The notes beneath the pieces are model-generated. The model worked only from the letters and a program-made list of their open reading frames with translations. It was not told the origin of the DNA and did not search any database. Made by a program: the position numbers and the translations under genes. From Puniceicoccus vermicola (GTDB lineage Bacteria > Verrucomicrobiota > Verrucomicrobiia > Opitutales > Puniceicoccaceae), in contig NZ_JACHVA010000101.1 of NCBI RefSeq assembly GCF_014230055.1, positions 62,001-126,000 of the forward strand: DNA of 64,000 bases, given 5' to 3'. This document shows positions 1 through 64,000 of the stretch, piece after piece; the stretch's first letter is position 1, and each line of letters starts with the position of its first letter.

Positions 1-218
1 CTCGTATTGATCGGGGTCATTGCGGAGGTCGTACAGTTCGCCCAAGGAAAATCCTTGGGTGAGGATCAGTTTGTAGGGGGTCGTGACGAGAGTGATCTGA
101 TTGAGATGTTCTCGGTTCGGGCGACATTCGACAAGAATGGAGTTCTGAACCTGACCGGTTGCCCCGTTTAGAACGGGGCTCAGATCGTTTCCCTGTAGGT
201 GGGGGTAGCCTTTAACCC
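1..218 (-). pseudogene. C-terminal part of a broken sulfatase (continues past the left edge)
   Basis: Read on the minus strand, this stretch encodes a typical type I sulfatase C-terminal region. HLQGNDLSPVLNG runs from about 201 down to 163, and LGELYDLRNDPDQYE ends at base 1. Both are family hallmarks: the late 'G.sL.pll.G' segment and the 'ELYDLxxDPxE' segment. An in-frame stop (229-231 on the plus strand) lies just upstream, inside the neighbouring repeat element, so the segment has no start codon of its own. The matching N-terminal piece lies at 844-921, on the far side of a 625-bp element. Even when the element is removed the two pieces lack the central ~400 residues, so the gene had probably already suffered an internal deletion. 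The left end of the gene lies outside the window. Confidence 0.8.
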
Positions 219-843
219 GAATGGCAGTTTAAGAGCTCTTGCGAAGATAATCTGGCGATTGGCACGTCGAAAAGAACCCCTCCATCCCGCGTCCGCGGGA
301 TCCCCCTCCCCTCCAAGCAGGGGAGGAGTCTCTACTGAAGTTTTCAACTTCCCTCCTACGAGCATATCCTTACACACATTTTTCTCGTCTCTTCGAGTCG
401 ACGACAATGCTTATGACAAGGAACTTAGATTGGGTTAAGGTTTTCGCTGGATTCGTGACGGTCCATCGGTGCGCTGAAAGCGCCATTCAAGATTAGCCTC
501 GGGCTACGCCCGAGGATCCCAAAGCAAGAAATGGGCACGCTGAAAGCGTGCTTTAGCGCGTTCATCCGGAGCGATTGAGGTAGGACTTTCAGCCTACCAG
601 CTATCCCATCCGTTTCACCTCGGGCGTCGCCCGAGGCTAGGGTAAATAAGACCTTCGGCCTTAGGAGGGAGCAATCGAACAAAGTCAAACCACAGTGAAA
701 TTAGCCTCTCAACCAAAAGTATGTTCAAGACCGTGTTGCTCACCGGATTTGTGTGTAAGGATATGCCTACGAGTAGGAGGGGGGGACCAGCGCCAGCTGG
801 TGGGGTGGTTTCGCGATGCGTAGATATCCTTAAACTGCCATTC
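219..843. mobile_element. 625-bp MITE-like element with 15-bp terminal inverted repeats
   Basis: The ends are perfect 15-bp inverted repeats: GAATGGCAGTTTAAG at 219-233 and its reverse complement at 829-843. Directly outside lie near-identical 11-bp direct repeats, GCCTTTAACCC (208-218) and GCCTTTGACCC (844-854), which look like a target-site duplication with one mismatch. The element splits a sulfatase remnant. Inside are further inverted arms (about 350-380 against 750-780, sharing GCATATCCTTACACAC) and several short GC-rich hairpins. No convincing transposase frame is present; the longest internal frames are short and show no recognisable domain. The features fit a non-autonomous element mobilised in trans. 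The alternative is chance inverted repeats at a deletion junction, which the direct repeats make less likely. Confidence 0.65.
471..636. repeat. Cluster of four REP-like palindromes
   Basis: Four perfect short hairpins lie within 166 bp: GCGCTGAAAGCGC (471-483), CCTCGGGCTACGCCCGAGG (497-515), GCACGCTGAAAGCGTGC (535-551) and CCTCGGGCGTCGCCCGAGG (618-636). They alternate between a CTGAAAG-loop type and a CCTCGGGC-arm type. They sit inside the MITE-like element and explain why no gene is found here. Confidence 0.75.
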
Positions 844-921
844 GCCTTTGACCCCGGCCAAGCCCAAGTGATCGAAGCGTTGTTGATCGGTCGTAATGAG
901 AAGAATATTGGGCGGTTTCAT
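844..921 (-). pseudogene. N-terminal part of the broken sulfatase
   Basis: The minus strand starts at ATG 921 and reads MKPPNILLITTDQQRFDHLG, then LAGVKG. This is the classic sulfatase N-terminus, with the metal-binding Asp in the TTDQQR segment. Homology stops exactly where the inverted-repeat element begins, at base 844. The reading frame then runs through element sequence and soon terminates. It pairs with the C-terminal piece at 1-218. The fused product would join 'GVKG' directly to 'YPHLQGND', so the catalytic Cys region and most of the alkaline-phosphatase-like fold are missing. Confidence 0.8.
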
Positions 922-974
922 GTTTGGGGATGGATCGAATGATTGTGCCAAAAGGAAATGTTCGGTTGACAAGT

Positions 975-992
975 AACTACCATAGGATAGTT
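975..992 (+). promoter_or_regulatory. Operator-like dyad (motif 1) in a TTGACA promoter
   Basis: AACTACCATAGGATAGTT is an imperfect dyad fitting AACTAnCnTAnGnTAGTT. A consensus -35 box, TTGACA (966-971), ends 3 bp upstream, so the dyad lies where a -35/-10 spacer would be. Related sequences precede the genes starting at 23895, 28872, 34346 and 36735. It is the only promoter-like signal seen before the long operon beginning at 1549. A repressor site, probably of LacI type, is inferred. Confidence 0.6.
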
Positions 993-1089
993 GTTGATCG
1001 TATTCTTCAATGCAAGCCTATCCCTGATTCCCCTGTATTCTGATTGTCGGATGGGCGAAAACTTCGGTTCTCTCCCGTATTTACCCTCT

Positions 1090-1533
1090 ATGCTCCGCGA
1101 ATCTTCTTCTTTTATCCGTCGTCCCAACATCGTTTATATCCTCGCGGACGATATGGGCTACGGTGACTTGAGCTGTCTGAACGAAAATGCTGCCGTTCGC
1201 ACGCCGAACCTGGACCGTATGGCGGCTCGGGGAATGTCGTTTACGGACGCCCATTCGAGTTCGGCAGTCTACACCCCGTCGCGTTATAGTATTCTAACCG
1301 GTCGCTACATGGATGACACCTCTCATTTGCCCGCGATCCAGCTTTATGATCTATGGGAGGATATTGGCGAACGGGAAAACGTGCGGGCGGATTTTCCCGA
1401 GGTGGAAGAAGAACTGACGAAGCTCTTTTCCCGCTATGTTTTGGAGGACAGAAGCACCCCCGGGGCTCCGCAGCCGGATACGCGGCCATCCCATCGGGAA
1501 CAGTTGAATTGGGAGATCGAAAGAACCGCTTAA
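1090..1533 (+). pseudogene. Collapsed sulfatase with internal deletion and altered active site
   Basis: The N-terminus is a typical sulfatase start (RRPNIVYILADDMGYGDLS, then TPNLDRMAARGMSFTDAHSS). It reaches the signature region as SSAVYTPSRYSILTGR. The residue matured to formylglycine in the C-x-P-S-R signature is Tyr (TAC) here, one base from TGC Cys. Right after the signature the frame jumps to a C-terminal segment (LPAIQLYDLWEDIGERENV, then a helical tail) that normally lies ~300 residues later. The product is ~147 aa instead of ~450-550. The frame is still open from ATG to stop, so it may be expressed, but it cannot be an active sulfatase. It is the first reading frame behind the promoter at 966-992, followed 15 bp later by the giant-protein operon. 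Confidence 0.8.
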
Positions 1534-1548
1534 AGCGGAAGCAGAGAA

Positions 1549-4500
1549 ATGAAGAGATTTTTTCGAAAAGGATCCTTGGTCGGTTGGATGCTCGGTGCCG
1601 TGTTATCACTAACGGCATTGGGTGACGGAGATGGCACGATTGCCCGGGAGGGCTGGAGTTTCGATCGTTCCGATTTGCACTGGTATGATTGGGCCAAGCC
1701 GGAAGAGGCCCGTGAGGAGGGGATTCTGAAAAATGTCATCGGCTGGACCGAGTACGATTTTGAAGTGTCGCAAGATGGGTGGTATGCCCTGTGGTCGGCC
1801 GGAATTCCGGCGAGCTGGACTCAAACCATCTATTTAGACGGGGAAAAGATATTCGAACATGTCCAATCTTCGGAGCTCGACCGGGACCCGGAAACCGATC
1901 TCTTCAAAGGGGCGAATTTGTGGCTGGAGGAAGGTTCGCATACGATCCGTTTTCATCGGGTCACGTTTCCGGGAGTGCTGCCCAGCCGTTGGGAGCTACG
2001 CCCGGGCGATGGCAGGGCGGAGAGTTCGATTCGTATCGCAGATATGGATCGCTATGTCGTGCGCGCCGGGCAACCGCAGATTCTTGCCTTTCTCGGAGGA
2101 GGAACGGGAAAGTCGGAAAACTACGAACTGCTCATTCGGAAGAGCGATTCCGACGTGCTCCAGTCGGTCGGAAGTCTTGAGTTTCCAGCTTCGTCCGTTC
2201 CCGTCGAAAAGAGCGTTGAAGTGATATTTCCGGAAGAGGCCGCCTACACTCTGCAAGCCCGGTCGGGCGAAACGATTTTACGACCGGGGGACTTGAAAGC
2301 CCGGACCTTCATTGCCGTAGATGTTCAGAACCCGCCGCCAGCTCCGGATGAAATGAAATTCCGGAGGGTTGTGGATATCGATTGCTCCGCACCCCCACCC
2401 GAATCCGGTTTCTGGGAGAAAGAGGGCGAGACCAAAGTGGTCGAGACCTCTTTCGGGACTTACCGGGAGTCTTCAGGCCTCGGAAACGCGGGGGATGGTC
2501 ACTGGGGACTCGACGGGTTTTCCTATCGCATACGGCTTCCGGAGGCCAATCGTCTTTACCGACTGCGCGTCGAGTATCCCGACGATGATCGCAGAAGCAT
2601 GGGCTTTTGGGTCAATGACGGAACTCGGTCGGGAACTGCAGGTGGGACGATTAATACCGGGGGAGTCGAGACCGGAGACCAGTATCCGCTCTCTCACAGT
2701 ATGAAGGTCCATCAATCCTATTTCTATCCCCGCGATACCGATCATGTCGTCGTAGCCGTTTTAAACTTGGTTCCCTATATGAAAGCGGCGGCAGCGCGAA
2801 TTCAAATCGATCTCGTCGAGTCCGGTTTGGCGGCGGCTCCTCTCGGTGAAACGAGAGGACGAACCTTTGGGTATTTTTTCGAAGAACCGGGGCGGTGGCT
2901 CAAGTTCTTCGGAGGAGGCAAGGATGGCATCTCCGACGACCTATTGACTTTGAATCGATGGGGGCAGTGGAATCGCCATATCGGTGCCAACTTGATGTTT
3001 CCGACGATCAATGTGTATCAGGCCAATACGTTTCCCAGCAGCGAGTTGGACGGGTATTTCAGTACGCCGGATAACGAAGTTCGGTTGGCCACTCTAATCG
3101 CCGAAAAATACGGTTCGAAGTTCATCCCAGAGTTTCACCTGACCGGGCAGGGATGGTTCGACGCGGAAGTTATGGGAGTCGATCATGAATACGTCGGAGA
3201 GGGACGCAATCGAGAATTGGTAATCACCTATGCCTCACCGCGCGCGGAGGAGCGCGTGATTCAGGATAAGGATGGGGACACTCGGTATGCGCGGGAAGCC
3301 TTTGTCTATAATGCACTCCATCCGGATGTTCAGGAAAAATACATCAATATATTGGGCGAGTTGGCCGACACTCTGTCGGATACGGAAGCCTTTGCCGGTA
3401 TTTCCACCCGGATGATGTTTACCTGGCAATGGCAGGGTTGGAACAGCCTTCCTGGCTTAAACTGGGGATACGACGATTGGACGATTTCCGAGTTCGAGAA
3501 AGATACCGGGATCCGGGTGCCCGGTGCGGACGGAGACCCGGAGAGATTTCAAGAACGGTTTCGATTTCTCACCGGTGATGCGATGGACGAGTGGATCGAG
3601 TGGAGGTGCGACCGGATCTATGATTACCACCAACGGTTGCTGACCCGGATTCGGCAGGCGAAGCCGGATGCCAAGCTCTATTTTCATATTTACGATATGA
3701 ATCCGAGCGAGTCCTACGGTGATGGAGTAATTGATAACCTGCGGGCCGTGGGAATGGATTGGGAGCGGTACGCGGATGGGGACGAGTTTGTCTTGATGCC
3801 GGAGGGAAGTCGTTATGGAAGACGTTTTTCCATGCCGATTTCTGACGCGCGGAAGTTCGAGGTTCAGCACGAAGAGCAGAGTCAGCAGATACAGTCTTCT
3901 GGGCTGCGCCCGTACGGTATCTACAGCGAGTATTATGAGGTAAATCGGAATCTCGATTGGTCGCAGTTGGGGGGGAAGCCGTATTCGGCATTTGATGCGA
4001 ATTTGCCGAGCGGAGTCTATGAACGTGGGATGTATGCCCATGCGATGGCGGAAAACGACACGGCGATGTTCCGCAATGGGGGATCGGGTTGGATTTTCGG
4101 AACTCCCGAATTGCTTCAGCCTTTCTTTCGGGAGTTTCGGTCGCTTCCGACCGAGGCCTTCACCCACAGCGAATCGGTCCGGGATCCCGTTGCGCTATGG
4201 ACTTTGGACGAATATGAAGGAGATTCGTTTTTTTATTTGGTGAACCGACTTCCGGTTGCGGTTGAGGCTCGTGTTCAGGTGGGCGGAAATGATGTCTTTC
4301 CGGCTCCGGGTGGAAGTGCCGTGACAACGGTCGATGACGTGCTGACAGTCAAATTGGAGCCGTTCATGATGCGAGCCTATCGCTTCAAGGGCCGTGCCAC
4401 CGTGGGCGCAGTCGAAGTCGAAGTTCCCGAAGATTTTGTTCTTCGAGTCGAGAGTGTAGTGGATTCTGCGACGGAGATTCGCGACTCTTTGGAGGCGGGC

Positions 4501-6447
4501 GAGCTGGCTCCGGAGGTAGACGGCCCGACGTTTGAGAAGGCCTTGTATTGCTTGAACGCAGCCATGGATGCCTTTGACGAAGGCCATTACGCGAAAGCCT
4601 GGGGGTGGCTGCAGCGGGAAGCTCCGGTGAAAATATTTTACCTGACCGGGCGATATCCCGAAGGAATGTGGGAGCGAAGCGTTCCTCACGGTGTTCATTG
4701 GCGCTCAACTGAGGCGGGCGAACTGGAGGTCGTCTTCACCGAAAAGGAGCAGGGGCTTCCTGCGATCTACGATATGGATTTTGGCCCTGATGGATTCCTT
4801 TGGATCGCTTCGCCGAACCGTCTGCAGGCGTGGGATCCTGGCGGAAAGTCGATCCGAGAGTTAAGCCTCTTTGCTCCGTATTCTTTTGGAAAAGATCTTC
4901 GTTCCCCGACCTTAGATCCGGTGCGTCCCGAGAACGTGACGAGTATTCGAGTGACGCCCGAAAATGAACTTCTCACCCAGTCTGGGAATCAGGAACCTCG
5001 CTATTATGACGGGCAGACTGGGAGGATCCTGGCGCAGGAGTACGGAGAGTTCCTGTTACCCGATCGGTGGGCGAAAATTATCGCGGTGCATCCGGATGGA
5101 CGTGTGGTTCTCAGTTCCGGCGACCGCTCGAAGCCGGAAGTTGCCCTTTACCATCGGGACGGACGTTTGGACCGGGTTCTGGCTTTGGGGAATTGTCTCG
5201 GTGGGGAAGTTGTCCCGAATGGTGAGATCTTCCTGTTGTTTGCGGATCGTATCAATGTCTACGATCCGAAAGGAAATCTTTTGACTGCGATTCTCGATGT
5301 CTCTCCCGAAGCTCTAGCCGTGTCGGACTCGGGGTTAGCACTGGCACTTTTAACCGCAGGGGGGTGGGAGATACAGCTTCTGCAGTGGGATTCGGGATCG
5401 CGCGAGTGGGTGAAGTCCGTAGCGCATCGGTTGCCTCAGAAGGCGATCGATCTCGACCTGAGTCCAGAGGGTAATCTGTTTCTCGCGTTTGAATCCCCCT
5501 ACGGCGGAGCTCTTGTTCACGAAGTGTCTCTGACATCGACGGAATTTTCATTCGACCGAAAAGTGGTTCCTTTTGTCGAGGAGTCAAAGGGCTTGACGCA
5601 GCGGACGCAGATTAAGGAGTTCGAGGAGAATTTGTACTTTGCATCCGGGGGCAAGTTATACCGTTTGAATCCCCGGGATGGTGATAACGCCGAAGTTGTC
5701 GTCGATCCTGGTTTCGGAGGAAATCACCCCGAGTTCGAGTCATTTGCTTTCGATGAGGATGGCGATTTGTATTTGGCTTCCCATTGGAACGGATCCGCTC
5801 GAGGGGCGAATCTATATTTTTGTGCACGGGATGGTGATCGGTGGAGAGGTCCAGTGTATTTAAATGGCGGCAAGCCCGTGATAGAGGGGCCGCAATACCA
5901 TCCGACGGACTTGCATCTGAATGAACGAGGCCGCGTCTTGTTGCGGATGAAGAATCCTGGCGAGCGCTGGGGAAATAACTTTTCACTCTACTATTGGAGT
6001 CCCGATGCCGAGCCTGAGCTGTTGGTGAACTTGGGCAGTCCGGCCGATGGCGGATTCGGTGTTTTTGATCTTCCGGGGCCGGATCTTTTGCTCGCGGCTG
6101 GAAGTACCTTTCAGGTATTGTCTTTGACGGAGAAGGGTGAAGTGAATTGGTCCTCCGAGCGCTTGGTCACAAGCCCTCCTGGATATCAGGATTTCCGTCA
6201 GCCCTTAGGAATCTGCCAGGATGGGAAAGGTCGTATCTGGGTGACGGATCCCTCCCGGCACCAGGTAATGCAACTGGATGACCGGGGCCGGATCGTCGAA
6301 ACCGTGGGTCACTTCGGGAATGGCACGGAAGGATTGGAATTGAATCAACCGTATGGAATCGCGGCAGAAGAGGACGCGCATGGTGTGACCTGGCTCTACA
6401 TTGCGGATTCCGGAAACCGTCGAATCGTAAAATGGAAAGTCGACTGA
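1549..6447 (+). CDS. Giant secreted multidomain protein 1 (beta-sandwich, TIM-barrel-like, NHL-type propeller)
   Basis: This encodes 1632 residues with a signal peptide (about 1-25). Residues ~35-160 form a beta-sandwich-like module (GWTEYDFEVSQDGWYALW) shared with the proteins starting at 6459, 10662 and 23895. Two further beta-rich regions follow to ~430. Residues ~440-900 resemble a glycosidase TIM barrel, with LIAEKYGSKFIPEFH, WGYDDWT (~640) and EWIEWRCDR (~683). A helical stretch ends in YPEGMW near 1035. From ~1065 a beta-propeller follows; its last blades have NHL-type segments (GICQDGKGRIWVTD, GIAAEEDAHG, YIADSGNRRI). Function is unknown. A polysaccharide-active or -binding role is inferred from the neighbours. 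It heads a run of genes with overlaps or very short gaps. No catalytic pair can be assigned with confidence, and the family is not recognised by name. Confidence 0.85.
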   Translation: MKRFFRKGSLVGWMLGAVLSLTALGDGDGTIAREGWSFDRSDLHWYDWAKPEEAREEGILKNVIGWTEYDFEVSQDGWYALWSAGIPASWTQTIYLDGEKIFEHVQSSELDRDPETDLFKGANLWLEEGSHTIRFHRVTFPGVLPSRWELRPGDGRAESSIRIADMDRYVVRAGQPQILAFLGGGTGKSENYELLIRKSDSDVLQSVGSLEFPASSVPVEKSVEVIFPEEAAYTLQARSGETILRPGDLKARTFIAVDVQNPPPAPDEMKFRRVVDIDCSAPPPESGFWEKEGETKVVETSFGTYRESSGLGNAGDGHWGLDGFSYRIRLPEANRLYRLRVEYPDDDRRSMGFWVNDGTRSGTAGGTINTGGVETGDQYPLSHSMKVHQSYFYPRDTDHVVVAVLNLVPYMKAAAARIQIDLVESGLAAAPLGETRGRTFGYFFEEPGRWLKFFGGGKDGISDDLLTLNRWGQWNRHIGANLMFPTINVYQANTFPSSELDGYFSTPDNEVRLATLIAEKYGSKFIPEFHLTGQGWFDAEVMGVDHEYVGEGRNRELVITYASPRAEERVIQDKDGDTRYAREAFVYNALHPDVQEKYINILGELADTLSDTEAFAGISTRMMFTWQWQGWNSLPGLNWGYDDWTISEFEKDTGIRVPGADGDPERFQERFRFLTGDAMDEWIEWRCDRIYDYHQRLLTRIRQAKPDAKLYFHIYDMNPSESYGDGVIDNLRAVGMDWERYADGDEFVLMPEGSRYGRRFSMPISDARKFEVQHEEQSQQIQSSGLRPYGIYSEYYEVNRNLDWSQLGGKPYSAFDANLPSGVYERGMYAHAMAENDTAMFRNGGSGWIFGTPELLQPFFREFRSLPTEAFTHSESVRDPVALWTLDEYEGDSFFYLVNRLPVAVEARVQVGGNDVFPAPGGSAVTTVDDVLTVKLEPFMMRAYRFKGRATVGAVEVEVPEDFVLRVESVVDSATEIRDSLEAGELAPEVDGPTFEKALYCLNAAMDAFDEGHYAKAWGWLQREAPVKIFYLTGRYPEGMWERSVPHGVHWRSTEAGELEVVFTEKEQGLPAIYDMDFGPDGFLWIASPNRLQAWDPGGKSIRELSLFAPYSFGKDLRSPTLDPVRPENVTSIRVTPENELLTQSGNQEPRYYDGQTGRILAQEYGEFLLPDRWAKIIAVHPDGRVVLSSGDRSKPEVALYHRDGRLDRVLALGNCLGGEVVPNGEIFLLFADRINVYDPKGNLLTAILDVSPEALAVSDSGLALALLTAGGWEIQLLQWDSGSREWVKSVAHRLPQKAIDLDLSPEGNLFLAFESPYGGALVHEVSLTSTEFSFDRKVVPFVEESKGLTQRTQIKEFEENLYFASGGKLYRLNPRDGDNAEVVVDPGFGGNHPEFESFAFDEDGDLYLASHWNGSARGANLYFCARDGDRWRGPVYLNGGKPVIEGPQYHPTDLHLNERGRVLLRMKNPGERWGNNFSLYYWSPDAEPELLVNLGSPADGGFGVFDLPGPDLLLAAGSTFQVLSLTEKGEVNWSSERLVTSPPGYQDFRQPLGICQDGKGRIWVTDPSRHQVMQLDDRGRIVETVGHFGNGTEGLELNQPYGIAAEEDAHGVTWLYIADSGNRRIVKWKVD

Positions 6448-6458
6448 ACTACCAACCC

Positions 6459-9400
6459 ATGAGTTTTCGATCGATCAATTGCCTGCGGTGCTGCTTCGTA
6501 TTGGGGACGTTTCTCCTTCCTTTTGTCGGAGTGGCGACCGAATCCGAAGAATTTGTGCTGGAGCGTAGCACGCTCGACTTTGACCGAGGTGAATTGGTCT
6601 TGAGCAAAGATCGGTCGGGCGAGCCCAAGGAGATTCCGGAAGACGGGCCCATTCCGAATCAGGATGCCGAGCTGGAGTATGATTTTGAGGTGCCGGAGGA
6701 CGGATGGTACGTGCTGTCACTCAAAAATATGCCACCGTGGGCTCGCGAGATTTTCGTCGATGATGAGAGGGTCTCGTTGACGGTGGGAAATAGTTTCAAG
6801 CGAGCCGCCGAGTTGGCGGGGATTGATGTGAACGAGGTGACGGACGCGGAGTGGGTGAAGGAAGCGAATTTAGTCCTGTCGGAGGGTGCGCACACGCTTC
6901 GAATTCAGCGAGTGGGGCGGATGGGGTTTCCCGGCGGGTTTCCCAGTGCGTGGCAAATTCGTTCTGCGGGAGAAACCTCCAGAGACCGATTCTCGGGAGG
7001 CTATACTTCCTTTCGGGAGGTTCGACGGGGAGAATCGGTAGAGTTGACGCTTTACGGCGGTGGAGGTGATCGGGAGACGAGTTATGATCTGATCCGGGTC
7101 AACTTACTGGACAATCGCAAGGAGGTCATTGATACCATTCGTTTTCCGGCATCGGGTTCTGTTGAAAAGCGGGTTGTCGAGATCCCGTGCCCGGAAGAGG
7201 GGGTATTTCAGCTTTTTATCGATAGCGATGATGGCGTTCTGTCTGCTCGGGAATTCACCGAGGGCGTTTACTATGTAATCGATACGAGTTCACGGACCGT
7301 TCCGGAATCGGGAGAAACCACAATGACATTGGTCAGTGAGGTTGATTTGGTGGCTCTGACGCTGAATGGAGAGGCTCTTGAGTTAGGAGAAAACTATTGG
7401 GAGGGGAATGGAGCTACCCGGATCGTGGATTCTGCGATCGGCACCTATCGAGAGACCAATGATGGACGCGGACCCGATGTGGATCCGAATCCATCTCTTT
7501 TCTCCGAAAACTTCTCCGGATTTGCGGTTCTGCTGGATATTCCGGAAGCAGGGGTGCCTTACGTCATCGAAATCGATCATCCGGATGACGCATGGCGTTC
7601 CGTCTGCGGTTCAATCCTAGACATGTTCGATTGGGATAAGCAGAAAGGTTACATGCCGCGGGCCTTTGGCTACGAAACGGGTGGAAATCTCCCGCTCAGT
7701 AATCAGATGCTGACCGAACGGGTCGTATTTTGGCCGAATGGCAACCAGGTTCACTTAGGGCTAACGAGTAGCCGAATTGGGAAGCGGGCTGCCGCATCCG
7801 GGATCCGTCTGTATAGAGTGGAGGGTCCGCTGGTTTCTCAAGGGCAGAATGGTTCGGGTCGTTTGGCGGGAATTTGGATGGAGGAGCACGAGCGGTGGCA
7901 TGAGCATTTCAACACCCCGCAGGATCTGCCCATGGAGGTTCGGGACTGGATCGGCCTGAATCGGACGATGGAGTGGATTGCCTATCGGGGAATGAATGCT
8001 TTTTGGCCAACGGTGGTTGCGTATCAACAGTCGACTTACGACTCGAAAGAACTCAAGGGATATTTGCTCAAGCTAAACAATATGCCGCGCTTGAGTGCCT
8101 TGCTCGCGGAAAAGTATGGAGTTTCTTACGTCGCGGAAATTTTTCTGGCCCGGCAGCGATACTTTAATGAGCGGGTGATGATTGAGGGAGTGGAGAACCC
8201 CGAGGAATTGTACACAACGGTCTGGTGGGGATACAGCCGGGGAACCTCCGATTCCCAAGGAGGAATGTGGCCGAATTGGAATGTTCTCCATCCTCACGTC
8301 CAAGAGAAAATGATCGCCATTTACGGTGAGCTGGCGGATATGCTGGCCGATACGGAATCCTTCACTGGGCTTTCCGGTCGTTTGGATACTTGGCAGTGGG
8401 ACGGACTTTATGCGCTTTCCAGTTTGAATTGGGGATATGGAGACTGGACGATTCGCCAGTTCGAGGAAGATACGAATGTAGAAGTTCCGGGTAATTCCGA
8501 CGATCCGGCTCGATTCGAACAACGCTTCCGGTTCCTGACCTCGGATTCCATGCGTCAGCAATGGATTGATTGGCGCAAAGATCGGGTTACCCGTTTCATC
8601 GAACGTCTGGCGGAGAGAATTCGCGAAGCGAAGCCGGATGCGGTCCTCTTCCTCTGCGGAGATGGATACACCGATGAGAACCATCGGGCGAGTCTTCCTC
8701 TTTCCGTGAGCCAGCGGTTCATTGAGATGGGGATTGATCTGGAGAAACTTCAGGACCATCCGGGCATCGGAATCATGACAACTGCGAATTTCGGTCGAGG
8801 GAAGTCTCGAACCTATCTCGCGGATCAGTTGGCGTATGACTCGTTTCTGGATCCCGACTACGTGAACGCCGGGCGTAACTATGTCCGTGGATTCGCCCCT
8901 TATGGAGCCTACCAGGAGTGGGGAAAAGAATTCCCGTTTGAGGAGCTCGGAGTCCACTTTAGGAAGAAGCTTCATTACTGCGCGGGATCCGATGCCGCGG
9001 GACCTCATCTCCTTGAGCGCTACGCCACCGTGCTGGCCGAACAGGATACCATGTTTTTCCGGACCGGGGGCTATCCGATTCTCTGGGGAGAACAGGATCG
9101 CTTCTCTACATGGATGAGGGAGTATGCAGCCTTGCCTCGGGTGCCATTTGATCCTATTAAGGTGGCACGTGACCCGGTTGCGGTTTGGGATCAAAACTAC
9201 GAGGGGTCCTACTGGTTTTATGCGGTAAACCGGGAGCGCTATCCCGTGACTCTGACGCTGGAATTCGGCACAGAGGAATCTGTCTACCAATTGGGGGCAG
9301 ACAGAGAGTTTGCCACGGAAAACGGAAAGTTGACTCTGGAACTCGAACCCTTTGCTTTGCGTTCTTTCCGAACTTCGTCAGATGCCAGAATTCAAGCGGC

Positions 9401-10652
9401 GGTGACTTCGGTTCCGGAGCGCGCAATCAATTGGATTCGTCGCCGCCTAGCCTTCGCTCAGCGTGTAGCCGATCAAATCCAAAAGGGTGTATTTGCCGAT
9501 AGTATCTCCGCAGACGAACAGAAAGTTTACCGAATCGAATTGGATGCTGCATGGAAAGCGGTAGAGGAACAATCGTGGTGGAGAGCTCGGACCATTTTGA
9601 CGTCCGCGCCAATGATGGCGATTTATGAACAAGTGGGGCCCTATCCCGAGGATCAGGTGAAGACACAGTTTCCGAATCTCCTGGAATCGTTGCTGACTGA
9701 TCGATACGCGCCGGACGAACCGTTTTCCGACGCGGAAGCTTTGGTGAAAAGTCTGATCGGAGAAGGGGGTTCCGAAGAATCCGAGTCTTACAATCCTGAA
9801 TGGAAGTTCGCGCAGGTGGTAAAGAATCTGAGCGATGGGCTTCGTTTCGAAATCGAGATCCCCGCGGCGGGGTTCTATTCCCTTCGTCTAGGGCACGTCG
9901 CCGAGGAGAGTGGGGTGGCTCAGGTGAGTATTGGGGGCAGAAACCTACCGGTGCCCGTTCAAATGAGCTCGACGGGAGTTCCCGAGAAAACGATTTTTCC
10001 GGAGATTCAGCTAGAATCCGGAGCCGCCGTACTTGAGGTTTCGGGCAACTTTTCATTTGGGGTCTATGCATTGCAGTTGATCCCCAAATTGTCACCGCTG
10101 GATACTACGAGATGGTCAACGGTAGCTCCGTTTCAGAGTTTTTGGGTTCCTAGCGGAAAGACCAACGAGAATGTGAAGCGGACAATGGAGAAGCCATATC
10201 CGCCCGAGAGAGATCCATCCATCCAGGCGACCTATCGAAACCAAATGGGACAGGAACTTGTCTGGACACAGACTGAGGAGATCGTCGGACGTCACGAAAA
10301 GAGTGGTGTCAATTTTGCCCAGCGTAGTGGTTTGACGGGGTATAACGTCGGATTTGCGCAAACTTTCATCTACAGTCCGGAAGAATGTGAGGTTCTCCTC
10401 TATCTCGGGTGCGATTGGTGGGCCAACGCTTGGATCAACGGTGACCTGATTGAAACGGACTCTGGTAAAGAATCTTATGAGGAGACTGGTGCATGGTTTC
10501 ACCGCTGGAAGCCACGAGTGGCCCGGATTCACCTGAACGCAGGTGAGAATCGATTGATGGTCAAGAATCAGGGAGGAAACGCTTGGTGCTGGTTCACCAG
10601 CTACATCACGGATCCAGGAGATCTGGAGGTGTCACCGGTGCCATTTGAATAA
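6459..10652 (+). CDS. Giant secreted multidomain protein 2, paralog with a C-terminal module shared with GH29
   Basis: This encodes 1397 residues from ATG 6459, chosen because a plausible signal peptide follows (CCFVLGTFLLPFVGVATES). An in-frame ATG at 6432 overlaps the upstream stop and is the alternative. It has the same layout as protein 1: N-terminal sandwich module (EYDFEVPEDGWYVLSL), two beta regions, then a TIM-barrel-like core. The core contains LLAEKYGVSYVAEI, HPHVQEKMIAIYGELADML, WGYGDWTIRQFEEDT (~656) and a W-I-D-W-R segment. A helical stretch ends in PYPEDQ. Instead of a propeller, the last ~180 residues form another beta-rich module (LGCDWWAN at ~1315, GAWF, WKP, PGDLE). It closely resembles the C-terminus of the GH29 protein at 28872-31031. 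The function is unknown and probably glycan-directed. Confidence 0.85.
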   Translation: MSFRSINCLRCCFVLGTFLLPFVGVATESEEFVLERSTLDFDRGELVLSKDRSGEPKEIPEDGPIPNQDAELEYDFEVPEDGWYVLSLKNMPPWAREIFVDDERVSLTVGNSFKRAAELAGIDVNEVTDAEWVKEANLVLSEGAHTLRIQRVGRMGFPGGFPSAWQIRSAGETSRDRFSGGYTSFREVRRGESVELTLYGGGGDRETSYDLIRVNLLDNRKEVIDTIRFPASGSVEKRVVEIPCPEEGVFQLFIDSDDGVLSAREFTEGVYYVIDTSSRTVPESGETTMTLVSEVDLVALTLNGEALELGENYWEGNGATRIVDSAIGTYRETNDGRGPDVDPNPSLFSENFSGFAVLLDIPEAGVPYVIEIDHPDDAWRSVCGSILDMFDWDKQKGYMPRAFGYETGGNLPLSNQMLTERVVFWPNGNQVHLGLTSSRIGKRAAASGIRLYRVEGPLVSQGQNGSGRLAGIWMEEHERWHEHFNTPQDLPMEVRDWIGLNRTMEWIAYRGMNAFWPTVVAYQQSTYDSKELKGYLLKLNNMPRLSALLAEKYGVSYVAEIFLARQRYFNERVMIEGVENPEELYTTVWWGYSRGTSDSQGGMWPNWNVLHPHVQEKMIAIYGELADMLADTESFTGLSGRLDTWQWDGLYALSSLNWGYGDWTIRQFEEDTNVEVPGNSDDPARFEQRFRFLTSDSMRQQWIDWRKDRVTRFIERLAERIREAKPDAVLFLCGDGYTDENHRASLPLSVSQRFIEMGIDLEKLQDHPGIGIMTTANFGRGKSRTYLADQLAYDSFLDPDYVNAGRNYVRGFAPYGAYQEWGKEFPFEELGVHFRKKLHYCAGSDAAGPHLLERYATVLAEQDTMFFRTGGYPILWGEQDRFSTWMREYAALPRVPFDPIKVARDPVAVWDQNYEGSYWFYAVNRERYPVTLTLEFGTEESVYQLGADREFATENGKLTLELEPFALRSFRTSSDARIQAAVTSVPERAINWIRRRLAFAQRVADQIQKGVFADSISADEQKVYRIELDAAWKAVEEQSWWRARTILTSAPMMAIYEQVGPYPEDQVKTQFPNLLESLLTDRYAPDEPFSDAEALVKSLIGEGGSEESESYNPEWKFAQVVKNLSDGLRFEIEIPAAGFYSLRLGHVAEESGVAQVSIGGRNLPVPVQMSSTGVPEKTIFPEIQLESGAAVLEVSGNFSFGVYALQLIPKLSPLDTTRWSTVAPFQSFWVPSGKTNENVKRTMEKPYPPERDPSIQATYRNQMGQELVWTQTEEIVGRHEKSGVNFAQRSGLTGYNVGFAQTFIYSPEECEVLLYLGCDWWANAWINGDLIETDSGKESYEETGAWFHRWKPRVARIHLNAGENRLMVKNQGGNAWCWFTSYITDPGDLEVSPVPFE

Positions 10653-10661
10653 TGATCCACA

Positions 10662-13004
10662 ATGAAAAGTATTGAGATGCAAATATTACAACCTGGATGG
10701 ATCCTTTTCGGATTGAGCCTTCTTTCGGGTTTGAGTGCCAACGGTGAGCGGATCACTCGGTACGGGTGGGATTACGACCGCGCTGACTTTCGCGAGAGTG
10801 AGGAGGAAATCGCTCTTCACCGGAGCGAGGACAAACGAATCCCGCTGACCGGCTGGGCCGATTACGCATTCGAGGTGCCGGAAGCGGGATGGTACGAGCT
10901 TTGGTTTGCCGGGGCACCGCCCGAGTGGAACCGGGATGTTTTCATCGATGGGGAAACCGTCTCGAGGCTCGGATTCTCCAGTCAGGAAGAGGACGTGGAT
11001 GAGGCCAGCAATCAAGACCGTCCGTTCTTCAAAGAGTTGAACGTCTATTTAACCGAAGGTGAGCATACCCTTCGTTATCAACGATACTCTTTCCCCGGAT
11101 ACATCCCATTCGTTTGGGAATTGCGTCCTGCAGAGGGGAGACCCGAAAGTAGTGTTCGGATGGTGGTGGATGGGAGCCGGATCGCTCATCCCGGGGATTC
11201 GATCCCGGTAACACTAATCGGGGGCAATGCGTTTCGGGAGACTCGCTACGAACTTTGGCTGGAGGATCAGATGACGGATGGGAAGATTGCCCTGGGAGAG
11301 ATGGCTTTCCCTGTCAGCGATAGGCCCCTCCGAAAGGAGTTTTTGATAGAGCTTCCCGAAAAGGTTGGTCTCTATCATGTGCTGGCAAGTGTCGATGGCG
11401 AGATGCTCCGCCCGTCTGACTTGAAAGGGGGCTACTTGATGGCAGCCGAAGACTTGGGAGACCCGGAGTTGCCTAGTTCCACGAAGTTTGCGTTTGCCGG
11501 CTTGTTTAGCAATGCGGCAGTGTTGCAGCGGGGGAAGGAGCTGCCCATTTGGGGTTGGAGTCAACCGCGGGAAAATGTTCGCGTGACTCTCGCAGAGACT
11601 ACGATTGAAACCGAAGCGGACGAAAATGGACTCTGGCAAGTGATATTCCCTCCCATGGAGGCCGGGGGTCCTTTCGACCTTGAGGCGGAGTCGGGAGGAG
11701 AGACGATTCGAAGCACAGGTATTCTTGTTGGAGAAGTTTGGTTGCTCTCCGGGCAATCCAACATGGGAGGACCGATCCTCCAGTCTACCGGCGGAACAGA
11801 GGTGGCACGCGAGGCCGACTATCCGGAGGTCCGCCTCGGCTCGGTGTTTGGGACGGAGGTGGACTCGGGAGAGAAGAGAATCCGTGTGAGTTGGCAGGAT
11901 GCGGACTCCGGCGGAGATCCACAGATGATGAAAAATTGGCTCGCCATTCATTTAGCTTTTGGGATCAGAATCCATGAAGAATTGGGCATTCCGGTGGGTC
12001 TGGTCCGGGCGAATCGGGGAGGTACATACATCTCTACCTGGTCCAGTATGGATTTGCACCGTTCTTTGCCGAGTTACGAGGAGTTCTTGGAGGGACACGA
12101 ATCTATGGAACAGGAGAACGTCCTTGAGATCATTCATCTGGGAAAAACGGCAGGAAAGATCCGGAAATGGAAGGCTAGGGTCGAGAAGGCCGAAGAAGAG
12201 GGAAAACCTCCCCCGAAAGAGCCGAAGATCACGGTGAAAATGAAGAGAAACAATGAGCCGGCATTGCATTGGGATGGCTTGATCGAACCGATGATCCCTT
12301 TTGCGATGCGCGGAGTCCTCTGGTATCAGGGGGAGAGCGATTCTGCGATGGCGAATGCGTATCGAGAGCGATTTCCGGCCATGATCGAGAGCTGGCGGGA
12401 GGCTTGGGGTGAATCCGAATGGCCCTTTTATTTCGTTCAGGTCGCCTATGGAAAGGGTGCTCTCTACGAGGGAGAGCCTGGCGATTTCCAAGGAGCGGAG
12501 ATAAAGGAAATGCAACGGAGGACCCTTTCGGTTCCCAATACCGCCATGGTGGTGACGGATGATTTGATGACGCCGGAGGATGGAGTTCACTATCACGACA
12601 AGCTTCCGGTGGGGTATCGGCTCGCCTTAGCCGCACTCGCCAACGCCTATGGAATGGATATCGAATATTCCGGTCCGCTCTACCGGGAAATGATGATCGA
12701 GGACGGCCAGATACGCCTCTACTTCGACCACTCGGAAGGTCTGCAGGCGAAAGACGGCGATCTCGGGGGCTTTGCCATGGCCGGTGCGGATCGGCAGTGG
12801 GTCTGGGCAAACGCACGCGTCGACGGGGAGACGGTTGTCGTCAGTCATCCGGATGTGCTGGAACCGAAAGCGGTTCGCTACTCGTGGGCCGAGCGTCCTT
12901 CCGGCGGAAATCTGGTGAATCAAGAAGGTCTACCCGCTGCAGTATTCCGAACCGACGACTGGCCCATGGTCACCGAAGGGGTTGATTGGGTGCAGAAACA
13001 CTAG
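10662..13004 (+). CDS. Sialate O-acetylesterase-like SGNH esterase with N-terminal paralog module
   Basis: This encodes 780 residues. A signal-peptide-like N-terminus (WILFGLSLLSGLSANG) leads into the same sandwich module as the giant proteins (GWADYAFEVPEAGWYELWFA, ~60-160). A beta-rich region follows, then an SGNH esterase of the sialate O-acetylesterase family. That domain has GEVWLLSGQSNMGG with catalytic Ser at ~365, RGVLWYQGESDSA at ~550, and a C-terminal DGVHYHDKLPVGYRLA block at ~640 with the catalytic His. The family removes O-acetyl groups from sugars; the real substrate here is unknown. It begins 9 bp after protein 2 and belongs to the same transcript. Fusion of the paralog module to an esterase suggests the module is a targeting or glycan-binding unit. 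Confidence 0.85.
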   Translation: MKSIEMQILQPGWILFGLSLLSGLSANGERITRYGWDYDRADFRESEEEIALHRSEDKRIPLTGWADYAFEVPEAGWYELWFAGAPPEWNRDVFIDGETVSRLGFSSQEEDVDEASNQDRPFFKELNVYLTEGEHTLRYQRYSFPGYIPFVWELRPAEGRPESSVRMVVDGSRIAHPGDSIPVTLIGGNAFRETRYELWLEDQMTDGKIALGEMAFPVSDRPLRKEFLIELPEKVGLYHVLASVDGEMLRPSDLKGGYLMAAEDLGDPELPSSTKFAFAGLFSNAAVLQRGKELPIWGWSQPRENVRVTLAETTIETEADENGLWQVIFPPMEAGGPFDLEAESGGETIRSTGILVGEVWLLSGQSNMGGPILQSTGGTEVAREADYPEVRLGSVFGTEVDSGEKRIRVSWQDADSGGDPQMMKNWLAIHLAFGIRIHEELGIPVGLVRANRGGTYISTWSSMDLHRSLPSYEEFLEGHESMEQENVLEIIHLGKTAGKIRKWKARVEKAEEEGKPPPKEPKITVKMKRNNEPALHWDGLIEPMIPFAMRGVLWYQGESDSAMANAYRERFPAMIESWREAWGESEWPFYFVQVAYGKGALYEGEPGDFQGAEIKEMQRRTLSVPNTAMVVTDDLMTPEDGVHYHDKLPVGYRLALAALANAYGMDIEYSGPLYREMMIEDGQIRLYFDHSEGLQAKDGDLGGFAMAGADRQWVWANARVDGETVVVSHPDVLEPKAVRYSWAERPSGGNLVNQEGLPAAVFRTDDWPMVTEGVDWVQKH

Positions 13005-13036
13005 TATCAACGACCGATCTCTTGAGAATTCATTTC

Positions 13037-14041
13037 ATGCATTTCCTTGGTATTTTTCTAGCAACGGCGATTGGAGTCGGTGCACTGAGTGCGCAGGAGG
13101 TCTCGGGCCGTCACGAAGGCGTTCGAGTGCTCAGCAATGAGCAGATCACGTTGGAGGTAATGGATCCGGAGTCGCCGGAGCGGTATAATACGGGTACGCG
13201 ATTCATGCCGCTTATGATATTGCGGGCGACTCGGGACGGGGAGGACTTTTTCTACTCTCCGGTTGATCACGATCCGAATTTGGATGGGGCCGGACTCGCG
13301 ATGGATTTTGATGCGACCAATCCTTTCGGACCTCCGGGATTTTACCAGGCGGAAATGGATGAAGGTTTTATGAAGGTCGGGGTTGGCGTTCTCCGGCGGA
13401 GTCTTGTTCGGTGGTCATTTTATCGTCCCAAGGAAGTGATCCAATTGGCTAAAACAACGATTGATTGGCGGGAAGACGGAGCGAGTCTTGAGCAGGAATG
13501 TGGACCGGTCAATGGATATGCGTATACATTGGGTGTTGAGCTACTACTGGTCGAAGATCGAATCGAGTTGAATTATCGACTGACCAATACGGGGGAGAAA
13601 TTATTGGGGACTGAGTTTTACGTGCATACCTTTTTCAAATTCGGGGAAGGCGCCGTCGGTCCCGACTATTCCGTGGAATTTCCGTATCCGATCAATCCTT
13701 ATCAATTCAAAAAGTCGGACAGAATCGGAAGCGACTTCATCACGTTTAACTACGAATTGACCAAGCCCACGACCGTGAAGTTCTGGGTGCCGGAATCTGC
13801 GGAAAATCCGAATGTCTTGAAAGTTACGAATACCAATGGCCAATTCATCGAGTCCCGCTTCTCGGGGCAACCGGTGGGTCGGGTGAGTGTGCACGCATCT
13901 TCGCGGTATATCTGCCCCGAACAGTTTATTCTCCTCTTGATCAAACCCGGAGGAAGCAAGGAGTGGTCTGTCCGTTATCGGCTGGGACGGGAACCGGGCG
14001 TCGAGGATGGGGAAACGAAGAACAATTTTCATGAAAACTGA
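13037..14041 (+). CDS. Exported galactose-mutarotase-like beta-sandwich protein
   Basis: This encodes 334 residues from ATG 13037, chosen over the upstream frame start at 12986 (which overlaps the preceding gene) because a clean signal peptide follows (MHFLGIFLATAIGVGALSAQ). The body is all-beta. Segments such as LEQECGPVNGYAYTLGVELLLVEDRIELNYRLTNTGE and TEFYVHTFF resemble the aldose-1-epimerase/galactose mutarotase fold. That superfamily also includes non-enzymatic sugar-binding and lyase-associated members, so the reaction cannot be stated. It sits between the esterase and an FAD oxidoreductase whose start codon overlaps its end by 11 bp. Confidence 0.65.
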   Translation: MHFLGIFLATAIGVGALSAQEVSGRHEGVRVLSNEQITLEVMDPESPERYNTGTRFMPLMILRATRDGEDFFYSPVDHDPNLDGAGLAMDFDATNPFGPPGFYQAEMDEGFMKVGVGVLRRSLVRWSFYRPKEVIQLAKTTIDWREDGASLEQECGPVNGYAYTLGVELLLVEDRIELNYRLTNTGEKLLGTEFYVHTFFKFGEGAVGPDYSVEFPYPINPYQFKKSDRIGSDFITFNYELTKPTTVKFWVPESAENPNVLKVTNTNGQFIESRFSGQPVGRVSVHASSRYICPEQFILLLIKPGGSKEWSVRYRLGREPGVEDGETKNNFHEN

Positions 14042-15788
14042 GAAACTAAACGTAGAATTTTGTGTGGTCGGGGGCGGTCTGGCCGGCCTTTGTGCAGCGG
14101 TGGCTGCGGCTCGCCATGGTGCCAAAACCGTATTGGTCCATGACCGACCGGTCCTGGGCGGGAATGCCTCGAGTGAGATTCGGGTTCCCGTACAGGGAGC
14201 CTTTGGCTCGTGGGACCGCAGTGTGAGGGAAACCGGCATTATCGAGGAGATCATGTTGGAGACCCTTTACCGGAATCCTTCCGGAAACTGGCAGATGTGG
14301 GATCTGGCCATGCATGGCATTGCAAAGCAGGAACCGAACTTGACCCTATTGTTGAATTGTTCCTGCACGGAAGCCTTCGCGGACGGGCACCGCCTGACTT
14401 CTCTCAAAGCCTGGCAATCGACGACCCAGACTTGGTATGAGGTGAGGGCGGATGTCTTTGCGGATTGCTCGGGGGATAGCATACTCGCTTCCTTTGCCGG
14501 TGCCGAGATGAGGGAGGGTCGGGAGGCTGCCTCGGAATTCGACGAGCCCGTAGCCCCCGAGAAAGCCAGCTCGACCAAGATGGGAATGAGCCTCGTCTTT
14601 GTTTGGCGGGATATGGGGAATCGCCAACGGTTTATGCCCCCCACCTGGATCCACACTTATCACAACAACGAGGAGGCGCCCAAGCATTCCGAAAAGATCA
14701 ACCTGACGCCGGTCAGTGGTGCCAATGGTTTCTTTGTCGAGCTCGGGGGAGAGGAGGATACCATCCACGACTCGGAAGAAATCAAAGAAGAGCTCCTCAA
14801 ACTGGGGCTTGGTCTCGTCGATCACTACAAGAATCACGGAGATCACGACGCCGAGAATCTGGCATTGGAATGGTTCGGATTCCTACCGGGAAAGCGGGAA
14901 AGCCTGCGTTATGTAGGGGACTATATTTTGAGGCAGAGTGATGTGCAGAAGCCGAATGAGTTCGACGACATCGTCGCTTATGGCGGGTGGCCGATCGACG
15001 ATCACGATTCCAAAGGATCCCTGCGCAAGGGCAAGTATTCGCACGACTGGTTTAAGGTGAACTGTCCCTATGGGATTCCCTTTCGCAGTTTGTATTCGAG
15101 AAACGTCGAAAACCTGATGATGGCGGGGCGCAATATCAGTGCAACTCACGTGGCTCTCTGCACCACACGCGTCATGGCGACCTGCGCTGTGATGGGACAG
15201 GCCGTCGGTACGGCTGCGGCGTTAGCCTCCCGGGAAAAGTGCACTCCGCGCGAAGTGGGACAGGAGCACCTCCGAGAGCTTCAGACCATCTTGCAGGACG
15301 ATGACTGTTGGTTGCCGGGGATTCCTCGAGGAATGCCGAAGTTGACGGTACAGGCGGAGTTGACCGCATCTGTGAACGATCCTCAAGCCTTGCGGGATGG
15401 ACATGATCGTGAGGATGAGGATAGTGACAAGCTCCATGCTTGGAAGGCTGAAGTCGGCTCATGGGCGGAGTATCGATTTGACGAGGCCGTGGAGTTGTCA
15501 CGGACCCGCATGATCTTCAATAGCAACCTGAAACGCAAATGGGCGAATATGCCTCTCTGGTATCCGCGGGATGGATGGGATATCCGGCCGGAACCCACTC
15601 TTGTCCGAGGATTCCGGTTGTTGGTTGAAACAGAGAACGGGGAGTGGGAAGCGGTGTTTTCGGAAACCGAGAATTTTCAACGGTTGGTTCGGGTTCCGGT
15701 TCCCGTGACAACGAAAGCGATTCGTTTGGTGATCGATGAAACCTGGGGTAATGAAATTGCCGAAGTGTTTGCTTGGGAAGTTGCCTGA
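14031..15788 (+). CDS. FAD-dependent oxidoreductase
   Basis: This encodes 585 residues from ATG 14031, overlapping the previous stop by 11 bp. The N-terminus is a dinucleotide-binding fold: VEFCVVGGGLAGLCAAVAAA with the G-x-G-x-x-G motif, then the acidic strand end VLVHDR and GGNASSEIRV. The latter is typical of the FAD-dependent oxidoreductases found beside polysaccharide genes (FAD_oxidored type). The middle contains the second flavin-contact region (DCSGDSILASFAGAE, NLMMAGRNISATHVALCTTRVMATCAVMGQAVG). The last ~130 residues look like a beta-sandwich discoidin-like domain (GSWAEYRFDEAVELSRTRMIF). There is no signal peptide, so a cytoplasmic location is likely. The substrate is unknown; oxidation of a sugar is inferred from the operon. 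Confidence 0.85.
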   Translation: MKTEKLNVEFCVVGGGLAGLCAAVAAARHGAKTVLVHDRPVLGGNASSEIRVPVQGAFGSWDRSVRETGIIEEIMLETLYRNPSGNWQMWDLAMHGIAKQEPNLTLLLNCSCTEAFADGHRLTSLKAWQSTTQTWYEVRADVFADCSGDSILASFAGAEMREGREAASEFDEPVAPEKASSTKMGMSLVFVWRDMGNRQRFMPPTWIHTYHNNEEAPKHSEKINLTPVSGANGFFVELGGEEDTIHDSEEIKEELLKLGLGLVDHYKNHGDHDAENLALEWFGFLPGKRESLRYVGDYILRQSDVQKPNEFDDIVAYGGWPIDDHDSKGSLRKGKYSHDWFKVNCPYGIPFRSLYSRNVENLMMAGRNISATHVALCTTRVMATCAVMGQAVGTAAALASREKCTPREVGQEHLRELQTILQDDDCWLPGIPRGMPKLTVQAELTASVNDPQALRDGHDREDEDSDKLHAWKAEVGSWAEYRFDEAVELSRTRMIFNSNLKRKWANMPLWYPRDGWDIRPEPTLVRGFRLLVETENGEWEAVFSETENFQRLVRVPVPVTTKAIRLVIDETWGNEIAEVFAWEVA

Positions 15789-15806
15789 TTGGATAAGAAA
15801 GAGACG

Positions 15807-17180
15807 ATGAAGATTGAAAAGGTTCAGCTCTATTTTCTGCCAGTAACATCCCGGATCCCCTACCAGTTTGGGAAGGCCACGATGTCAGAAGTGGTCTGTG
15901 CGCGGGTTGCGATTGCAGTCAGCTACGAGGGTCGTTCGGCCAAAGGTTGGGGAGAAACTCCTTTGAACGTGGGTTGGGTCTGGCCCGGGACACTTCCGTT
16001 TTCTCAACGCGAGCAGGGATTGAAAGAATTCTGCGGAGAAATCGCTCAGGCATGGACCGACTTTGGCGCTTCGGGGCATCCCTTTGAGATCGGGCACTCG
16101 TTTCTCGAGAATCGATTGCCGGGTCTACGTGATGACTTCAATCGTGGGAGGGAAGGCGAGGCGCGTTTATCGCAGTTGGCGGCATTGGTCTGTGCATCCG
16201 CCTTTGATCTCGCGCTGTATGACGCTTACGGGCAGTTGCACGGCCTCAACGTCTATGACTGTTTAGGCAAGCAACACTTGTCCAAAGACCTAGCGTATTA
16301 CCTGGAGCCCGACGCTGAGGGGGGTTCTTTCGATGGACTTTTTCCAGAAGACTTTCTGGTGAAGCCCGCGAAGGAGATTCCCGTTTGGCATTCTGTCGGA
16401 GGGACGGACCCGGTGAGTGAATCTGAACTTACGGGGAACGAGCCGAAGGATGACTATCCGGTTCTCTTGCGGGACTGGATCATTCGAGATGAATTGACCT
16501 GCTTAAAGATTAAACTCCGGGGGAACGATGAAGCCTGGGACTATGACCGTCTGGTGAGGATCGGCCATTTGGGGATGGATCTGGGCGTTCAATGGCTCTG
16601 TGCCGACTACAACTGCACCGCTCCCGATCCCGGCTATGTGAATGCAATGCTGGATCGGCTCCGGGTCGAAGAACCGAGGGTCTATGGTATGCTCCTCTAC
16701 GTGGAGCAACCCTTTCCCTATGAGTTGGAGGAGTTTCCTATGGATGTTCATTCGATTGCGGCTCGGAAGCCTCTTTTCATGGACGAGAGCGCGCATGATT
16801 GGCGGATGATTCGTCTGGGACGGCGCTTGGGATGGAACAATGTGGCGTTGAAGACCTGCAAGACCCAGACCGGAGCCTTACTCTCCCTTTGCTGGGCGAA
16901 AGCCCACGGCATGACCCTGATGGTGCAGGATCTGACCAATCCCATGTTGGCGATGATTCCCCACGCGCAGTTAGCGGCTCACGCGGGCACGATTATGGGA
17001 CTGGAGTCCAATGCTCCTCAGTTCTATCCCGATGCGTCTTTGCCCGAAGCGAAAGTCCATCCGGGAGTGTATCGACGAGCTCAAGGGGTTCTGAACCTGT
17101 CGACTCTTTCCGGACCCGGCTTCGGTTATCAAGTTGATAGGATCGAGCGAGAATTGCCGCTACCCGTGTTCGAAGGATAG
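15807..17180 (+). CDS. Enolase-superfamily enzyme (mandelate racemase/muconate lactonizing type)
   Basis: This encodes 457 residues from ATG 15807, preceded by AAGAAAGAGA as a possible ribosome site; a TTG in frame at 15789 is less likely. The C-terminal barrel shows the superfamily's catalytic layout: Lys-x-Lys in CLKIKLRG, metal ligands in CADYNC, VEQPF and MDESAHD, and a late Lys in ALKTCKTQTGA. Such enzymes abstract a proton next to a carboxylate. In sugar clusters they are usually acid-sugar dehydratases, which would fit downstream of the FAD oxidoreductase. The K-x-K plus late Lys arrangement is nearer the muconate-lactonizing subgroup than classical dehydratases, so the exact reaction is open. 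Last intact gene of the operon. Confidence 0.85.
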   Translation: MKIEKVQLYFLPVTSRIPYQFGKATMSEVVCARVAIAVSYEGRSAKGWGETPLNVGWVWPGTLPFSQREQGLKEFCGEIAQAWTDFGASGHPFEIGHSFLENRLPGLRDDFNRGREGEARLSQLAALVCASAFDLALYDAYGQLHGLNVYDCLGKQHLSKDLAYYLEPDAEGGSFDGLFPEDFLVKPAKEIPVWHSVGGTDPVSESELTGNEPKDDYPVLLRDWIIRDELTCLKIKLRGNDEAWDYDRLVRIGHLGMDLGVQWLCADYNCTAPDPGYVNAMLDRLRVEEPRVYGMLLYVEQPFPYELEEFPMDVHSIAARKPLFMDESAHDWRMIRLGRRLGWNNVALKTCKTQTGALLSLCWAKAHGMTLMVQDLTNPMLAMIPHAQLAAHAGTIMGLESNAPQFYPDASLPEAKVHPGVYRRAQGVLNLSTLSGPGFGYQVDRIERELPLPVFEG

Positions 17181-17186
17181 ATTCTC

Positions 17187-17293
17187 ATGACCGGGAGACG
17201 CCCCAATGTCCTCTTAATCCCATTTGTGGTCCGTCCCGTGTGTGTTTTCTGACCGGGCAGTATGCGGGAAATTACGGATTTGCGGGGAGCTGG
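17187..17293 (+). pseudogene. Scrap of a sulfatase N-terminus and signature
   Basis: ATG 17187 starts MTGRRPNVLLI, a sulfatase N-terminus. A shift in frame then gives CGPSRVCFLTGQYAGNYGFA (from 17225), the sulfatase signature C-x-P-S-R-x-x-x-x-T-G. The ~50-60 residues normally between these segments are missing, and so is everything after ~17293. The scrap sits 6 bp after the enolase-superfamily gene in the position of a next operon gene, and ends at the 3' end of a convergent esterase gene. It is not functional. Confidence 0.8.
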
Positions 17294-17299
17294 AATCGG

Positions 17300-19369
17300 T
17301 TAGTATTTCGCCTTTTCCGTTGTGAGCGGAAAGTCGTCCGTCCGGAACGGGTGGGCGGGGAGGCCTGCTTGGTTGTAGAGATTGCCACTCGGGTTGTCAG
17401 CCCAATTGTAGCGAACGGCGACTGGTTGGCTCACCTCTGGGGATTGGACGATGACGGAATTGCCGTCGATGGTCGCATCGGCCCAATACCATTCTCTGTC
17501 AGGACCGCAGATCGCAAATCCTTCGAGTTCGCTGTCCGGACGGTTTCGTACCAGTGAGGCGGTCGAATCTGTGCGTGATTGCACCACATAAGTGTCGGGA
17601 ATTTCTTGGGCCACCAAGCCGCCGTCGACGTCGTCAAAGGTGAGGCGGATCCGGTCCTCCTCAATCTTCATATCCTGGTAGCGCGGACCGGAATAGGAGA
17701 TGTCTCGTCCGTAGTCTTTGGCAAGAGCGATCATCGCCAGGCGCTCCCCGACATCCTGCTTGTTACGTGGATGAATGTCTCGAGATTCGCCGAGATCCGT
17801 GAGAATGGCCTGTCCCGTATTGGGAAGCCGTAGCGCGAGAGTCTGTGCTTCCCGAAGTTCGGCCCAGTTGCTCTCTTCCGGAGTTTCCGATTTTTGTCCG
17901 TAGTTTGCCAATTGAGCCCAATAGAACGGGAATTCGCCGAGCCCCCAGCGAGTCCGCCAGTCTTGGATCATGAGGGGGAAACTTTCCCGGTATTGGTAGG
18001 CGCGGCCAGCGTTCGATTCTCCCTGATACCAGATCACTCCTCGTATCCCGAAAGGAATGATGGGGGCGATCTTGCTGTTGAACCAGCCGGAAGGCAGATT
18101 TTTTGCGGCGGTTTGGGGTTGTGCAGGGATCTTGGGAAAGTCGTTGCGAGCTTTCTCGCTCAGAGGAGGAAGAAGAACCTCGGTTTTTACCTCCCAGGTT
18201 CCCTGTAACGATTGTGACGTGTTCCCATAGGAAAGGCGAAAACGCTTGAGCTCACCTCCAATCGAGAAACCTTCCCGTGGCTGGTACATGCAGACGACGA
18301 GTTGGTTGTCGCCTTCCAAAATCCATTTATTCGGGATATTGCCGCGGAGCGGATACTTTTGTTGGGAAATGTCCTCCACATCGGCCGTCCGGATTTTGTG
18401 ACCGTTCCAATAGATGTCGCAAAGACCGCTCGCATCCCCGAGTTCCAGAACCCACCAATGGCTCGCAGACGGGTCTTCTATCTGGACCGTACGGCGTAGC
18501 CAAACGACTCCGGCGACAGCATCTCCGGAGGGGGCGATGGAGCCTGGCAGTTCGATCGGATCCCAATCATTTGAACCCGGGTTTGTGAACCGTTCCGGAT
18601 CTTGGGTTGTGTCGACCTGGCGATCATAGGATTCGATCCATTGGTTCCATTCATTTGCGAAGCGCTCCAGTTGTCCCGGATAGATTTGGTAGTATTGTTC
18701 GTGATACTTCTCCGCGGACACTCTGAGCTCCGGGATTTGTGCCAAGGCATCCCGGCTGGTCCAGGCTTCGACGGCAGTGCCTCCAACCGAGGCGATGATC
18801 AGACCTACTGGTTCGTCGAGTTCCGTGGAGAGGCGCTTTCCAAAAAAGTAGCCGACTGCGGTGAACCGGGGAATCGATTTGGCATTCGCAATAACCCATT
18901 TCCCGCGAATATCCTCCTTGGGAAATTCGTGGATGGGACCAGTGACATGGAACTGACGCAGTTTGCGATCCTCCGGCAGTTTCTCTTCTCTTTGGAATCC
19001 GATACTATGTTTGAGGATAAAGGCCATATTCGATTGGCCCGAGCAGAGCCAGACCTCGCCGAGAACGACGTCGTCGACTTCCACCCGGTTGTTGCCTTCC
19101 ACCACTAGGGTATGCGGCCCTTGGGGAAGGTCGTCTAAGGGCAGGTCCACCCGCCATTCTCCGTTCTCCGTGGCGGTCGTTTTGACCTTCTGCTCGCCTA
19201 AGGAAACCTGTACACTCTCTCCGGGGCTGGCCCAGCCCCAGATGGGCACATGTTCGCCCTTCTGTAAAACCATATGGTCCGAAATGATGCCGGGAAGTCT
19301 GACATCGGCCAGCAGACTGGTGCTAGTGGCTAGGAAGAGGGCGAGTCCGAAGGTGAGGATACTTTTCAT
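17300..19369 (-). CDS. Secreted sialate O-acetylesterase with inserted jelly-roll domain
   Basis: This encodes 689 residues from ATG 19369, chosen because a signal peptide follows at once (MKSILTFGLALFLATSTSLLA). Family blocks are in order: the N-terminal LPGIISDHMVLQKGEHVPIWGWASPGE strand pair, GEVWLCSGQSNMAF with the catalytic Ser (~109), IRGVIWYQGESNAG (~447), and DLGESRDIHPRNKQDVGERLA with the catalytic Asp/His (~531). A beta-sandwich resembling the GH2 sugar-binding domain (VVWLRRTVQI, CDIYWNGHKI) is inserted at roughly 290-400. The protein probably removes acetyl esters from glycans outside the cytoplasm. It is the last gene of a minus-strand operon that starts with a sulfatase. The in-frame upstream start at 19411 overlaps the preceding gene. 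Confidence 0.9.
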   Translation of the reverse strand: MKSILTFGLALFLATSTSLLADVRLPGIISDHMVLQKGEHVPIWGWASPGESVQVSLGEQKVKTTATENGEWRVDLPLDDLPQGPHTLVVEGNNRVEVDDVVLGEVWLCSGQSNMAFILKHSIGFQREEKLPEDRKLRQFHVTGPIHEFPKEDIRGKWVIANAKSIPRFTAVGYFFGKRLSTELDEPVGLIIASVGGTAVEAWTSRDALAQIPELRVSAEKYHEQYYQIYPGQLERFANEWNQWIESYDRQVDTTQDPERFTNPGSNDWDPIELPGSIAPSGDAVAGVVWLRRTVQIEDPSASHWWVLELGDASGLCDIYWNGHKIRTADVEDISQQKYPLRGNIPNKWILEGDNQLVVCMYQPREGFSIGGELKRFRLSYGNTSQSLQGTWEVKTEVLLPPLSEKARNDFPKIPAQPQTAAKNLPSGWFNSKIAPIIPFGIRGVIWYQGESNAGRAYQYRESFPLMIQDWRTRWGLGEFPFYWAQLANYGQKSETPEESNWAELREAQTLALRLPNTGQAILTDLGESRDIHPRNKQDVGERLAMIALAKDYGRDISYSGPRYQDMKIEEDRIRLTFDDVDGGLVAQEIPDTYVVQSRTDSTASLVRNRPDSELEGFAICGPDREWYWADATIDGNSVIVQSPEVSQPVAVRYNWADNPSGNLYNQAGLPAHPFRTDDFPLTTEKAKY

Positions 19370-19391
19370 GGGGCTGTGAAGGTGGAAGTGG

Positions 19392-20258
19392 TTAATTGGG
19401 GCTTTCCGCAATGAATCCGATTGATTGGAGGAACCGGGCCATCGCTTGATTGGTAATCTCCTCGTAGTGAGGATCTTTGAGATAGAATCCGTGAGTCTGG
19501 CCCTCGTAGATCAGCAGGTCGTAGCGTCGGTCGTGCGCTTCCATTTGGCGTTGGAATTCCCGGCAGGCCGCTGGTTTGCTCGCGGTATCCTCGGATCCGA
19601 CCAGAATAATCGTGGGAGGCGTGGTCTCATCGATATTATGGAGAGGGGAAAAGTCTTCCCAATAATCGGCCACCCAGTAGTGGCCGAAGCTGTCGGGCCC
19701 CGGGCCGTTGTCGATAACCGGGTTGAAGAGGACGAGTGCGTCGGGTCGGCAGTCGATATCCGGATCGTCTCCGGGGTCATTGAACTTCGTGGTAGTCGCG
19801 GTGGCTGCTGCCATCTGTGCTCCGGCCGAGCTTCCTCCGGCAGCGATTCGATCCGGATTGATTCCCAGTTGGTCGGAGTTCGCCCGGACCCAGCGCATCG
19901 CCGAATTCGCATCCATGACGCATTCGCGGGGAGAGGTGCCATCTCGACTGCGGACGCGGTATTTGACCGAGATCGCGATCATGCCACGGTCGGCAAGATA
20001 CCGGCACTGCGGATAAAGGCTCCTTGGATTTCCACCCCTCCAGGCCCCACCGTGAAAGAAAACGATGGCCGGGCGGACGTCGGATGGTTGGTGTCCCTCT
20101 GGAGTAAAGATGTGCAGGTCGAAATCTTTCCCGTCAACAGTCTTGTAGAATTCGAATTGGTCGGGCTTGATCTCTGCTTCCTGGGAGGAATAGAGGGGGG
20201 AGAGCATCGCGAATGCGAACCCGAGTAAAGGGAGAATACACTTTGAAGGAGCGATCAT
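19392..20258 (-). CDS. Secreted alpha/beta-hydrolase esterase
   Basis: This encodes 288 residues from ATG 20258, which overlaps the preceding stop by 4 bp (ATGA); a longer frame reaching 20498 runs entirely inside the upstream gene. A signal peptide is present (MIAPSKCILPLLGFAFAMLS). The alpha/beta-hydrolase landmarks are clear: oxyanion segment FFHGGAWRGG (~66), nucleophile elbow GGSSAGAQ (~140), an acid in VGSEDTASK (~222) and His in YEGQTHGFY (~253). It resembles the hormone-sensitive-lipase/BD-FAE type esterases that often accompany polysaccharide genes, acting on acetyl or feruloyl esters. Translational coupling to the upstream glycosidase suggests joint action on one substrate. Confidence 0.88.
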   Translation of the reverse strand: MIAPSKCILPLLGFAFAMLSPLYSSQEAEIKPDQFEFYKTVDGKDFDLHIFTPEGHQPSDVRPAIVFFHGGAWRGGNPRSLYPQCRYLADRGMIAISVKYRVRSRDGTSPRECVMDANSAMRWVRANSDQLGINPDRIAAGGSSAGAQMAAATATTTKFNDPGDDPDIDCRPDALVLFNPVIDNGPGPDSFGHYWVADYWEDFSPLHNIDETTPPTIILVGSEDTASKPAACREFQRQMEAHDRRYDLLIYEGQTHGFYLKDPHYEEITNQAMARFLQSIGFIAESPN

Positions 20259-22258
20259 TCGATACGAATGTAGTTTCGGTTCTCCAACTGTTCCCAGCGA
20301 ATGGGGGAGTCGACCTCGGTGTCGTTCAGAAATATCCGCATCGCTTCGTTCGATGCCTGTCGTTCGATCGAGATCTTTCTTCCGCGAAGCATGAGCCCGG
20401 AGACCTTGAACGCGTTGCCGGACGGGAGCGGGTTGAGATGGAATCCGTTTAGATCGACGCGGAGTCCAAAATGCAGTTCGAGGGCGTCGCAGCACCAACT
20501 GCGGGCGGCGAAGGCCTGTTTGCAGCCAGGATTGTCGAGGGCCGGATCGACGTTCTCCGTTTCGTGGGTCAGCCCTTCCGGATAGGAGTGTTCGTTCCAG
20601 AAGTGGGTGACGATTCGCTCAAAATCATCGGCGGAACCGATGTGACCGCATCGGTTCATGATGTTCCAATAATAGCGATCGACGGATGGATAGTAGGCTC
20701 CCAGTTGGTTGCCGTCTGCCATAAAGCCGGGCATTGAGCGGGGGAACATATAAATGCCATGCTCGAAGAGCGAGTGCTCCCTCAGGAACGCTCCGATGGC
20801 TCCGTTGGATTCCGCTTTCGGCTGGGTGCCGAAAGGAGAAACGTAAAGCTGACCGTATGCCGGATAGTATTTGCGTTGGGTCAGGTCTTTTTCGTCCACC
20901 GAATCGACCCAGTAGCCCTGTTCTGTATCCCAAAGGACCGTTTCCATGTCGGCTTGTAGTTGCCTCAGTTCATCCTCGTAGCCACCGCATATCTCGTTCA
21001 CGGCAGAAAGCGCTTGGAAGTAGAGCGAGTTGTTGATCAGGCTGATGTCGTCTTCCTTCTGCTCTAACTCCTCCGGATGATCGGGAAAAAAGCCTTTGCC
21101 GGTACTAAGTGAATTGTGCTGGGAGCGTGCCGCTCCGGCTTTCTCGAGGATCGTGCGGGCAAAGGGTAGGTGCTTGTCGAGGGTCTCCTGATCTCCAGTG
21201 GCGGCGAAGTAGTTGTAAAGCATGACCACATAGAGGCACTGTGCGCTGGGGGCCATCGAGTGTTGCAGGGAGAAGTCACTGTGAAGAGCATGGGCAACTC
21301 CTTTCTCCGGGTGTGCGGTATCCTCGCAAAAGGAGAGCATGTCGCGAACGAGACGGGTTTGACCGCTCCAGAGCCAGGCTTCGGCGTGAACCATGCTATC
21401 CCATCCCCAAACCCAATAGGACTGCGAGGCGCGAACCGCCCCGGGAGTGTCGGCCAATTCGAGGGAGCAGACGGTCGGGACTGCGTTGGTCAGGGCCGAA
21501 TCGAGGCAGGGGTTGCCGCTTTCAAAGCGTAATCCATTTCGCAGGCCCTCTTCATAGTTCTTAATCTTCCGGTCTATTTGTGCATCCATTCCCGCCGATT
21601 CGGGCGTATGATTGAAGGCGAGGTAGAAAGTGGCGGATTCCGAGGGTCGAGTCGTTTCGACATAGTATTTGAAGGTGCCTTTGCGTGTCTGTATCGCGAG
21701 CGGTTGGGTTGATCCGAGTTTGATCCGGGTTTCCACGGAGTTGCCCTCGGATTCGTCGACCTCGTCGATCGTTCGTGTATATAAACCTTCGGCGCCTAGG
21801 ACCTCCCAGGCTTGGTTGATTCGACCGTTTACTTTGGTCCGTAGGTGGCCGTGCACAATTAACCGGGCGCGGATTTCGCGATTTTCGGGGTTTTCGAGGA
21901 CTTGGATGCGTTGGGCGAGAAGGTTCTGATCGAGGATTAGAGAGTGGCGCAGAGTCACTCCTTCCAGAGTGCATTGCGACTGAAAGCCAAAAGGCATATG
22001 TTGCGTTTGGTTGAACTCCGGAAAGTAGATGCGGCCATCGATGATCACCTGTAGGCGAAAGAGCTTATTGAAGCCGGATTCGATCGCCGCTTCGAAAAAC
22101 AAACTTTTAGCGTGTGGCTGCTGACCGTAGTAGCGGATTCCATAGAGCCCCCCTTGGGCTGCAACACAGGCCGAAATGCGTCCCGAGATATAGTGCGTGG
22201 TGCCCAGACCAAAACCGTGTGGGCTGGTGGGAATTAGGGAAGAGTATTCGAGCGTCAT
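20255..22258 (-). CDS. Six-hairpin-type (alpha/alpha barrel) glycosidase-like protein
   Basis: This encodes 667 residues without a signal peptide. The first ~240 residues are beta-rich (FRLQVIIDGRIYFPEFNQTQ, LIVHGHLRTKVNGRINQAWE). The rest is helical, with the look of an (alpha/alpha)6 glycosidase: QSYWVWGWDSMVHAEAWLWS, a W-x-W-D core like that of GH63/GH78-type enzymes, then FWNEHSYPEGLTHE, AARSWCCDALELHFGLR and a short beta tail. The exact GH family is not assigned; GH63-, GH78- or GH95-like enzymes are the candidates. It is encoded between a sulfatase and an esterase in one operon, so debranching of a sulfated or acylated glycan is plausible. Confidence 0.75.
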   Translation of the reverse strand: MTLEYSSLIPTSPHGFGLGTTHYISGRISACVAAQGGLYGIRYYGQQPHAKSLFFEAAIESGFNKLFRLQVIIDGRIYFPEFNQTQHMPFGFQSQCTLEGVTLRHSLILDQNLLAQRIQVLENPENREIRARLIVHGHLRTKVNGRINQAWEVLGAEGLYTRTIDEVDESEGNSVETRIKLGSTQPLAIQTRKGTFKYYVETTRPSESATFYLAFNHTPESAGMDAQIDRKIKNYEEGLRNGLRFESGNPCLDSALTNAVPTVCSLELADTPGAVRASQSYWVWGWDSMVHAEAWLWSGQTRLVRDMLSFCEDTAHPEKGVAHALHSDFSLQHSMAPSAQCLYVVMLYNYFAATGDQETLDKHLPFARTILEKAGAARSQHNSLSTGKGFFPDHPEELEQKEDDISLINNSLYFQALSAVNEICGGYEDELRQLQADMETVLWDTEQGYWVDSVDEKDLTQRKYYPAYGQLYVSPFGTQPKAESNGAIGAFLREHSLFEHGIYMFPRSMPGFMADGNQLGAYYPSVDRYYWNIMNRCGHIGSADDFERIVTHFWNEHSYPEGLTHETENVDPALDNPGCKQAFAARSWCCDALELHFGLRVDLNGFHLNPLPSGNAFKVSGLMLRGRKISIERQASNEAMRIFLNDTEVDSPIRWEQLENRNYIRIE

Positions 22259-22272
22259 TGAATTTTGAGTGT

Positions 22273-23670
22273 TTAGTTGGCCTTCCAGTTCGGATTGGGC
22301 TCCGGGATGAGGGCTTTGACCTCGGTTTTCCAGGCATCCAGTTTGCGCTTCAGCTCTTGAGTTAACTCGGGGCGTTCCGTCGATAGGTTTTTGGTTTCCG
22401 AAATATCGTCGCGAAGGTTGTAGAGCTCGAGCGAATCATCCTCGAAGAATTCGATTAATTTGTAGTCGCCTTCGCGAACAGAGCATCCGGGACATCCTCC
22501 TTGGTTGCTGTAATGCGGGTAGTGCCAGAATATGGGCCCTCGTTCGAATGCTTCTCCTTTAAATAGGGGAGTGATGCTTTTTCCGTCGATGCGGGTGGGG
22601 GGCTGGGGAGGTGCCCCGGCGATCTCCAAGAGCGTGGGAAACAGGTCGGGGCTGGTTGTCGGTTCCACGCATCGGGAGCCGGGTTTTATCTGGCCGGGCC
22701 AACGGACGAGAAGCGGCTCACGAGTGCCCCCTTCGTACATCCAACCTTTGCCTTCAGCCAGAGGTGCGTTTGAGGTGGGGGAGGTTTCCGAGGTGGCGAG
22801 ACCTCCATTGTCGGACGTGAAGATAACAATGGTGTTATCAGCTTGTCCGTTGCGTTCCAGCGTTGCGAGAAGCCGCCCGATATTGGTATCCATGTTTTCC
22901 ACCATGGCGGCATAGCCCGGATCGGACTGGATCTGGCGTCGTTCGATGTATTGGTCTTTCTTGTGATCGCAGGAGAAATGTTCGCCGCGCTCGATTGGAT
23001 CGATCTGGTCGAGTCCGAGATCTTTCGCCTTGGCCTTATATTTCTCGACTAAGTTTTTCGGTGCTTCGATCGGAGTGTGCACGGCGTAGTGCCAGAAATT
23101 GAGGAAAAACGGTTTGGCCTCTTTCTCTGATGCAGCTCGATCCAAAAGTTGGATGGCCTCATCGGTGATGCGGTCGGTGAGATATTCCCCTTCCGGGCCA
23201 TCTTTCAGCTTGGGCATCTGATAGGGGCTGAAATAGCCGCGCAAGGGATGGCCCCAGTCGCTCCCGGCGATGTTGATGTCAAAGCCATGCCGTTCAGGTA
23301 GGGAGAGGCCGCCTCCCAAGTGCCACTTCCCGACATGCCAGGTTTGGTAACCGGCATCTTCTTTTAAGGCGGTGGCGAGGCTGCGTTCGCTTTGGGGCAG
23401 ACAATGGAAGTAGGGCACGTCGCTGAGTTTGCCGACCGCATGTCCCCCGATGAATTGAGTGACTCCGACGTGAGCTGGGTATTTCCCGCTGAGGATGCTG
23501 GCCCGTGTGGGTGAGCAGACTGGGCAGCTGGCATAGGCATCTGTGAAGAGCATTCCTTCGGCTGCTAGGCGGTCCAGATTGGGGGTCTCGTAGAAGCTGC
23601 TTCCATAGCATCCCAGGTCTTTCCAGCCTAGGTCATCCATGAGAAAAAGAAGAATATTCGGTTTTTGCAT
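22273..23670 (-). CDS. Type I sulfatase (CSPTR active site)
   Basis: This encodes 465 residues. It opens NILLFLMDDLGWKDLGCYG (metal-binding Asp pair) and has the signature CSPTRASILSG, where the Cys is matured to formylglycine. Later family segments are present: QTWHVGKWHLGG, IVIFTSDNGG and the late ELYNLRDDISE block. There is no signal peptide, so it is probably cytoplasmic, although many relatives are exported. It heads a minus-strand operon followed 14 bp later by the six-hairpin glycosidase. It faces the giant-protein gene at 23895 across a 224-bp divergent promoter region. The maturation enzyme must be encoded elsewhere. Confidence 0.93.
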   Translation of the reverse strand: MQKPNILLFLMDDLGWKDLGCYGSSFYETPNLDRLAAEGMLFTDAYASCPVCSPTRASILSGKYPAHVGVTQFIGGHAVGKLSDVPYFHCLPQSERSLATALKEDAGYQTWHVGKWHLGGGLSLPERHGFDINIAGSDWGHPLRGYFSPYQMPKLKDGPEGEYLTDRITDEAIQLLDRAASEKEAKPFFLNFWHYAVHTPIEAPKNLVEKYKAKAKDLGLDQIDPIERGEHFSCDHKKDQYIERRQIQSDPGYAAMVENMDTNIGRLLATLERNGQADNTIVIFTSDNGGLATSETSPTSNAPLAEGKGWMYEGGTREPLLVRWPGQIKPGSRCVEPTTSPDLFPTLLEIAGAPPQPPTRIDGKSITPLFKGEAFERGPIFWHYPHYSNQGGCPGCSVREGDYKLIEFFEDDSLELYNLRDDISETKNLSTERPELTQELKRKLDAWKTEVKALIPEPNPNWKAN

Positions 23671-23894
23671 CTTAGGATATGGGGGCGAACAAGGGGGGAT
23701 CGAAGATGGTTGTGTATGAGATGAGCAATGCGAAGAGAATATGAAAATCCGGAACCTACATACTTACGATAGTCTATGATCCATTGAAATCCATGAAGAG
23801 AGTAGAAGCTCGATATTGACAAAGAAACTATCATATGTGATCTATCGAAGTCAATAGTAGCCACATCTGCTTCTAATCCTAACCCTGGAAAATC
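23671..23894. other. Divergent promoter region
   Basis: These 224 bp are gene-free, between the sulfatase operon (minus) and giant protein 3 (plus). The region is markedly AT-rich from ~23735 on. It carries TTGACA at 23816-23821 and the motif-1 dyad at 23826-23843, both reading toward the plus-strand gene. A partly similar sequence at ~23763-23782 (CTTACGATAGTCTATGATCC) may serve the minus-strand gene, but it is too degenerate to call. Confidence 0.55.
23826..23843 (+). promoter_or_regulatory. Operator-like dyad (motif 1)
   Basis: AACTATCATATGTGATCT matches the left half of AACTAnCnTAnGnTAGTT perfectly; the right half is degenerate. TTGACA (23816-23821) ends 4 bp before it, the same geometry as at 966-992. 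It lies 52 bp upstream of ATG 23895. Confidence 0.55.
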
Positions 23895-26800
23895 ATGTTT
23901 CCCCATCTTTTTCGCGGCTTGTCCGTTCTCTGCTCGATCCGTTTGCTCTGTCGATTCTCTATTCTCGCGGCGAGCGGCCTATGCACGGCCTGGTCTTCGG
24001 AAACCGAAGCGATTATCCTCAAGCCAGTCGATGCGGTGAGTTTCGATTATGTAAGCGAAGAAACCGAGAACAGGATTCGGGAAGAGAACGTTCTGCGGAC
24101 GCCGTTGATCGCAAATTTCGCTTTCGACGTTCCCGAGGACGGGTGGTATGAGTTCATCGTCCATTCCGGGAGTTGGCCGACAAGCTTTCGACTCGACGGA
24201 GAGTATTTTTTCTATGGCGTCTTGGAGCCTGTTGGATTCGAACCGGAGGAGGATGGAACTAAACTACGGAACGTCTATTTGACGAAAGGGTCTCATGAAT
24301 TGGTGGTTGAACGCGGTTGGCATCCCGGACCTCCACGGATTCAAGAGATGCGTTTCCGTCCGGCTGAGAGTCCGGAGGGGATGGTCTATTTAGACTTGGA
24401 GAAAGACTATCTGGTTTATCGAAAGGGCGAATCCGTACCGGTGGCACTTCAGGCGGGTCAGACGGATTCCGATTACGAGATAATGATTCAGTACGTGGAT
24501 TCGGAAAGTGGCGAAGTTGTTTCCGAGGAGGAAATAGAGATTCCTGTCGGACCCGGTTTCTACGAGGAGACGATATATTTGCCGACGGATCGGGAAGGGA
24601 TTCTGGATGTGGTTGCAACTGGGCCGGCCGGGCAAGTGGTGAACCGGACGTTCCAGTATTTGACGATCGATACGGATTCCCCGCCGGAAGCCCCATGGTC
24701 TCTTGAACTGGTGGAATCCATAAATTCTATTGAAGAAGAGCCTGAGTATGGAAGCGGTCGGGACAAGGTCGTGGAGCGGAATGGTCTTGTCTATCGTGAG
24801 GGCGGAGAGCACGGCCACATGGAGAAGAACGTAGAGGCCGATTGGTTTGCCTACGAGTTGGATTTGCCCGAAGTGGGAGTGCCCTACCTTCTGGAGATCG
24901 AGTATGCAGACGATGATCGCCGGAACTGGACTTATTCGTTGATTGAGAAGGAAAAGCCTTGGGGACGCACGCTGACGCATGGAATTTTGTCGGGAGGGAT
25001 TTATTCACTGACGGATCAGATGCAGACCACGGAAATGGTTTTCTATAACAAGGAAACGAATCCCCGTGTCCACTTCCGCAATTGGTGGAAAGGCCAGCCG
25101 GCCGCAGTTTCGAAAATCAACGTCTACAGAATTACGGGCGGCTTCCCGGCTATGCCTGGACTGGATCTCGAGGAGGGGCGGTTGTTTGGCCGGTATCAGG
25201 AGGAGCCGGGACGTTTTACGCAGTGGACGACGAGTATGGAGGACGACTCTTGGTTGAGCGTATGGCAGCCGGCGGAGAGGATTGGGAGGTATTCACGATT
25301 TGTCGGGGCAAATTTTTGGAAGCCGACGATTTCGGTCTACGGAGATAAGTTGTGGCCGACTCGCTTCATCCCGGAACAGGGTTTCAATGGGGGTGGATTC
25401 GATTCGAGTAAGGAACAGTTTCCCCGCGATACGGTTCGTCTGCTCGCTCTCGTTGCCGAGAAGTACAACATGCAGTTTATGGGCCAGCTGTATCCCCGAA
25501 TGCAGCGCGATATCTCTCGCCGGTACTTTACCGAGCGGATTACGGGCGTGGATCCGAAGGGCGATGTTTCCTGGAAGGATGCGGATACGATGCCTTGGGT
25601 GGCGATGCACCGGTCCGGAAAGAACAATGCACGAGGCAATGCGATTTTTCTCAATCCTGCTCATCCCGGGGTTCAGGATTGGGTTGCTGATGTGGTAACC
25701 GAATTGGCGGATCGTTATCAGGACCTGCCCTCTTACGGGGGAGTCGCAATTCGTCACATGGCCTGGCAGTTTCCTGGATGGCAGGCATGGCCCAATATCG
25801 AGTATGGATATGATGATTGGACGGTCTCTCAATTCGAAGAAGATACCGGAATTGAGGTTCCGGTCGATGAGGATGATCCGAAGCGTTTCGAGGAGCGCTA
25901 CCAATGGATGACGAAGAACGTTTATCAGGAGTGGGTGGACTGGCGCGCAGATCAGATCGAGACCATGCATCTTCGACTGCTGGCAATCCTTCAGGAAAGG
26001 CGCCCCGATTGGAAACTGAACATTGATGTACTCCGCCCGGATTTTCGGGGAGAACCGAATATCGATCGTTACGACCGTCTGGGATGGGCGGGGATGCTGC
26101 GAGAGACGGGAATCGATCCGGATCGTTATCGGGATACGCCGAGCATCGTGATCAATGATTGGCGTCATTATCCCGCGGGCGCACGTTCCGGCGCCATTCG
26201 CAATCCATCCCGTCAAGGTTCTCGCTTTTATTCATACCTGGACCCGGACGTGGTCGGGGAAGCCTATCGGAATGTTGATGGAGGCCGCGAGAGTGGTGTT
26301 CACTTTGACGCCAATTCCTACGAGTCCGATTTGGCCTATGGTGACGAGCTGGGGTATTCGTATGAAGAAACGACTTCGAATAAGAAAATGAGTCGGCCCA
26401 AGATGCACGGAGCCGGGATGGTATTTCCCGCCGGGCGTCATTTTCTGGAGCGTTTCGCCAATGCCATGGCGGATGGAAATACGACCATGATCACCGATGG
26501 AAGTCATGCTTACATTTCCTGGCCGCCGAAATGGTTACGCGAATGGATGCCCCACTACCGCGCTCTGCCCAATATCGGGATGGAGCGAATCGGGTCTGGA
26601 GACCCTGTCGCTCTTTGGCTGGGGAAATCAGGGGATTCTACCTACTTCTATTTAGTGAACCGGTTGGATGAACCCGTGGAGGCTCAAGTAAGCTTTCTTG
26701 AGCACGACGGAAATGTGGTTCGCCTTGTCGATGGCCAAACGATGGAAATCGACGATGCGGGGTTTTGGCAGGTTCAGCTGGAGCCCTATGAGTTGATTTC

Positions 26801-27125
26801 TCTCAAGACATCCGGCGACAATCGGCCGGTGTCTTTTTCGGTTCAGGTATCCGAGGAAGGAATTCAGCGTGCTGAACGTCAAGTCGCTACGGTGGAGGAT
26901 TGGTTGCAGCCCGATGGAAAAATCGAAAATGCGGTGTCTCCCAAAAAATACGCTGCGGCTCAGGAGCGATTTGAGGTGGTCCAGCAAGCTTTGGCAGATG
27001 GCGAATATCACAAAGTGCGGCAGAATCTGTATCATCCGGATCTTTGGACGATCTTTGTCCAGTTGGATGAATATCCTCCGGAACTTTGGAACGATCGGAC
27101 TCCGGTTCCTCAGGGGGAGTGGTGA
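23895..27125 (+). CDS. Giant secreted multidomain protein 3 (paralog of proteins 1 and 2)
   Basis: This encodes 1076 residues with a signal peptide-like N-terminus (~1-35). It has the family layout: N-terminal sandwich (FDVPEDGWYEFIVHSGSWP), beta regions, then a TIM-barrel-like core. Core segments are VAEKYNMQFMGQLYPR, HPGVQDWVADVVTELAD, YGYDDWTVSQFEEDT (~636), then EWVDWRADQ. An all-beta segment (GDSTYFYLVNRLDEPVEAQV) follows, then the helical tail ending in EYPPELWNDR. It lacks both the propeller of protein 1 and the extra C-terminal module of protein 2, so it represents the minimal form of the family. The reaction is unknown. Its stop codon overlaps the GTG start of a small collapsed hydrolase. 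Confidence 0.85.
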   Translation: MFPHLFRGLSVLCSIRLLCRFSILAASGLCTAWSSETEAIILKPVDAVSFDYVSEETENRIREENVLRTPLIANFAFDVPEDGWYEFIVHSGSWPTSFRLDGEYFFYGVLEPVGFEPEEDGTKLRNVYLTKGSHELVVERGWHPGPPRIQEMRFRPAESPEGMVYLDLEKDYLVYRKGESVPVALQAGQTDSDYEIMIQYVDSESGEVVSEEEIEIPVGPGFYEETIYLPTDREGILDVVATGPAGQVVNRTFQYLTIDTDSPPEAPWSLELVESINSIEEEPEYGSGRDKVVERNGLVYREGGEHGHMEKNVEADWFAYELDLPEVGVPYLLEIEYADDDRRNWTYSLIEKEKPWGRTLTHGILSGGIYSLTDQMQTTEMVFYNKETNPRVHFRNWWKGQPAAVSKINVYRITGGFPAMPGLDLEEGRLFGRYQEEPGRFTQWTTSMEDDSWLSVWQPAERIGRYSRFVGANFWKPTISVYGDKLWPTRFIPEQGFNGGGFDSSKEQFPRDTVRLLALVAEKYNMQFMGQLYPRMQRDISRRYFTERITGVDPKGDVSWKDADTMPWVAMHRSGKNNARGNAIFLNPAHPGVQDWVADVVTELADRYQDLPSYGGVAIRHMAWQFPGWQAWPNIEYGYDDWTVSQFEEDTGIEVPVDEDDPKRFEERYQWMTKNVYQEWVDWRADQIETMHLRLLAILQERRPDWKLNIDVLRPDFRGEPNIDRYDRLGWAGMLRETGIDPDRYRDTPSIVINDWRHYPAGARSGAIRNPSRQGSRFYSYLDPDVVGEAYRNVDGGRESGVHFDANSYESDLAYGDELGYSYEETTSNKKMSRPKMHGAGMVFPAGRHFLERFANAMADGNTTMITDGSHAYISWPPKWLREWMPHYRALPNIGMERIGSGDPVALWLGKSGDSTYFYLVNRLDEPVEAQVSFLEHDGNVVRLVDGQTMEIDDAGFWQVQLEPYELISLKTSGDNRPVSFSVQVSEEGIQRAERQVATVEDWLQPDGKIENAVSPKKYAAAQERFEVVQQALADGEYHKVRQNLYHPDLWTIFVQLDEYPPELWNDRTPVPQGEW

Positions 27126-27469
27126 TACGCTTTCAGAGAGGTCACGAATCCATTCAATCTCCGTTAAAATTCGTGGAAATCCTTCTTTCCGTTCTATTGT
27201 TGGGTCTTCTGACCACAACGTCCGGGCAGACCGAGGAAGTCTCGCTTCCCCGGGTCTTGATCATTGGGGACTCTTTTAAATCTAACGCCATCGCTGAACG
27301 GGTGATGGCGAGGCACGGTGTTCGCGTCAACGATTTGAATCGCTTGACTCATTCCTTCGAGGGGCGATTGGCACTGCCTCCTCATGATGTTCATTACTCG
27401 AAGGCTGGATACCAAGCGATCGGAGATCAAGTTGCGGAAGAGATCCGCGCTGTGCTTGCAGAGCAATGA
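27122..27469 (+). pseudogene. Collapsed SGNH hydrolase
   Basis: GTG 27122 overlaps the upstream stop (GTGA). The frame reads a signal peptide-like stretch (FVEILLSVLLLGLLTTTSGQ), then the SGNH block I start LPRVLIIGDSF. It then runs almost at once into a short helical piece and the C-terminal catalytic block DVHYSKAGYQAIGDQVAEEI, where the Asp and His of the triad lie. The central ~90-120 residues of a normal ~210-240-aa enzyme, holding the Gly and Asn oxyanion blocks, are missing. The frame is intact (115 aa), so a short product is possible, but an active esterase is unlikely. Confidence 0.75.
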
Positions 27470-27624
27470 TTTGGGACATGGGGGAGGGTGTCTCTTCCGT
27501 GGATGCGATCCGAGTCTTTCTATGACCTTTTCAGGTTTGCATCTGTCTCCAGCATAATGACTTGTTGCGTTCGTTGGTTTGATTTGGATTGCATGCTCAC
27601 TTAAGACAGTATATCCCCAGAATC

Positions 27625-28632
27625 GTGAGTATTTCTCAGACAGCGATCGCACAAAAAGTCGGAGTTTCCCGATCGGCCGTGAGCCACGTCCTGAATGGTC
27701 GGTCCCACATGGTGGGGCCCGAGCTTCGGGAGAAGATTATGGAAGCCGTGGAGGCCAGCGGTTATCACCGAAACGCTTTGGTGAAAGCTCTGCGCTCGAA
27801 CCGAACCCATGTGATCGGCATCATTATGCCGGAGCTGAAGGTGTCCTATTTTAGTGACATGATTGGGACGATCGAGAGCGAAGCCAGAAAGCTGGGACTT
27901 CAGTGCTTCATCTGTCAAAGTCACAGTTCGCCAGAGATCCTGGAAAAGGAAGTGGTGGCTCTCCGGGAGTACCGGGTCGATGGTTTGATCATTGCCCCGG
28001 CAAACTCCAATGAGCCGGTGGATGTCTATGCGATGCTGGAGCAGCAAAAATATCCCTATGTGCTGCTGGATTTGAATATCAAGGGGTTGAGTTGTTCCGG
28101 AGTCGGGAACAGCAACGGCGCGATCGGTCGGTTGGCGACGGAACATTTGCTTGAGTTGGGGCATCAGCGAATCGCTTATTTGAAGGGATACCCGGGCCCC
28201 AGCTCAGACCAGCGGTATCAAGGATATGTTCGTGCCTTGGCCCGTGCCGGTGTTGAGCTGGATGAGAACCTCGTTCTCGGGGGGCAGTATCTGTTTGAAG
28301 CTGGGGTGGAGTCGGTTCGGAGTCTGGTTGAGAAGGGAGAGTCATTTACCGCGATTGTCGCCTCTTCGGATGCCGTGGCATTGGGAGCGATCCAGGAGTT
28401 GCAGCAGCACGGAATGCGGGTCCCCGATGATATCTCGGTCGTCGGCTGTGGAAATTTGGATCTGTCGAGAATGTCAACGCCTCCGCTCACCACAGTCGAC
28501 CAGCGACCGGAGGTGATTGCAGAGCGAGCCGTGAGGCTGCTCGACAGTCGGATCCAGGATCGGGAAACCCCCCATCAATACCTGCGGGTTGAGCCTAGGA
28601 TGATTGTCCGACAGTCGACTCGCAAAATCTAA
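27625..28632 (+). CDS. LacI-family transcriptional regulator
   Basis: This encodes about 335 residues from GTG 27625, taken because the helix-turn-helix starts right after it (SISQTAIAQKVGVSRSAVSHVLNG). A TTG at 27589 is in frame but would add a non-homologous leader. The hinge (ALRSNRTHVIGIIMP) and the periplasmic-binding-protein-like sugar domain (VDGLIIAP, HQRIAYLKGYPG, FTAIVASSDAVALGAIQELQ, ISVVGCGN) are complete. It lies between giant protein 3 and the GH29 operon. Motif-1 dyads occur before both units, so this protein is the natural candidate for binding motif 1 (inference). Confidence 0.93.
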   Translation: MSISQTAIAQKVGVSRSAVSHVLNGRSHMVGPELREKIMEAVEASGYHRNALVKALRSNRTHVIGIIMPELKVSYFSDMIGTIESEARKLGLQCFICQSHSSPEILEKEVVALREYRVDGLIIAPANSNEPVDVYAMLEQQKYPYVLLDLNIKGLSCSGVGNSNGAIGRLATEHLLELGHQRIAYLKGYPGPSSDQRYQGYVRALARAGVELDENLVLGGQYLFEAGVESVRSLVEKGESFTAIVASSDAVALGAIQELQQHGMRVPDDISVVGCGNLDLSRMSTPPLTTVDQRPEVIAERAVRLLDSRIQDRETPHQYLRVEPRMIVRQSTRKI

Positions 28633-28871
28633 TCCCTCTCGAGAGCCTGTTTGGGGCGGTGAGTATTTTTGACTTCGCCGAAGGGGGGCGGCGCCCGTGT
28701 GTTGGTGACGTCATGTTCGTGTTGGTGCGGGAAGCCGTGCGCCTCCTCAATCTTTCGGCCGTAGATCCATGGCGCATCAGAAAATGGTTTCGCGAACGAA
28801 TTTGTCTTGTCTCATTCTTCTAGCATAAGATAGTTTTGGGGTTTCTCACTTATGGTATTAGGAGTCTTGCG
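28633..28871. other. Promoter region of the GH29-GH4-sulfatase operon
   Basis: This is a 239-bp gap after the LacI gene. A GC-rich interrupted hairpin near 28675-28700 (CGCCGAAGGGGGGCGGCG) could act in termination. A weak -35-like TTGTCT (28807-28812) precedes the motif-1 dyad at 28818-28835. A 36-codon frame at 28713-28824 shows nothing recognisable. Confidence 0.45.
28818..28835 (+). promoter_or_regulatory. Operator-like dyad (motif 1)
   Basis: TTCTAGCATAAGATAGTT fits AACTAnCnTAnGnTAGTT at all fixed positions except the first two. It lies 36 bp upstream of the chosen GH29 start. Confidence 0.55.
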
Positions 28872-31031
28872 ATGAAAACAGACGGTATTACGGAATCCGA
28901 ATCTTCCGGGCGAAATGGCTATAATCTGATGGAAACTTCTTTCGCTTCAGCGGATGGTCTACAGAATGGGGTAAAGGCTCCTTGGTTTGATCAGGCTCGC
29001 TTCGGAATGTTCGTTCACTACGGCCTATATTCCATTCACGGGAAGGGGGAGTGGCTGATGTTTCACGAAAAGATCCGTCCGGCGGAGTACAATCAACTGG
29101 CGGACAGGTTCACGGCTTCGTCGTTTGATGCGGACGCTCTGGTCTCCTTGGCGAAAGAGGCCGGGGCTGGCTATGTGGTGTTTGGAGCAAGGCACCACGA
29201 TGGATTTTGTTTGTGGGATTCGAATACCACCGACTTCACGACGGTTCGCACAGCGGCCAAGCGTGATTTGATTCGTGAGTATGTCGAAGCCTGTGCCCGG
29301 GCCGGCTTGCGTGTGGGGATCTATTATTCCGTAATGAGCTGGCAGTGGCCGGCGATCTTTTCGGGGCCATTGGCGGATCCGGAGGGATGGGAGAATATGG
29401 TTCAAGAGACCCATGCTCAGGTGCGGGAATTGATGACCGATTACGGGCAAATCGATTACCTTTGGTACGATGGATGCGTCGTTCCCGGGATGGGAGAGGC
29501 CAGCATCCGGTCGAAATATTGGCGATCCGAAGAGCTCAACGCAATGGTTCGTGAGCTGCAGCCTGGAATCCTCATCAACGACCGGGCCGCGCGGCCGGAA
29601 GATGTGACTACGCCGGAACCGCATCTGACTCCCGCCCCTACTGGCCGGATTTGGGAATGTTGTCAGACCATTGGTCAGTCCTGGGGCTGGCGCCCAAATG
29701 TCGGGCAGGAGAAATCGGCGAAGCGGTTGATTCAGGATCTGGTCTTTTGTGCACGATTTGGGGGAAACTATTTATTGAATATTGGCCCGTTGGCAGACGG
29801 ATCGTTCCGGCCCAGTGAAGTCGAGCGTCTTGAGGCCATCGGCGACTGGATGCGGGTGAACCGGCAGTCGGTTTGCGATTCGGAGCGGACGCCCTACACG
29901 GAGTCCGAACATTTGATTGGTTCGGTTACTTGCCGCGAGCATTGCCTGTATTTCCATTTGGAGGAGTGGCCGTGTGAACGCGCCGTCATCGCAGGTATCG
30001 ATGTGGATGTGCGCTCGGTTGAGTTGCTGGGGTCGGACGTGAAGTTAGACTTTGATCGATCGCCAGATGGTTGTGTGAGAATTCTCGGGCTTCCGGTGGA
30101 TGAACCGATCAGATCGTTGGCCGTGTTGAAAGTTGAATTGGAAAGAACTCTCTCCGGTAGCACCCCGCCTTCGTTGTTGGTGGAAGCGGATACGGGACGA
30201 AATCTTCCCGCAGAGGGGAAGGTGCACAATGTCGACGATTGGCAGATGAAACGTAGTCAGAAGCTGGAGTTTTTCGTGCCGGCGAGAGGCGTGTATGACC
30301 TGGATCTAGGAGTGATTTCGAACGTGGGCCAAGAGTTGGATCTTCACTTGGATTCGGATTCGAGCACCACGAAGCTTCCCATTCGTTTCTGCAATTATCC
30401 GGACACATTGCATTTGAAAGGGAAAGTCCTGAACGGAGGAGTTCATCATCTTGCGGTTTCCGGGGAGGATGCTGACTTCGGGGTTTATCTGTGGCGGGCA
30501 CAGCCTCTCTGGAAAATGCTGACCGCCGAAAACTGGAGTGTCGTCGGTCCCTTTCCGACCGAGTTTCGTCCTCAGGGAGAGATCTCTCAGGTGAGGGATG
30601 CCCTGACCGCGGTTCATCCCCCCGAGCGAGGTGAAATTCCGGTCGATTGGCGCGCTTGCGAATCGCAGGCCTCCGATGAGTCGGTCAACTTTTCGCATCT
30701 CTGTGGCACCGATGACATGGGTGTTTGTTACGCAAGGACCTATGTCACGGCTCCTGAGGCCTGCGAGATTTCCATTTTGATGGGTTGCGATTGGTGGGCG
30801 AATCTCATCGTCAATGGCCGACAGGTGAGCAGCAAACGGTCCGAGGAGGAGTGCGCGCAGGATGGTGCGTGGTTCAACGGTTGGAAGCCCATTGAAGCAA
30901 AGATCGAGCTTGAGCCGGGGGAGAATGAGCTGTTGGTTAAATGTCACCCTGGAAGTGCGGACAATTGGTTCGTCTTCTATCTCAACAACCCTGGTGATTT
31001 AGTCGAACATCGCTGGTCGACGAAGGACTAG
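28872..31031 (+). CDS. Alpha-L-fucosidase-like glycoside hydrolase, GH29
   Basis: This encodes 719 residues from ATG 28872; an upstream in-frame ATG at 28836 abuts the operator and is less likely. GH29 segments are clear: WFDQARFGMFVHYGLYSIHG, GARHHDGFCLWDSNTTDFT (~111), RVGIYYSVMSW and IDYLWYDGC (~198), where the Asp is the expected nucleophile. No signal peptide is visible, pointing to the cytoplasm. After the catalytic and small beta domains (to ~540) comes a ~170-residue module (LMGCDWWAN, GAWFNGWKPIEAKIELEPGE, PGDLVE) nearly the same as the C-terminus of giant protein 2. GH29 enzymes release alpha-L-fucose, hence the suspicion of a fucose-containing substrate. Confidence 0.9.
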   Translation: MKTDGITESESSGRNGYNLMETSFASADGLQNGVKAPWFDQARFGMFVHYGLYSIHGKGEWLMFHEKIRPAEYNQLADRFTASSFDADALVSLAKEAGAGYVVFGARHHDGFCLWDSNTTDFTTVRTAAKRDLIREYVEACARAGLRVGIYYSVMSWQWPAIFSGPLADPEGWENMVQETHAQVRELMTDYGQIDYLWYDGCVVPGMGEASIRSKYWRSEELNAMVRELQPGILINDRAARPEDVTTPEPHLTPAPTGRIWECCQTIGQSWGWRPNVGQEKSAKRLIQDLVFCARFGGNYLLNIGPLADGSFRPSEVERLEAIGDWMRVNRQSVCDSERTPYTESEHLIGSVTCREHCLYFHLEEWPCERAVIAGIDVDVRSVELLGSDVKLDFDRSPDGCVRILGLPVDEPIRSLAVLKVELERTLSGSTPPSLLVEADTGRNLPAEGKVHNVDDWQMKRSQKLEFFVPARGVYDLDLGVISNVGQELDLHLDSDSSTTKLPIRFCNYPDTLHLKGKVLNGGVHHLAVSGEDADFGVYLWRAQPLWKMLTAENWSVVGPFPTEFRPQGEISQVRDALTAVHPPERGEIPVDWRACESQASDESVNFSHLCGTDDMGVCYARTYVTAPEACEISILMGCDWWANLIVNGRQVSSKRSEEECAQDGAWFNGWKPIEAKIELEPGENELLVKCHPGSADNWFVFYLNNPGDLVEHRWSTKD

Positions 31032-31066
31032 TCGCCAGACTACCGAATTTAATCAGTTACCCTTTT

Positions 31067-32470
31067 ATGAAAATTACGATTGTTGGAGGTGGAGCTCTGC
31101 GTGTCCTCGGTGTGGTTCGCGGCGTTCTTGCGGTTCCGGGGGTTTTGGACCAAGGAGAGATCTTCCTATACGACTTGGATTTGGTTCGGGCGGAAGCCAT
31201 GGGCCGGATGATCCTGAAGTCTCCTGAGTTGAAGCGGGCCAATTGTTCGGTGCGCTGGGGCGATCAGCTTGACCCCGCGTTGGAAGGGGCGGATGCAGTC
31301 GGGGTGATTCTGCCGGCAAGTCCCTGGCTCTCCTTTAATCACGGGAAGCCAGTATCCTATGATCACGGATACATTAGTTCGGACAATGTTTCTCCGAATG
31401 GCGCGGTCTCTGCGGTGAAAATCGCCCCCGTGCTTCTGACGATTGCCCGTCGTATGGAGCAAATCTGTCCGGATGCGTGGCTGATCAATTTCGTGAACCC
31501 CATTGCCGTGTTGGCCTCGATGGTCAATTGCCATACCCGGATTCGCTGCCTCGGCGTTTGCGCTGGATTCACGAACCATTTGTCGGATGTCCCGCGAATT
31601 TTCGGCTGCGATGAGCCGGCGACTGACTTGGAGGTGGAATGCGCGGGTATCAATCATATGAGTTTTGTCATCCGCGGCACATGGCAGGGCGAAGACTTGT
31701 TGCCTAAACTGGAAGCCCATTTGGCCAAAGACTGGCAGATGTGCGAATTGCAGCCCTGGTGGGGAGAGTTTGCCCGTTTTAACATTGCGAACAGCGTCAA
31801 CAAACTGGTCCGTATCTGGCGGGAATACGGCGTTCTGATCTTTTCATCGGAAGGCGATGGAATGGCCCACCTGATGTATGATAGTGCAGTGGATGAGAAT
31901 CGGCTCGACTTTGCCCAAAATATGCCGAACGGCGTCGATGCGGCATCAGAGAAAGTGAAAGCCGGACGGGCCGATGCGGATCGCCGTTTTCAGTCTTGGT
32001 TGGACAAGGATCTGGACGGGGAATTCTGGAAGAATCATTGGAAGGAGAATTCCGTCTTCAAGCGGCACGATAATGATATCTTTGTCCGGGTTTTTTCCGC
32101 CTTGTCGGGTGTGAGATCGACCAAGATCGCTACCAGTCGTGCGAATGAGGGAGCGATTGTCGGGATCAAGGATCGGCATTGCGTTGAATACACCCAGATT
32201 TTGTCGGGAAAGGAGGTTCGACCGTTTTCCGAATTGGCCTATGATATCCCGGATGTTGTGCACGGGGTGACTGCGAGCCTTGCCGCACACCAAACCATGC
32301 TGGGGGATGCCCTCGCTCTGGAGGATCCGAAAATGTTGGCCAATGGACTTTTAAGCTATCCGGTTCGGCCCTTCGGTCGCTCGCTGAAAAACTTGTATGC
32401 GGCCTTGTTTGAATTGGCGGGTGAAGAAATTGCGCCCGCGTACCGTAAGGCGAGAGAATATTTCCATTAA
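31067..32470 (+). CDS. Glycoside hydrolase family 4 (NAD-dependent)
   Basis: This encodes 467 residues without a signal peptide. It starts with a Rossmann motif (MKITIVGGGALRVLGVVRG) and an acidic strand end (FLYDLD). Family 4 landmarks follow: NFVNPIAVLAS, RCLGVCAGFTNH with the Cys that helps bind the metal, and ECAGINHMSF. GH4 enzymes use NAD, a divalent metal and a redox-assisted elimination; members act on alpha- or beta-glucosides, galactosides, glucuronides or phosphorylated sugars. The specificity cannot be read here. It is 35 bp after GH29 and 16 bp before a sulfatase, implying intracellular processing of the same oligosaccharide. Confidence 0.9.
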   Translation: MKITIVGGGALRVLGVVRGVLAVPGVLDQGEIFLYDLDLVRAEAMGRMILKSPELKRANCSVRWGDQLDPALEGADAVGVILPASPWLSFNHGKPVSYDHGYISSDNVSPNGAVSAVKIAPVLLTIARRMEQICPDAWLINFVNPIAVLASMVNCHTRIRCLGVCAGFTNHLSDVPRIFGCDEPATDLEVECAGINHMSFVIRGTWQGEDLLPKLEAHLAKDWQMCELQPWWGEFARFNIANSVNKLVRIWREYGVLIFSSEGDGMAHLMYDSAVDENRLDFAQNMPNGVDAASEKVKAGRADADRRFQSWLDKDLDGEFWKNHWKENSVFKRHDNDIFVRVFSALSGVRSTKIATSRANEGAIVGIKDRHCVEYTQILSGKEVRPFSELAYDIPDVVHGVTASLAAHQTMLGDALALEDPKMLANGLLSYPVRPFGRSLKNLYAALFELAGEEIAPAYRKAREYFH

Positions 32471-32486
32471 CCTGAGTCTTCTGCAA

Positions 32487-33830
32487 ATGGCACCCCCTCC
32501 CAATATTGTCTTCTTTTTCACGGATCAGCAGCGTCACGATACGGTCGGTCTGCACGGGAATCCCCTCGGCCTGACGCCTAACTTTGACCGCCTGGCGCGC
32601 GAGGGAACCTTCCTGAAGAATTGTTTCAGTTGCCAGCCGCTATGCACCCCTGCCAGAGCTTCCCTTCAGACGGGTCGCTATGCGTCGCAATCCGGTCTTT
32701 CCGCGGGGGTTCTCTCTGCCGGGTCCCGAACTCTTGCCGATCATTTTAACGAGGCCGGATACGATACCGCTTTGATCGGGAAATGGCATCTCGCCGGGAC
32801 CGATCCGGTCCCGGAAAGGCTTCAGGGGCGATACGCTTCCTGGCTCGGATCCAATACACCGGACTTGTCTTCTGGGGTGTATGGATGTCGCCTATACGAC
32901 AAAGAGAAAAATGCGGTCGACCTGCCGGGCTATCGCTCGGACGCCTATGTGGATGCGGCGATCCGCTATCTTTCGGAGCCGCGTGAGAATCCGTTCTTTC
33001 TTTTCCTGTCCCTCGTGGAGCCCCACCAGCACAATCCACAGGACTCTTACCCGGCCCCCGACGGGTATCGGGAACTGTATTCGGATCGCTGGACTCCGCC
33101 GGACCTGGCTGCCATGGAGGGCAGCGCGGCGCGTCAATTGCCCGGCTATTATGGGATGGTGAAGCGTGTGGATGAGGGCCTTGGGCGTGTGGCGGATGCA
33201 CTGAAAAGCATGGGGATGTTGGAAAACACACTCATCGTGTATGCAAGCGATCATGGCTGTCATTTCCGAACCCGCGGGCATGAATACAAGCATACCTGTC
33301 ACGAGAGTTCGATTCGAGTGCCGGGATTCATTCACGGCCCGGGCTTTCTGGCCGGAGGCGAGCGGCCCGAGATGGTTAGTTTGGTCGATCTGCCGCCGAC
33401 GCTGCTGGATGCGGCGGGCCTGTCGGTGCCCGGGGAGATGCAGGGACAATCGCTGGTGCCGCGTCTCCGTTCGTCGATCTCCGAATGGCCGGGCGAAGCC
33501 TACGTGGAATACGAAAACCCCACCGGTACGGGTCGTGCGATTCGGACCGGTCGTTGGAAATTTGCAGTACAAACCGACCAGCGAGAATTGCCGGAGGCCG
33601 GGTGTGCAGACGAATACCGAGAAGCGTTTTTATACGACTTGGAAGCCGACCCTTGGGAGCAGGAGAATTGTATCGGGCTCGAGGGATACCGTGAGGTCGC
33701 CGAACAATTGCGGGAGCGATTGCTCAAGCGCTTGGAAAAGGTGGAGGGCAAGCGTCCCACGATTCTTCCCCCGCTGAAAGTGAACTTCAGTGGGCAGCGA
33801 AAAATCGCCCGGGAATCTGGAGAGCTTTAG
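32487..33830 (+). CDS. Type I sulfatase (CTPAR active site)
   Basis: This encodes 447 residues from ATG 32487; an upstream in-frame start would overlap the GH4 gene by ~70 bp. It begins PNIVFFFTDQQRHDTVGLHG and has the signature CTPARASLQTGR (Cys type). It also has TALIGKWHLAG, IVYASDHGCHFRTRGHEYKH and the late FLYDLEADPWEQEN block. No signal peptide is seen. A diverged fragment of a very similar gene occurs at 36214-36446. It is the last intact gene of the GH29 operon. Confidence 0.93.
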   Translation: MAPPPNIVFFFTDQQRHDTVGLHGNPLGLTPNFDRLAREGTFLKNCFSCQPLCTPARASLQTGRYASQSGLSAGVLSAGSRTLADHFNEAGYDTALIGKWHLAGTDPVPERLQGRYASWLGSNTPDLSSGVYGCRLYDKEKNAVDLPGYRSDAYVDAAIRYLSEPRENPFFLFLSLVEPHQHNPQDSYPAPDGYRELYSDRWTPPDLAAMEGSAARQLPGYYGMVKRVDEGLGRVADALKSMGMLENTLIVYASDHGCHFRTRGHEYKHTCHESSIRVPGFIHGPGFLAGGERPEMVSLVDLPPTLLDAAGLSVPGEMQGQSLVPRLRSSISEWPGEAYVEYENPTGTGRAIRTGRWKFAVQTDQRELPEAGCADEYREAFLYDLEADPWEQENCIGLEGYREVAEQLRERLLKRLEKVEGKRPTILPPLKVNFSGQRKIARESGEL

Positions 33831-33845
33831 AGTGAAAGCGGCAAA

Positions 33846-34049
33846 ATGACTTCACGGACCCGGCCTCCGAATATTCTCATTACCATCGCCGATGACCAGC
33901 GGGCCAGTGTCTTGGGTTGTGCCGGAATGGAAGGGGCTGGAAATCGCTGCACATTGAAACTTTACGAAGGACAACCTCACGGGTTCTTCAATTATAAGGA
34001 CGAGGGCAATCCGTATTTCGAACGGACGATGAGTGATCTGAATGTCTGA
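33846..34049 (+). pseudogene. Chimeric remnant: sulfatase start joined to an esterase end
   Basis: ATG 33846 reads a sulfatase N-terminus (RPPNILITIADDQRASVLGC). Within ~27 codons it turns into the C-terminal catalytic-His region of an alpha/beta-hydrolase (CTLKLYEGQPHGFFNY, then NPYFERTM). The esterase part compares with YEGQTHGFY in the gene at 19392-20258. The frame is open across the joint. The simplest reading is a large deletion that fused the first bases of a sulfatase to the last bases of a downstream esterase. It follows the intact sulfatase by 15 bp. Confidence 0.78.
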
Positions 34050-34131
34050 TCGGCTAGATCGAGTCCGAGAATCCTATATCTACCACGAAGCGGACGGGAA
34101 ACCGCAGAAAATGTGGACTTATTTCAAATGA
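34042..34131 (+). pseudogene. Unidentified 29-codon frame, possibly a gene end
   Basis: ATG 34042 overlaps the end of the chimeric remnant. It reads MSDRLDRVRESYIYHEADGK, then a short tail to TGA. Its composition looks like the coding C-terminus of a lost gene, but no family can be named. From 34132 to the operator at 34298 nothing else is recognised. Confidence 0.3.
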
Positions 34132-34297
34132 AACGTCGAGCACACATAATTTCTTCGATGACAGAGTTGAAGCTCTAAAGTCTGAAGAATCTTTGGGTTA
34201 CGAGGAAACAGTTGACGTGTTCAGCATTGGAACTGCGATGGTTCTTAGACAACCATGAAGCCTTCATCCTGGTTCCGGAAGATTCCGCTTGACCCGG

Positions 34298-34315
34298 AGA
34301 TAGCATATGATAGCT
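34298..34315 (+). promoter_or_regulatory. Operator-like dyad (motif 1) in a TTGACC promoter
   Basis: AGATAGCATATGATAGCT fits AACTAnCnTAnGnTAGTT with three mismatches and has a strong CATATGATAG core. TTGACC (34289-34294) ends 3 bp upstream, repeating the arrangement at 966-992 and 23816-23843. It lies 31 bp before ATG 34346. Confidence 0.55.
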
Positions 34316-34345
34316 ATTCTCTGTACCTTAACCCCCTCCAATACA

Positions 34346-36139
34346 ATGAACATACCCTTAATTCACTCATTGCAGATTTCTCAACTTTCCGGTTTTTCTG
34401 CAGCAGCTATCGCTCTCACTCTTTCACCGTCCCTGTCGGCGAGTATCATTGAGTGGGATGGCGACACTTCATCGACATATGCCGACGGAAATAATTGGGT
34501 CGGTGGTGTCGCGCCGACTGACGATCTGGTAACGGATACCGCTCGTTTCGATCTTGGAAACTATTCCAACGTGCCTAATTTTGGAACAACCAGTGTTTAT
34601 GGCATTGAGGTGGGGGCGAACTCCGGGGCGATCAACTCATTTGGAGGCACAAGTCTGTCGCTTGGAGCGGGCGGTATCAGTGTCGAGAGTGGAGCTAATT
34701 TCGTTAACTTCGACGGGGCCTTGGGAATTAATATCACCACCAATCAAACTTGGAGTTTTAACAACGGTGCGGTGAATACCGTGAACGGTCAATTGTCCGG
34801 CAGCGGCGATCTTCTTTTTGATGGAACAGGTACAGTGGTTTTGAACAACAGTGCGAGTGGAGCAACTTTTTCGGGTGCATTGTCCGTTAGCAATGGCCGA
34901 GTGGAGCTGGTCGGGGATGGATTAAGCGCGAACAATACTGTCGCTTTGGGTTCCGGAGGAATCATCGGCTTACGGAATGTATTTCACACATTCGCTGGCT
35001 TAAATGACTATGGGGGAAGTGGAGGCACGATCGGGCTCTCTGTTAACAATAATCGCCGATTGGATTTTGAAGGTGCGGGCACCTATAGTTTTAGTGGTGT
35101 TGTCGCGGATAATATCGGTTCGGCGACGGGTCAATTGTCCATTGATATCGGTAGCGATGCCTCCTTGGTCGAAGTTACACAGACCTTCAGGGGCGCGAAT
35201 ACCTATTCAGGCGTAACTGATATCAATAATGGGGCGGTTCTGATCATCGAGAACGATACGGGTCTTGGAAATACAACGGGAAATACAACGATTGATAACG
35301 GGGGATCGTTGCGATTTCAGGGGAATATTTCCGTCGGAGATGAGGCAATCTCCATGGGTGGGGATGGCGTTTCTGGAGGTGGAGGTGATGGTGCACTGGT
35401 CAGTGTCAGCGGGAATAATAGTTATGCCGGTTTGATTACATTGATTAATGTTTCCACGGGGCATCGTATTACATCCCAATCCGGAACTTTTACTTTATCG
35501 AATACCGGGACGATCAGTAACGCGAATGCTCGGGCTCTGTATTTGGGTGGGGCCGGCGATGGAGTGCTCGCAGGGTCACTCAGTGATGGCAGTATTATCA
35601 AGGATGGAACTGGGACTTGGACTTTGACCGGAACAAACCTGGATCAATTTGGTACGACCGTCTCCGAAGGGAAACTCGTCATCGACGGTTCGGTCGGGAG
35701 TAATATTGTGGTCAATTCTGGTGCAGTTCTAGGTGGAGAAGGCAGTGGCGGCGGAAACCTGACTCTGCAGGATGGTTCTGTCTTGGAATATGATTTTGAG
35801 AAGTCGGGATTTTTGAATACGGCGGGCGATATCAGTATCGCAGGGACAGCGATTTTGGACTTTGTCGGCATCGCAAGTGGATTGAGCGTGAATGATACGT
35901 TGACCATCGTGGCCTCAGCTACTTCGCTCTCGGGAGTCTTTAGTAATGTCGCGGATGGTGGAACGGTTAGTTACGGAGACTACGAGTTTGTGGCCGATTA
36001 CACAGCGACGGGCTTGGATTTGACGGTATCGTCAGTGATTCCAGAACCGAGTGCCTTCGCCCTTTTTCTCGGAATTGTCGGAGGATGGATGATTTTTCCC
36101 CGCCGCAGGTCAACCAAAGCAAGATTAGGAAATTCCTAA
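34346..36139 (+). CDS. PEP-CTERM surface protein with autotransporter-type beta repeats
   Basis: This encodes 597 residues from ATG 34346, followed by a signal peptide (FSAAAIALTLSPSLSAS). The body is low in Cys and Lys and rich in Gly, Ser, Asn and Thr. It has repeated beta-strand units of the autotransporter-associated type (GSGDLLFDGTGTVVLNN, ANTYSGVTDINNGAVLIIEND, DGTGTWTLTGTNLDQFGTTV). The C-terminus is a PEP-CTERM sorting signal: IPEPSAFALFLGIVGGWMIF, then an Arg cluster. Such proteins are exported and processed by an exosortase, usually into an extracellular matrix. The role is structural or adhesive by inference. Confidence 0.88.
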   Translation: MNIPLIHSLQISQLSGFSAAAIALTLSPSLSASIIEWDGDTSSTYADGNNWVGGVAPTDDLVTDTARFDLGNYSNVPNFGTTSVYGIEVGANSGAINSFGGTSLSLGAGGISVESGANFVNFDGALGINITTNQTWSFNNGAVNTVNGQLSGSGDLLFDGTGTVVLNNSASGATFSGALSVSNGRVELVGDGLSANNTVALGSGGIIGLRNVFHTFAGLNDYGGSGGTIGLSVNNNRRLDFEGAGTYSFSGVVADNIGSATGQLSIDIGSDASLVEVTQTFRGANTYSGVTDINNGAVLIIENDTGLGNTTGNTTIDNGGSLRFQGNISVGDEAISMGGDGVSGGGGDGALVSVSGNNSYAGLITLINVSTGHRITSQSGTFTLSNTGTISNANARALYLGGAGDGVLAGSLSDGSIIKDGTGTWTLTGTNLDQFGTTVSEGKLVIDGSVGSNIVVNSGAVLGGEGSGGGNLTLQDGSVLEYDFEKSGFLNTAGDISIAGTAILDFVGIASGLSVNDTLTIVASATSLSGVFSNVADGGTVSYGDYEFVADYTATGLDLTVSSVIPEPSAFALFLGIVGGWMIFPRRRSTKARLGNS

Positions 36140-36213
36140 TTTGTCATTCTTGCCGAAAGGGATGACTGATTAGTCGTCTCTATTGGCAATACTTTGCGGT
36201 GTGGGTCAGGTCG

Positions 36214-36549
36214 GCCTACTATGGGATGGTGAAGCGTGTGGACGAAGGGTTGGCGTGATTAACGGACGCGCTGAAAAGCTTGGGACTTCTTGAGAATACG
36301 CTGATCGTCTATGACAGTGACCATGGGTGCCATTCCAGAACCCGCGGGCATGAATACAAAAACACCTGCCAGGAGAGTTCGATCCGAGTGCCAGGTTTTA
36401 TTCGCGGTCCCGGAGTGGCTGGAGTAGGGCGGAGAGAACGATCGGTAATGCACAATCGGACTGATGAACTTGCCGAAAAGCAGTTCGGTCGAGTGATGGC
36501 GGCTTGGGAGTTCGGTGAATATCCGGAAGGTCTATGGCATGATCGATAG
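36214..36549 (+). pseudogene. Chimeric remnant: sulfatase middle joined to the tail of a giant-protein paralog
   Basis: From 36214 the plus strand reads YYGMVKRVDEG, an in-frame TGA (36256-36258), then TDALKSLGLLENTLIVYDSD, HGCHSRTRGHEYKNT and ESSIRVPGFIRGPG. This is closely similar to the intact sulfatase at 33148-33350. After ~36446 it changes to DELAEKQFGRVMAAWEFGEY, then PEGLWHDR and a stop. That matches the helical tail of the giant proteins (EYPPELWNDR in protein 3, RYPEGMW in protein 1). So a sulfatase of the CTPAR type and a fourth giant-protein gene once existed here and were collapsed together. Confidence 0.75.
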
Positions 36550-36670
36550 CTTGTATTTGGGGTATGTACAAGGGAGCACCCTATTTCTGGGGAATTCGTA
36601 GTGCGATGGCGAATGCCGGAGCTTTCGGGGAAAGTTCGAAATCGAAAGATAAAAAGGTTTGCAAAACAAA

Positions 36671-36688
36671 AAATACCATATGATATTA
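36671..36688 (+). promoter_or_regulatory. Operator-like dyad (motif 1)
   Basis: AAATACCATATGATATTA fits the motif-1 consensus with three mismatches and keeps the CATATGAT core. A possible -35 (TTTGCA, 36658-36663) lies 7 bp upstream. ATG 36735 follows 46 bp downstream. Confidence 0.5.
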
Positions 36689-36734
36689 GGGGTATTGTTT
36701 TGAATCCCAATTAATTTCCAAAATAAGGAGTTCC

Positions 36735-37679
36735 ATGAACCCAGCTAGCCCCTCAGCCCTCCGTTCCCAACGATCTATTTCGTTGGGCATCGCTGCCATT
36801 TTATTCGGCACTTCCATCCTGCAGGCCGCTCCTTTGGTGAAAGAAAGTTTCCTGGCATCCGACGGCTATGTCGAGGATGGTGCTATAGGGACACAGGACC
36901 TTACCGGACCGTCCGGATTGGCGACGGGTACGGATGTGTGGGCGGCGAGCACTTCAATAATGACCTACAAGGACGAATATAATCTTTCCTATGGGTCTTA
37001 TACGGGGACCGGTGGAGGGGTCGGAATTACAAATCCCAATAGCAATGCCCGGTTTGCGTCCCGAACGGTTACTCCCAGTTTGCCATTCGATAATTCCGTA
37101 TCGACCTACTATGTCAGTTTTTTGATGGATCTCAGCTCGGTGGATGCTACTGGTGACGCATTTGTCGCATTCCGTAGCGACTCTTCCGGCGACAATTTCG
37201 CCTTTGGTCTGGGGGCCGGTGTGAAGGATGGGAATTTCATGCTGATGAATCGGAACAGCGCGACAGGTGTGCATGAATATGTCGACCTTGGGACTGCCTA
37301 CACTTCCGGGACGCACTTGTTCGTCATCAAGTTGGATAATGGAGGGAATAGCAACTGGAACGGCACGGAACAGATGTCCATCTGGATCGACCCGATAGAT
37401 ATATCCTCGGAAGCAGCAGCAACTTCGGACAGTATTGTTTATCAGAGCATGACTTCGACGAGTGGTGCCGGGAGTCAGCCGATCGATCAACTGACGTTAC
37501 ATACCAGTGATTTCACGGCGAACGACGTTTTAGTTCAATTTGACGAGGCGACTATCGGCACATCGTGGTCGGATGTCGTGATGATCCCCGAACCGGGGGG
37601 CTTTGCACTTCTCTTCGGAATCATCGGAGGGGGTATACTTTTTCTCCGTCGTCGTCCACGAGGTCATGGGGTAAAATAG
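36735..37679 (+). CDS. PEP-CTERM protein, lectin-like
   Basis: This encodes 314 residues; AAGGAG lies 5-6 bp upstream of the ATG. A signal peptide (SLGIAAILFGTSILQAAP) precedes an all-beta body (YYVSFLMDLSSVD, TGDAFVAFRSDSS, HLFVIKLDNGGNSNW). The body has the feel of a concanavalin A-like sandwich common in PEP-CTERM proteins. The C-terminus is a full sorting signal: IPEPGGFALLFGIIGGGILF, then RRRP. It should be exported and retained at the surface or in the matrix after exosortase processing; no exosortase gene is in the window. Confidence 0.88.
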   Translation: MNPASPSALRSQRSISLGIAAILFGTSILQAAPLVKESFLASDGYVEDGAIGTQDLTGPSGLATGTDVWAASTSIMTYKDEYNLSYGSYTGTGGGVGITNPNSNARFASRTVTPSLPFDNSVSTYYVSFLMDLSSVDATGDAFVAFRSDSSGDNFAFGLGAGVKDGNFMLMNRNSATGVHEYVDLGTAYTSGTHLFVIKLDNGGNSNWNGTEQMSIWIDPIDISSEAAATSDSIVYQSMTSTSGAGSQPIDQLTLHTSDFTANDVLVQFDEATIGTSWSDVVMIPEPGGFALLFGIIGGGILFLRRRPRGHGVK

Positions 37680-37874
37680 GCCGTCACCGGTTCCATATTT
37701 TTCCGAGAGCGATGGGAACCTCTGGCCCTTCACGAGGTCGAGGTGTAAAGCGGCTGCCATAGATTGTTTTTCACTTAAATTGATGCACTGACGGAAAAGA
37801 TTTTTCGAAGAGGTGAAACCGCGTGCCACCTTTGGTGATCTTTAGGCTCCTGATCGAATGCAAATGTTTTCCAT

Positions 37875-38497
37875 GTGCCGACGAATGCCATCCTCTCTCC
37901 ACGATTCTCTGTGCTGTTGCTGTTGTCCTTTCACGCATGGGGGCTTGATTTCGCTTCGCCTTTTCAATCGCACGCTGCGCTTCAGCTTGACGAGCCGATC
38001 CGGGTTTGGGTGGACGGCGGATCCGGGGGTTGGAGTTGCCGAATACGGAGATGGCAACGGCGATCGACATCGGCGACGCCGACAACATTCATCCGCCCAA
38101 TAAGCAGGAGGTCGGACGCAGACTTTCTCTGTGCGCAGACAGGGTTGCGCACGGTCTTCCGGTTCTGTCCTCCGGTCCGCGTGTCAAGAATATCTCTTTC
38201 GAAGGGGAAGATGTGCGCGTTCGTTTCGACCGAGTAGGCGAGGGCCTCCGGGGGGAGGGAGACTGGGTAAGCGGCTTTGCCGTGGCGGGAGAGGACCGGC
38301 AATTTTACTGGGCTCATGCGAGGATTGAAGGCAAGGACACCGTCGTGCTATCCAGTGAGCGGGTGTCCAATCCGGTCAGTGTGCACTACGCATGGGCCGG
38401 GGATCCGTTTTTTGCCAATTTACGAAATTCGGATGGTCTGCCGGCCGAACCTTTCCGCACGGATGAGTGGCTCCCTTACGAACAAACTCTGGAATAG
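37875..38497 (+). pseudogene. Collapsed sialate O-acetylesterase
   Basis: The 5' part (37875-~38030) reads a signal peptide and first strand pair (FSVLLLLSFHAWGLDFASPF, LQLDEPIRVW), as in the intact acetylesterases. After ~38030 the coding sense continues in another frame with the C-terminal half: LPNTEMATAIDIGDADNIHP carrying the catalytic Asp-His block, then GFAVAGEDRQFYWAHARI and [14 protein letters not shown]. The ~300-400 residues between, including the catalytic Ser block GQSNM, are gone and the joint is out of frame. Its last ~170 bp and the following repeat are duplicated at 58353-58782. Confidence 0.82.
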
Positions 38498-38749
38498 GTT
38501 AGGTGGTATTAGAGGATGCTAACGCACGGTGCAAGTGGAGTGAGGCCCGGCGATGACTTCTCCCCCGGAGAGCGGACTTCAGTCCGCCCCGATGGATTGG
38601 TAGCGACGGAGGGGAATCTTCGGCAAGTCGATGGGAATATGACTGGGGGGCATGCGGGGCGGACTGAAGTCCGCGCTCCATCAAGACACTTCTTCGATTC
38701 ATCGGGCCGAGCAATTACCCTTGGCCATCCGCGCGGAGGGATCGGCGCG
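38327..38749. repeat. Duplicated 423-bp block, copy 1 (esterase 3' end plus inverted-repeat spacer)
   Basis: This block is roughly 95% identical by eye to 58359-58782. It holds the last ~170 bp of an acetylesterase gene and ~250 bp of non-coding DNA. The non-coding part has two inverted arms, AGCGGACTTCAGTCCGCCCC (38571-38590) and GGGGCGGACTGAAGTCCGCG (38656-38675), each itself containing the palindrome CGGACTTCAGTCCG or its complement. The right end coincides with the end of a PEP-CTERM remnant. Confidence 0.85.
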
Positions 38750-39013
38750 ACCTCTAACTCCGTTCCGGGGGCGCCGAATGAGCACGATTAACCCGGCGAT
38801 AAGGATGCTCATCAAGGCCTAGGGCGGCTCGGGTGCGGCGGAGAAGGAAAAGTTATCGACTGCCATCTGGGCCCGGGGCGTGGTGCTGCCATCGACGATG
38901 TTTGTCGAGTTCCGATGATCTGGCGAGTCGAGCCCGGTACGATAGTGAACTTCTGGGGGCAGGTTCGTCTCGTTGCCTTGCGGAATTGGGATCTCCTGGG
39001 ATGCCCCTCTTTG
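38747..39013 (-). pseudogene. C-terminal remnant of a PEP-CTERM protein with an in-frame stop
   Basis: The minus strand encodes SQEIPIPQGNETNLPPEVHY, RTGLDSPDHRNSTNIVDGS, AQMAVDNFSFSAAPEPP, then TAG (plus 38819-38821), then ALMSILIAGLIVLIRRPRNG. This is the standard end of a PEP-CTERM protein: PEP motif, membrane segment, Arg cluster, with an amber codon directly after PEPP. Upstream, TGA (39014-39016) closes the frame, and no start or body is found. The tail ends at the border of the duplicated block. Confidence 0.75.
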
Positions 39014-39100
39014 TCAAGGCTCCGGCGCAGATGCGCCTGACGAAGGTGCGCGATCGATTTCTACTTCACCCGCTGAGACCGCGATCCGATAGGATGGGGC

Positions 39101-40657
39101 TTATTCCCCTATTTCCGTGATCTCGAAAGGAGAGGCGGGGAGTCCGGCTCCATTGAATAGGTAGGCTTCCGGAGTGTCTGTCCAAGCGTAACGCACTCTG
39201 GTTGGAGAATCGATTGAGGGAGACCAGACCCGAACGGAATTGCCATGGATTGCGGTTTCAGCGGGAAGGTAGCCGGAATTGTTGTCGGCGATTTCGAAGC
39301 CCCCTAGCGATCCGTCTTTCGCCGCGAGCCCTCCCTCGATATGATTAAAAGTTATCTCGACTACTGTTCCGTCTCGGGTTGACGTTTTCACCACGGGGCC
39401 TGAGAAGGGGATCTCCTCGCCGTAGGTATTTGCGCGTGCGAACCGGGCCAAGCGTTCGCCGACCGGACGTTTGTTTTTGGGGTGGATGTTATTCTCGTTT
39501 CCAACGTCGATGGTGACGACCATGCCAGTCTTGGGAACATTTTGCCAAGTCGAGAGTTGAGATTGGCGTGTGGTTGGCCAGATCCCCGGGCGTCCGCCAT
39601 ATCCGGGGAGCTGCACGAAGTAGAAGGGGAGGGTTTCGCCCCAAGCGTCTCTCCAAGATTGGATCATTTCAGGGAACAAGGTGCCGTATAAGGCAGCGTC
39701 CTGGAGATTGTTGGAGTTTGCTTCACCCTGGTACCAAATCACTCCTCGAATGGGGAAGAACCTCAATGGATGAATGTTACTATTGTAGTAGATTGTGGGT
39801 GCTTTGCGGAGACGAAACTCTTGGCGCCATTCTGGTTTTGGCGTCTGGATTTGTTCGTTTTTCGGGAGCTTTGTCCAGATGGTGAATTGTTTCTTCCACT
39901 CCCTGTGGCTGGCTCTCATTTCGTCGTAAATTTCATCCCAGCTATCTTCTAGATCAGGATAGGCTTCATAGAGATCGTCGAGGTCCCGAGTGTATGGACG
40001 GAGGATCGGATTTGCTCTCAGGTTTTCGCTGGGCATCCACGCCTCAGCAGGTGTTCCTCCCTTGTTGCTACTAATTAAGCCGACGGGGGTTCCTAGTGCC
40101 TCGGAGAGATCGAGTCCGAAGAAATACCCGACGGCAGAGAACTCCCGAATTGTCTGTGGTGTCACCTTCTGCCATTTGCCTGCAATGTCATCCTGAGGAT
40201 TAATGTTGGGGCGGCGTCTCGCTTCAAAGAAACGAATTTCTGGAAAATTGGCTTCTCGAATCGCTGATTCCCCTCCGTCAACGTTCTGCAGTTTCATCTG
40301 CATATTGGACTGACCTCCACAGAGCCAAACTTCTCCGACCAGAACATCTTCAATTTTGACGATCTGCTGGTCACCCTCAACGCGGATCGTTTCGGGCTGC
40401 GCGTTCGCTTCCGCCGCAGGTAGCTCAATGAGCCATGTTCCGTCGGATCGGGTTCGAGTTGAGCGGGTCGAATCGAGAAAAGTGGCGCTGATTTCGGCAT
40501 CCGGAGTGGCCCAGCCCCAGAGTTTGATCGGCTTTTCCGCTTGGATGACCATGTGGTCGCTTAGGATGGAGGGAAGTTTCAGCTCGGCCTGCGCGGTTAT
40601 TGCGAAGAGAAAGGCCGAGAGGACGGGAAGAAGGGGAATCTTTCGGAGTGACATCAT
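39101..40657 (-). CDS. Secreted sialate O-acetylesterase
   Basis: This encodes 518 residues with a signal peptide (LLPVLSAFLFAITAQA). Family blocks: LPSILSDHMVIQAEKPIKLW, GEVWLCGGQSNMQM with the catalytic Ser, RGVIWYQGEANSNN, and VTIDVGNENNIHPKNKRPVG with the catalytic Asp/His. It is shorter than the 689-aa relative at 17300-19369 because it lacks the inserted jelly-roll. The start lies 3 bp after the stop of the upstream sulfatase, so the two are almost certainly co-translated. It is expected to deacetylate glycans outside the cytoplasm. Confidence 0.92.
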   Translation of the reverse strand: MMSLRKIPLLPVLSAFLFAITAQAELKLPSILSDHMVIQAEKPIKLWGWATPDAEISATFLDSTRSTRTRSDGTWLIELPAAEANAQPETIRVEGDQQIVKIEDVLVGEVWLCGGQSNMQMKLQNVDGGESAIREANFPEIRFFEARRRPNINPQDDIAGKWQKVTPQTIREFSAVGYFFGLDLSEALGTPVGLISSNKGGTPAEAWMPSENLRANPILRPYTRDLDDLYEAYPDLEDSWDEIYDEMRASHREWKKQFTIWTKLPKNEQIQTPKPEWRQEFRLRKAPTIYYNSNIHPLRFFPIRGVIWYQGEANSNNLQDAALYGTLFPEMIQSWRDAWGETLPFYFVQLPGYGGRPGIWPTTRQSQLSTWQNVPKTGMVVTIDVGNENNIHPKNKRPVGERLARFARANTYGEEIPFSGPVVKTSTRDGTVVEITFNHIEGGLAAKDGSLGGFEIADNNSGYLPAETAIHGNSVRVWSPSIDSPTRVRYAWTDTPEAYLFNGAGLPASPFEITEIGE

Positions 40658-40660
40658 CAG

Positions 40661-42052
40661 TTAGCGGATTAGGCGCTTTTCAGATTCGAGGTCCATATTG
40701 TTATGCCTTTGGGGGAGGTCTCCTTCTTGGAAATCTACCTCCAACCAAGGGTCATTGGTTTCTCGGCGGAGTTTGGTAAGTTGTTGGCGATACGATTCAA
40801 TAAGACCCTGAAGTTCAGGATCGTTGATCAAGTTACGCTTCTCGAACGGATCCTCTTCGAGATCATAGAAACCTTCCCGGTCATGGTGGAGGAGACGTTC
40901 CTGAGTTCGTTCCGCAGACCCGCCGGTAGAGAGGATGGCATGATAGGCGGGAGAATCGAATAGGTCAGTGGGAAGTGGTAGAGGACTTTGGTAGGCGAGA
41001 TTGCGGATATATTTATATCGAGGGCCCCGGAGAGCCCGGTAAGGGAAATAGTTAACGATCTCATGAAAACTATGAGAATACGCGACTGGCTTGAGCCACT
41101 CTTTCGCGTCGGGATCCTCGAGAATTGGAAGAAGACTTCTTCCCGGCATGTTCTCGGGCCACTGTTCCAGAGGCACTCGGAGCGCTTCAAGAATTGTGGG
41201 CAGGATGTCGCACCAGTTGACCAGCGACTGGGTATGGCTTCCGCCCTTGATGTCGGGATGGGAAATGATCAGAGGACAGTTGTGCCCGGCCTCGAAGGAG
41301 CTCGCTTTCGCTCCGGGGAAAGGCATGCCATGGTCTGATAGGAGGATGACGAGGGTGTCTCTTAATCGGTCTTTTTGCTCGAGCGCTGATAGGGTTTTTC
41401 CTACGAAATCATCGAATCGGGTGATGTACCGGTAGTATTCACAGAGATCGTCACGTACCGCCGGGGTGTCGGGTAAGTACTCGGGGATGGGAATGGTCTC
41501 CGGATTGTAGCTCTTATCGATGCCGGAAAATTCTTGTGTAGCAAAGTTGGGGTCAAAATCGCCACCGATTCGATGGGGATACCCGGATGCAGTCAGGAGG
41601 AAAAACTGCTTGGATCCGATTGCATCCAAGCAGTCTTCGATTGCGTCCGAAAGGTGCTGGTTTGAGAATTTTGCAAGTTCCGGTTTCATTAGTTCCCTTC
41701 GGAAATCGAATGGGTATGACTCGTCGGGAGCAAAATGGGTTTTTCCGGCGAGGGCACTGGTAACGGGCGTGCTCCTCAATACCTCGGGCAGTGTCTTCAT
41801 CGAGGGAAGAGTTCGAAATCCATGAATCCCTTGGCAATGGCCGTATTGCCCGTGGGTATGACTGTATTGCCCTGTGAGGATATTGGCCCGACTCGCTGCG
41901 CAGGAAGGTGTGGTACAAAAAGCGCGATCGAATACTGTCGACTGACGTGCTAGCTTGTCGATGTGGGGGGTATGGGCGATCGGATCCCCATAGCATCCGG
42001 CAATGGGCGACCAATCATCTGCGATCATGAGGAGAACATTGTTTACAGGCAT
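40661..42052 (-). CDS. Type I sulfatase, sulfamidase-like (CAASR active site)
   Basis: This encodes 463 residues without a signal peptide. It begins NNVLLMIADDWSPIAGCYGD and has the signature CAASRANILTGQYSHTHGQY; the C-x-x-S-R core with Ala is usual in heparan N-sulfatase-like enzymes. It also has VILLSDHGMPFPGAK and the late FYDLEEDPFEKRNL block. N- or O-desulfation cannot be decided from sequence alone. Its promoter region is shared divergently with the prepilin-like gene and carries an inverted pair of TAACTGTAA sites. Confidence 0.93.
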   Translation of the reverse strand: MPVNNVLLMIADDWSPIAGCYGDPIAHTPHIDKLARQSTVFDRAFCTTPSCAASRANILTGQYSHTHGQYGHCQGIHGFRTLPSMKTLPEVLRSTPVTSALAGKTHFAPDESYPFDFRRELMKPELAKFSNQHLSDAIEDCLDAIGSKQFFLLTASGYPHRIGGDFDPNFATQEFSGIDKSYNPETIPIPEYLPDTPAVRDDLCEYYRYITRFDDFVGKTLSALEQKDRLRDTLVILLSDHGMPFPGAKASSFEAGHNCPLIISHPDIKGGSHTQSLVNWCDILPTILEALRVPLEQWPENMPGRSLLPILEDPDAKEWLKPVAYSHSFHEIVNYFPYRALRGPRYKYIRNLAYQSPLPLPTDLFDSPAYHAILSTGGSAERTQERLLHHDREGFYDLEEDPFEKRNLINDPELQGLIESYRQQLTKLRRETNDPWLEVDFQEGDLPQRHNNMDLESEKRLIR

Positions 42053-42101
42053 GAGATCTAGGATGATCGAGGCCGAAGGGCGATCAATTGGTGTGGATTT
42101 G

Positions 42102-42195
42102 TAACTGTAATAAATTTCTGTTAGCTCAGGACCTGAGATAGTGATGAAGGGGATCGGTTTTTAACTGGGATTTGGATTGAGAGCTATTACAGTTA
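42102..42195. promoter_or_regulatory. Inverted pair of TAACTGTAA operators (motif 2)
   Basis: TAACTGTAATAA begins at 42102 and TATTACAGTTA ends at 42195, facing each other in the divergent region between a sulfatase and the prepilin-like gene. The 9-bp cores TAACTGTAA and TTACAGTTA are exact reverse complements, 85 bp centre to centre, about eight helical turns. Each core is itself a near-palindrome, TnACnGTnA. The same pair recurs at 48791-48867 and 52261-52300. Looping by a LacI-type repressor is a reasonable inference. Confidence 0.65.
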
Positions 42196-42253
42196 AAAAG
42201 TTTCCTTGGTGGTGAATCTGAGTCGATTCCGCATCATGGAGTTTTCTGTTCCG

Positions 42254-45200
42254 ATGTTGACCCCAAACCACACGAATCGAAATTCACAGCGTGGATTCGC
42301 GCTGATTGTGAGCTTAGGCCTTCTCGCATTCATCGTGCTATTACTGCTTGTGCTGGGAAATCTGGTTTCGATTGAATCGAGCCAAGCTTCATCAGTTCGC
42401 ACCGAAACCCGTGCCCGAGAGCATGCTTTACTGGGATTGCAGGTGGCCATGGGTCAGTTGCAAGCTGCAACGGGTATTGATCGTGTCAGTACCGGGCCGG
42501 TAAATGTTGATTCGAGTCTGGCGGTCGATGATTCGAAAAAGAATTGGACCGGTGTTTGGGAGAATCGCGGAGTCTTTGATCCGGTTGCCAATGTTCAGGA
42601 ATACGATCCCTCCCTGATCACGGTTTTAGTCTCCGGAGATCCGACCGCGGATTCCCTGGCCTCACCTTCAGCTGGAGTTCGGATCCTGGGCGAGGGGACT
42701 GTTAACGAACCGAATGATTATGTAGAGGTCCCACTGGAGCCTTTGGGGGGGGCGACTCCAACCGGGAATTTCGCCTATTGGGTTTCGGACGAGTCAACGA
42801 AGGCTCGGGTGAATTTGATCGATCGGTATGACGCTCAGGCCGGAAGTCGGGTTCCTCTTGTCTCCTCTCAACGAAATGGTCTCGAACTCATGGATTTGCA
42901 GTCGGATCCCGGAAAATTCATGGGCGACGATTATCCGGCGAATGACGGTCGACTCGAGAAGGTCCTTTTTCTCGATCAATTTGCACAGACAGTGGCTTCA
43001 GGGAGTGTTTTTGAGGCTCTGAATCGTTCTCGCTACCATGATCTTACGGCGATGTCCCGTTCGATACTTACCGATGCGCGCCGGGGAGGTTTGAAAAGGG
43101 ACCTGACTCAAATGCTTCGCAACGACTCTTTACCTACGGGATACCTTTACCAGAGTGAATCATCTGTATTGAGTCGGACGTCCGTCCCGGGACCGGCATG
43201 GAGTCTCATTCAGGACTTCTACGATCTATCCAACAGTCTGAGTCCAAATCTACTCGAAATGAGTCCGCGTGAGGGAAAGAAGGATCAGGCCGATAGTTCA
43301 AATCATTTTGGACCGATCGGGCCAAGTTTGACTCAGGTGAAGTTGTACTTCGATTTCTCCTTCAGCACTGACGGTCATCTCAGAATGCATATGTTTCCGG
43401 CAGTCGTCCTTCATAATCCTTACAACGTATCTTTGACCGAAGCCAATTATCTCTTCTCTTTTCCTCAACACAACGAGCAGAGTGCTACGGAACTGGAGGT
43501 CGATATTCAAATGGATGACGGGAGCTCGAGAACCTTTGGTGGGTATCATTTTAAAGAGCCCAATCCCATTTTTCTCGAGGGAGCGAATAGTGGAGAGATT
43601 TATTTTACTGCGAGGAATCTTTCTTTTGGGCCCGGGGAGGTGAAGGTCTTGACCCTGGGTTCGACTGCTCCCTACCAAGGGCCGGTAAACACAGCTCTCG
43701 TGACGACTGAGAATCCTGATCGTAATTCGTATCAGTCCAATCAATTGGAGGAAGGATTCTCTGACCTGAATAGCGCCTTTATCGAATTTCAGGATTCACT
43801 CGCTGCCGGAGAGGTTCCGGAGTTCTACAGCTTTTCGTTGGTCAATGGGGGATCGTTACGATTCCGGACCGAACTGCTTGGGGTTGTCGGAAGTAATTTT
43901 CTCAGTTTCTATGATGGTGTTGGGTATAATCAGTTTAGTCTGGGCGGGACTTCGGCTCCCATTCAGCAGGACGATAATGCATCGGTATTTCCCGTGGCGG
44001 GTTTTAGCTACAAAATGGATTTGGGATCGGTTCGCCAATTAGCGAGCTTCAACTACCACAGTGACCATATTTCTCAGAACGGTTACGAAACGGAACATTC
44101 AAATTTGGCGCCGCGTCTTTTCGTTGGTGACTTCGGGCAGGGAGATTTTTCGGTAGATGGACCTGCTGGCAGCCCGGCCAATGCATATTTTGGCCCGTCA
44201 CATGGTAGCGATGGATTCACTCGTGTCGTCTTTTTCGAAATTCCGCCAAATGATCCCGGTTTGATATCACTGGGGCAACTGCAGCATCTTGATCTGAGCA
44301 CAAAGCTGATGAGTCCGGGGCAGGTCTATGATCGATCAACCCATAATTCTCCGACCTATGCCTTTGGAAATTCTTTAGCGCTTCCGACGGTGCCGCGTGA
44401 ATCGCATTTCTATGATGGTGGCACTTCTAATTTTCATTCGCTGCGCACCTATTTCGATACTTCCTATCGATCCAATGAGGCACTTTGGGATGGATATTTC
44501 TTCTCTACTGCACCGGAGACCGTCGGGCCATTAGTGAATCGCCGATTCACAATTCGGAACTCCTCGGTAGATATGAATGCCGACCCTTTTGCGTCGGCAG
44601 GGAATCTGTACTTGGAGGGTGGATTCAATGTGAATAGTACATCCGAGTCGGCCTGGCGGGCGGTTTTAGCAGGGATTCGTGACTACGACTTAAGAAAACA
44701 GGACGGATCATTGCAGGGATCGGTGGACAACCTATTCTCTCGGTTCACCTTGCCCATGGGGAACGCTATGGCGGATCCGTTGGAGTCGGATGTAGATGCT
44801 TGGCAGGGCGTTCGCCGTCTTTCGGATGGTGATATCGGGATTCTTGCCGCGGAAATCGTCCGAGAGGTGCGCGCTCGGGGCCCTTTCTTGTCGGTTGCAG
44901 AATTCATCAATCGACGCCTCGTGGATGAGAATCATCCCAGTGCTGATCTTGGCCTGTCAGGAGCTTTGCAGTCAGCGATCAATGCGTCTGGTCTCAATCA
45001 TAATGTGAGGGGATCGCCGGTGACCGCAGCACCTCCTGAGACGAGTTTTCCGGCTCCCGAGCATTTTTATGGCTACGGTTCCGATTTCGCGCCCGGATTT
45101 TTGTCCCAAGGGGATCTGGTCACCTCGCTGGGCCCTGTGTTGACGACTCGTGGGGATACCTTTTTGATTCGCAGCTACGGAAACGCGTTGAATTCAGTGG

Positions 45201-45358
45201 ATTCACACCAGATTGATGCGGAAGTATTGCTGGAGGCGATCGTGCAGAGGGTTCCTGAGAAATTGGATCCGACCGAAGCGATCGAGAGCGGAGACACTGG
45301 ATCTGAATTTGGCCGTCGGTATAAATTGGTATCCTATCGCTGGCTCGATAACCCATGA
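42254..45358 (+). CDS. Large prepilin-like protein resembling Verru_Chthon cassette protein A
   Basis: This encodes 1034 residues from ATG 42254; ATG 42236 is an equally possible start giving a longer leader. The N-terminus is prepilin-like: a short polar leader ending in QRG, then FALIVSLGLLAFIVLLLLVL, the hydrophobic stem, and an amphipathic helix (RTETRAREHALLGLQVAMGQ). The very long beta-rich body ends with the features I associate with the Verru_Chthon cassette A family: AAEIVREVRARGPFLSVAEF, INRRLVDE and a final YKLVSYRWLDNP. It would be processed by a prepilin peptidase and anchored in or exported across the inner membrane. Its role is unknown. ATGA couples it to the next gene. Confidence 0.78.
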   Translation: MLTPNHTNRNSQRGFALIVSLGLLAFIVLLLLVLGNLVSIESSQASSVRTETRAREHALLGLQVAMGQLQAATGIDRVSTGPVNVDSSLAVDDSKKNWTGVWENRGVFDPVANVQEYDPSLITVLVSGDPTADSLASPSAGVRILGEGTVNEPNDYVEVPLEPLGGATPTGNFAYWVSDESTKARVNLIDRYDAQAGSRVPLVSSQRNGLELMDLQSDPGKFMGDDYPANDGRLEKVLFLDQFAQTVASGSVFEALNRSRYHDLTAMSRSILTDARRGGLKRDLTQMLRNDSLPTGYLYQSESSVLSRTSVPGPAWSLIQDFYDLSNSLSPNLLEMSPREGKKDQADSSNHFGPIGPSLTQVKLYFDFSFSTDGHLRMHMFPAVVLHNPYNVSLTEANYLFSFPQHNEQSATELEVDIQMDDGSSRTFGGYHFKEPNPIFLEGANSGEIYFTARNLSFGPGEVKVLTLGSTAPYQGPVNTALVTTENPDRNSYQSNQLEEGFSDLNSAFIEFQDSLAAGEVPEFYSFSLVNGGSLRFRTELLGVVGSNFLSFYDGVGYNQFSLGGTSAPIQQDDNASVFPVAGFSYKMDLGSVRQLASFNYHSDHISQNGYETEHSNLAPRLFVGDFGQGDFSVDGPAGSPANAYFGPSHGSDGFTRVVFFEIPPNDPGLISLGQLQHLDLSTKLMSPGQVYDRSTHNSPTYAFGNSLALPTVPRESHFYDGGTSNFHSLRTYFDTSYRSNEALWDGYFFSTAPETVGPLVNRRFTIRNSSVDMNADPFASAGNLYLEGGFNVNSTSESAWRAVLAGIRDYDLRKQDGSLQGSVDNLFSRFTLPMGNAMADPLESDVDAWQGVRRLSDGDIGILAAEIVREVRARGPFLSVAEFINRRLVDENHPSADLGLSGALQSAINASGLNHNVRGSPVTAAPPETSFPAPEHFYGYGSDFAPGFLSQGDLVTSLGPVLTTRGDTFLIRSYGNALNSVDSHQIDAEVLLEAIVQRVPEKLDPTEAIESGDTGSEFGRRYKLVSYRWLDNP

Positions 45359-46080
45359 ATCGGATGAGACTTCTGGCGATAACATCTCTTCGGCTTTCGA
45401 AGATGAAATTGGCATTGGCCGCCTTCGTGGTTTGGGTCACGCCTCTTTACTCACAACCCTCACCAGAGTATGATGTTGATTGGGTGGCAATGAGTCTGGG
45501 AGAGACTCTTCGTGACGTCTATTATCAGGGGGCTTCGGGTCTGGAACGATTATTCGTCCCCAACGCCGGTTTCTCCGCCGTGCAGAAATATGCGGGACCC
45601 AGTCCTTTCTATCTCTATGAAATGGTTGAGACTTTGGAGGGCCCAAAGCCGGAGCCGATCGGGAAGCTTAATTTGCCTCCGGAACTGCATGAATTGACTT
45701 TGTTCGTTTTTGAGGCTCGTAAAGGTGAGCTTCCTTACGAGATTTATGCCATACCTGGAGTTCCAGAGGGAATCCCATGGTTCCATGCACGGTTGATTAA
45801 TCTTACCCCGTATTCGTTGGCCGGATATCTTGACGGGGAAGCGTTTCAACTTTCGCCTGGAATGGATGACCTGTTGGAATATGAGGGGAGTGAGAGTGGA
45901 GCGGTGTCGATCCGGATCCAAGTCGCATCCAGAGAGGGCGAGAGCTGGAGTCCACGAGTCAATACCAGCGTTGGAGTTCGGAGTAATACACGGTTGACCG
46001 TTCTATTCCGTATGGATGGCGAAAAAATCGAAATGATTTCCATTCGGGAGACGGTTTCCCAGCGGGCATTATCTGATTAG
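45355..46080 (+). CDS. Small exported protein coupled to the prepilin-like gene
   Basis: This encodes 241 residues; the start overlaps the preceding stop (ATGA). An internal Met at 45403 directly before LALAAFVVWVTPLYSQ is an alternative start, and either choice leaves a signal peptide. The rest is a soluble, mostly beta protein without a named domain (VYYQGASGLERLFVPNAGFS, YEIYAIPGVPEGIPWFHARL, VNTSVGVRSNTRLTVLFRMD). It is likely a partner of the prepilin-like protein, as small exported proteins often follow such genes. Its stop overlaps that of the convergent LacI gene. Confidence 0.75.
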   Translation: MNRMRLLAITSLRLSKMKLALAAFVVWVTPLYSQPSPEYDVDWVAMSLGETLRDVYYQGASGLERLFVPNAGFSAVQKYAGPSPFYLYEMVETLEGPKPEPIGKLNLPPELHELTLFVFEARKGELPYEIYAIPGVPEGIPWFHARLINLTPYSLAGYLDGEAFQLSPGMDDLLEYEGSESGAVSIRIQVASREGESWSPRVNTSVGVRSNTRLTVLFRMDGEKIEMISIRETVSQRALSD

Positions 46081-47123
46081 CTAGCAAGTGATACGGGACT
46101 TCCAACTCTTCGAAGAGTGCTCCCGGGAGTCCATGAAGGTTCGAGGAGGTGAATTATGCGAGAGTCGGGAATGCCCCGTTCATTGCGCTCGATCAGGCTG
46201 CTTAAGATTTCCATCGATTTGCGGCCAACCTCGTCCTGCCTTCCGTCGGCGTGAGCCATACCTTCCACGCGTTTGAGATAAAATGGGCAAGCGTATCCAA
46301 TGTCTTCCGGCGTCTTTAGTTCCCGGACTGCTTGCAGGTGCTGAAAGAGTTCCGGACCCCCGATGATCGCGTCGGGTTTGTATTTATCATACCATAAGCC
46401 GATTTTTTCTTTAGCTTGCGATTCGGAAAAGACCGGGATTCGTTTCAGTCTCTTCGGAAGTTTGTTTTGCATTGCCAAATATGCTCCTGAATAGCGGTTC
46501 TGAACTCGTTCGTCTTGATCTTTCTGGAGCACTAAACCGATTCGCCGATACCCATAGTTGGCGAGTTCCTGAAAAATGCGGGCTACGACCGCAAATATAT
46601 CGGTGAATATGAGATGGAATCGAGGAGCTTCGAGTGAGAAGCCCAGCTGGACGACCGAGAAATGTTGCCAATCCATTTCAATCTCTGAGTGGGCTCTCGT
46701 CTGGGGACCGAGTACCAATCCCTGTATCCCTCGCGAAAGCAGGATTTGGCTGGCTCTTTGGCTCTTCAGGCCTTCTTCGTGCATCCAGAACTCTCGAATC
46801 ATGTACCCAAGAGACTCTCCCCTTTCTGTGGCACCGGAAAAAATCTGTGAATGAAGAGGAGAAGTTTGCGTGAGGTTAGGTTCAGGAGTGTTGTTGATGT
46901 AAGCGATGCTTCCGCGAAACTTCTGGGTGCTTTTCAAATTGCGGTAGGAGATTAGAGCGCGAAGAGCCGGGTCAGGAGTGAACCCCATTTGCTTGGCGAC
47001 AGCTCGCACTCGTTCCCCTGTCTGTTGCTTGACCCGGGGAGAGTTTCGAAGGGCTAGGGAAACGGTCATCACACTGACGTTTGCCTCTCGGGCGATGTCT
47101 CGCATGGAAACTCGGGATTTCAT
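46077..47123 (-). CDS. LacI-family transcriptional regulator
   Basis: This encodes 348 residues from ATG 47123, which directly precedes the helix-turn-helix (SMRDIAREANVSVMTVSLAL); an upstream in-frame ATG at 47183 adds an unrelated leader. The hinge and a full sugar-binding-type domain follow (GIQGLVLGPQ, YRRIGLVLQKDQDERVQ, PDAIIGGPELFQHLQAVREL). It belongs to the same subgroup as the regulators at 58745 and 61889 (each has a 'W..F..V..G' segment after the hinge region). It lies between the promoters that carry paired TAACTGTAA sites, making it the best local candidate for that motif. It is encoded downstream of a sulfatase on the same strand. Confidence 0.92.
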   Translation of the reverse strand: MKSRVSMRDIAREANVSVMTVSLALRNSPRVKQQTGERVRAVAKQMGFTPDPALRALISYRNLKSTQKFRGSIAYINNTPEPNLTQTSPLHSQIFSGATERGESLGYMIREFWMHEEGLKSQRASQILLSRGIQGLVLGPQTRAHSEIEMDWQHFSVVQLGFSLEAPRFHLIFTDIFAVVARIFQELANYGYRRIGLVLQKDQDERVQNRYSGAYLAMQNKLPKRLKRIPVFSESQAKEKIGLWYDKYKPDAIIGGPELFQHLQAVRELKTPEDIGYACPFYLKRVEGMAHADGRQDEVGRKSMEILSSLIERNERGIPDSRIIHLLEPSWTPGSTLRRVGSPVSLAS

Positions 47124-47215
47124 ATTTTTCTGGGGAGGCGAAAAAGGAGGTCCTATTTCTACTCCAAATGGTGTGACTGGCAATCGGAATCCTCATTCGG
47201 GTTCCAGGGCATACG

Positions 47216-48688
47216 CTAGAGACGTTGCGGATATCGCATGCGCCAGCCCTTTCGAGTGAAATTGGCGTCCTCACTCAGGGGAGTTCCACGGGTCAAAATT
47301 TTGTCTTCGTGGCCGGATACTGCCTGGCGGTGTATTTCTCGGCTAAGGAGAGCCTGGAGTTCAAGGGCGATCGTCTGGACCTCGGGGTCTTCAATTCTGT
47401 TTGTCGTTTCCCGTGGATCGGTCTCCAGATTGTAAAGTTCACCGTACCCATAGCGGCTATACTGTATAAATTTCCAGGCGCCTCGGCGAATCATTGCCAT
47501 ACGGTCGAGGATACCGAAGATCGGTGTCGAACGACTATCGTCAGAATCTTCGATGGGCAGAGGAGGGAAGTCCCAGTGTTCGGGCTGACTGATTTTTGCC
47601 GTATCGAAAAATGTTCCGGTTATCTCTTGTAGGATAGCGGGTGTTTGCAGTCTTCTGGGGGATACTTGATGAGGATACTTCACGACGAGTGGCACTCGAA
47701 TGCTCTCTTCAAAGAAATCGCCTTTTCCTACCAGACCTCGATCGCCCACGTGATCTCCGTGGTCGCTTGAAAATGTAAAGAGGGTGTTTTCCCAGAGTCC
47801 TCGTTGTTGAAGGGCGGAAACGATTCGACCTACTTCCTCGTCAACCTGCCGGATTAGTCCAGCGTAGTGGAGGCGGATCGCTTTGCGCTGTTTCACTGGA
47901 AAGTCACTGTAGTCAAGGTCGTGCCACGCAGATCGGGTATTGGCAAGAAAGTCGTCGTAGAATGTTTTCGGACCTCGGTCGGTTCGGTCAGGATCGGGAA
48001 TCAGAGGAGGGAGTCCTTCGGGTTCGATCGACTCGAGATACTCGGGAACAGGATCGTAGGGGCAATGAGGACTGGGCAAGCCAACCATGAGGGCAAACGG
48101 ACGCTCTGAGGGTTGTTCGCGGATCCATTTCGCAGCCGCTTCGCCTACGTATCGATCGGGGGTCAACTCAACCTTGTAGGGGAAGTGGATGGCTCCTTTT
48201 TTCTTCCGGTAGTTCGGATGTTGGCGAGCATCGAATTTCTCGAGATTCCGACGGGCCAAGTATTCGGCGAAGTCGTCACGGACTTTGGGCCATCGCTTGT
48301 CTTCTGCAATAATTCGTTCCTCAAAACCTTCGCTGGCTTCGAACGGATGAAAATGCATCTTGCCAATGGCGGCCGTGTGATATCCGTGGTCCCGAAGGTG
48401 CTCGGGCCATGTTTTGAAACCCATTTCAGCGCGGTCTGGGCGCAACCAATGATTGTTGCTGAGTACGCCGCTCCGCAACGGATGGAGTCCGCTTAGCAAA
48501 GCCGCCCGCGCCGGAACGCAGATCGGATACGGTGAGTAGGCATTTTCAAAGACTGTCGCCCCCCTTGCGATTGAATCCAGGTGTGGAGTCTTTAGCCCCT
48601 GACAACCATAGAGCGGCAGGAAATCTGCCCTTAGCTGGTCCGGCAGGATTAGGACGATGTTCGGGGGCTTTTTAGGGCTGGATGGCAT
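47216..48688 (-). CDS. Type I sulfatase (CVPAR active site)
   Basis: This encodes 490 residues without a signal peptide. It starts PPNIVLILPDQLRADFLPLY and has the signature CVPARAALLSGLHPLRSGVL with Cys as the formylglycine precursor. It also has TAAIGKMHFHPFE, LFTFSSDHGDHVGDRGLVGK and ELYNLETDPRETTNRIED. It reads away from the paired-operator region at 48791-48867 and probably forms a unit with the LacI gene 92 bp downstream. Confidence 0.93.
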   Translation of the reverse strand: MPSSPKKPPNIVLILPDQLRADFLPLYGCQGLKTPHLDSIARGATVFENAYSPYPICVPARAALLSGLHPLRSGVLSNNHWLRPDRAEMGFKTWPEHLRDHGYHTAAIGKMHFHPFEASEGFEERIIAEDKRWPKVRDDFAEYLARRNLEKFDARQHPNYRKKKGAIHFPYKVELTPDRYVGEAAAKWIREQPSERPFALMVGLPSPHCPYDPVPEYLESIEPEGLPPLIPDPDRTDRGPKTFYDDFLANTRSAWHDLDYSDFPVKQRKAIRLHYAGLIRQVDEEVGRIVSALQQRGLWENTLFTFSSDHGDHVGDRGLVGKGDFFEESIRVPLVVKYPHQVSPRRLQTPAILQEITGTFFDTAKISQPEHWDFPPLPIEDSDDSRSTPIFGILDRMAMIRRGAWKFIQYSRYGYGELYNLETDPRETTNRIEDPEVQTIALELQALLSREIHRQAVSGHEDKILTRGTPLSEDANFTRKGWRMRYPQRL

Positions 48689-48790
48689 GATGTTTTCCGA
48701 TTTTGAATGGCGAAGAATGGTATCCGCAGATCTTAGATTCTAAGTTCATCGTTCTGTTCGGAAATATGCGGGACAATGTGAATGTGTTTA

Positions 48791-48867
48791 TAACTGTAAA
48801 AAATGCTCAAAACGGGCCTGACTAAAGTGGATTAGAGGAAGCCTCAGCGAGGGCGTTATTACAGTTA
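48791..48867. promoter_or_regulatory. Inverted pair of TAACTGTAA operators (motif 2)
   Basis: TAACTGTAA (48791-48799) and TTACAGTTA (48859-48867) face each other, 68 bp centre to centre, between a sulfatase (minus) and a 2-hydroxyacid dehydrogenase (plus). Both cores are identical to those at 42102-42195 and 52261-52300. The left site is flanked by AT-rich sequence (TTTA before, AAAAA after). Confidence 0.65.
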
Positions 48868-48991
48868 GAAAAACGACCCCATTGCCTGGAGGGTGTTTCG
48901 ACGAAGATGATCGTATGATGACTCAGGCATACAATTTTGACCTTCGGAAGTACACCATTTGCGGCGGCGAGCCGATACTGGTTGTTGTGCT

Positions 48992-50041
48992 ATGAAAGGA
49001 GAAATGGACCTAATCTCGAGTACTTCGATTCCAGTGAACCGCAAGTCTGCTCGATTGCTCGCCATATTGAACGAGGAGGAAAGTCGGACGTTCTTTCCCT
49101 GTGGTTTGGATGCGGCGAGCGGTGGCATTCCCTGGGAGTTGAAACAGGTTCTTCCAGAGAACTGCACGAACTTAGAGGATTTAATTCGAGAATATCAACC
49201 GACCGTGATTATTGGGGCCTGGTCGACTCCGCTCCTGCCGGAGGTTGATGGTCAGTCGCCCGCTCCGTATTACTGTCACGTTTGTGGATCGGTTCGAAAA
49301 CAGGTCCCGCGGACGATGATCGAGAAGGGTATGATCGTCACGAACTGGGGAAATACAGTTGCGGCGATCGTGGCCGAAACGGCACTGATGCTGGCCTTAG
49401 CCTCGTTACGTAATCTCACTCATCATTTTTATGCGATTCACTTGGAGGATGCGTGGAGACGTGAGACACCCATTCCGGCGGAAAGCCTCTATGGAGCCCG
49501 GATCGGGATTCACGGTTTTGGATTAATCGGTCAAGAATTGTCGAGCTTGCTAAAACCTTTCGGGGTGAGGACTTTTGCGTATGATCCTTATCAGGATGAA
49601 TCGGTTTTTAAGGCAAAAGGTGTCTCTACAGAGAGCTCCTTGGAGGAGCTTTTCTCGTCGAGTGATGTCCTTTTTGAATGCTGTGCGTTGACGGATAAAA
49701 CTCACGGAATCGTCTCACGCTCACTCCTTGAGTCGATGCCTAACGGTGCCCTTTTTGTGAATGTGGCCAGAGGCAAGTTGGTTGATCAATCGGCGTTAAC
49801 CGAGCGGGTGGCGAATGGATTCCTGCGCGCTGGATTGGATGTATTCGACAACGAGCCTCTCGCTGGCGACTCACTCCTGCGAGGGGAGCGAAATTTGGTA
49901 GCGACTCCCCATATTGGCGGAAATACGGCGGATGCTCGCGTTAAAGCTGGCCGCCTCGCCCTCGCGAACATCAAACGGTTCCTCAATGGGGAAGAACTTA
50001 CCAGCACGGTGAGTCCTGAGCAGTTCGATATGATGACTTGA
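48992..50041 (+). CDS. D-isomer-specific 2-hydroxyacid dehydrogenase family protein
   Basis: This encodes 349 residues from ATG 48992; an in-frame ATG at 49004 directly after GGAGAA and one at 48959 are alternatives. The NAD-binding core has GARIGIHGFGLIGQELSSLL (G-x-G-x-x-G), an acidic strand end in FAYDPY, VNVARGKLVDQSAL carrying the catalytic Arg, and LDVFDNEPL with the catalytic Glu. TPHIGGNTADA carries the catalytic His. Cytoplasmic reduction of a keto acid, or oxidation of a hydroxy acid, derived from sugar breakdown is likely; the substrate is unknown. It is divergent from the sulfatase and shares the paired-operator region. Confidence 0.92.
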   Translation: MKGEMDLISSTSIPVNRKSARLLAILNEEESRTFFPCGLDAASGGIPWELKQVLPENCTNLEDLIREYQPTVIIGAWSTPLLPEVDGQSPAPYYCHVCGSVRKQVPRTMIEKGMIVTNWGNTVAAIVAETALMLALASLRNLTHHFYAIHLEDAWRRETPIPAESLYGARIGIHGFGLIGQELSSLLKPFGVRTFAYDPYQDESVFKAKGVSTESSLEELFSSSDVLFECCALTDKTHGIVSRSLLESMPNGALFVNVARGKLVDQSALTERVANGFLRAGLDVFDNEPLAGDSLLRGERNLVATPHIGGNTADARVKAGRLALANIKRFLNGEELTSTVSPEQFDMMT

Positions 50042-50085
50042 GGCTTTCCCATCTTGAATAACCGTATTCAGTATAGCCGATAAAG

Positions 50086-50109
50086 CAGGCAGAGTTCGAT
50101 CTCTGCCTG
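50086..50109. terminator. Stem-loop between convergent genes
   Basis: CAGGCAGAG (50086-50094), a 6-nt loop, then CTCTGCCTG (50101-50109) form a perfect 9-bp stem. It is centred between the dehydrogenase (plus) and the heparinase-like gene (minus), so it could serve both. There is no clear T-run on either side. Confidence 0.55.
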
Positions 50110-50134
50110 TGCGTGTAGCAAACGGATCGGGGGT

Positions 50135-52177
50135 CTAGTCGAGGATCTCTGAGTGGCCGTTTTTTTCATAAATGACGGAGCCTGTGGAGGCGTCGAGAGT
50201 CAGTTGTCCACTCATATCCTTCGGATTGACAAGTTGGAATAGGGTTGCCCATTTTAGCTGCGTCCCGGGTTGTGCCTGGACCGTGAGGACATTCTTTCGA
50301 ATCTTTCCCTCCTTCTTCATCCACTCGATTTGTTCTTTGACGATGAGCGAGGCATCGGTTTTCTCTAGGGGAAGCATAGTTACATTGAACTCGCTGTCCC
50401 CGACAGAAGTCCGGGCGTGAAGGCTGTCCGTCAGGAAAAATGAGCTTTCGCTGTGAAAAATCGCTTCGGCTGTTGCTGGCGATTGATGATGGATCTCGTC
50501 AATAATGATCCAAGTGGTTGCATCGACGAGATAGAATGTCCTCGTGCATCGAATGAGACCGGGATCCCGATAGGCCGGGGTGAGGTCGCATTGGATCCGT
50601 GTGATTTGATGGTTTGTATCGACCGAGACAATTCTCGGGAAACGCTTCTCCCGAGCATAGGCGTCTGTATGGAGCCAGTTATCGTTGGATCCGATCTGGC
50701 TGTTGCCGTTTACGAGAAGTGTATTTGCATAGGAGGTTTGCCGGTCCTTGGTATAACCGGGAGGGGCGATCAGCCAACTCCGATTGCCGAATACCAAAAA
50801 CGTTCCGGCATCCGGCTGGCTGTGGCTGCTGCCTGGATTGAATGGGTAGGTTTCGGTCGTGAAACGGCCGCCGGGAGGAGTGGACTTGATGCCGATAACG
50901 GTACCGTTTCCCGTCCAGGAGCTCCGCCAAAGAAAGATTCCCTGCTCTTTGAACCAGTGTTGAGTCGGAAGATTTTCGGGCGATTGTGGCTGTACTTTCG
51001 GATCGTACCAGATCAGGCCGAGAAACCGAGTTAGTGGATTGTGGCCCGTAATGTTTCTTCGATTTTCGTCGGACAACCATTGGGCGAGCCCACTCCGGTA
51101 CTCTCTCGCGAGATAAGTCATGTATTTCGTGTAATCGTGCCAGCTCTTCGAGGGGCCGTCGCCGAAATTGAGAACGTCAAGCCTGGGTCGAGTCAGCCCG
51201 GCCGAGTTCGTTTCGACGAGTCTGCTCTCGGGTGGGAGGAGAAAGTAGGCCTGGGCGAGTGGAACGTTCTCCAGTCCTTGGTTCCCGCGAAACCAGTCAA
51301 TGCCAAGATTCTCTTTGGCGATCACCCCAATCGGGACCAGCGCCGAGAGGCCGTATTGCCAGTAGGGAACTCCTTCTGCTGCGAAGAACCCGTCGGTATG
51401 GGATAATGCTTCAAAGGTAGGTGCGGCGACTTCCATAGCCTTGTGGATAATGGCTTGGGCCCGCGGATCCTCGTTTCTCAATGAAACCCCAACAGAGATA
51501 AGACCGAGAAGTCGTAACGCATTGTGGTTATTCTGATAGCCTGGGAGGCCTTTCCCATTTACAAATTCGGCCATTTGGGTCGCGCGTGCCAGTAGCTCTT
51601 CTTGAATCGTAGCGGTGACTTCACTGGGAAGATCAGGTCCGCACCAGTCATAGGCCAATGACAGGCCGAACATAACGTGTGCTCCGGCCAAATCGACGTT
51701 CGGGCCGCCGTATTTATGAACTCCCCACGCTGGTAAGTTGAGGACATAGTTGACGGTCTCTAGGAGAGCTTCAAGATCCTCTTCACGTTGTTCGAGCCGA
51801 TAGAGGAAAGAAAGCGCGGCGATGAAATCTCCCGCAGGTCGGAGGTCGGACATCGCATTGTTCGGGCGGGGTTCGGTGTCCTGCTCCCAGTCGAATCGAT
51901 CCATTCGGGCTTCTAGTGATGTTCGCAACCGGGCAATCTCGGAAGCGTAGGGCTCTTTGTTGAGACGGGTTTGCAGAAGTTCCCATTGTTGCGGGGAGTG
52001 GACGAATAGATGTGGTTGTTTGCCGGTAGCAAAAAACGAGTCTTCAGAGGCTTGGGGGCGCGAGGGAGTCGGATTGGCAGTTTTAGGTCCTTCAGTTGCA
52101 TCTCCGGTGCATCCGGTACTCTGCTGGGTGAGAATGGTTCCGAGGCAAAGTGCTAAAATTGGGATTATTTTTTCCAT
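50135..52177 (-). CDS. Exported heparinase II/III-like polysaccharide lyase
   Basis: This encodes 680 residues from ATG 52177; an upstream ATG at 52210 is possible. A signal peptide ending in QSTGC suggests a lipoprotein, though the lipobox is weak. The first ~370 residues form a helical toroid (GAHVMFGLSLAYDWCGP, YQNNHNALRLLGLISVGVS, GFFAAEGVPYWQYGLSALV). The C-terminal beta-sandwich begins around IFLWRSSWTGNG and has HSQPDAGTFLVFGNRSWLI with a catalytic-type His. The layout is that of heparinase II/III and oligo-alginate lyase families; the exact PL family is not assigned. It is expected to cleave uronic-acid polysaccharide outside the cytoplasm. The promoter carries the paired TAACTGTAA motif. 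Confidence 0.85.
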   Translation of the reverse strand: MEKIIPILALCLGTILTQQSTGCTGDATEGPKTANPTPSRPQASEDSFFATGKQPHLFVHSPQQWELLQTRLNKEPYASEIARLRTSLEARMDRFDWEQDTEPRPNNAMSDLRPAGDFIAALSFLYRLEQREEDLEALLETVNYVLNLPAWGVHKYGGPNVDLAGAHVMFGLSLAYDWCGPDLPSEVTATIQEELLARATQMAEFVNGKGLPGYQNNHNALRLLGLISVGVSLRNEDPRAQAIIHKAMEVAAPTFEALSHTDGFFAAEGVPYWQYGLSALVPIGVIAKENLGIDWFRGNQGLENVPLAQAYFLLPPESRLVETNSAGLTRPRLDVLNFGDGPSKSWHDYTKYMTYLAREYRSGLAQWLSDENRRNITGHNPLTRFLGLIWYDPKVQPQSPENLPTQHWFKEQGIFLWRSSWTGNGTVIGIKSTPPGGRFTTETYPFNPGSSHSQPDAGTFLVFGNRSWLIAPPGYTKDRQTSYANTLLVNGNSQIGSNDNWLHTDAYAREKRFPRIVSVDTNHQITRIQCDLTPAYRDPGLIRCTRTFYLVDATTWIIIDEIHHQSPATAEAIFHSESSFFLTDSLHARTSVGDSEFNVTMLPLEKTDASLIVKEQIEWMKKEGKIRKNVLTVQAQPGTQLKWATLFQLVNPKDMSGQLTLDASTGSVIYEKNGHSEILD

Positions 52178-52260
52178 AGATTGATATGAGGGGAGTTCCG
52201 GGTATGACAAATAACTTTGTATGGAAGAGAAAACGGGGATCGCAAAGAAGGTACCGTTTC

Positions 52261-52300
52261 TAACTGTAAACAGAAGAGCGGGGTAGAATTATTACAGTTA
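52261..52300. promoter_or_regulatory. Inverted pair of TAACTGTAA operators (motif 2)
   Basis: TAACTGTAA (52261-52269) and TTACAGTTA (52292-52300) are 31 bp apart centre to centre, about three helical turns. They lie between the heparinase-like gene (minus) and a PEP-CTERM gene (plus). This is the tightest of the three pairs. Confidence 0.65.
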
Positions 52301-52351
52301 ATATTTATACCTTCTTTATTCGGACGAGCTTAGAGGTATTTTGCTGGAGTT

Positions 52352-53698
52352 ATGAATATCCTACCTCACTACCAACCGTATTCTCGCAAACTCGTTCCTC
52401 TTTTAATTGGCATGGTTCCGGTTTTAGGTCTTCAGGCAACTGACTACCAATGGGATAGTTCTTCCTCTGGGGGATGGGGGGATTCCATCAATTGGAGTCC
52501 GGTCGGAATTCCCGGAGTTTCAGATAACGTGACCGGTGCCAGTCAGTTGGGCAATCTCGAAGTCCGTGGAAACGAGTCAATTGATAATTTTAGCTACGCA
52601 GGCAATATCGGTAACTGGCAGGTCGTCGGCGTTGGGGATGTTAGTTTATCGATCGGCGGGACATTATCCTTATCAGGTGACGATAACCTGGCTTTCCGGA
52701 AGTCCTCTGGATCAAATACGTTTGATCTATCGGTCAACAATATCGACATGTCGGGTTCGGGCATTCTATTGGTTGGGGCCAATAACAGTGTAAACTCGAT
52801 TCAGAATCTTTCTGTCTCGGGAACGACATCAGTAGGCACCGGGGGGCAGCTAAGGATAAATGTCGATAACGATTACAGTATTGGAGAAGTCGTTGCCTCA
52901 GGTGGGGGAGAGGTCTATCTCAATTCAGCTCCTCAGGATAAAGGCCCGATCATGGCAACCAGTTCGGGGCTTTCCGGTGGTGGAGGTACCATTTTTGGAG
53001 GTCTTTTTTCTGGGAACGCAACGACTCTACGGATTGAAGTCCTTTCGGCAAAGAGTTCGGGAACGGTTCTGGCAGATCTAGATTCTAGTCTTGCTCTCGT
53101 CGTAGCCGGTAGCTCATCCCAGACTTTATACGGAAACAATACCTATACTGGAGGCACGGAAGTCGAGTCGGGGTCTTTGGTCGCGGGGTCGACCAGTGCG
53201 CTGGGATCTGGCAATGTCACGGTTAATGGAGGCACCCTGGATAGCGAATCTAGTGTAGTTCATATTGGAGGGTCGCTTAATCTGAATGGCGGAGAACTCC
53301 AGATCAATGGGGAGAATATTGGCAGCTACCAATTGGCATCGGGAGAGGTCCTTACCTTGGATGGAGGGACGATCGTGTTCGACTACGATAAGGATGCCGA
53401 AATCAATGATGTGATCACGAGTTTGGGCGGGGCGGCGATGTTTAATCTGATTGATGGGATCATTGACCTCGGCGGCTCTGATTGGGATTATTCTACGACC
53501 TATACCCTGTTTTCCGGTTTTGATTCGGGCACTGTGGGAACGATCACCTTTGAGAATTATGATACGGCGAATTGGGAAGCGAGTCTGAATAGTTCTGGAG
53601 AATTGAGTTTTGAGGCGATACCTGAATCCCAAGCCATTCTGACTGTGATTCCCGGTGTGGTCGGCCTTTTTGTGCTGTTCCGTCGCCGCCGCAAATAA
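52352..53698 (+). CDS. PEP-CTERM-like surface protein with beta repeats
   Basis: This encodes 448 residues: a signal peptide (KLVPLLIGMVPVLGLQAT), then a Gly/Ser/Asn-rich beta body with autotransporter-associated strand units (NNTYTGGTEVESGSLVAG, LGSGNVTVNGGTLDSES). The C-terminus is sorting-signal-like (IPESQAILTVIPGVVGLFVL, then FRRRRK) but has PES in place of PEP. The predicted role is a surface or matrix structural protein. Its stop overlaps the next ATG (TAATG), so it is co-translated with a lectin-like protein. Confidence 0.83.
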   Translation: MNILPHYQPYSRKLVPLLIGMVPVLGLQATDYQWDSSSSGGWGDSINWSPVGIPGVSDNVTGASQLGNLEVRGNESIDNFSYAGNIGNWQVVGVGDVSLSIGGTLSLSGDDNLAFRKSSGSNTFDLSVNNIDMSGSGILLVGANNSVNSIQNLSVSGTTSVGTGGQLRINVDNDYSIGEVVASGGGEVYLNSAPQDKGPIMATSSGLSGGGGTIFGGLFSGNATTLRIEVLSAKSSGTVLADLDSSLALVVAGSSSQTLYGNNTYTGGTEVESGSLVAGSTSALGSGNVTVNGGTLDSESSVVHIGGSLNLNGGELQINGENIGSYQLASGEVLTLDGGTIVFDYDKDAEINDVITSLGGAAMFNLIDGIIDLGGSDWDYSTTYTLFSGFDSGTVGTITFENYDTANWEASLNSSGELSFEAIPESQAILTVIPGVVGLFVLFRRRRK

Positions 53699-54435
53699 TG
53701 AGGCTACGGAGTCTATACGGATTCGTAGGGTGCACTCTCTGGGTCTCTTTGATGAGCCACTATGTGTCGGGTTCCGAGCCGGTGGACCTCTCTACAACTT
53801 CTCTTGAAGTAGACTGGTTTGCAGTGGAGACCTTTGAGTCTGAGGATTGGGAAAATCGTTGGGTGGTAGAGTCGCAAGGTCCACGGGCATATATTGAAGC
53901 GGGTGAACTCAAAGTGCGGCCGGTCGACAACAATCGAAAGCAGGCAGGCACTACGATCTGGATGCGTCAGGCGTTGCCCCCCGATGTCGTGATTCGGGTG
54001 ACGGCTTCGACCGCAGCGGTTGAGGGAGACAATGCATGTAACCTGAATTTTTTCGTTCATGCTCGGGAGGAGAATGGATCCGCGCTGCAGTTTGGTCGCA
54101 GTGGGCTTTATCGGGACTATCACTCGATTCCCAATTACATCTTCACGCTGACTGGAGGGTTCATGCCCGGTTGGGCCAGAGCCCGTCTGGATCCCGGTTT
54201 TCATCTCCTGAGTGACCAGCGGCAGTTTCGTTCCGAGCCCGACACCGATTACGAGTTTGTGATTGTCGTCTCGGGTCCTCGTTTGCGCTACTTTTTGAAT
54301 GGCAGGAAAGTTCACGATTTCACTTTGGATGATCCTCTGGAAGGAGGCTGGTTCGGCCTACGAACGTGGTTCTCCAGTGTCAATTTTGAGCAGGTGCAGA
54401 TCGGACGACTGATCGGTGAAACTCCTCAAGGTTGA
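53698..54435 (+). CDS. Exported concanavalin-like lectin domain protein
   Basis: This encodes 245 residues with a signal peptide (LYGFVGCTLWVSLMSHYVSG). The body is an all-beta jelly-roll with NLNFFVHAREENGS, HSIPNYIFTLTGGFMPGWAR, PGFHLLSDQRQF and a final GGWFGLRTWFSSVNFEQVQI. It resembles DUF1961/DUF6250-type proteins of the concanavalin A-like superfamily, which are often found with carbohydrate-active enzymes. Binding or cleavage of glycan cannot be told apart here. It is translationally coupled to the preceding PEP-CTERM protein. Confidence 0.72.
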   Translation: MRLRSLYGFVGCTLWVSLMSHYVSGSEPVDLSTTSLEVDWFAVETFESEDWENRWVVESQGPRAYIEAGELKVRPVDNNRKQAGTTIWMRQALPPDVVIRVTASTAAVEGDNACNLNFFVHAREENGSALQFGRSGLYRDYHSIPNYIFTLTGGFMPGWARARLDPGFHLLSDQRQFRSEPDTDYEFVIVVSGPRLRYFLNGRKVHDFTLDDPLEGGWFGLRTWFSSVNFEQVQIGRLIGETPQG

Positions 54436-54523
54436 GGACGCATATCGTTAGCGAGGTCTGCTTCGTAAAGAATTGAATTCGTTTGGTTCCGGCTAATCTT
54501 GCTTGGAGTGAGGGGCACAAGGT

Positions 54524-54551
54524 GATTATCCCCGTTCTCGGGGGGATCTCC
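54524..54551. terminator. Stem-loop between convergent genes
   Basis: ATCCCC, a short loop, then GGGGGGAT form a GC-rich stem within 54524-54551. The stem lies between the lectin-like gene (plus) and the symporter gene (minus). There is no strong T-run, so it may be bidirectional or only a transcript end-stabilising hairpin. Confidence 0.5.
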
Positions 54552-54570
54552 AATCGACAATGGAAGTGTA

Positions 54571-56304
54571 CTAGCTCTTTCGTCTGTTTCCTGCACGAAG
54601 CATCAACCCGGATATTGAGCCGATGAAGAATGCCACGGACAGAATGGCCAGTCGGCCTGTCCAGGGATTGGGAATGAGTGCGAGCGCCCCGATAAAAAGG
54701 GTGATCGCGAGTCCGAACCGGCCGAGAAGACGAAGCTGTACATCGTCGTTGGCCTCACCGATTTCCTTTTCGAAGTCGACCGGAGTGTGCATTTGCAAAA
54801 AGAAGTGATCGACTTGCTTTCGATATTGTTGCGAGGAGTGCTTCCAGAAAAGGGCCGAGCCGAGAAATCCAACTGTGCCGGCGCAGAGGTTGTAGAGAAT
54901 CTGTTCTTGGAAGTTCCAGGATGCTCCGAAAAGCTCTGCGCTGTAGTGCCCGAGTACGGACGGAATGAGTGCAGCGATCACTGAAGAAACCGCGGCCCAG
55001 CGGGGAACGCGGCGAATGAACAGACAGAGGAGGAGCGGAACCGCCAGAGGAATCCCGAGCATTGCCCCGATTAAGAGCATGATGTCGAAGATCCCCTTGC
55101 CATCTTGACCAGAGAAGTAGAGTGCCAGGGAGATGATCGAGGCACCGAAGAATATGGTGAAACCTCGTCCTATCCAAAGTCGCCCAACAGCCTCGCTGGG
55201 AGTGATACCAAGTATTTTACACAGGCTGGGATAGACATCCTGGGTGATGATAGCGGCATTCCGGTTCAGGCCCGTATCCATAGAACTCATCGTTGCAGCG
55301 AAGATCGCGACCACCATGAGGCCAACGAGCCCATCCGGCAGGAGAGAGAGACTCATCAGTGCGTACGAGGCTTCGGCTGGCTTGGAAATTTCAAGCGCGT
55401 CTATTTGGTCTGCGATGAGAAGTCGAGCCGCCATGGGTGGAACGATCCAAACCACGATCCCAACGGTCATCATGATACAGGCGAGAAGGGCGGCTTTGCG
55501 GGCTTCTCTGCCATCTTTGACGGCGAAATATCGGGGCGCGGCACCTAAAGTATTGTAACTGAAAATATTTTTGCAAGCCATCGCGATGGCCCAGGTAATG
55601 GTGAAAGAGCTGGCGGTGAATCGCCCGGGTTCGTTGAACAATTGAAAGTCCTGGCTAAGGCCTTGGCTGCGGATTCCCTCTAGGAGACCGCTGAATCCTT
55701 TCAATTCGATGAGGCAGAGGATGCAGACCAAGAGAGTGAGAGGTATCAGGATCAGGCTTTGGAGGAAGTCCGTCGCCATCACTGCCCAGCTCCCGCCCGT
55801 AAGAGAATAAAAAAGAACGACGAACCCAATCACGACAATCACTCCCTTGATGGGAAATCCAAAAATAGCGGAGGTGAAGAGAGCGAGCCCGTAGAGATGA
55901 AGAGCTCCGTATAAAAGGGCCGTTATGACCGAGAACCCCGCGTAGAATTGCTGGGTTCCCACCCCGAAACGATTTCGGATGACCTCTGGTGCAGTAATAG
56001 CCCGCATTTGTCGAAACCAAGGAGCGAGAAACAGAAAGTTGAGGAAGAATCCGATTGCGTTGGAAGCGTAGATGACGGTTACGGACCACCCGCTCTCAAA
56101 AGCGACTCCGGCCGCCCCTGTAAAGGTCCACGCACTAAAGGAGGCCATAAAGGCACTGGAACCGACAAGATACCAGGTGCCTTTGCATCCGCTGCGAAAA
56201 TAGTCACTTACATCGGTACTTAATTTGCGCAGAGCGAATCCAACACCGAGGAGCATAACCAGATAGCCCCCGATTACCACGTATTCTATGTTGCTTGGAG
56301 TCAT
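54571..56304 (-). CDS. Sodium:solute symporter (SSS family)
   Basis: This encodes 577 residues with about 14 hydrophobic membrane spans (YVVIGGYLVMLLGVGFALRK; VIVVIGFVVLFYSLTGGSWA; LILIPLTLLVCILCLIELKG; FFIGSISGLMLRAG). Family features include the early DYFRSGCKGTWYLVGSSAFM stretch, the GGSWAVMATD segment and AATMSSMDTGLNRNAAIITQ. It is an inner-membrane importer, probably of a sugar or sugar acid with sodium. Its ATG overlaps the stop of the isomerase-like gene upstream (ATGA), tying uptake to catabolism. Confidence 0.93.
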   Translation of the reverse strand: MTPSNIEYVVIGGYLVMLLGVGFALRKLSTDVSDYFRSGCKGTWYLVGSSAFMASFSAWTFTGAAGVAFESGWSVTVIYASNAIGFFLNFLFLAPWFRQMRAITAPEVIRNRFGVGTQQFYAGFSVITALLYGALHLYGLALFTSAIFGFPIKGVIVVIGFVVLFYSLTGGSWAVMATDFLQSLILIPLTLLVCILCLIELKGFSGLLEGIRSQGLSQDFQLFNEPGRFTASSFTITWAIAMACKNIFSYNTLGAAPRYFAVKDGREARKAALLACIMMTVGIVVWIVPPMAARLLIADQIDALEISKPAEASYALMSLSLLPDGLVGLMVVAIFAATMSSMDTGLNRNAAIITQDVYPSLCKILGITPSEAVGRLWIGRGFTIFFGASIISLALYFSGQDGKGIFDIMLLIGAMLGIPLAVPLLLCLFIRRVPRWAAVSSVIAALIPSVLGHYSAELFGASWNFQEQILYNLCAGTVGFLGSALFWKHSSQQYRKQVDHFFLQMHTPVDFEKEIGEANDDVQLRLLGRFGLAITLFIGALALIPNPWTGRLAILSVAFFIGSISGLMLRAGNRRKS

Positions 56305-57134
56305 GATGCGGAGGGGTTCGGTGGGCTACCCCACCAGTTCATTCTGCGACAGGCTTCGAGGGCCTCGGACAGCTCGGGGAGTTCTGGTTTCCAGAACTTT
56401 TCCCACTCGAGGCTGACGGGGCCGGAGAAGTTATAGGCCTCCAGTTCGGGGATCAAAGTGGCAAACGGGAAGTTCCCTTCGCCAGGCAGAGCGAAGGTTT
56501 CGGGTTCGCCGGGGTTGGAACCCTTTCGGCGGTCTTTGACATGGATGTGGGCAACCCACGGTGCAATCGACTGCCAAGTGCTTTGTGGATCTTCTTCGCC
56601 TTTACTCCATGTGTGATGGGTGTCCCAGAGGATCTTCGCTGGAGTTTCGAGTATTGATTGGAAGCGTTTGATCGCTTCGGTGGTTAGCAGGATGTCATGA
56701 GTTTCGACAATCACGTCAACTTTCCAGCCGTGGTCGTCTCGCTTCTGGTTCCACCATACAAAAAAATCACGAACTTGCTGGAGGTGGGTTTCTTGTAGAT
56801 CCCCGAGTCTAGGCCGACCGTCAAATACTCGAATGGATGGCACGTTGAGGGCGTCTGCCCAAGGTGCAAGCGCCTCGAGTTCAGTCCAATCTTCTTGGGA
56901 CGGACCGATTACACGAACCGATGAATCCAAACTACAGATTGGCAGTGGGAGAGATTGAGCGAGGCCGCAGGCCGATCTCGGAGAGCCGAATATTTCTATG
57001 AGGTTGTCTCTCAGGTTGACGTTTCCATTGAGAGCACGAATTTCAAGAGAGGACAGGTTGTATCGTCGCGCCAGAGCGAATGCTTCCTGGAGCGTTCTGT
57101 GAGGGCAGCCCAGGGTGGAGAATGACCAGTTCAT
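56301..57134 (-). CDS. Sugar phosphate isomerase/epimerase-type TIM barrel
   Basis: This encodes 277 residues, cytoplasmic. It is a xylose-isomerase-like barrel with metal/substrate residues in VDVIVETHD (Glu), ILWDTHHTWSKG, VAHIHVKDRRKG and VSLEWEKFW (Glu near the C-terminus). Family members interconvert or dehydrate keto- and aldoses and inositols; the substrate is unknown. It is middle gene of a three-gene minus-strand operon between a TIM-barrel protein and the symporter. Confidence 0.88.
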   Translation of the reverse strand: MNWSFSTLGCPHRTLQEAFALARRYNLSSLEIRALNGNVNLRDNLIEIFGSPRSACGLAQSLPLPICSLDSSVRVIGPSQEDWTELEALAPWADALNVPSIRVFDGRPRLGDLQETHLQQVRDFFVWWNQKRDDHGWKVDVIVETHDILLTTEAIKRFQSILETPAKILWDTHHTWSKGEEDPQSTWQSIAPWVAHIHVKDRRKGSNPGEPETFALPGEGNFPFATLIPELEAYNFSGPVSLEWEKFWKPELPELSEALEACRRMNWWGSPPNPSAS

Positions 57135-57172
57135 TGCGATGAAATCCTGTGAGTTTTCCGGGGGGGCACCGT

Positions 57173-58117
57173 TTACGAAAGGTGCTTTTTCATCAGGTGC
57201 CGGGTTATTTCGTGAACGCGATGAGGATCTTCATTATTGTGTGCGTAGTAATACAGCGAAAGGTGATCGGGGCGATGGCTTTCGAGAAAAGAATCCAGAT
57301 TCTTCTCATACTCGGGAATTGCGACTGTCGGCATGAGCATATTCTCAATCAGGGCAAAACTTCCCTTATTGTTTCGCCGAGCCTCATCTTCCATGCGATC
57401 CCATACGCTTTCGATTCGATATTTGTGCCACTGAGGTTCCTCGTGGAAATAGCTCTGCCTAGCCAGATTCCCGTCATAGCCAGCGTAGTCTATGCCTGAG
57501 ATACTTCCGCCACCGAGAGTGAAGCGTTCGGTGGAGGTTTTCTGGTTAAAAAGAGTTATCAGGAGTTCCGGGTTCAGCGATTTACAGTGGCCGGTCAGTT
57601 CTGTGAGAAACTCGAGATAGCTATCTTCCATCTCTTCGACGGTTGGATCGGGTCCAAACTTCGAGATTGTATCTGGATGATGAGAGATGGTCTGCTCTTC
57701 CTTGGGTTCGTCCCAGATTATGCCGTCAAGAGGGTAGTCGGTGAGAAGCGTCTTCATGAAGGACTTAATCCAATCACGAAAGGCTTGGTGCTCGATGCAA
57801 GCGACTGGGCCGAAGAACGTACTGAAGTTCGGGATTTGGGCTTCCGGGTTCTGGGTAAGCCATAGGCTGGGAGTGAGAGGAGCCCCGGCGAATCGACCTC
57901 CGATTCGGCTGGGAATGACAAAGACTTTCAATCCCGCCTCATGGGCTAAGTTCACTTGAAGCTCGAACGCGCGCCGAGAGTAGACCATTTCACTTTCACT
58001 GAAGGAGAGGCAGACCGCATTGAATCCGCAATCGAGCATATCATCGAAGTTTTCCTTCAGTTGGTCTGGGATGACAGTCCATAGGCCATGGTTTAAAAAG
58101 TATGCACTGACTAGCAT
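57173..58117 (-). CDS. Putative glycosidase-like TIM-barrel protein
   Basis: This encodes 314 residues without a signal peptide. The sequence alternates strands and helices as in a TIM barrel (FDDMLDCGFNAVCLSFSESE, GLKVFVIPSRIGGRFAG, YPLDGIIWDEPKEEQT, LNPELLITLFNQKTS, HRPDHLSLYYYAHNNED). The DEPK segment at the end of a strand is the sort of place a catalytic acid sits in glycosidase-like barrels. The specific family is not recognised. It is the first gene of the operon with the isomerase and symporter. Confidence 0.65.
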   Translation of the reverse strand: MLVSAYFLNHGLWTVIPDQLKENFDDMLDCGFNAVCLSFSESEMVYSRRAFELQVNLAHEAGLKVFVIPSRIGGRFAGAPLTPSLWLTQNPEAQIPNFSTFFGPVACIEHQAFRDWIKSFMKTLLTDYPLDGIIWDEPKEEQTISHHPDTISKFGPDPTVEEMEDSYLEFLTELTGHCKSLNPELLITLFNQKTSTERFTLGGGSISGIDYAGYDGNLARQSYFHEEPQWHKYRIESVWDRMEDEARRNNKGSFALIENMLMPTVAIPEYEKNLDSFLESHRPDHLSLYYYAHNNEDPHRVHEITRHLMKKHLS

Positions 58118-58171
58118 TGGGTATTTGTTTCCTCGGTATCGGAGTTTTAAATTAGTGTCTCCAAACTTTGA

Positions 58172-58190
58172 AATCTATTTATGATAGATC
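58172..58190 (-). promoter_or_regulatory. Weak motif-1-like site
   Basis: Read on the minus strand the sequence is ATCTATCATAAATAGAT. Its left half matches AACTATCATA with one mismatch, and the right half is one base short of the consensus spacing. It lies about 55 bp upstream of ATG 58117. A TAACTGTAT at 58258-58266 (motif-2-like, one mismatch) lies further upstream. Confidence 0.35.
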
Positions 58191-58352
58191 CTTTTCGTCG
58201 GGAAACGTCTTGAGTGATAAATTACTCGGAGCGTGCGACTCAATTGTGCACGAATTTTAACTGTATTATCCAACGGTGGAGGGCCACCTTCTTCCTTTCC
58301 AAGGGCGACCTCCCATCGAGTAGGAGTCAATCCCTGTGCGAAAGGGGTATTG

Positions 58353-58530
58353 TCGAATCAAAGGCCAAGACACCGTCGTGCTATCCAGTGAGCGGGTGTC
58401 CAATCCGGTCAGTGTGCGCTACGCATGGGCCGGGGATCCGTTTTTCGCCAATTTACGAAATTCGGATGGTCTGCCCGCTGAACCTTTCCGCACGGATGAG
58501 TGGCTCCCTTACGAACGAACTCTGGAATAG
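58353..58530 (+). pseudogene. Orphan 3' end of a sialate O-acetylesterase
   Basis: The frame reads [31 protein letters not shown], then [17 protein letters not shown] and a stop. It is almost identical to the last ~57 codons of the collapsed esterase at 37875-38497. Nothing of the rest of the gene is present; homology begins abruptly near 58353. Confidence 0.85.
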
Positions 58531-58782
58531 GTTAGGTGGTATTAGAGGGTGCTAACGCTCGGTGCAAGTGGAGTGAAGCCCGGCGATGACTTCCCCCTCG
58601 GAGCGCGGACTTCAGTCCGCCCCGATGGATTGGCCGCGAAGGAGGGGAATCTTCGGCAAGGCGATGGGAATATGGCTGAGGGGCATGCGGGGCGGACTGA
58701 AGTCCGTGCTCCATCAAGAAACTTCTTCGATTCATCGGGCCGAGCTATACCCTTGGCCCTCCGCGCGGAGGGATCGGTGCGC
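58359..58782. repeat. Duplicated 423-bp block, copy 2
   Basis: This is the counterpart of 38327-38749, with scattered single-base differences. It carries the same inverted arms (58602-58623 and 58689-58710). Its right end overlaps the 3' end of the LacI gene at 58745, replacing the tail of that gene with repeat-derived codons. Identity ends at GGATCGGTGCG, where copy 1 runs into a PEP-CTERM remnant. Confidence 0.85.
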
Positions 58783-59809
58783 TGGGATTGGAGAGTGTTT
58801 CGCCCTCGCACCAGATGCCGTCGACCAAAACTCGTCGCGGGGAGGTGGGGAGGCCGAGTTGATTGTGGGTGAGTCGGGAGACGACGAGCTCGCAGACGGC
58901 CCGACCCACTTGGAGGTTGTTCTCATCGATCCCGGAGAGGTGGGAGTCGGGAGGACGATTGAGGGAGACGAGTCCGATGTCTTGAGGAGGAGCGAGTTTC
59001 AGTTCGTTGAGCCACTGAATTTCTTCGCCGAGGAGGGTGATCAGGGCATCTGGGCGATGGCGCTCATACCAGGACTGAAACCGGGAGCATTTGGTGTCGT
59101 GAATCGTTCCGGTGAAAACTGGAATCTGAAGCGACTTCGGGCGTCTGAAATTGCAGGCAAGGTAAGCCGAAAGCCACGAATTGTCATAGCCGTCACGCGC
59201 TTCAATTGAGTGCTCGGGGAGGCAGATTCCGATTCGCTTGTATCCGCGGCGGAGGAGTTCGAGGTAGGCGCGGTTCGTATTGCGCTGGTGGTCGGTTGAG
59301 GCGCGGTCGATGGGAAGGTGCGCGAATACGTCACTGACCGTAGCGATAGCATAGCGGTCCCAATGGAGGTCCGGGATGGGGAGACCTTCTTCTCCACCCG
59401 AATAGGCAAAAATGATGCCCGCGATTCCCCGTGAGTAGAGAATGCGATCGAGCTCGACACTTTGCTTCTGGTTGGAGGGCACGGGGAAGACCTCGGTGCT
59501 GTATCCGTATTCCTGAGCGTGTTCGCAATGGCCTTGGTAGAGTCGCTGGGTCGTGGAGTTTCTTGGAAAGTGCTTTGGGTCGGTTCCCGAGAGAATGGCG
59601 ATGGTGCTGTGGATCTCCGGTGTGCGACCTTGGCGAATCTGTTCCATGAGGGCGCTGACCTGCGGGTTGGGACGGTAGCCCGCTTTTTGGGCTTCCTGCC
59701 AGACGCGCTCCCGAGTCGCGGGAGCAATGGAGGGATGATTGCGTAACGCGCGCGAAACGGTCGTCTGAGAGAGTCCGAGTTGATCGGCAAGTGCGCGCTG
59801 GTTGAGCAT
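58745..59809 (-). CDS. LacI-family transcriptional regulator with repeat-derived C-terminus
   Basis: This encodes 354 residues. The helix-turn-helix is at the very N-terminus (NQRALADQLGLSQTTVSRAL), followed by the hinge and sugar-binding-type domain (GIAGIIFAYSGGEEGLP, YKRIGICLPEHSIEARDGYD, ALITLLGEEIQWLNELK, DIGLVSLN). Homology to the family ends around IWCEGETL; the last ~12 residues (SAPIPPRGGPRV) are encoded by the duplicated block. It is divergent from the GH3 gene, so it may control it. Its own operator is not evident. Confidence 0.9.
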   Translation of the reverse strand: MLNQRALADQLGLSQTTVSRALRNHPSIAPATRERVWQEAQKAGYRPNPQVSALMEQIRQGRTPEIHSTIAILSGTDPKHFPRNSTTQRLYQGHCEHAQEYGYSTEVFPVPSNQKQSVELDRILYSRGIAGIIFAYSGGEEGLPIPDLHWDRYAIATVSDVFAHLPIDRASTDHQRNTNRAYLELLRRGYKRIGICLPEHSIEARDGYDNSWLSAYLACNFRRPKSLQIPVFTGTIHDTKCSRFQSWYERHRPDALITLLGEEIQWLNELKLAPPQDIGLVSLNRPPDSHLSGIDENNLQVGRAVCELVVSRLTHNQLGLPTSPRRVLVDGIWCEGETLSNPSAPIPPRGGPRV

Positions 59810-59918
59810 GGTAGCAGGAATGAATCAGGAAATAGGGCGGAAGAATGTCAATTCCGGATGCATCGTGAGTCATTTGGCCGACGTCGACATCGTTGGGAGC
59901 GCTGGCAAAGGTATTCCA

Positions 59919-60013
59919 GTAGCACAGGCATCCTGCCTGTGGACCGACCCAACTGCTACAGGCATCCTGCCTGTGGATCGATGAAACGAACACAGGCAGG
60001 ATGCCTATGCTAC
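59919..60013. repeat. Three copies of a 22-23-bp palindromic repeat
   Basis: Two direct copies (59919-59941 and 59954-59976) share ACAGGCATCCTGCCTGTGG, preceded by TAGC or GCT. A third, inverted copy is at 59991-60013 (CACAGGCAGGATGCCTATGC). Each contains the stem CAGGC..GCCTG. They fill the divergent region between LacI (minus) and GH3 (plus). REP-type repeats of this kind are inferred to be dispersed in the genome. Confidence 0.75.
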
Positions 60014-60053
60014 GAAATGTCGATTTCTTACACGAAAACCAAATGAATCTACG

Positions 60054-61733
60054 ATGATCACGGATACCACCCAACACCCAGCCGACTCCATCGAAAATCT
60101 GATCCAATCGATGAGTCTCCGCGAGAAGATCGGCCAGACCGTTCAGCTAGGCCTCAATTCGCGGTTTTGCAACGAAGAGACCTTGGAGCGTCATTTGGAA
60201 GAGTTCCCGGTGGGGAGTGTTTTTTGTGGGGGTGAGATCATTACCTCGGCCGAGGGGAAGTCGGCTGCTCTGCGCGAAAAACTGGCGCGGGCCCAGAGGG
60301 CCAGTAAGTATCCGCTTTTGGTGGCCGGAGATCTTGAGTCGGGAGCCGGTCAGGCGGTGGCCGACAAGACTCGATTTCCGATGCTTCTCTCTCTGGCCGC
60401 GTGCCGGGATGAGAAGATGGCCTATGAGTATGGAAAATACACCGCCCTCGAAGGACGGGAGGCCGGGTTCAACTGGACCTTTGCGCCGGTGGTCGATGTC
60501 CAAAAGAATTGGCTCAACCCGATCGTAACCAACCGCGGCTTAGGCGATGATCCTCAGCGGGTCGCGGCTCTGGCTGGAGCGATTATTGAGGGCATGCAGG
60601 ATCACGGGTTCGCGGCTTGCGCGAAGCACTTCCCGGGGGATGGAGTCGATTTTCGGGACCAGCACTTGATTACTTCGGTGAACTCCCTCACCGAGGAGGA
60701 GTGGTGGGAGGTACATGGGGGAGTTTTCCAATCCGTGATCGATCGAGGGGTGCGGACGATCATGCCCGGGCATATCGCTTTGCCTTGGTGTGACTCGTTT
60801 CGATCTTCTTCGGGACGACCCAGGCCGGCGACACTGTCGGAACCGATTCTCACCCAATTGCTGCGGGAGCGGATGGGGTTCGAAGGGGTTCTGGTTACGG
60901 ACGCCCTGATTATGGCCGGGTTTGTGGGGTTTGCCTCGCGGAGTGAAAGACTCCTGCAGGCCTTCGCCGCCGGCAACGACGTCATGCTCTGGCCCGAGAA
61001 TGACTATTACTCGCTAATGGAACGAGCGATCGAGGAGGGGCGGGTGTCGACAGAAAGACTGGAGGCGAGCGTTCGTCGCATCCTCACTCTTAAGCAGCAA
61101 CTGGGCTTGTTGGACGCAGCTGACGCGGCAGAACAGTTCGCCCCCATTGAGGAGGATTCAGAGGTGCGTCGACAAGCGGTCGATCTGTCAGCCCGGGTGG
61201 CGGACGAAAGCATCACTCTCGTTCGCAATCGCGAGAATTTGCTGCCGTTGAATTCAGACCGCGCACGATCCGTGTTGTTGCACAGCGCGATTCCCGAGCA
61301 GGCAGACAGCCGGTATATCGATCTCTTGGCGGAGACATTGGAAGCGCGTGGGCTGGAGGTTACTCGGCACAAGAATGGCAACTGCCTGGATGTTAATAAA
61401 ATGGAGCAGGAGGGTAAACATTGGGATGCGTACCTCGTTGTCTATTCGCTGCAGATCCATCAGATGAAAAATGCTGTCCGTCCGGTAGGTGAGCTCGGCG
61501 AGGTGCAGTGGGCGCAGCAATATGCTGAGACGATGAAGCCGATCACCATTTCTCTGAACACGGCTTACCTGACTTTCGATAACCCGTATCTGGACACTCT
61601 CGTCAACGCCTACAGTCCATGTCCGACGGTGATTGACGCGTTGGTGCGCGCTCTCTTCGGAGAACTTCCTTTCGATGGCCAATCGCCCGTAGATCTTGAA
61701 ACTATTCCGGAACGAACCGGGTTCCTAGGATAG
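60054..61733 (+). CDS. Glycoside hydrolase family 3 (beta-N-acetylhexosaminidase-like)
   Basis: This encodes 559 residues with no signal peptide. The (beta/alpha)8 domain has SLREKIGQTVQLGLNSRF, DLESGAGQAVADKTRFPM, NWTFAPVVDVQKN, KHFPGDGVDFRDQHLITSVN (~192) and VLVTDALIMAGF (~282), where the Asp is the expected nucleophile. A second domain from ~400 is the usual C-terminal sandwich of GH3 (ESITLVRNRENLLPLN). The KHFPGDG...H..T motif is typical of the NagZ-like branch, so N-acetylhexosamine or a related unit is a reasonable guess. Cytoplasmic. It is divergent from a LacI gene, with palindromic repeats between. Confidence 0.9.
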   Translation: MITDTTQHPADSIENLIQSMSLREKIGQTVQLGLNSRFCNEETLERHLEEFPVGSVFCGGEIITSAEGKSAALREKLARAQRASKYPLLVAGDLESGAGQAVADKTRFPMLLSLAACRDEKMAYEYGKYTALEGREAGFNWTFAPVVDVQKNWLNPIVTNRGLGDDPQRVAALAGAIIEGMQDHGFAACAKHFPGDGVDFRDQHLITSVNSLTEEEWWEVHGGVFQSVIDRGVRTIMPGHIALPWCDSFRSSSGRPRPATLSEPILTQLLRERMGFEGVLVTDALIMAGFVGFASRSERLLQAFAAGNDVMLWPENDYYSLMERAIEEGRVSTERLEASVRRILTLKQQLGLLDAADAAEQFAPIEEDSEVRRQAVDLSARVADESITLVRNRENLLPLNSDRARSVLLHSAIPEQADSRYIDLLAETLEARGLEVTRHKNGNCLDVNKMEQEGKHWDAYLVVYSLQIHQMKNAVRPVGELGEVQWAQQYAETMKPITISLNTAYLTFDNPYLDTLVNAYSPCPTVIDALVRALFGELPFDGQSPVDLETIPERTGFLG

Positions 61734-61816
61734 GGCGAGCGAATCAAACCATGCATTATTTTTTTAACGTAAAAACCGACATTTTGACTTGAATGTTTTC
61801 CCGAAGGGCTTGCTTG

Positions 61817-61832
61817 GCCCGCCTTTGCGGGC
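61817..61832. terminator. Short GC-rich hairpin between convergent genes
   Basis: GCCCGC, a 4-nt loop, then GCGGGC form a hairpin between the GH3 gene (plus) and the LacI gene (minus). A second hairpin, ATGGCTTCGCCAT, lies near 61871. Either could end transcription or be a REP unit. Confidence 0.45.
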
Positions 61833-61888
61833 ATCGATTGTTGGGGCAAACTTTGAAGGATGGGATTGGGATGGCTTCGCCATGGTTT

Positions 61889-62956
61889 TTAGAAAGAAGA
61901 GGAGGAATAGAGTCGGAGGCCCATGGCTGGAGCGGATTGAGGCCGGGGACGTAGACTTTTTCCCTCGAACCAGAAATTGGGGATGGAGAGGACCGAGTTT
62001 GGGGTGTGTCGACCTTGCGTGTTCCTTTCCAGCCTTGATGCGAGGGTCTCGATCGCCGCGTATCCCATGGCTATATAGTTGGGACGGAGTCCGGAGTCGG
62101 GGCCGTTCATGGCGTCGATTCGGCATATCCCTACGTCGTCCGGCACGCATCTGCCTATCTGGTGGAGCCAACGTCCTAAGTGCGGGCCATTCGTTACAAT
62201 TACATCCGGCTTCTCTCGCCGAAACCAAGGCGCGAGCAGTTCGTTCGACCAAGAGGCCGTCGGACTCTCCAAGGGTTGAAGTTTGTGAAGTTCCTTGTGT
62301 TTGTGCTGAAATACCAGATAAGCTGACATCATCGCCCAATGGCGGCGGATTTCGTCGTGCTTCGTAATTGTAAAACCAATGCGATTGTACCCGCGTAATC
62401 TGAGTTCTTCAAACATGTGCGCATAGTCATCGGGCACGTCGTGAATGATTTCGGGGAGATTGGGTTCGATCAGCGTTTGGCCGATTTCAACTGCGATGAA
62501 GTTCTCCCAATCGATCGACAAACGAAACGGGCCCCGTTTCAGTGCGGGTGTGATCACCAAGCCGCGAATCCCCCGTGCTTTGAGCTGACGGTTGAGAACC
62601 ATTTGTTGTTTCTTCTCATCCGGATACGGGTGGCGCTCCAGTTGGTAGCCATTGGCCCTTGCGTACTCCGAAGCACCTCGAAATTCCTCTTCTAGCCAAG
62701 GGTACTCGCTGTATCTGGGGTTGGGGACGTCCGCCATAAAAGCCAAAGTTTCTCGGAAGATGGCTTTTTCTTTCTGTCGTACGAAAGTAAGTGCGCTCGC
62801 GAGTTGCGGGTCGCGCACGTACCCGAGCTGACGAGCCGCTTCGAGCACTCGCTGTTTCGTTTCCGGTTTGATATTCTTCAGACCCCGCAAAGCAATCGAG
62901 GCCGTAGCCACGGAAACACCCGCTTCGGCGGCAACCGTTCGCAAATTGACACGCAT
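61889..62956 (-). CDS. LacI-family transcriptional regulator
   Basis: This encodes 355 residues. The DNA-binding head is complete (LRTVAAEAGVSVATASIALR, then LKNIKPETKQRVLEAAR), and the effector domain is in the same subgroup as the regulator at 46077-47123 (IRGLVITPALKRGPF, YNRIGFTITKHDEIRRHWAM, PDVIVTNGPHLGRWLHQIG, DVGICRIDAMNG). A palindrome TAACTGTTA (62958-62966) abuts the start codon, suggesting autoregulation through motif 2. The PEP-CTERM gene at 63084 lies divergently. Confidence 0.92.
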   Translation of the reverse strand: MRVNLRTVAAEAGVSVATASIALRGLKNIKPETKQRVLEAARQLGYVRDPQLASALTFVRQKEKAIFRETLAFMADVPNPRYSEYPWLEEEFRGASEYARANGYQLERHPYPDEKKQQMVLNRQLKARGIRGLVITPALKRGPFRLSIDWENFIAVEIGQTLIEPNLPEIIHDVPDDYAHMFEELRLRGYNRIGFTITKHDEIRRHWAMMSAYLVFQHKHKELHKLQPLESPTASWSNELLAPWFRREKPDVIVTNGPHLGRWLHQIGRCVPDDVGICRIDAMNGPDSGLRPNYIAMGYAAIETLASRLERNTQGRHTPNSVLSIPNFWFEGKSLRPRPQSAPAMGLRLYSSSSF

Positions 62957-62957
62957 C

Positions 62958-62966
62958 TAACTGTTA
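62958..62966. promoter_or_regulatory. Single TAACTGTTA palindrome next to a LacI start
   Basis: TAAC-T-GTTA is a perfect odd palindrome and differs by one base from the paired TAACTGTAA cores. It lies 2 bp upstream of the LacI start codon, in the 127-bp divergent region before the PEP-CTERM gene. Confidence 0.45.
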
Positions 62967-63083
62967 GAATTCCAACTTCTTGTCGTAGCTCAAGAATAAT
63001 CCGATAGTTCTCGTCTCGGTTGGATCTACGATTGGTCCTTCTGTAGTTCGTTTACAACTCAACCCTCAAAAGACCCGATACCC

Positions 63084-63848
63084 ATGAAGTCTCTTACGAA
63101 ATCAATTGTTTCCCTGGGCCTGACCTCAGCGTTTTTCCTGACTCTCCCCACGGCTGCCCAGGCGGCATCCGGCACATTGGTTGATTTTAACTTTACCGAG
63201 AGTCCGTTCTCGACTCTTCCCTCGACGCAGGATGCTACTTACACGATCGGCTTCGCCGCCGGTTCAAATTTTGGATCCGGCAACTACAGTGGCAGCGGTA
63301 ACCTCTACGCTCGCGGAACAGGATCAGGTTCGCTTGCTTATTCTAGTACGGTCGGAGGCTCTGCGGATGTCGTGGATGCAGGAACGGGAAGCTATTTTGA
63401 CTTTTCGCTGACGCCCGCGGCGGATCAAGAAATGACCCTTACCTCGTTCTCTGTCGATGTGGGAGCGCAACGACTGGGGAATACCTCGGTAGACGACTTC
63501 ACGATATCGTACTTTATTCGTTCGAGTCAGGACTCATATGTTAGCAATCTTGCTACGGTGAATCGCTATGTGGGTGAGGGTTCTGGGACTACGGGGAATA
63601 ACTACACCAATCTGAGCGTCGACCTGATTGGCAACAGCGATTTTGAAAATATAGCGTCGCTGGAAGAGGTTACGTTTCGGGTCTATGCGGTGATTTCCAC
63701 CGGCACCGTAGATTCCAACCAGCTAATGCGAATGGATAATGTATTGATCACCGGTTCGACTTCATCAATTCCGGAGCCGACTTCGGTCGCCTTGGGGCTC
63801 GGAATGGTGGCTATGCTTTGGGTCGCTCGTCGCCGTTGCCGCGCCTAG
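63084..63848 (+). CDS. PEP-CTERM surface protein
   Basis: This encodes 254 residues: a signal peptide (SLGLTSAFFLTLPTAAQAAS), then a Gly/Ser/Thr-rich all-beta body of ~200 residues (FSVDVGAQRLGNTSVDDFTI, VTFRVYAVISTGTVDSNQL). The C-terminal sorting signal is complete: IPEPTSVALGLGMVAMLWVA, then RRRCR. It is exported and expected to be an exosortase substrate. It is divergent from a LacI gene that may regulate it. Confidence 0.88.
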   Translation: MKSLTKSIVSLGLTSAFFLTLPTAAQAASGTLVDFNFTESPFSTLPSTQDATYTIGFAAGSNFGSGNYSGSGNLYARGTGSGSLAYSSTVGGSADVVDAGTGSYFDFSLTPAADQEMTLTSFSVDVGAQRLGNTSVDDFTISYFIRSSQDSYVSNLATVNRYVGEGSGTTGNNYTNLSVDLIGNSDFENIASLEEVTFRVYAVISTGTVDSNQLMRMDNVLITGSTSSIPEPTSVALGLGMVAMLWVARRRCRA

Positions 63849-63883
63849 ACCCTTTTGACTCAGTTACGGTTTCGTTTTTCGCC

Positions 63884-64000
63884 ATGTCCGTTTCGTTCGT
63901 GGGTAGGAGTCCTTACTTTTTGCTCTTGGTCTTCTCTGCTTTCATCCCGGGATTAGTTCCGGAGGCAGTGGCTGGTCCCGAAGAGGCATTGTTCTGGAGC
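63884..64000 (+). CDS. Start of an exported protein (runs off the right edge)
   Basis: ATG 63884 opens a frame beginning SVSFVGRSPYFLLLVFSAFI, then PGLVPEAVAGPEEALFWS, a good signal peptide with cleavage near AVAG. Only 39 codons are visible, so the function cannot be given. It follows the PEP-CTERM gene by 35 bp and may be co-transcribed. Confidence 0.6.
   Translation, partial: MSVSFVGRSPYFLLLVFSAFIPGLVPEAVAGPEEALFWS

Follow-up and report, generated by a model that had tools for sequence, protein, structure and literature searches.

Oriented boxes at a fixed distance from predicted promoters point to a probable LacI-family-activated regulon in Puniceicoccus vermicola

Three successive divergent intergenic regions of the 64-kb stretch of Puniceicoccus vermicola DNA analysed here (the window) each contain an inverted pair of TAACTGTAA, raising the question of whether these are paired operators or have another organization. 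As the first-pass annotation described, exact pairs are present at 42102-42195, 48791-48867 and 52261-52300 with centre spacings of 85, 68 and 31 bp, and all six copies were recovered (42102, 48791 and 52261 on the plus strand; 42187, 48859 and 52292 on the minus strand). This is the most common repeated 9-mer in the intergenic DNA of the window, with none other equally frequent; its chance expectation in the window is 0.06, and none of 100 dinucleotide shuffles reached six copies. The 5.2 Mb assembly contains just 11 copies; six lie in the window, and more than half are thus concentrated in a single 10-kb stretch. Read toward its adjacent gene each of the six exact boxes is TTACAGTTA, and the consensus in that direction is TTACARTTAnAA. 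As read from the sequence, the three inverted pairs are six putative promoters with one directional box each, not paired operators, and they have the appearance of inverted pairs because each of the divergent genes carries its own gene-facing box.

The predicted targets lie on both sides of each region. In the first, an element at 42085-42110 (minus strand; box 42102-42110, TTG 42085-42087) faces a sulfatase gene (40661-42052) and a SASA esterase-like gene (39101-40657; together 39101-42052, minus strand), and the sulfatase ATG at 42052 is at the predicted transcription start (index 58). The opposing element (42187-42212, plus strand) has a box at 42187-42195, TGG at 42210-42212 and a weak -10, CATCAT (42232-42237), and precedes the operon for a Verru_Chthon-A-like, prepilin-like secretory protein and its partner (42254-46080, plus strand). 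In the second region, the element at 48774-48799 (minus strand; box 48791-48799, TTG 48774-48776, -10 AACGAT at about 48748-48753) faces another sulfatase gene (47216-48688, minus strand), followed in the operon by the LacI-family gene 46077; the element at 48859-48884 (plus strand; box 48859-48867, TTG 48882-48884, -10 GATGAT 48906-48911) faces a D-2-hydroxyacid dehydrogenase gene (48992-50041, plus strand). In the third, a heparinase II/III-like lyase gene (50135-52177, minus strand) is preceded by an element at 52244-52269 (minus strand) with its box at 52261-52269 and TTT at 52244-52246, and an operon for a PATR/PEP-CTERM-like protein and a DUF6250 protein (52352-54435, plus strand; first ATG 52352) by an element at 52292-52317 (plus strand) with its box at 52292-52300, TTT at 52315-52317 and the -10 TATTTT at 52337-52342. 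A seventh box with one mismatch is located at 58258 (TAACTGTAT; ATACAGTTA read gene-ward) in an element at 58241-58266 (minus strand; TTG 58241-58243), upstream of an operon (54571-58117, minus strand) coding for a 314-aa protein (57173-58117), a xylose-isomerase-like TIM barrel protein and an SSF symporter. Two related single sites had been proposed earlier, and this one stands, having a downstream TTG and an exact box at the orthologous operon elsewhere; the other, at 62958 (TAACTGTTA), sits 1 bp before the ATG of LacI gene 61889 and lacks the downstream element. Sites 62958, 62194, 62365 and 55556 were set aside as having no TTG at +23 or as lying inside coding DNA.

When 18 gene-ward sites are aligned, a further element turns out to be conserved: TTG, occupying positions 23-25 from the first base of the box. 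When G035 sites are added (21 in total) T23 is present in 21, T24 in 19 and G25 in 18, these being counts from the set in which the box, the TTG and the -10 were spotted by inspection; the independent test is that of genomes G116 and G137 only, where boxes were gathered without demanding a TTG, and T is at +23 in all 12 sites and TTG in nine. For all sites combined the figures are 33/33 for T at +23 and 27/33 for TTG, with the site counts taking in related genomes and divergent-pair sites with shared sequence. The gap between the box end and this -35-like element is 14 bp, and the box centre is 19 bp from it. In the first set, all three scoring rules put -10-like hexamers best at positions 45-47 (19/21 by the lax rule, versus a mean of 8.3 elsewhere). 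For the test sites these positions give 11/12 by the lax rule versus a mean of 5.2, with starts 44 and 46 tying, and tie for best by the nAnnnT rule; the strict 4-of-6 rule gives no peak there among the 12 G116/G137 sites. Altogether 30 of 33 sites have a -10 at 45-47 by the lax rule, against a mean of 13.5 elsewhere, although the hexamers are weak, and the layout is that of a sigma-70 promoter, with TTGnnn, a 16-18 bp spacer and a -10-like hexamer.

Two short boxes with fixed spacing and orientation, and hexamer starts 23 bp apart, are also typical of sigma-factor promoters in general, and one could read TTACAR as the -35 and the TTG, after a 17-bp spacer, as the -10 of an alternative sigma promoter. 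We consider this very improbable, as a separate sigma-70-like -10 is present 16-18 bp past the TTG in both site sets, ATG codons pile up at the start that matches this separate -10, and there is no linked sigma factor among the cluster genes scanned. Reading the box itself as a -10 (TACART as TAnnnT) was rejected: the box has no -35 ahead of it, and what the -10 and the ATGs later showed points elsewhere.

A -35 at position 23 predicts transcription starting near position 58, and this matches a peak of ATG codons at 57-60 from the box start (nine per 3-bp window versus a mean of 2.4). The 40661 sulfatase and PATR genes start at the predicted position, each in both the window and G041. It is a reasonable inference that several of the genes have leaderless mRNAs, because they have start codons close to where transcription is predicted to begin; the window PATR gene has a ribosome-binding-like GGAG near its ATG, and is a poor fit to leaderless transcription. 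Upstream of the dehydrogenase gene, a 25-codon leader ORF (48918-48995, plus strand) begins at the predicted start, and G041 has one likewise (L049 17651-17782). The two differ in sequence, start at 58/59, and at their end overlap the start of the dehydrogenase gene by ATGA (ATG 48992 in the window), which suggests that leader and dehydrogenase are translationally coupled.

The element is found in the same orientation in five further Verrucomicrobiota genomes (G041, G654, G035, G116 and G137). Conservation of the sites in relatives, on which the first-pass annotation had made its proposal depend, is observed, with boxes kept at orthologous genes in these five, and every gene-assigned box faces its gene. 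In G041, from the same order but a different family, the lyase is 61% identical, boxes face both genes in the lyase/PATR region, and the symporter operon has an exact box. A second G041 contig contains orthologues of 39101, 40661, 42206, 45355, 46077 (76%), 47216 and 48959, and boxes there, some of them as TTACAATTA, point toward the same genes. The box pattern is repeated in G654, which has the lyase, the symporter and a 48% LacI, and in G035, G116 and G137 (55%, 46% and 44% LacI, respectively). The closest genome, G002 of the same genus, has no lyase or 46077-type LacI at comparable identity, and the cluster is therefore patchily distributed. A lyase search of genome contigs and a sulfatase search of viral contigs found no relatives. 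Several TTACAGTTA copies in G611 are in a repetitive gene array without regulon genes and were set aside; at two loci there (L078 and L077, in G611:C22 and C17) up to eight TTACAGTTA-like boxes, mostly TTACAGTTA itself, precede small repeated genes.

The relatives also bear on the significance of the pairs. Several boxes are single, and single co-directional boxes are common (e.g. G137 10370, 11972 and 17986), which argues against the pair as a functional unit. Within divergent regions the two boxes are 19 to 98 bp apart, and spacings of 85, 68 and 31 bp become 38, 53 and 40 bp at orthologous pairs. Across 14 pairs there is no 10.5-bp helical phasing of the spacing (R 0.08, Rayleigh p ~0.9). 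The DNA looping that had been envisaged is therefore not favoured, the spacings being neither conserved nor helically phased. A classical LacI repressor, in which 46077 occupies paired inverted operators and represses both genes, possibly by a loop, would be in keeping with the family, whose members are mostly repressors with tandem or divergon sites common (PMC4052901), and the box does have a pseudo-palindromic form, TnTnACnGTnAnA. However, the sites are upstream of the -35 and not over the promoter, the -35 spacing and orientation are invariant while inter-site spacing is free, and there is a single site at many promoters; we regard this explanation as quite unlikely, and the position of the box predicts activation instead of operator repression. 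Fixed distance and orientation relative to the promoter, with free distance between boxes, would fit an activator touching RNA polymerase and not a looping repressor.

The regulator proposed to bind the box is the LacI-family protein encoded by 46077 (46077-47123, minus strand; probable start Met at 47123), which lies inside the regulon. It has an N-terminal LacI HTH (PF00356, E 1.2e-16) and a periplasmic-binding-like sensor domain (PF00532, E 1.3e-7). The hinge leucine after the HTH is present in PxxALRAL, aligned by eye with PNxxARSL, which we take to be the canonical LacI hinge motif. Within its own genome 46077 has 38 matches, many presumably local regulators of other clusters. Its orthologues are 76, 55, 48, 46 and 44% identical in G041, G035, G654, G116 and G137, respectively, and the clade and the box co-occur in six genomes. 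Loci of the clade (LacI at least 44% identical to 46077) have 33 copies of TTACARTTA in 181 kb, versus two in 688 kb of control loci, most of which surround LacI relatives at a greater distance. The box-bearing clusters have the recognition helix VSVM[TA]VSLALR in common, and it is different in G369 and G128, both without the full box; an exception is G023a, with the same helix and a single variant box, TTACAAGTAAAA, with TTG at +23. A paralogous cluster (L123; G023:C1:1586001-1606000) encodes a 40% LacI and has TTATAGTTA variants before orthologues of 40661, 39101 and 42206; T is at +23 in 5/5 of these G023 boxes, and box and regulator may be co-evolving. The earlier idea of one LacI regulon linking these genes thus survives, with 46077, whose clade tracks the box in six genomes, as its regulator. 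LacI 61889, also put forward at first, does not: its only match in the G041 regulon stretches (~30%) is the 46077 orthologue, leaving it without a close orthologue there, and the 62958 site at its start is without the composite element.

An unlinked transcription factor could instead bind the box, with the LacI gene a passenger target. The box is asymmetric, without CG and unlike LacI sites, and since every genome has its LacI gene as a regulon member, the two would co-occur in any case. We nonetheless find this unlikely, as the box follows the LacI clade and its recognition helix, no second regulator recurs among the clusters scanned, and no other repeated motif is left in cluster intergenic DNA as a LacI target. 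An IclR gene adjoins the G041 symporter operon, and was rejected as the binder because it has no close counterpart in the window's genome (best match only 24%). A de novo gapped-word scan for a general box-TTG architecture at other LacI loci gave nothing clear outside the clade; its leads were weak ACAATT-N15-TTG words in L127, L082 and L085, and the totals did not exceed chance. Elsewhere in the window, CAGGATGCCTGCCTGTG words are repeated in direct and inverted orientation at 59926-59998, between LacI 58745 and the GH3 gene 60054, and are a candidate operator of LacI 58745.

The reading we prefer, to which we assign a probability of roughly 0.68, is that this is one regulon in which the 46077 LacI activates through one oriented box per transcription unit at a fixed spacing from the -35. 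The protein would bind TTACARTTAnAA, at one site per transcription unit and in constant orientation, and would recruit or stabilise sigma-70 RNA polymerase at a weak -35 (TTG) beginning 23 bp from the box's first base and 14 bp past its end, with a weak -10 16-18 bp after TTGnnn; several mRNAs would begin at or beside the start codon. What can be taken from sequence alone is the box, its orientation, the fixed spacing, the -10 position, the conservation and the LacI-clade association. Binding by 46077, the transcription start and the sugar signal we infer, as we do activation rather than repression, because a box 14 bp upstream of the -35 is at a published CcpA activation position.

Comparison with known systems is informative. 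CcpA activating sites are centred -21 or -31 from the -35 (PMC2329647), and another account puts CcpA activation at 14 bp upstream of it (PMC6882875). As with CcpA and cre in Firmicutes, a LacI-family protein is proposed here to act on one helical face from a site lying ahead of the -35 (PMC2329647, PMC6882875), and the sites have this arrangement, at a CcpA-type activating distance and with a fixed helical face. CcpA, however, regulates globally, with mixed repression, and its near-palindromes are centred on CG, whereas here the regulon is local, the box asymmetric and free of CG, and the spacing always the same. AraQ and MalR1 of Bifidobacterium breve, also of LacI type, have sites at a similar upstream distance, 15-16 bp from the -35 of genes believed to be activated (PMC6882875), but these are 20-bp CG-centred palindromes at several distances, serving central metabolism. 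Local LacI regulons of polysaccharide clusters likewise have the regulator inside its own cluster, autoregulated and concerned with sugar catabolism, but are usually governed by repressors with operators over the promoter. Cra/FruR recognises imperfect palindromes and activates from upstream sites. It resembles the proposed regulator as a LacI-family dual regulator with an activating role (PMC4052901), but its regulon and motif are unrelated. Of 1303 LacI-family regulators, 1251 have even palindromes and 1173 a central CG (PMC4052901); the 33 sites here do not have this canonical motif, the box being an odd, imperfect palindrome without CG and of invariant asymmetry, and for this reason a symmetric dimer would not be the first binder to expect. 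Our literature searches on LacI activators or promoter motifs in Verrucomicrobia returned almost nothing, and no paper on LacI regulators or promoters of Verrucomicrobiota came up.

The closest solved relatives of the lyase are an oligo-alginate lyase and a PL35 chondroitinase, and a fair guess is therefore that the substrate is a sulfated, uronate-containing polysaccharide, a breakdown product of which is probably the sugar signal. Two copies of a 403-bp direct repeat (38321-38723 and 58354-58756) are 93% identical and 20,033 bp apart, and within each is a nearly perfect 25-bp inverted repeat (38567-38591/38655-38679 and 58600-58624/58688-58712); the copies, which flank the regulon, resemble a small mobile or hairpin element.

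Verrucomicrobiota degrade sulfated algal polysaccharides with large enzyme sets, and for one such regulon the analysis provides a predicted full promoter layout (box, -35, -10 and likely start) in six genomes, with regulator and targets named. It makes the idea of a LacI-family activator reading a directional, non-palindromic site open to testing, and the layout can serve as a template when the many sister LacI clusters are decoded. Whether the Verrucomicrobiota clade consists of dedicated activators, with an asymmetric orientation-locked box, one -35 distance and leaderless mRNAs, is a tentative and somewhat doubtful extension; if true, it would represent a distinct mode for the LacI family, possibly shared by other LacI paralogues beside sulfatase clusters.
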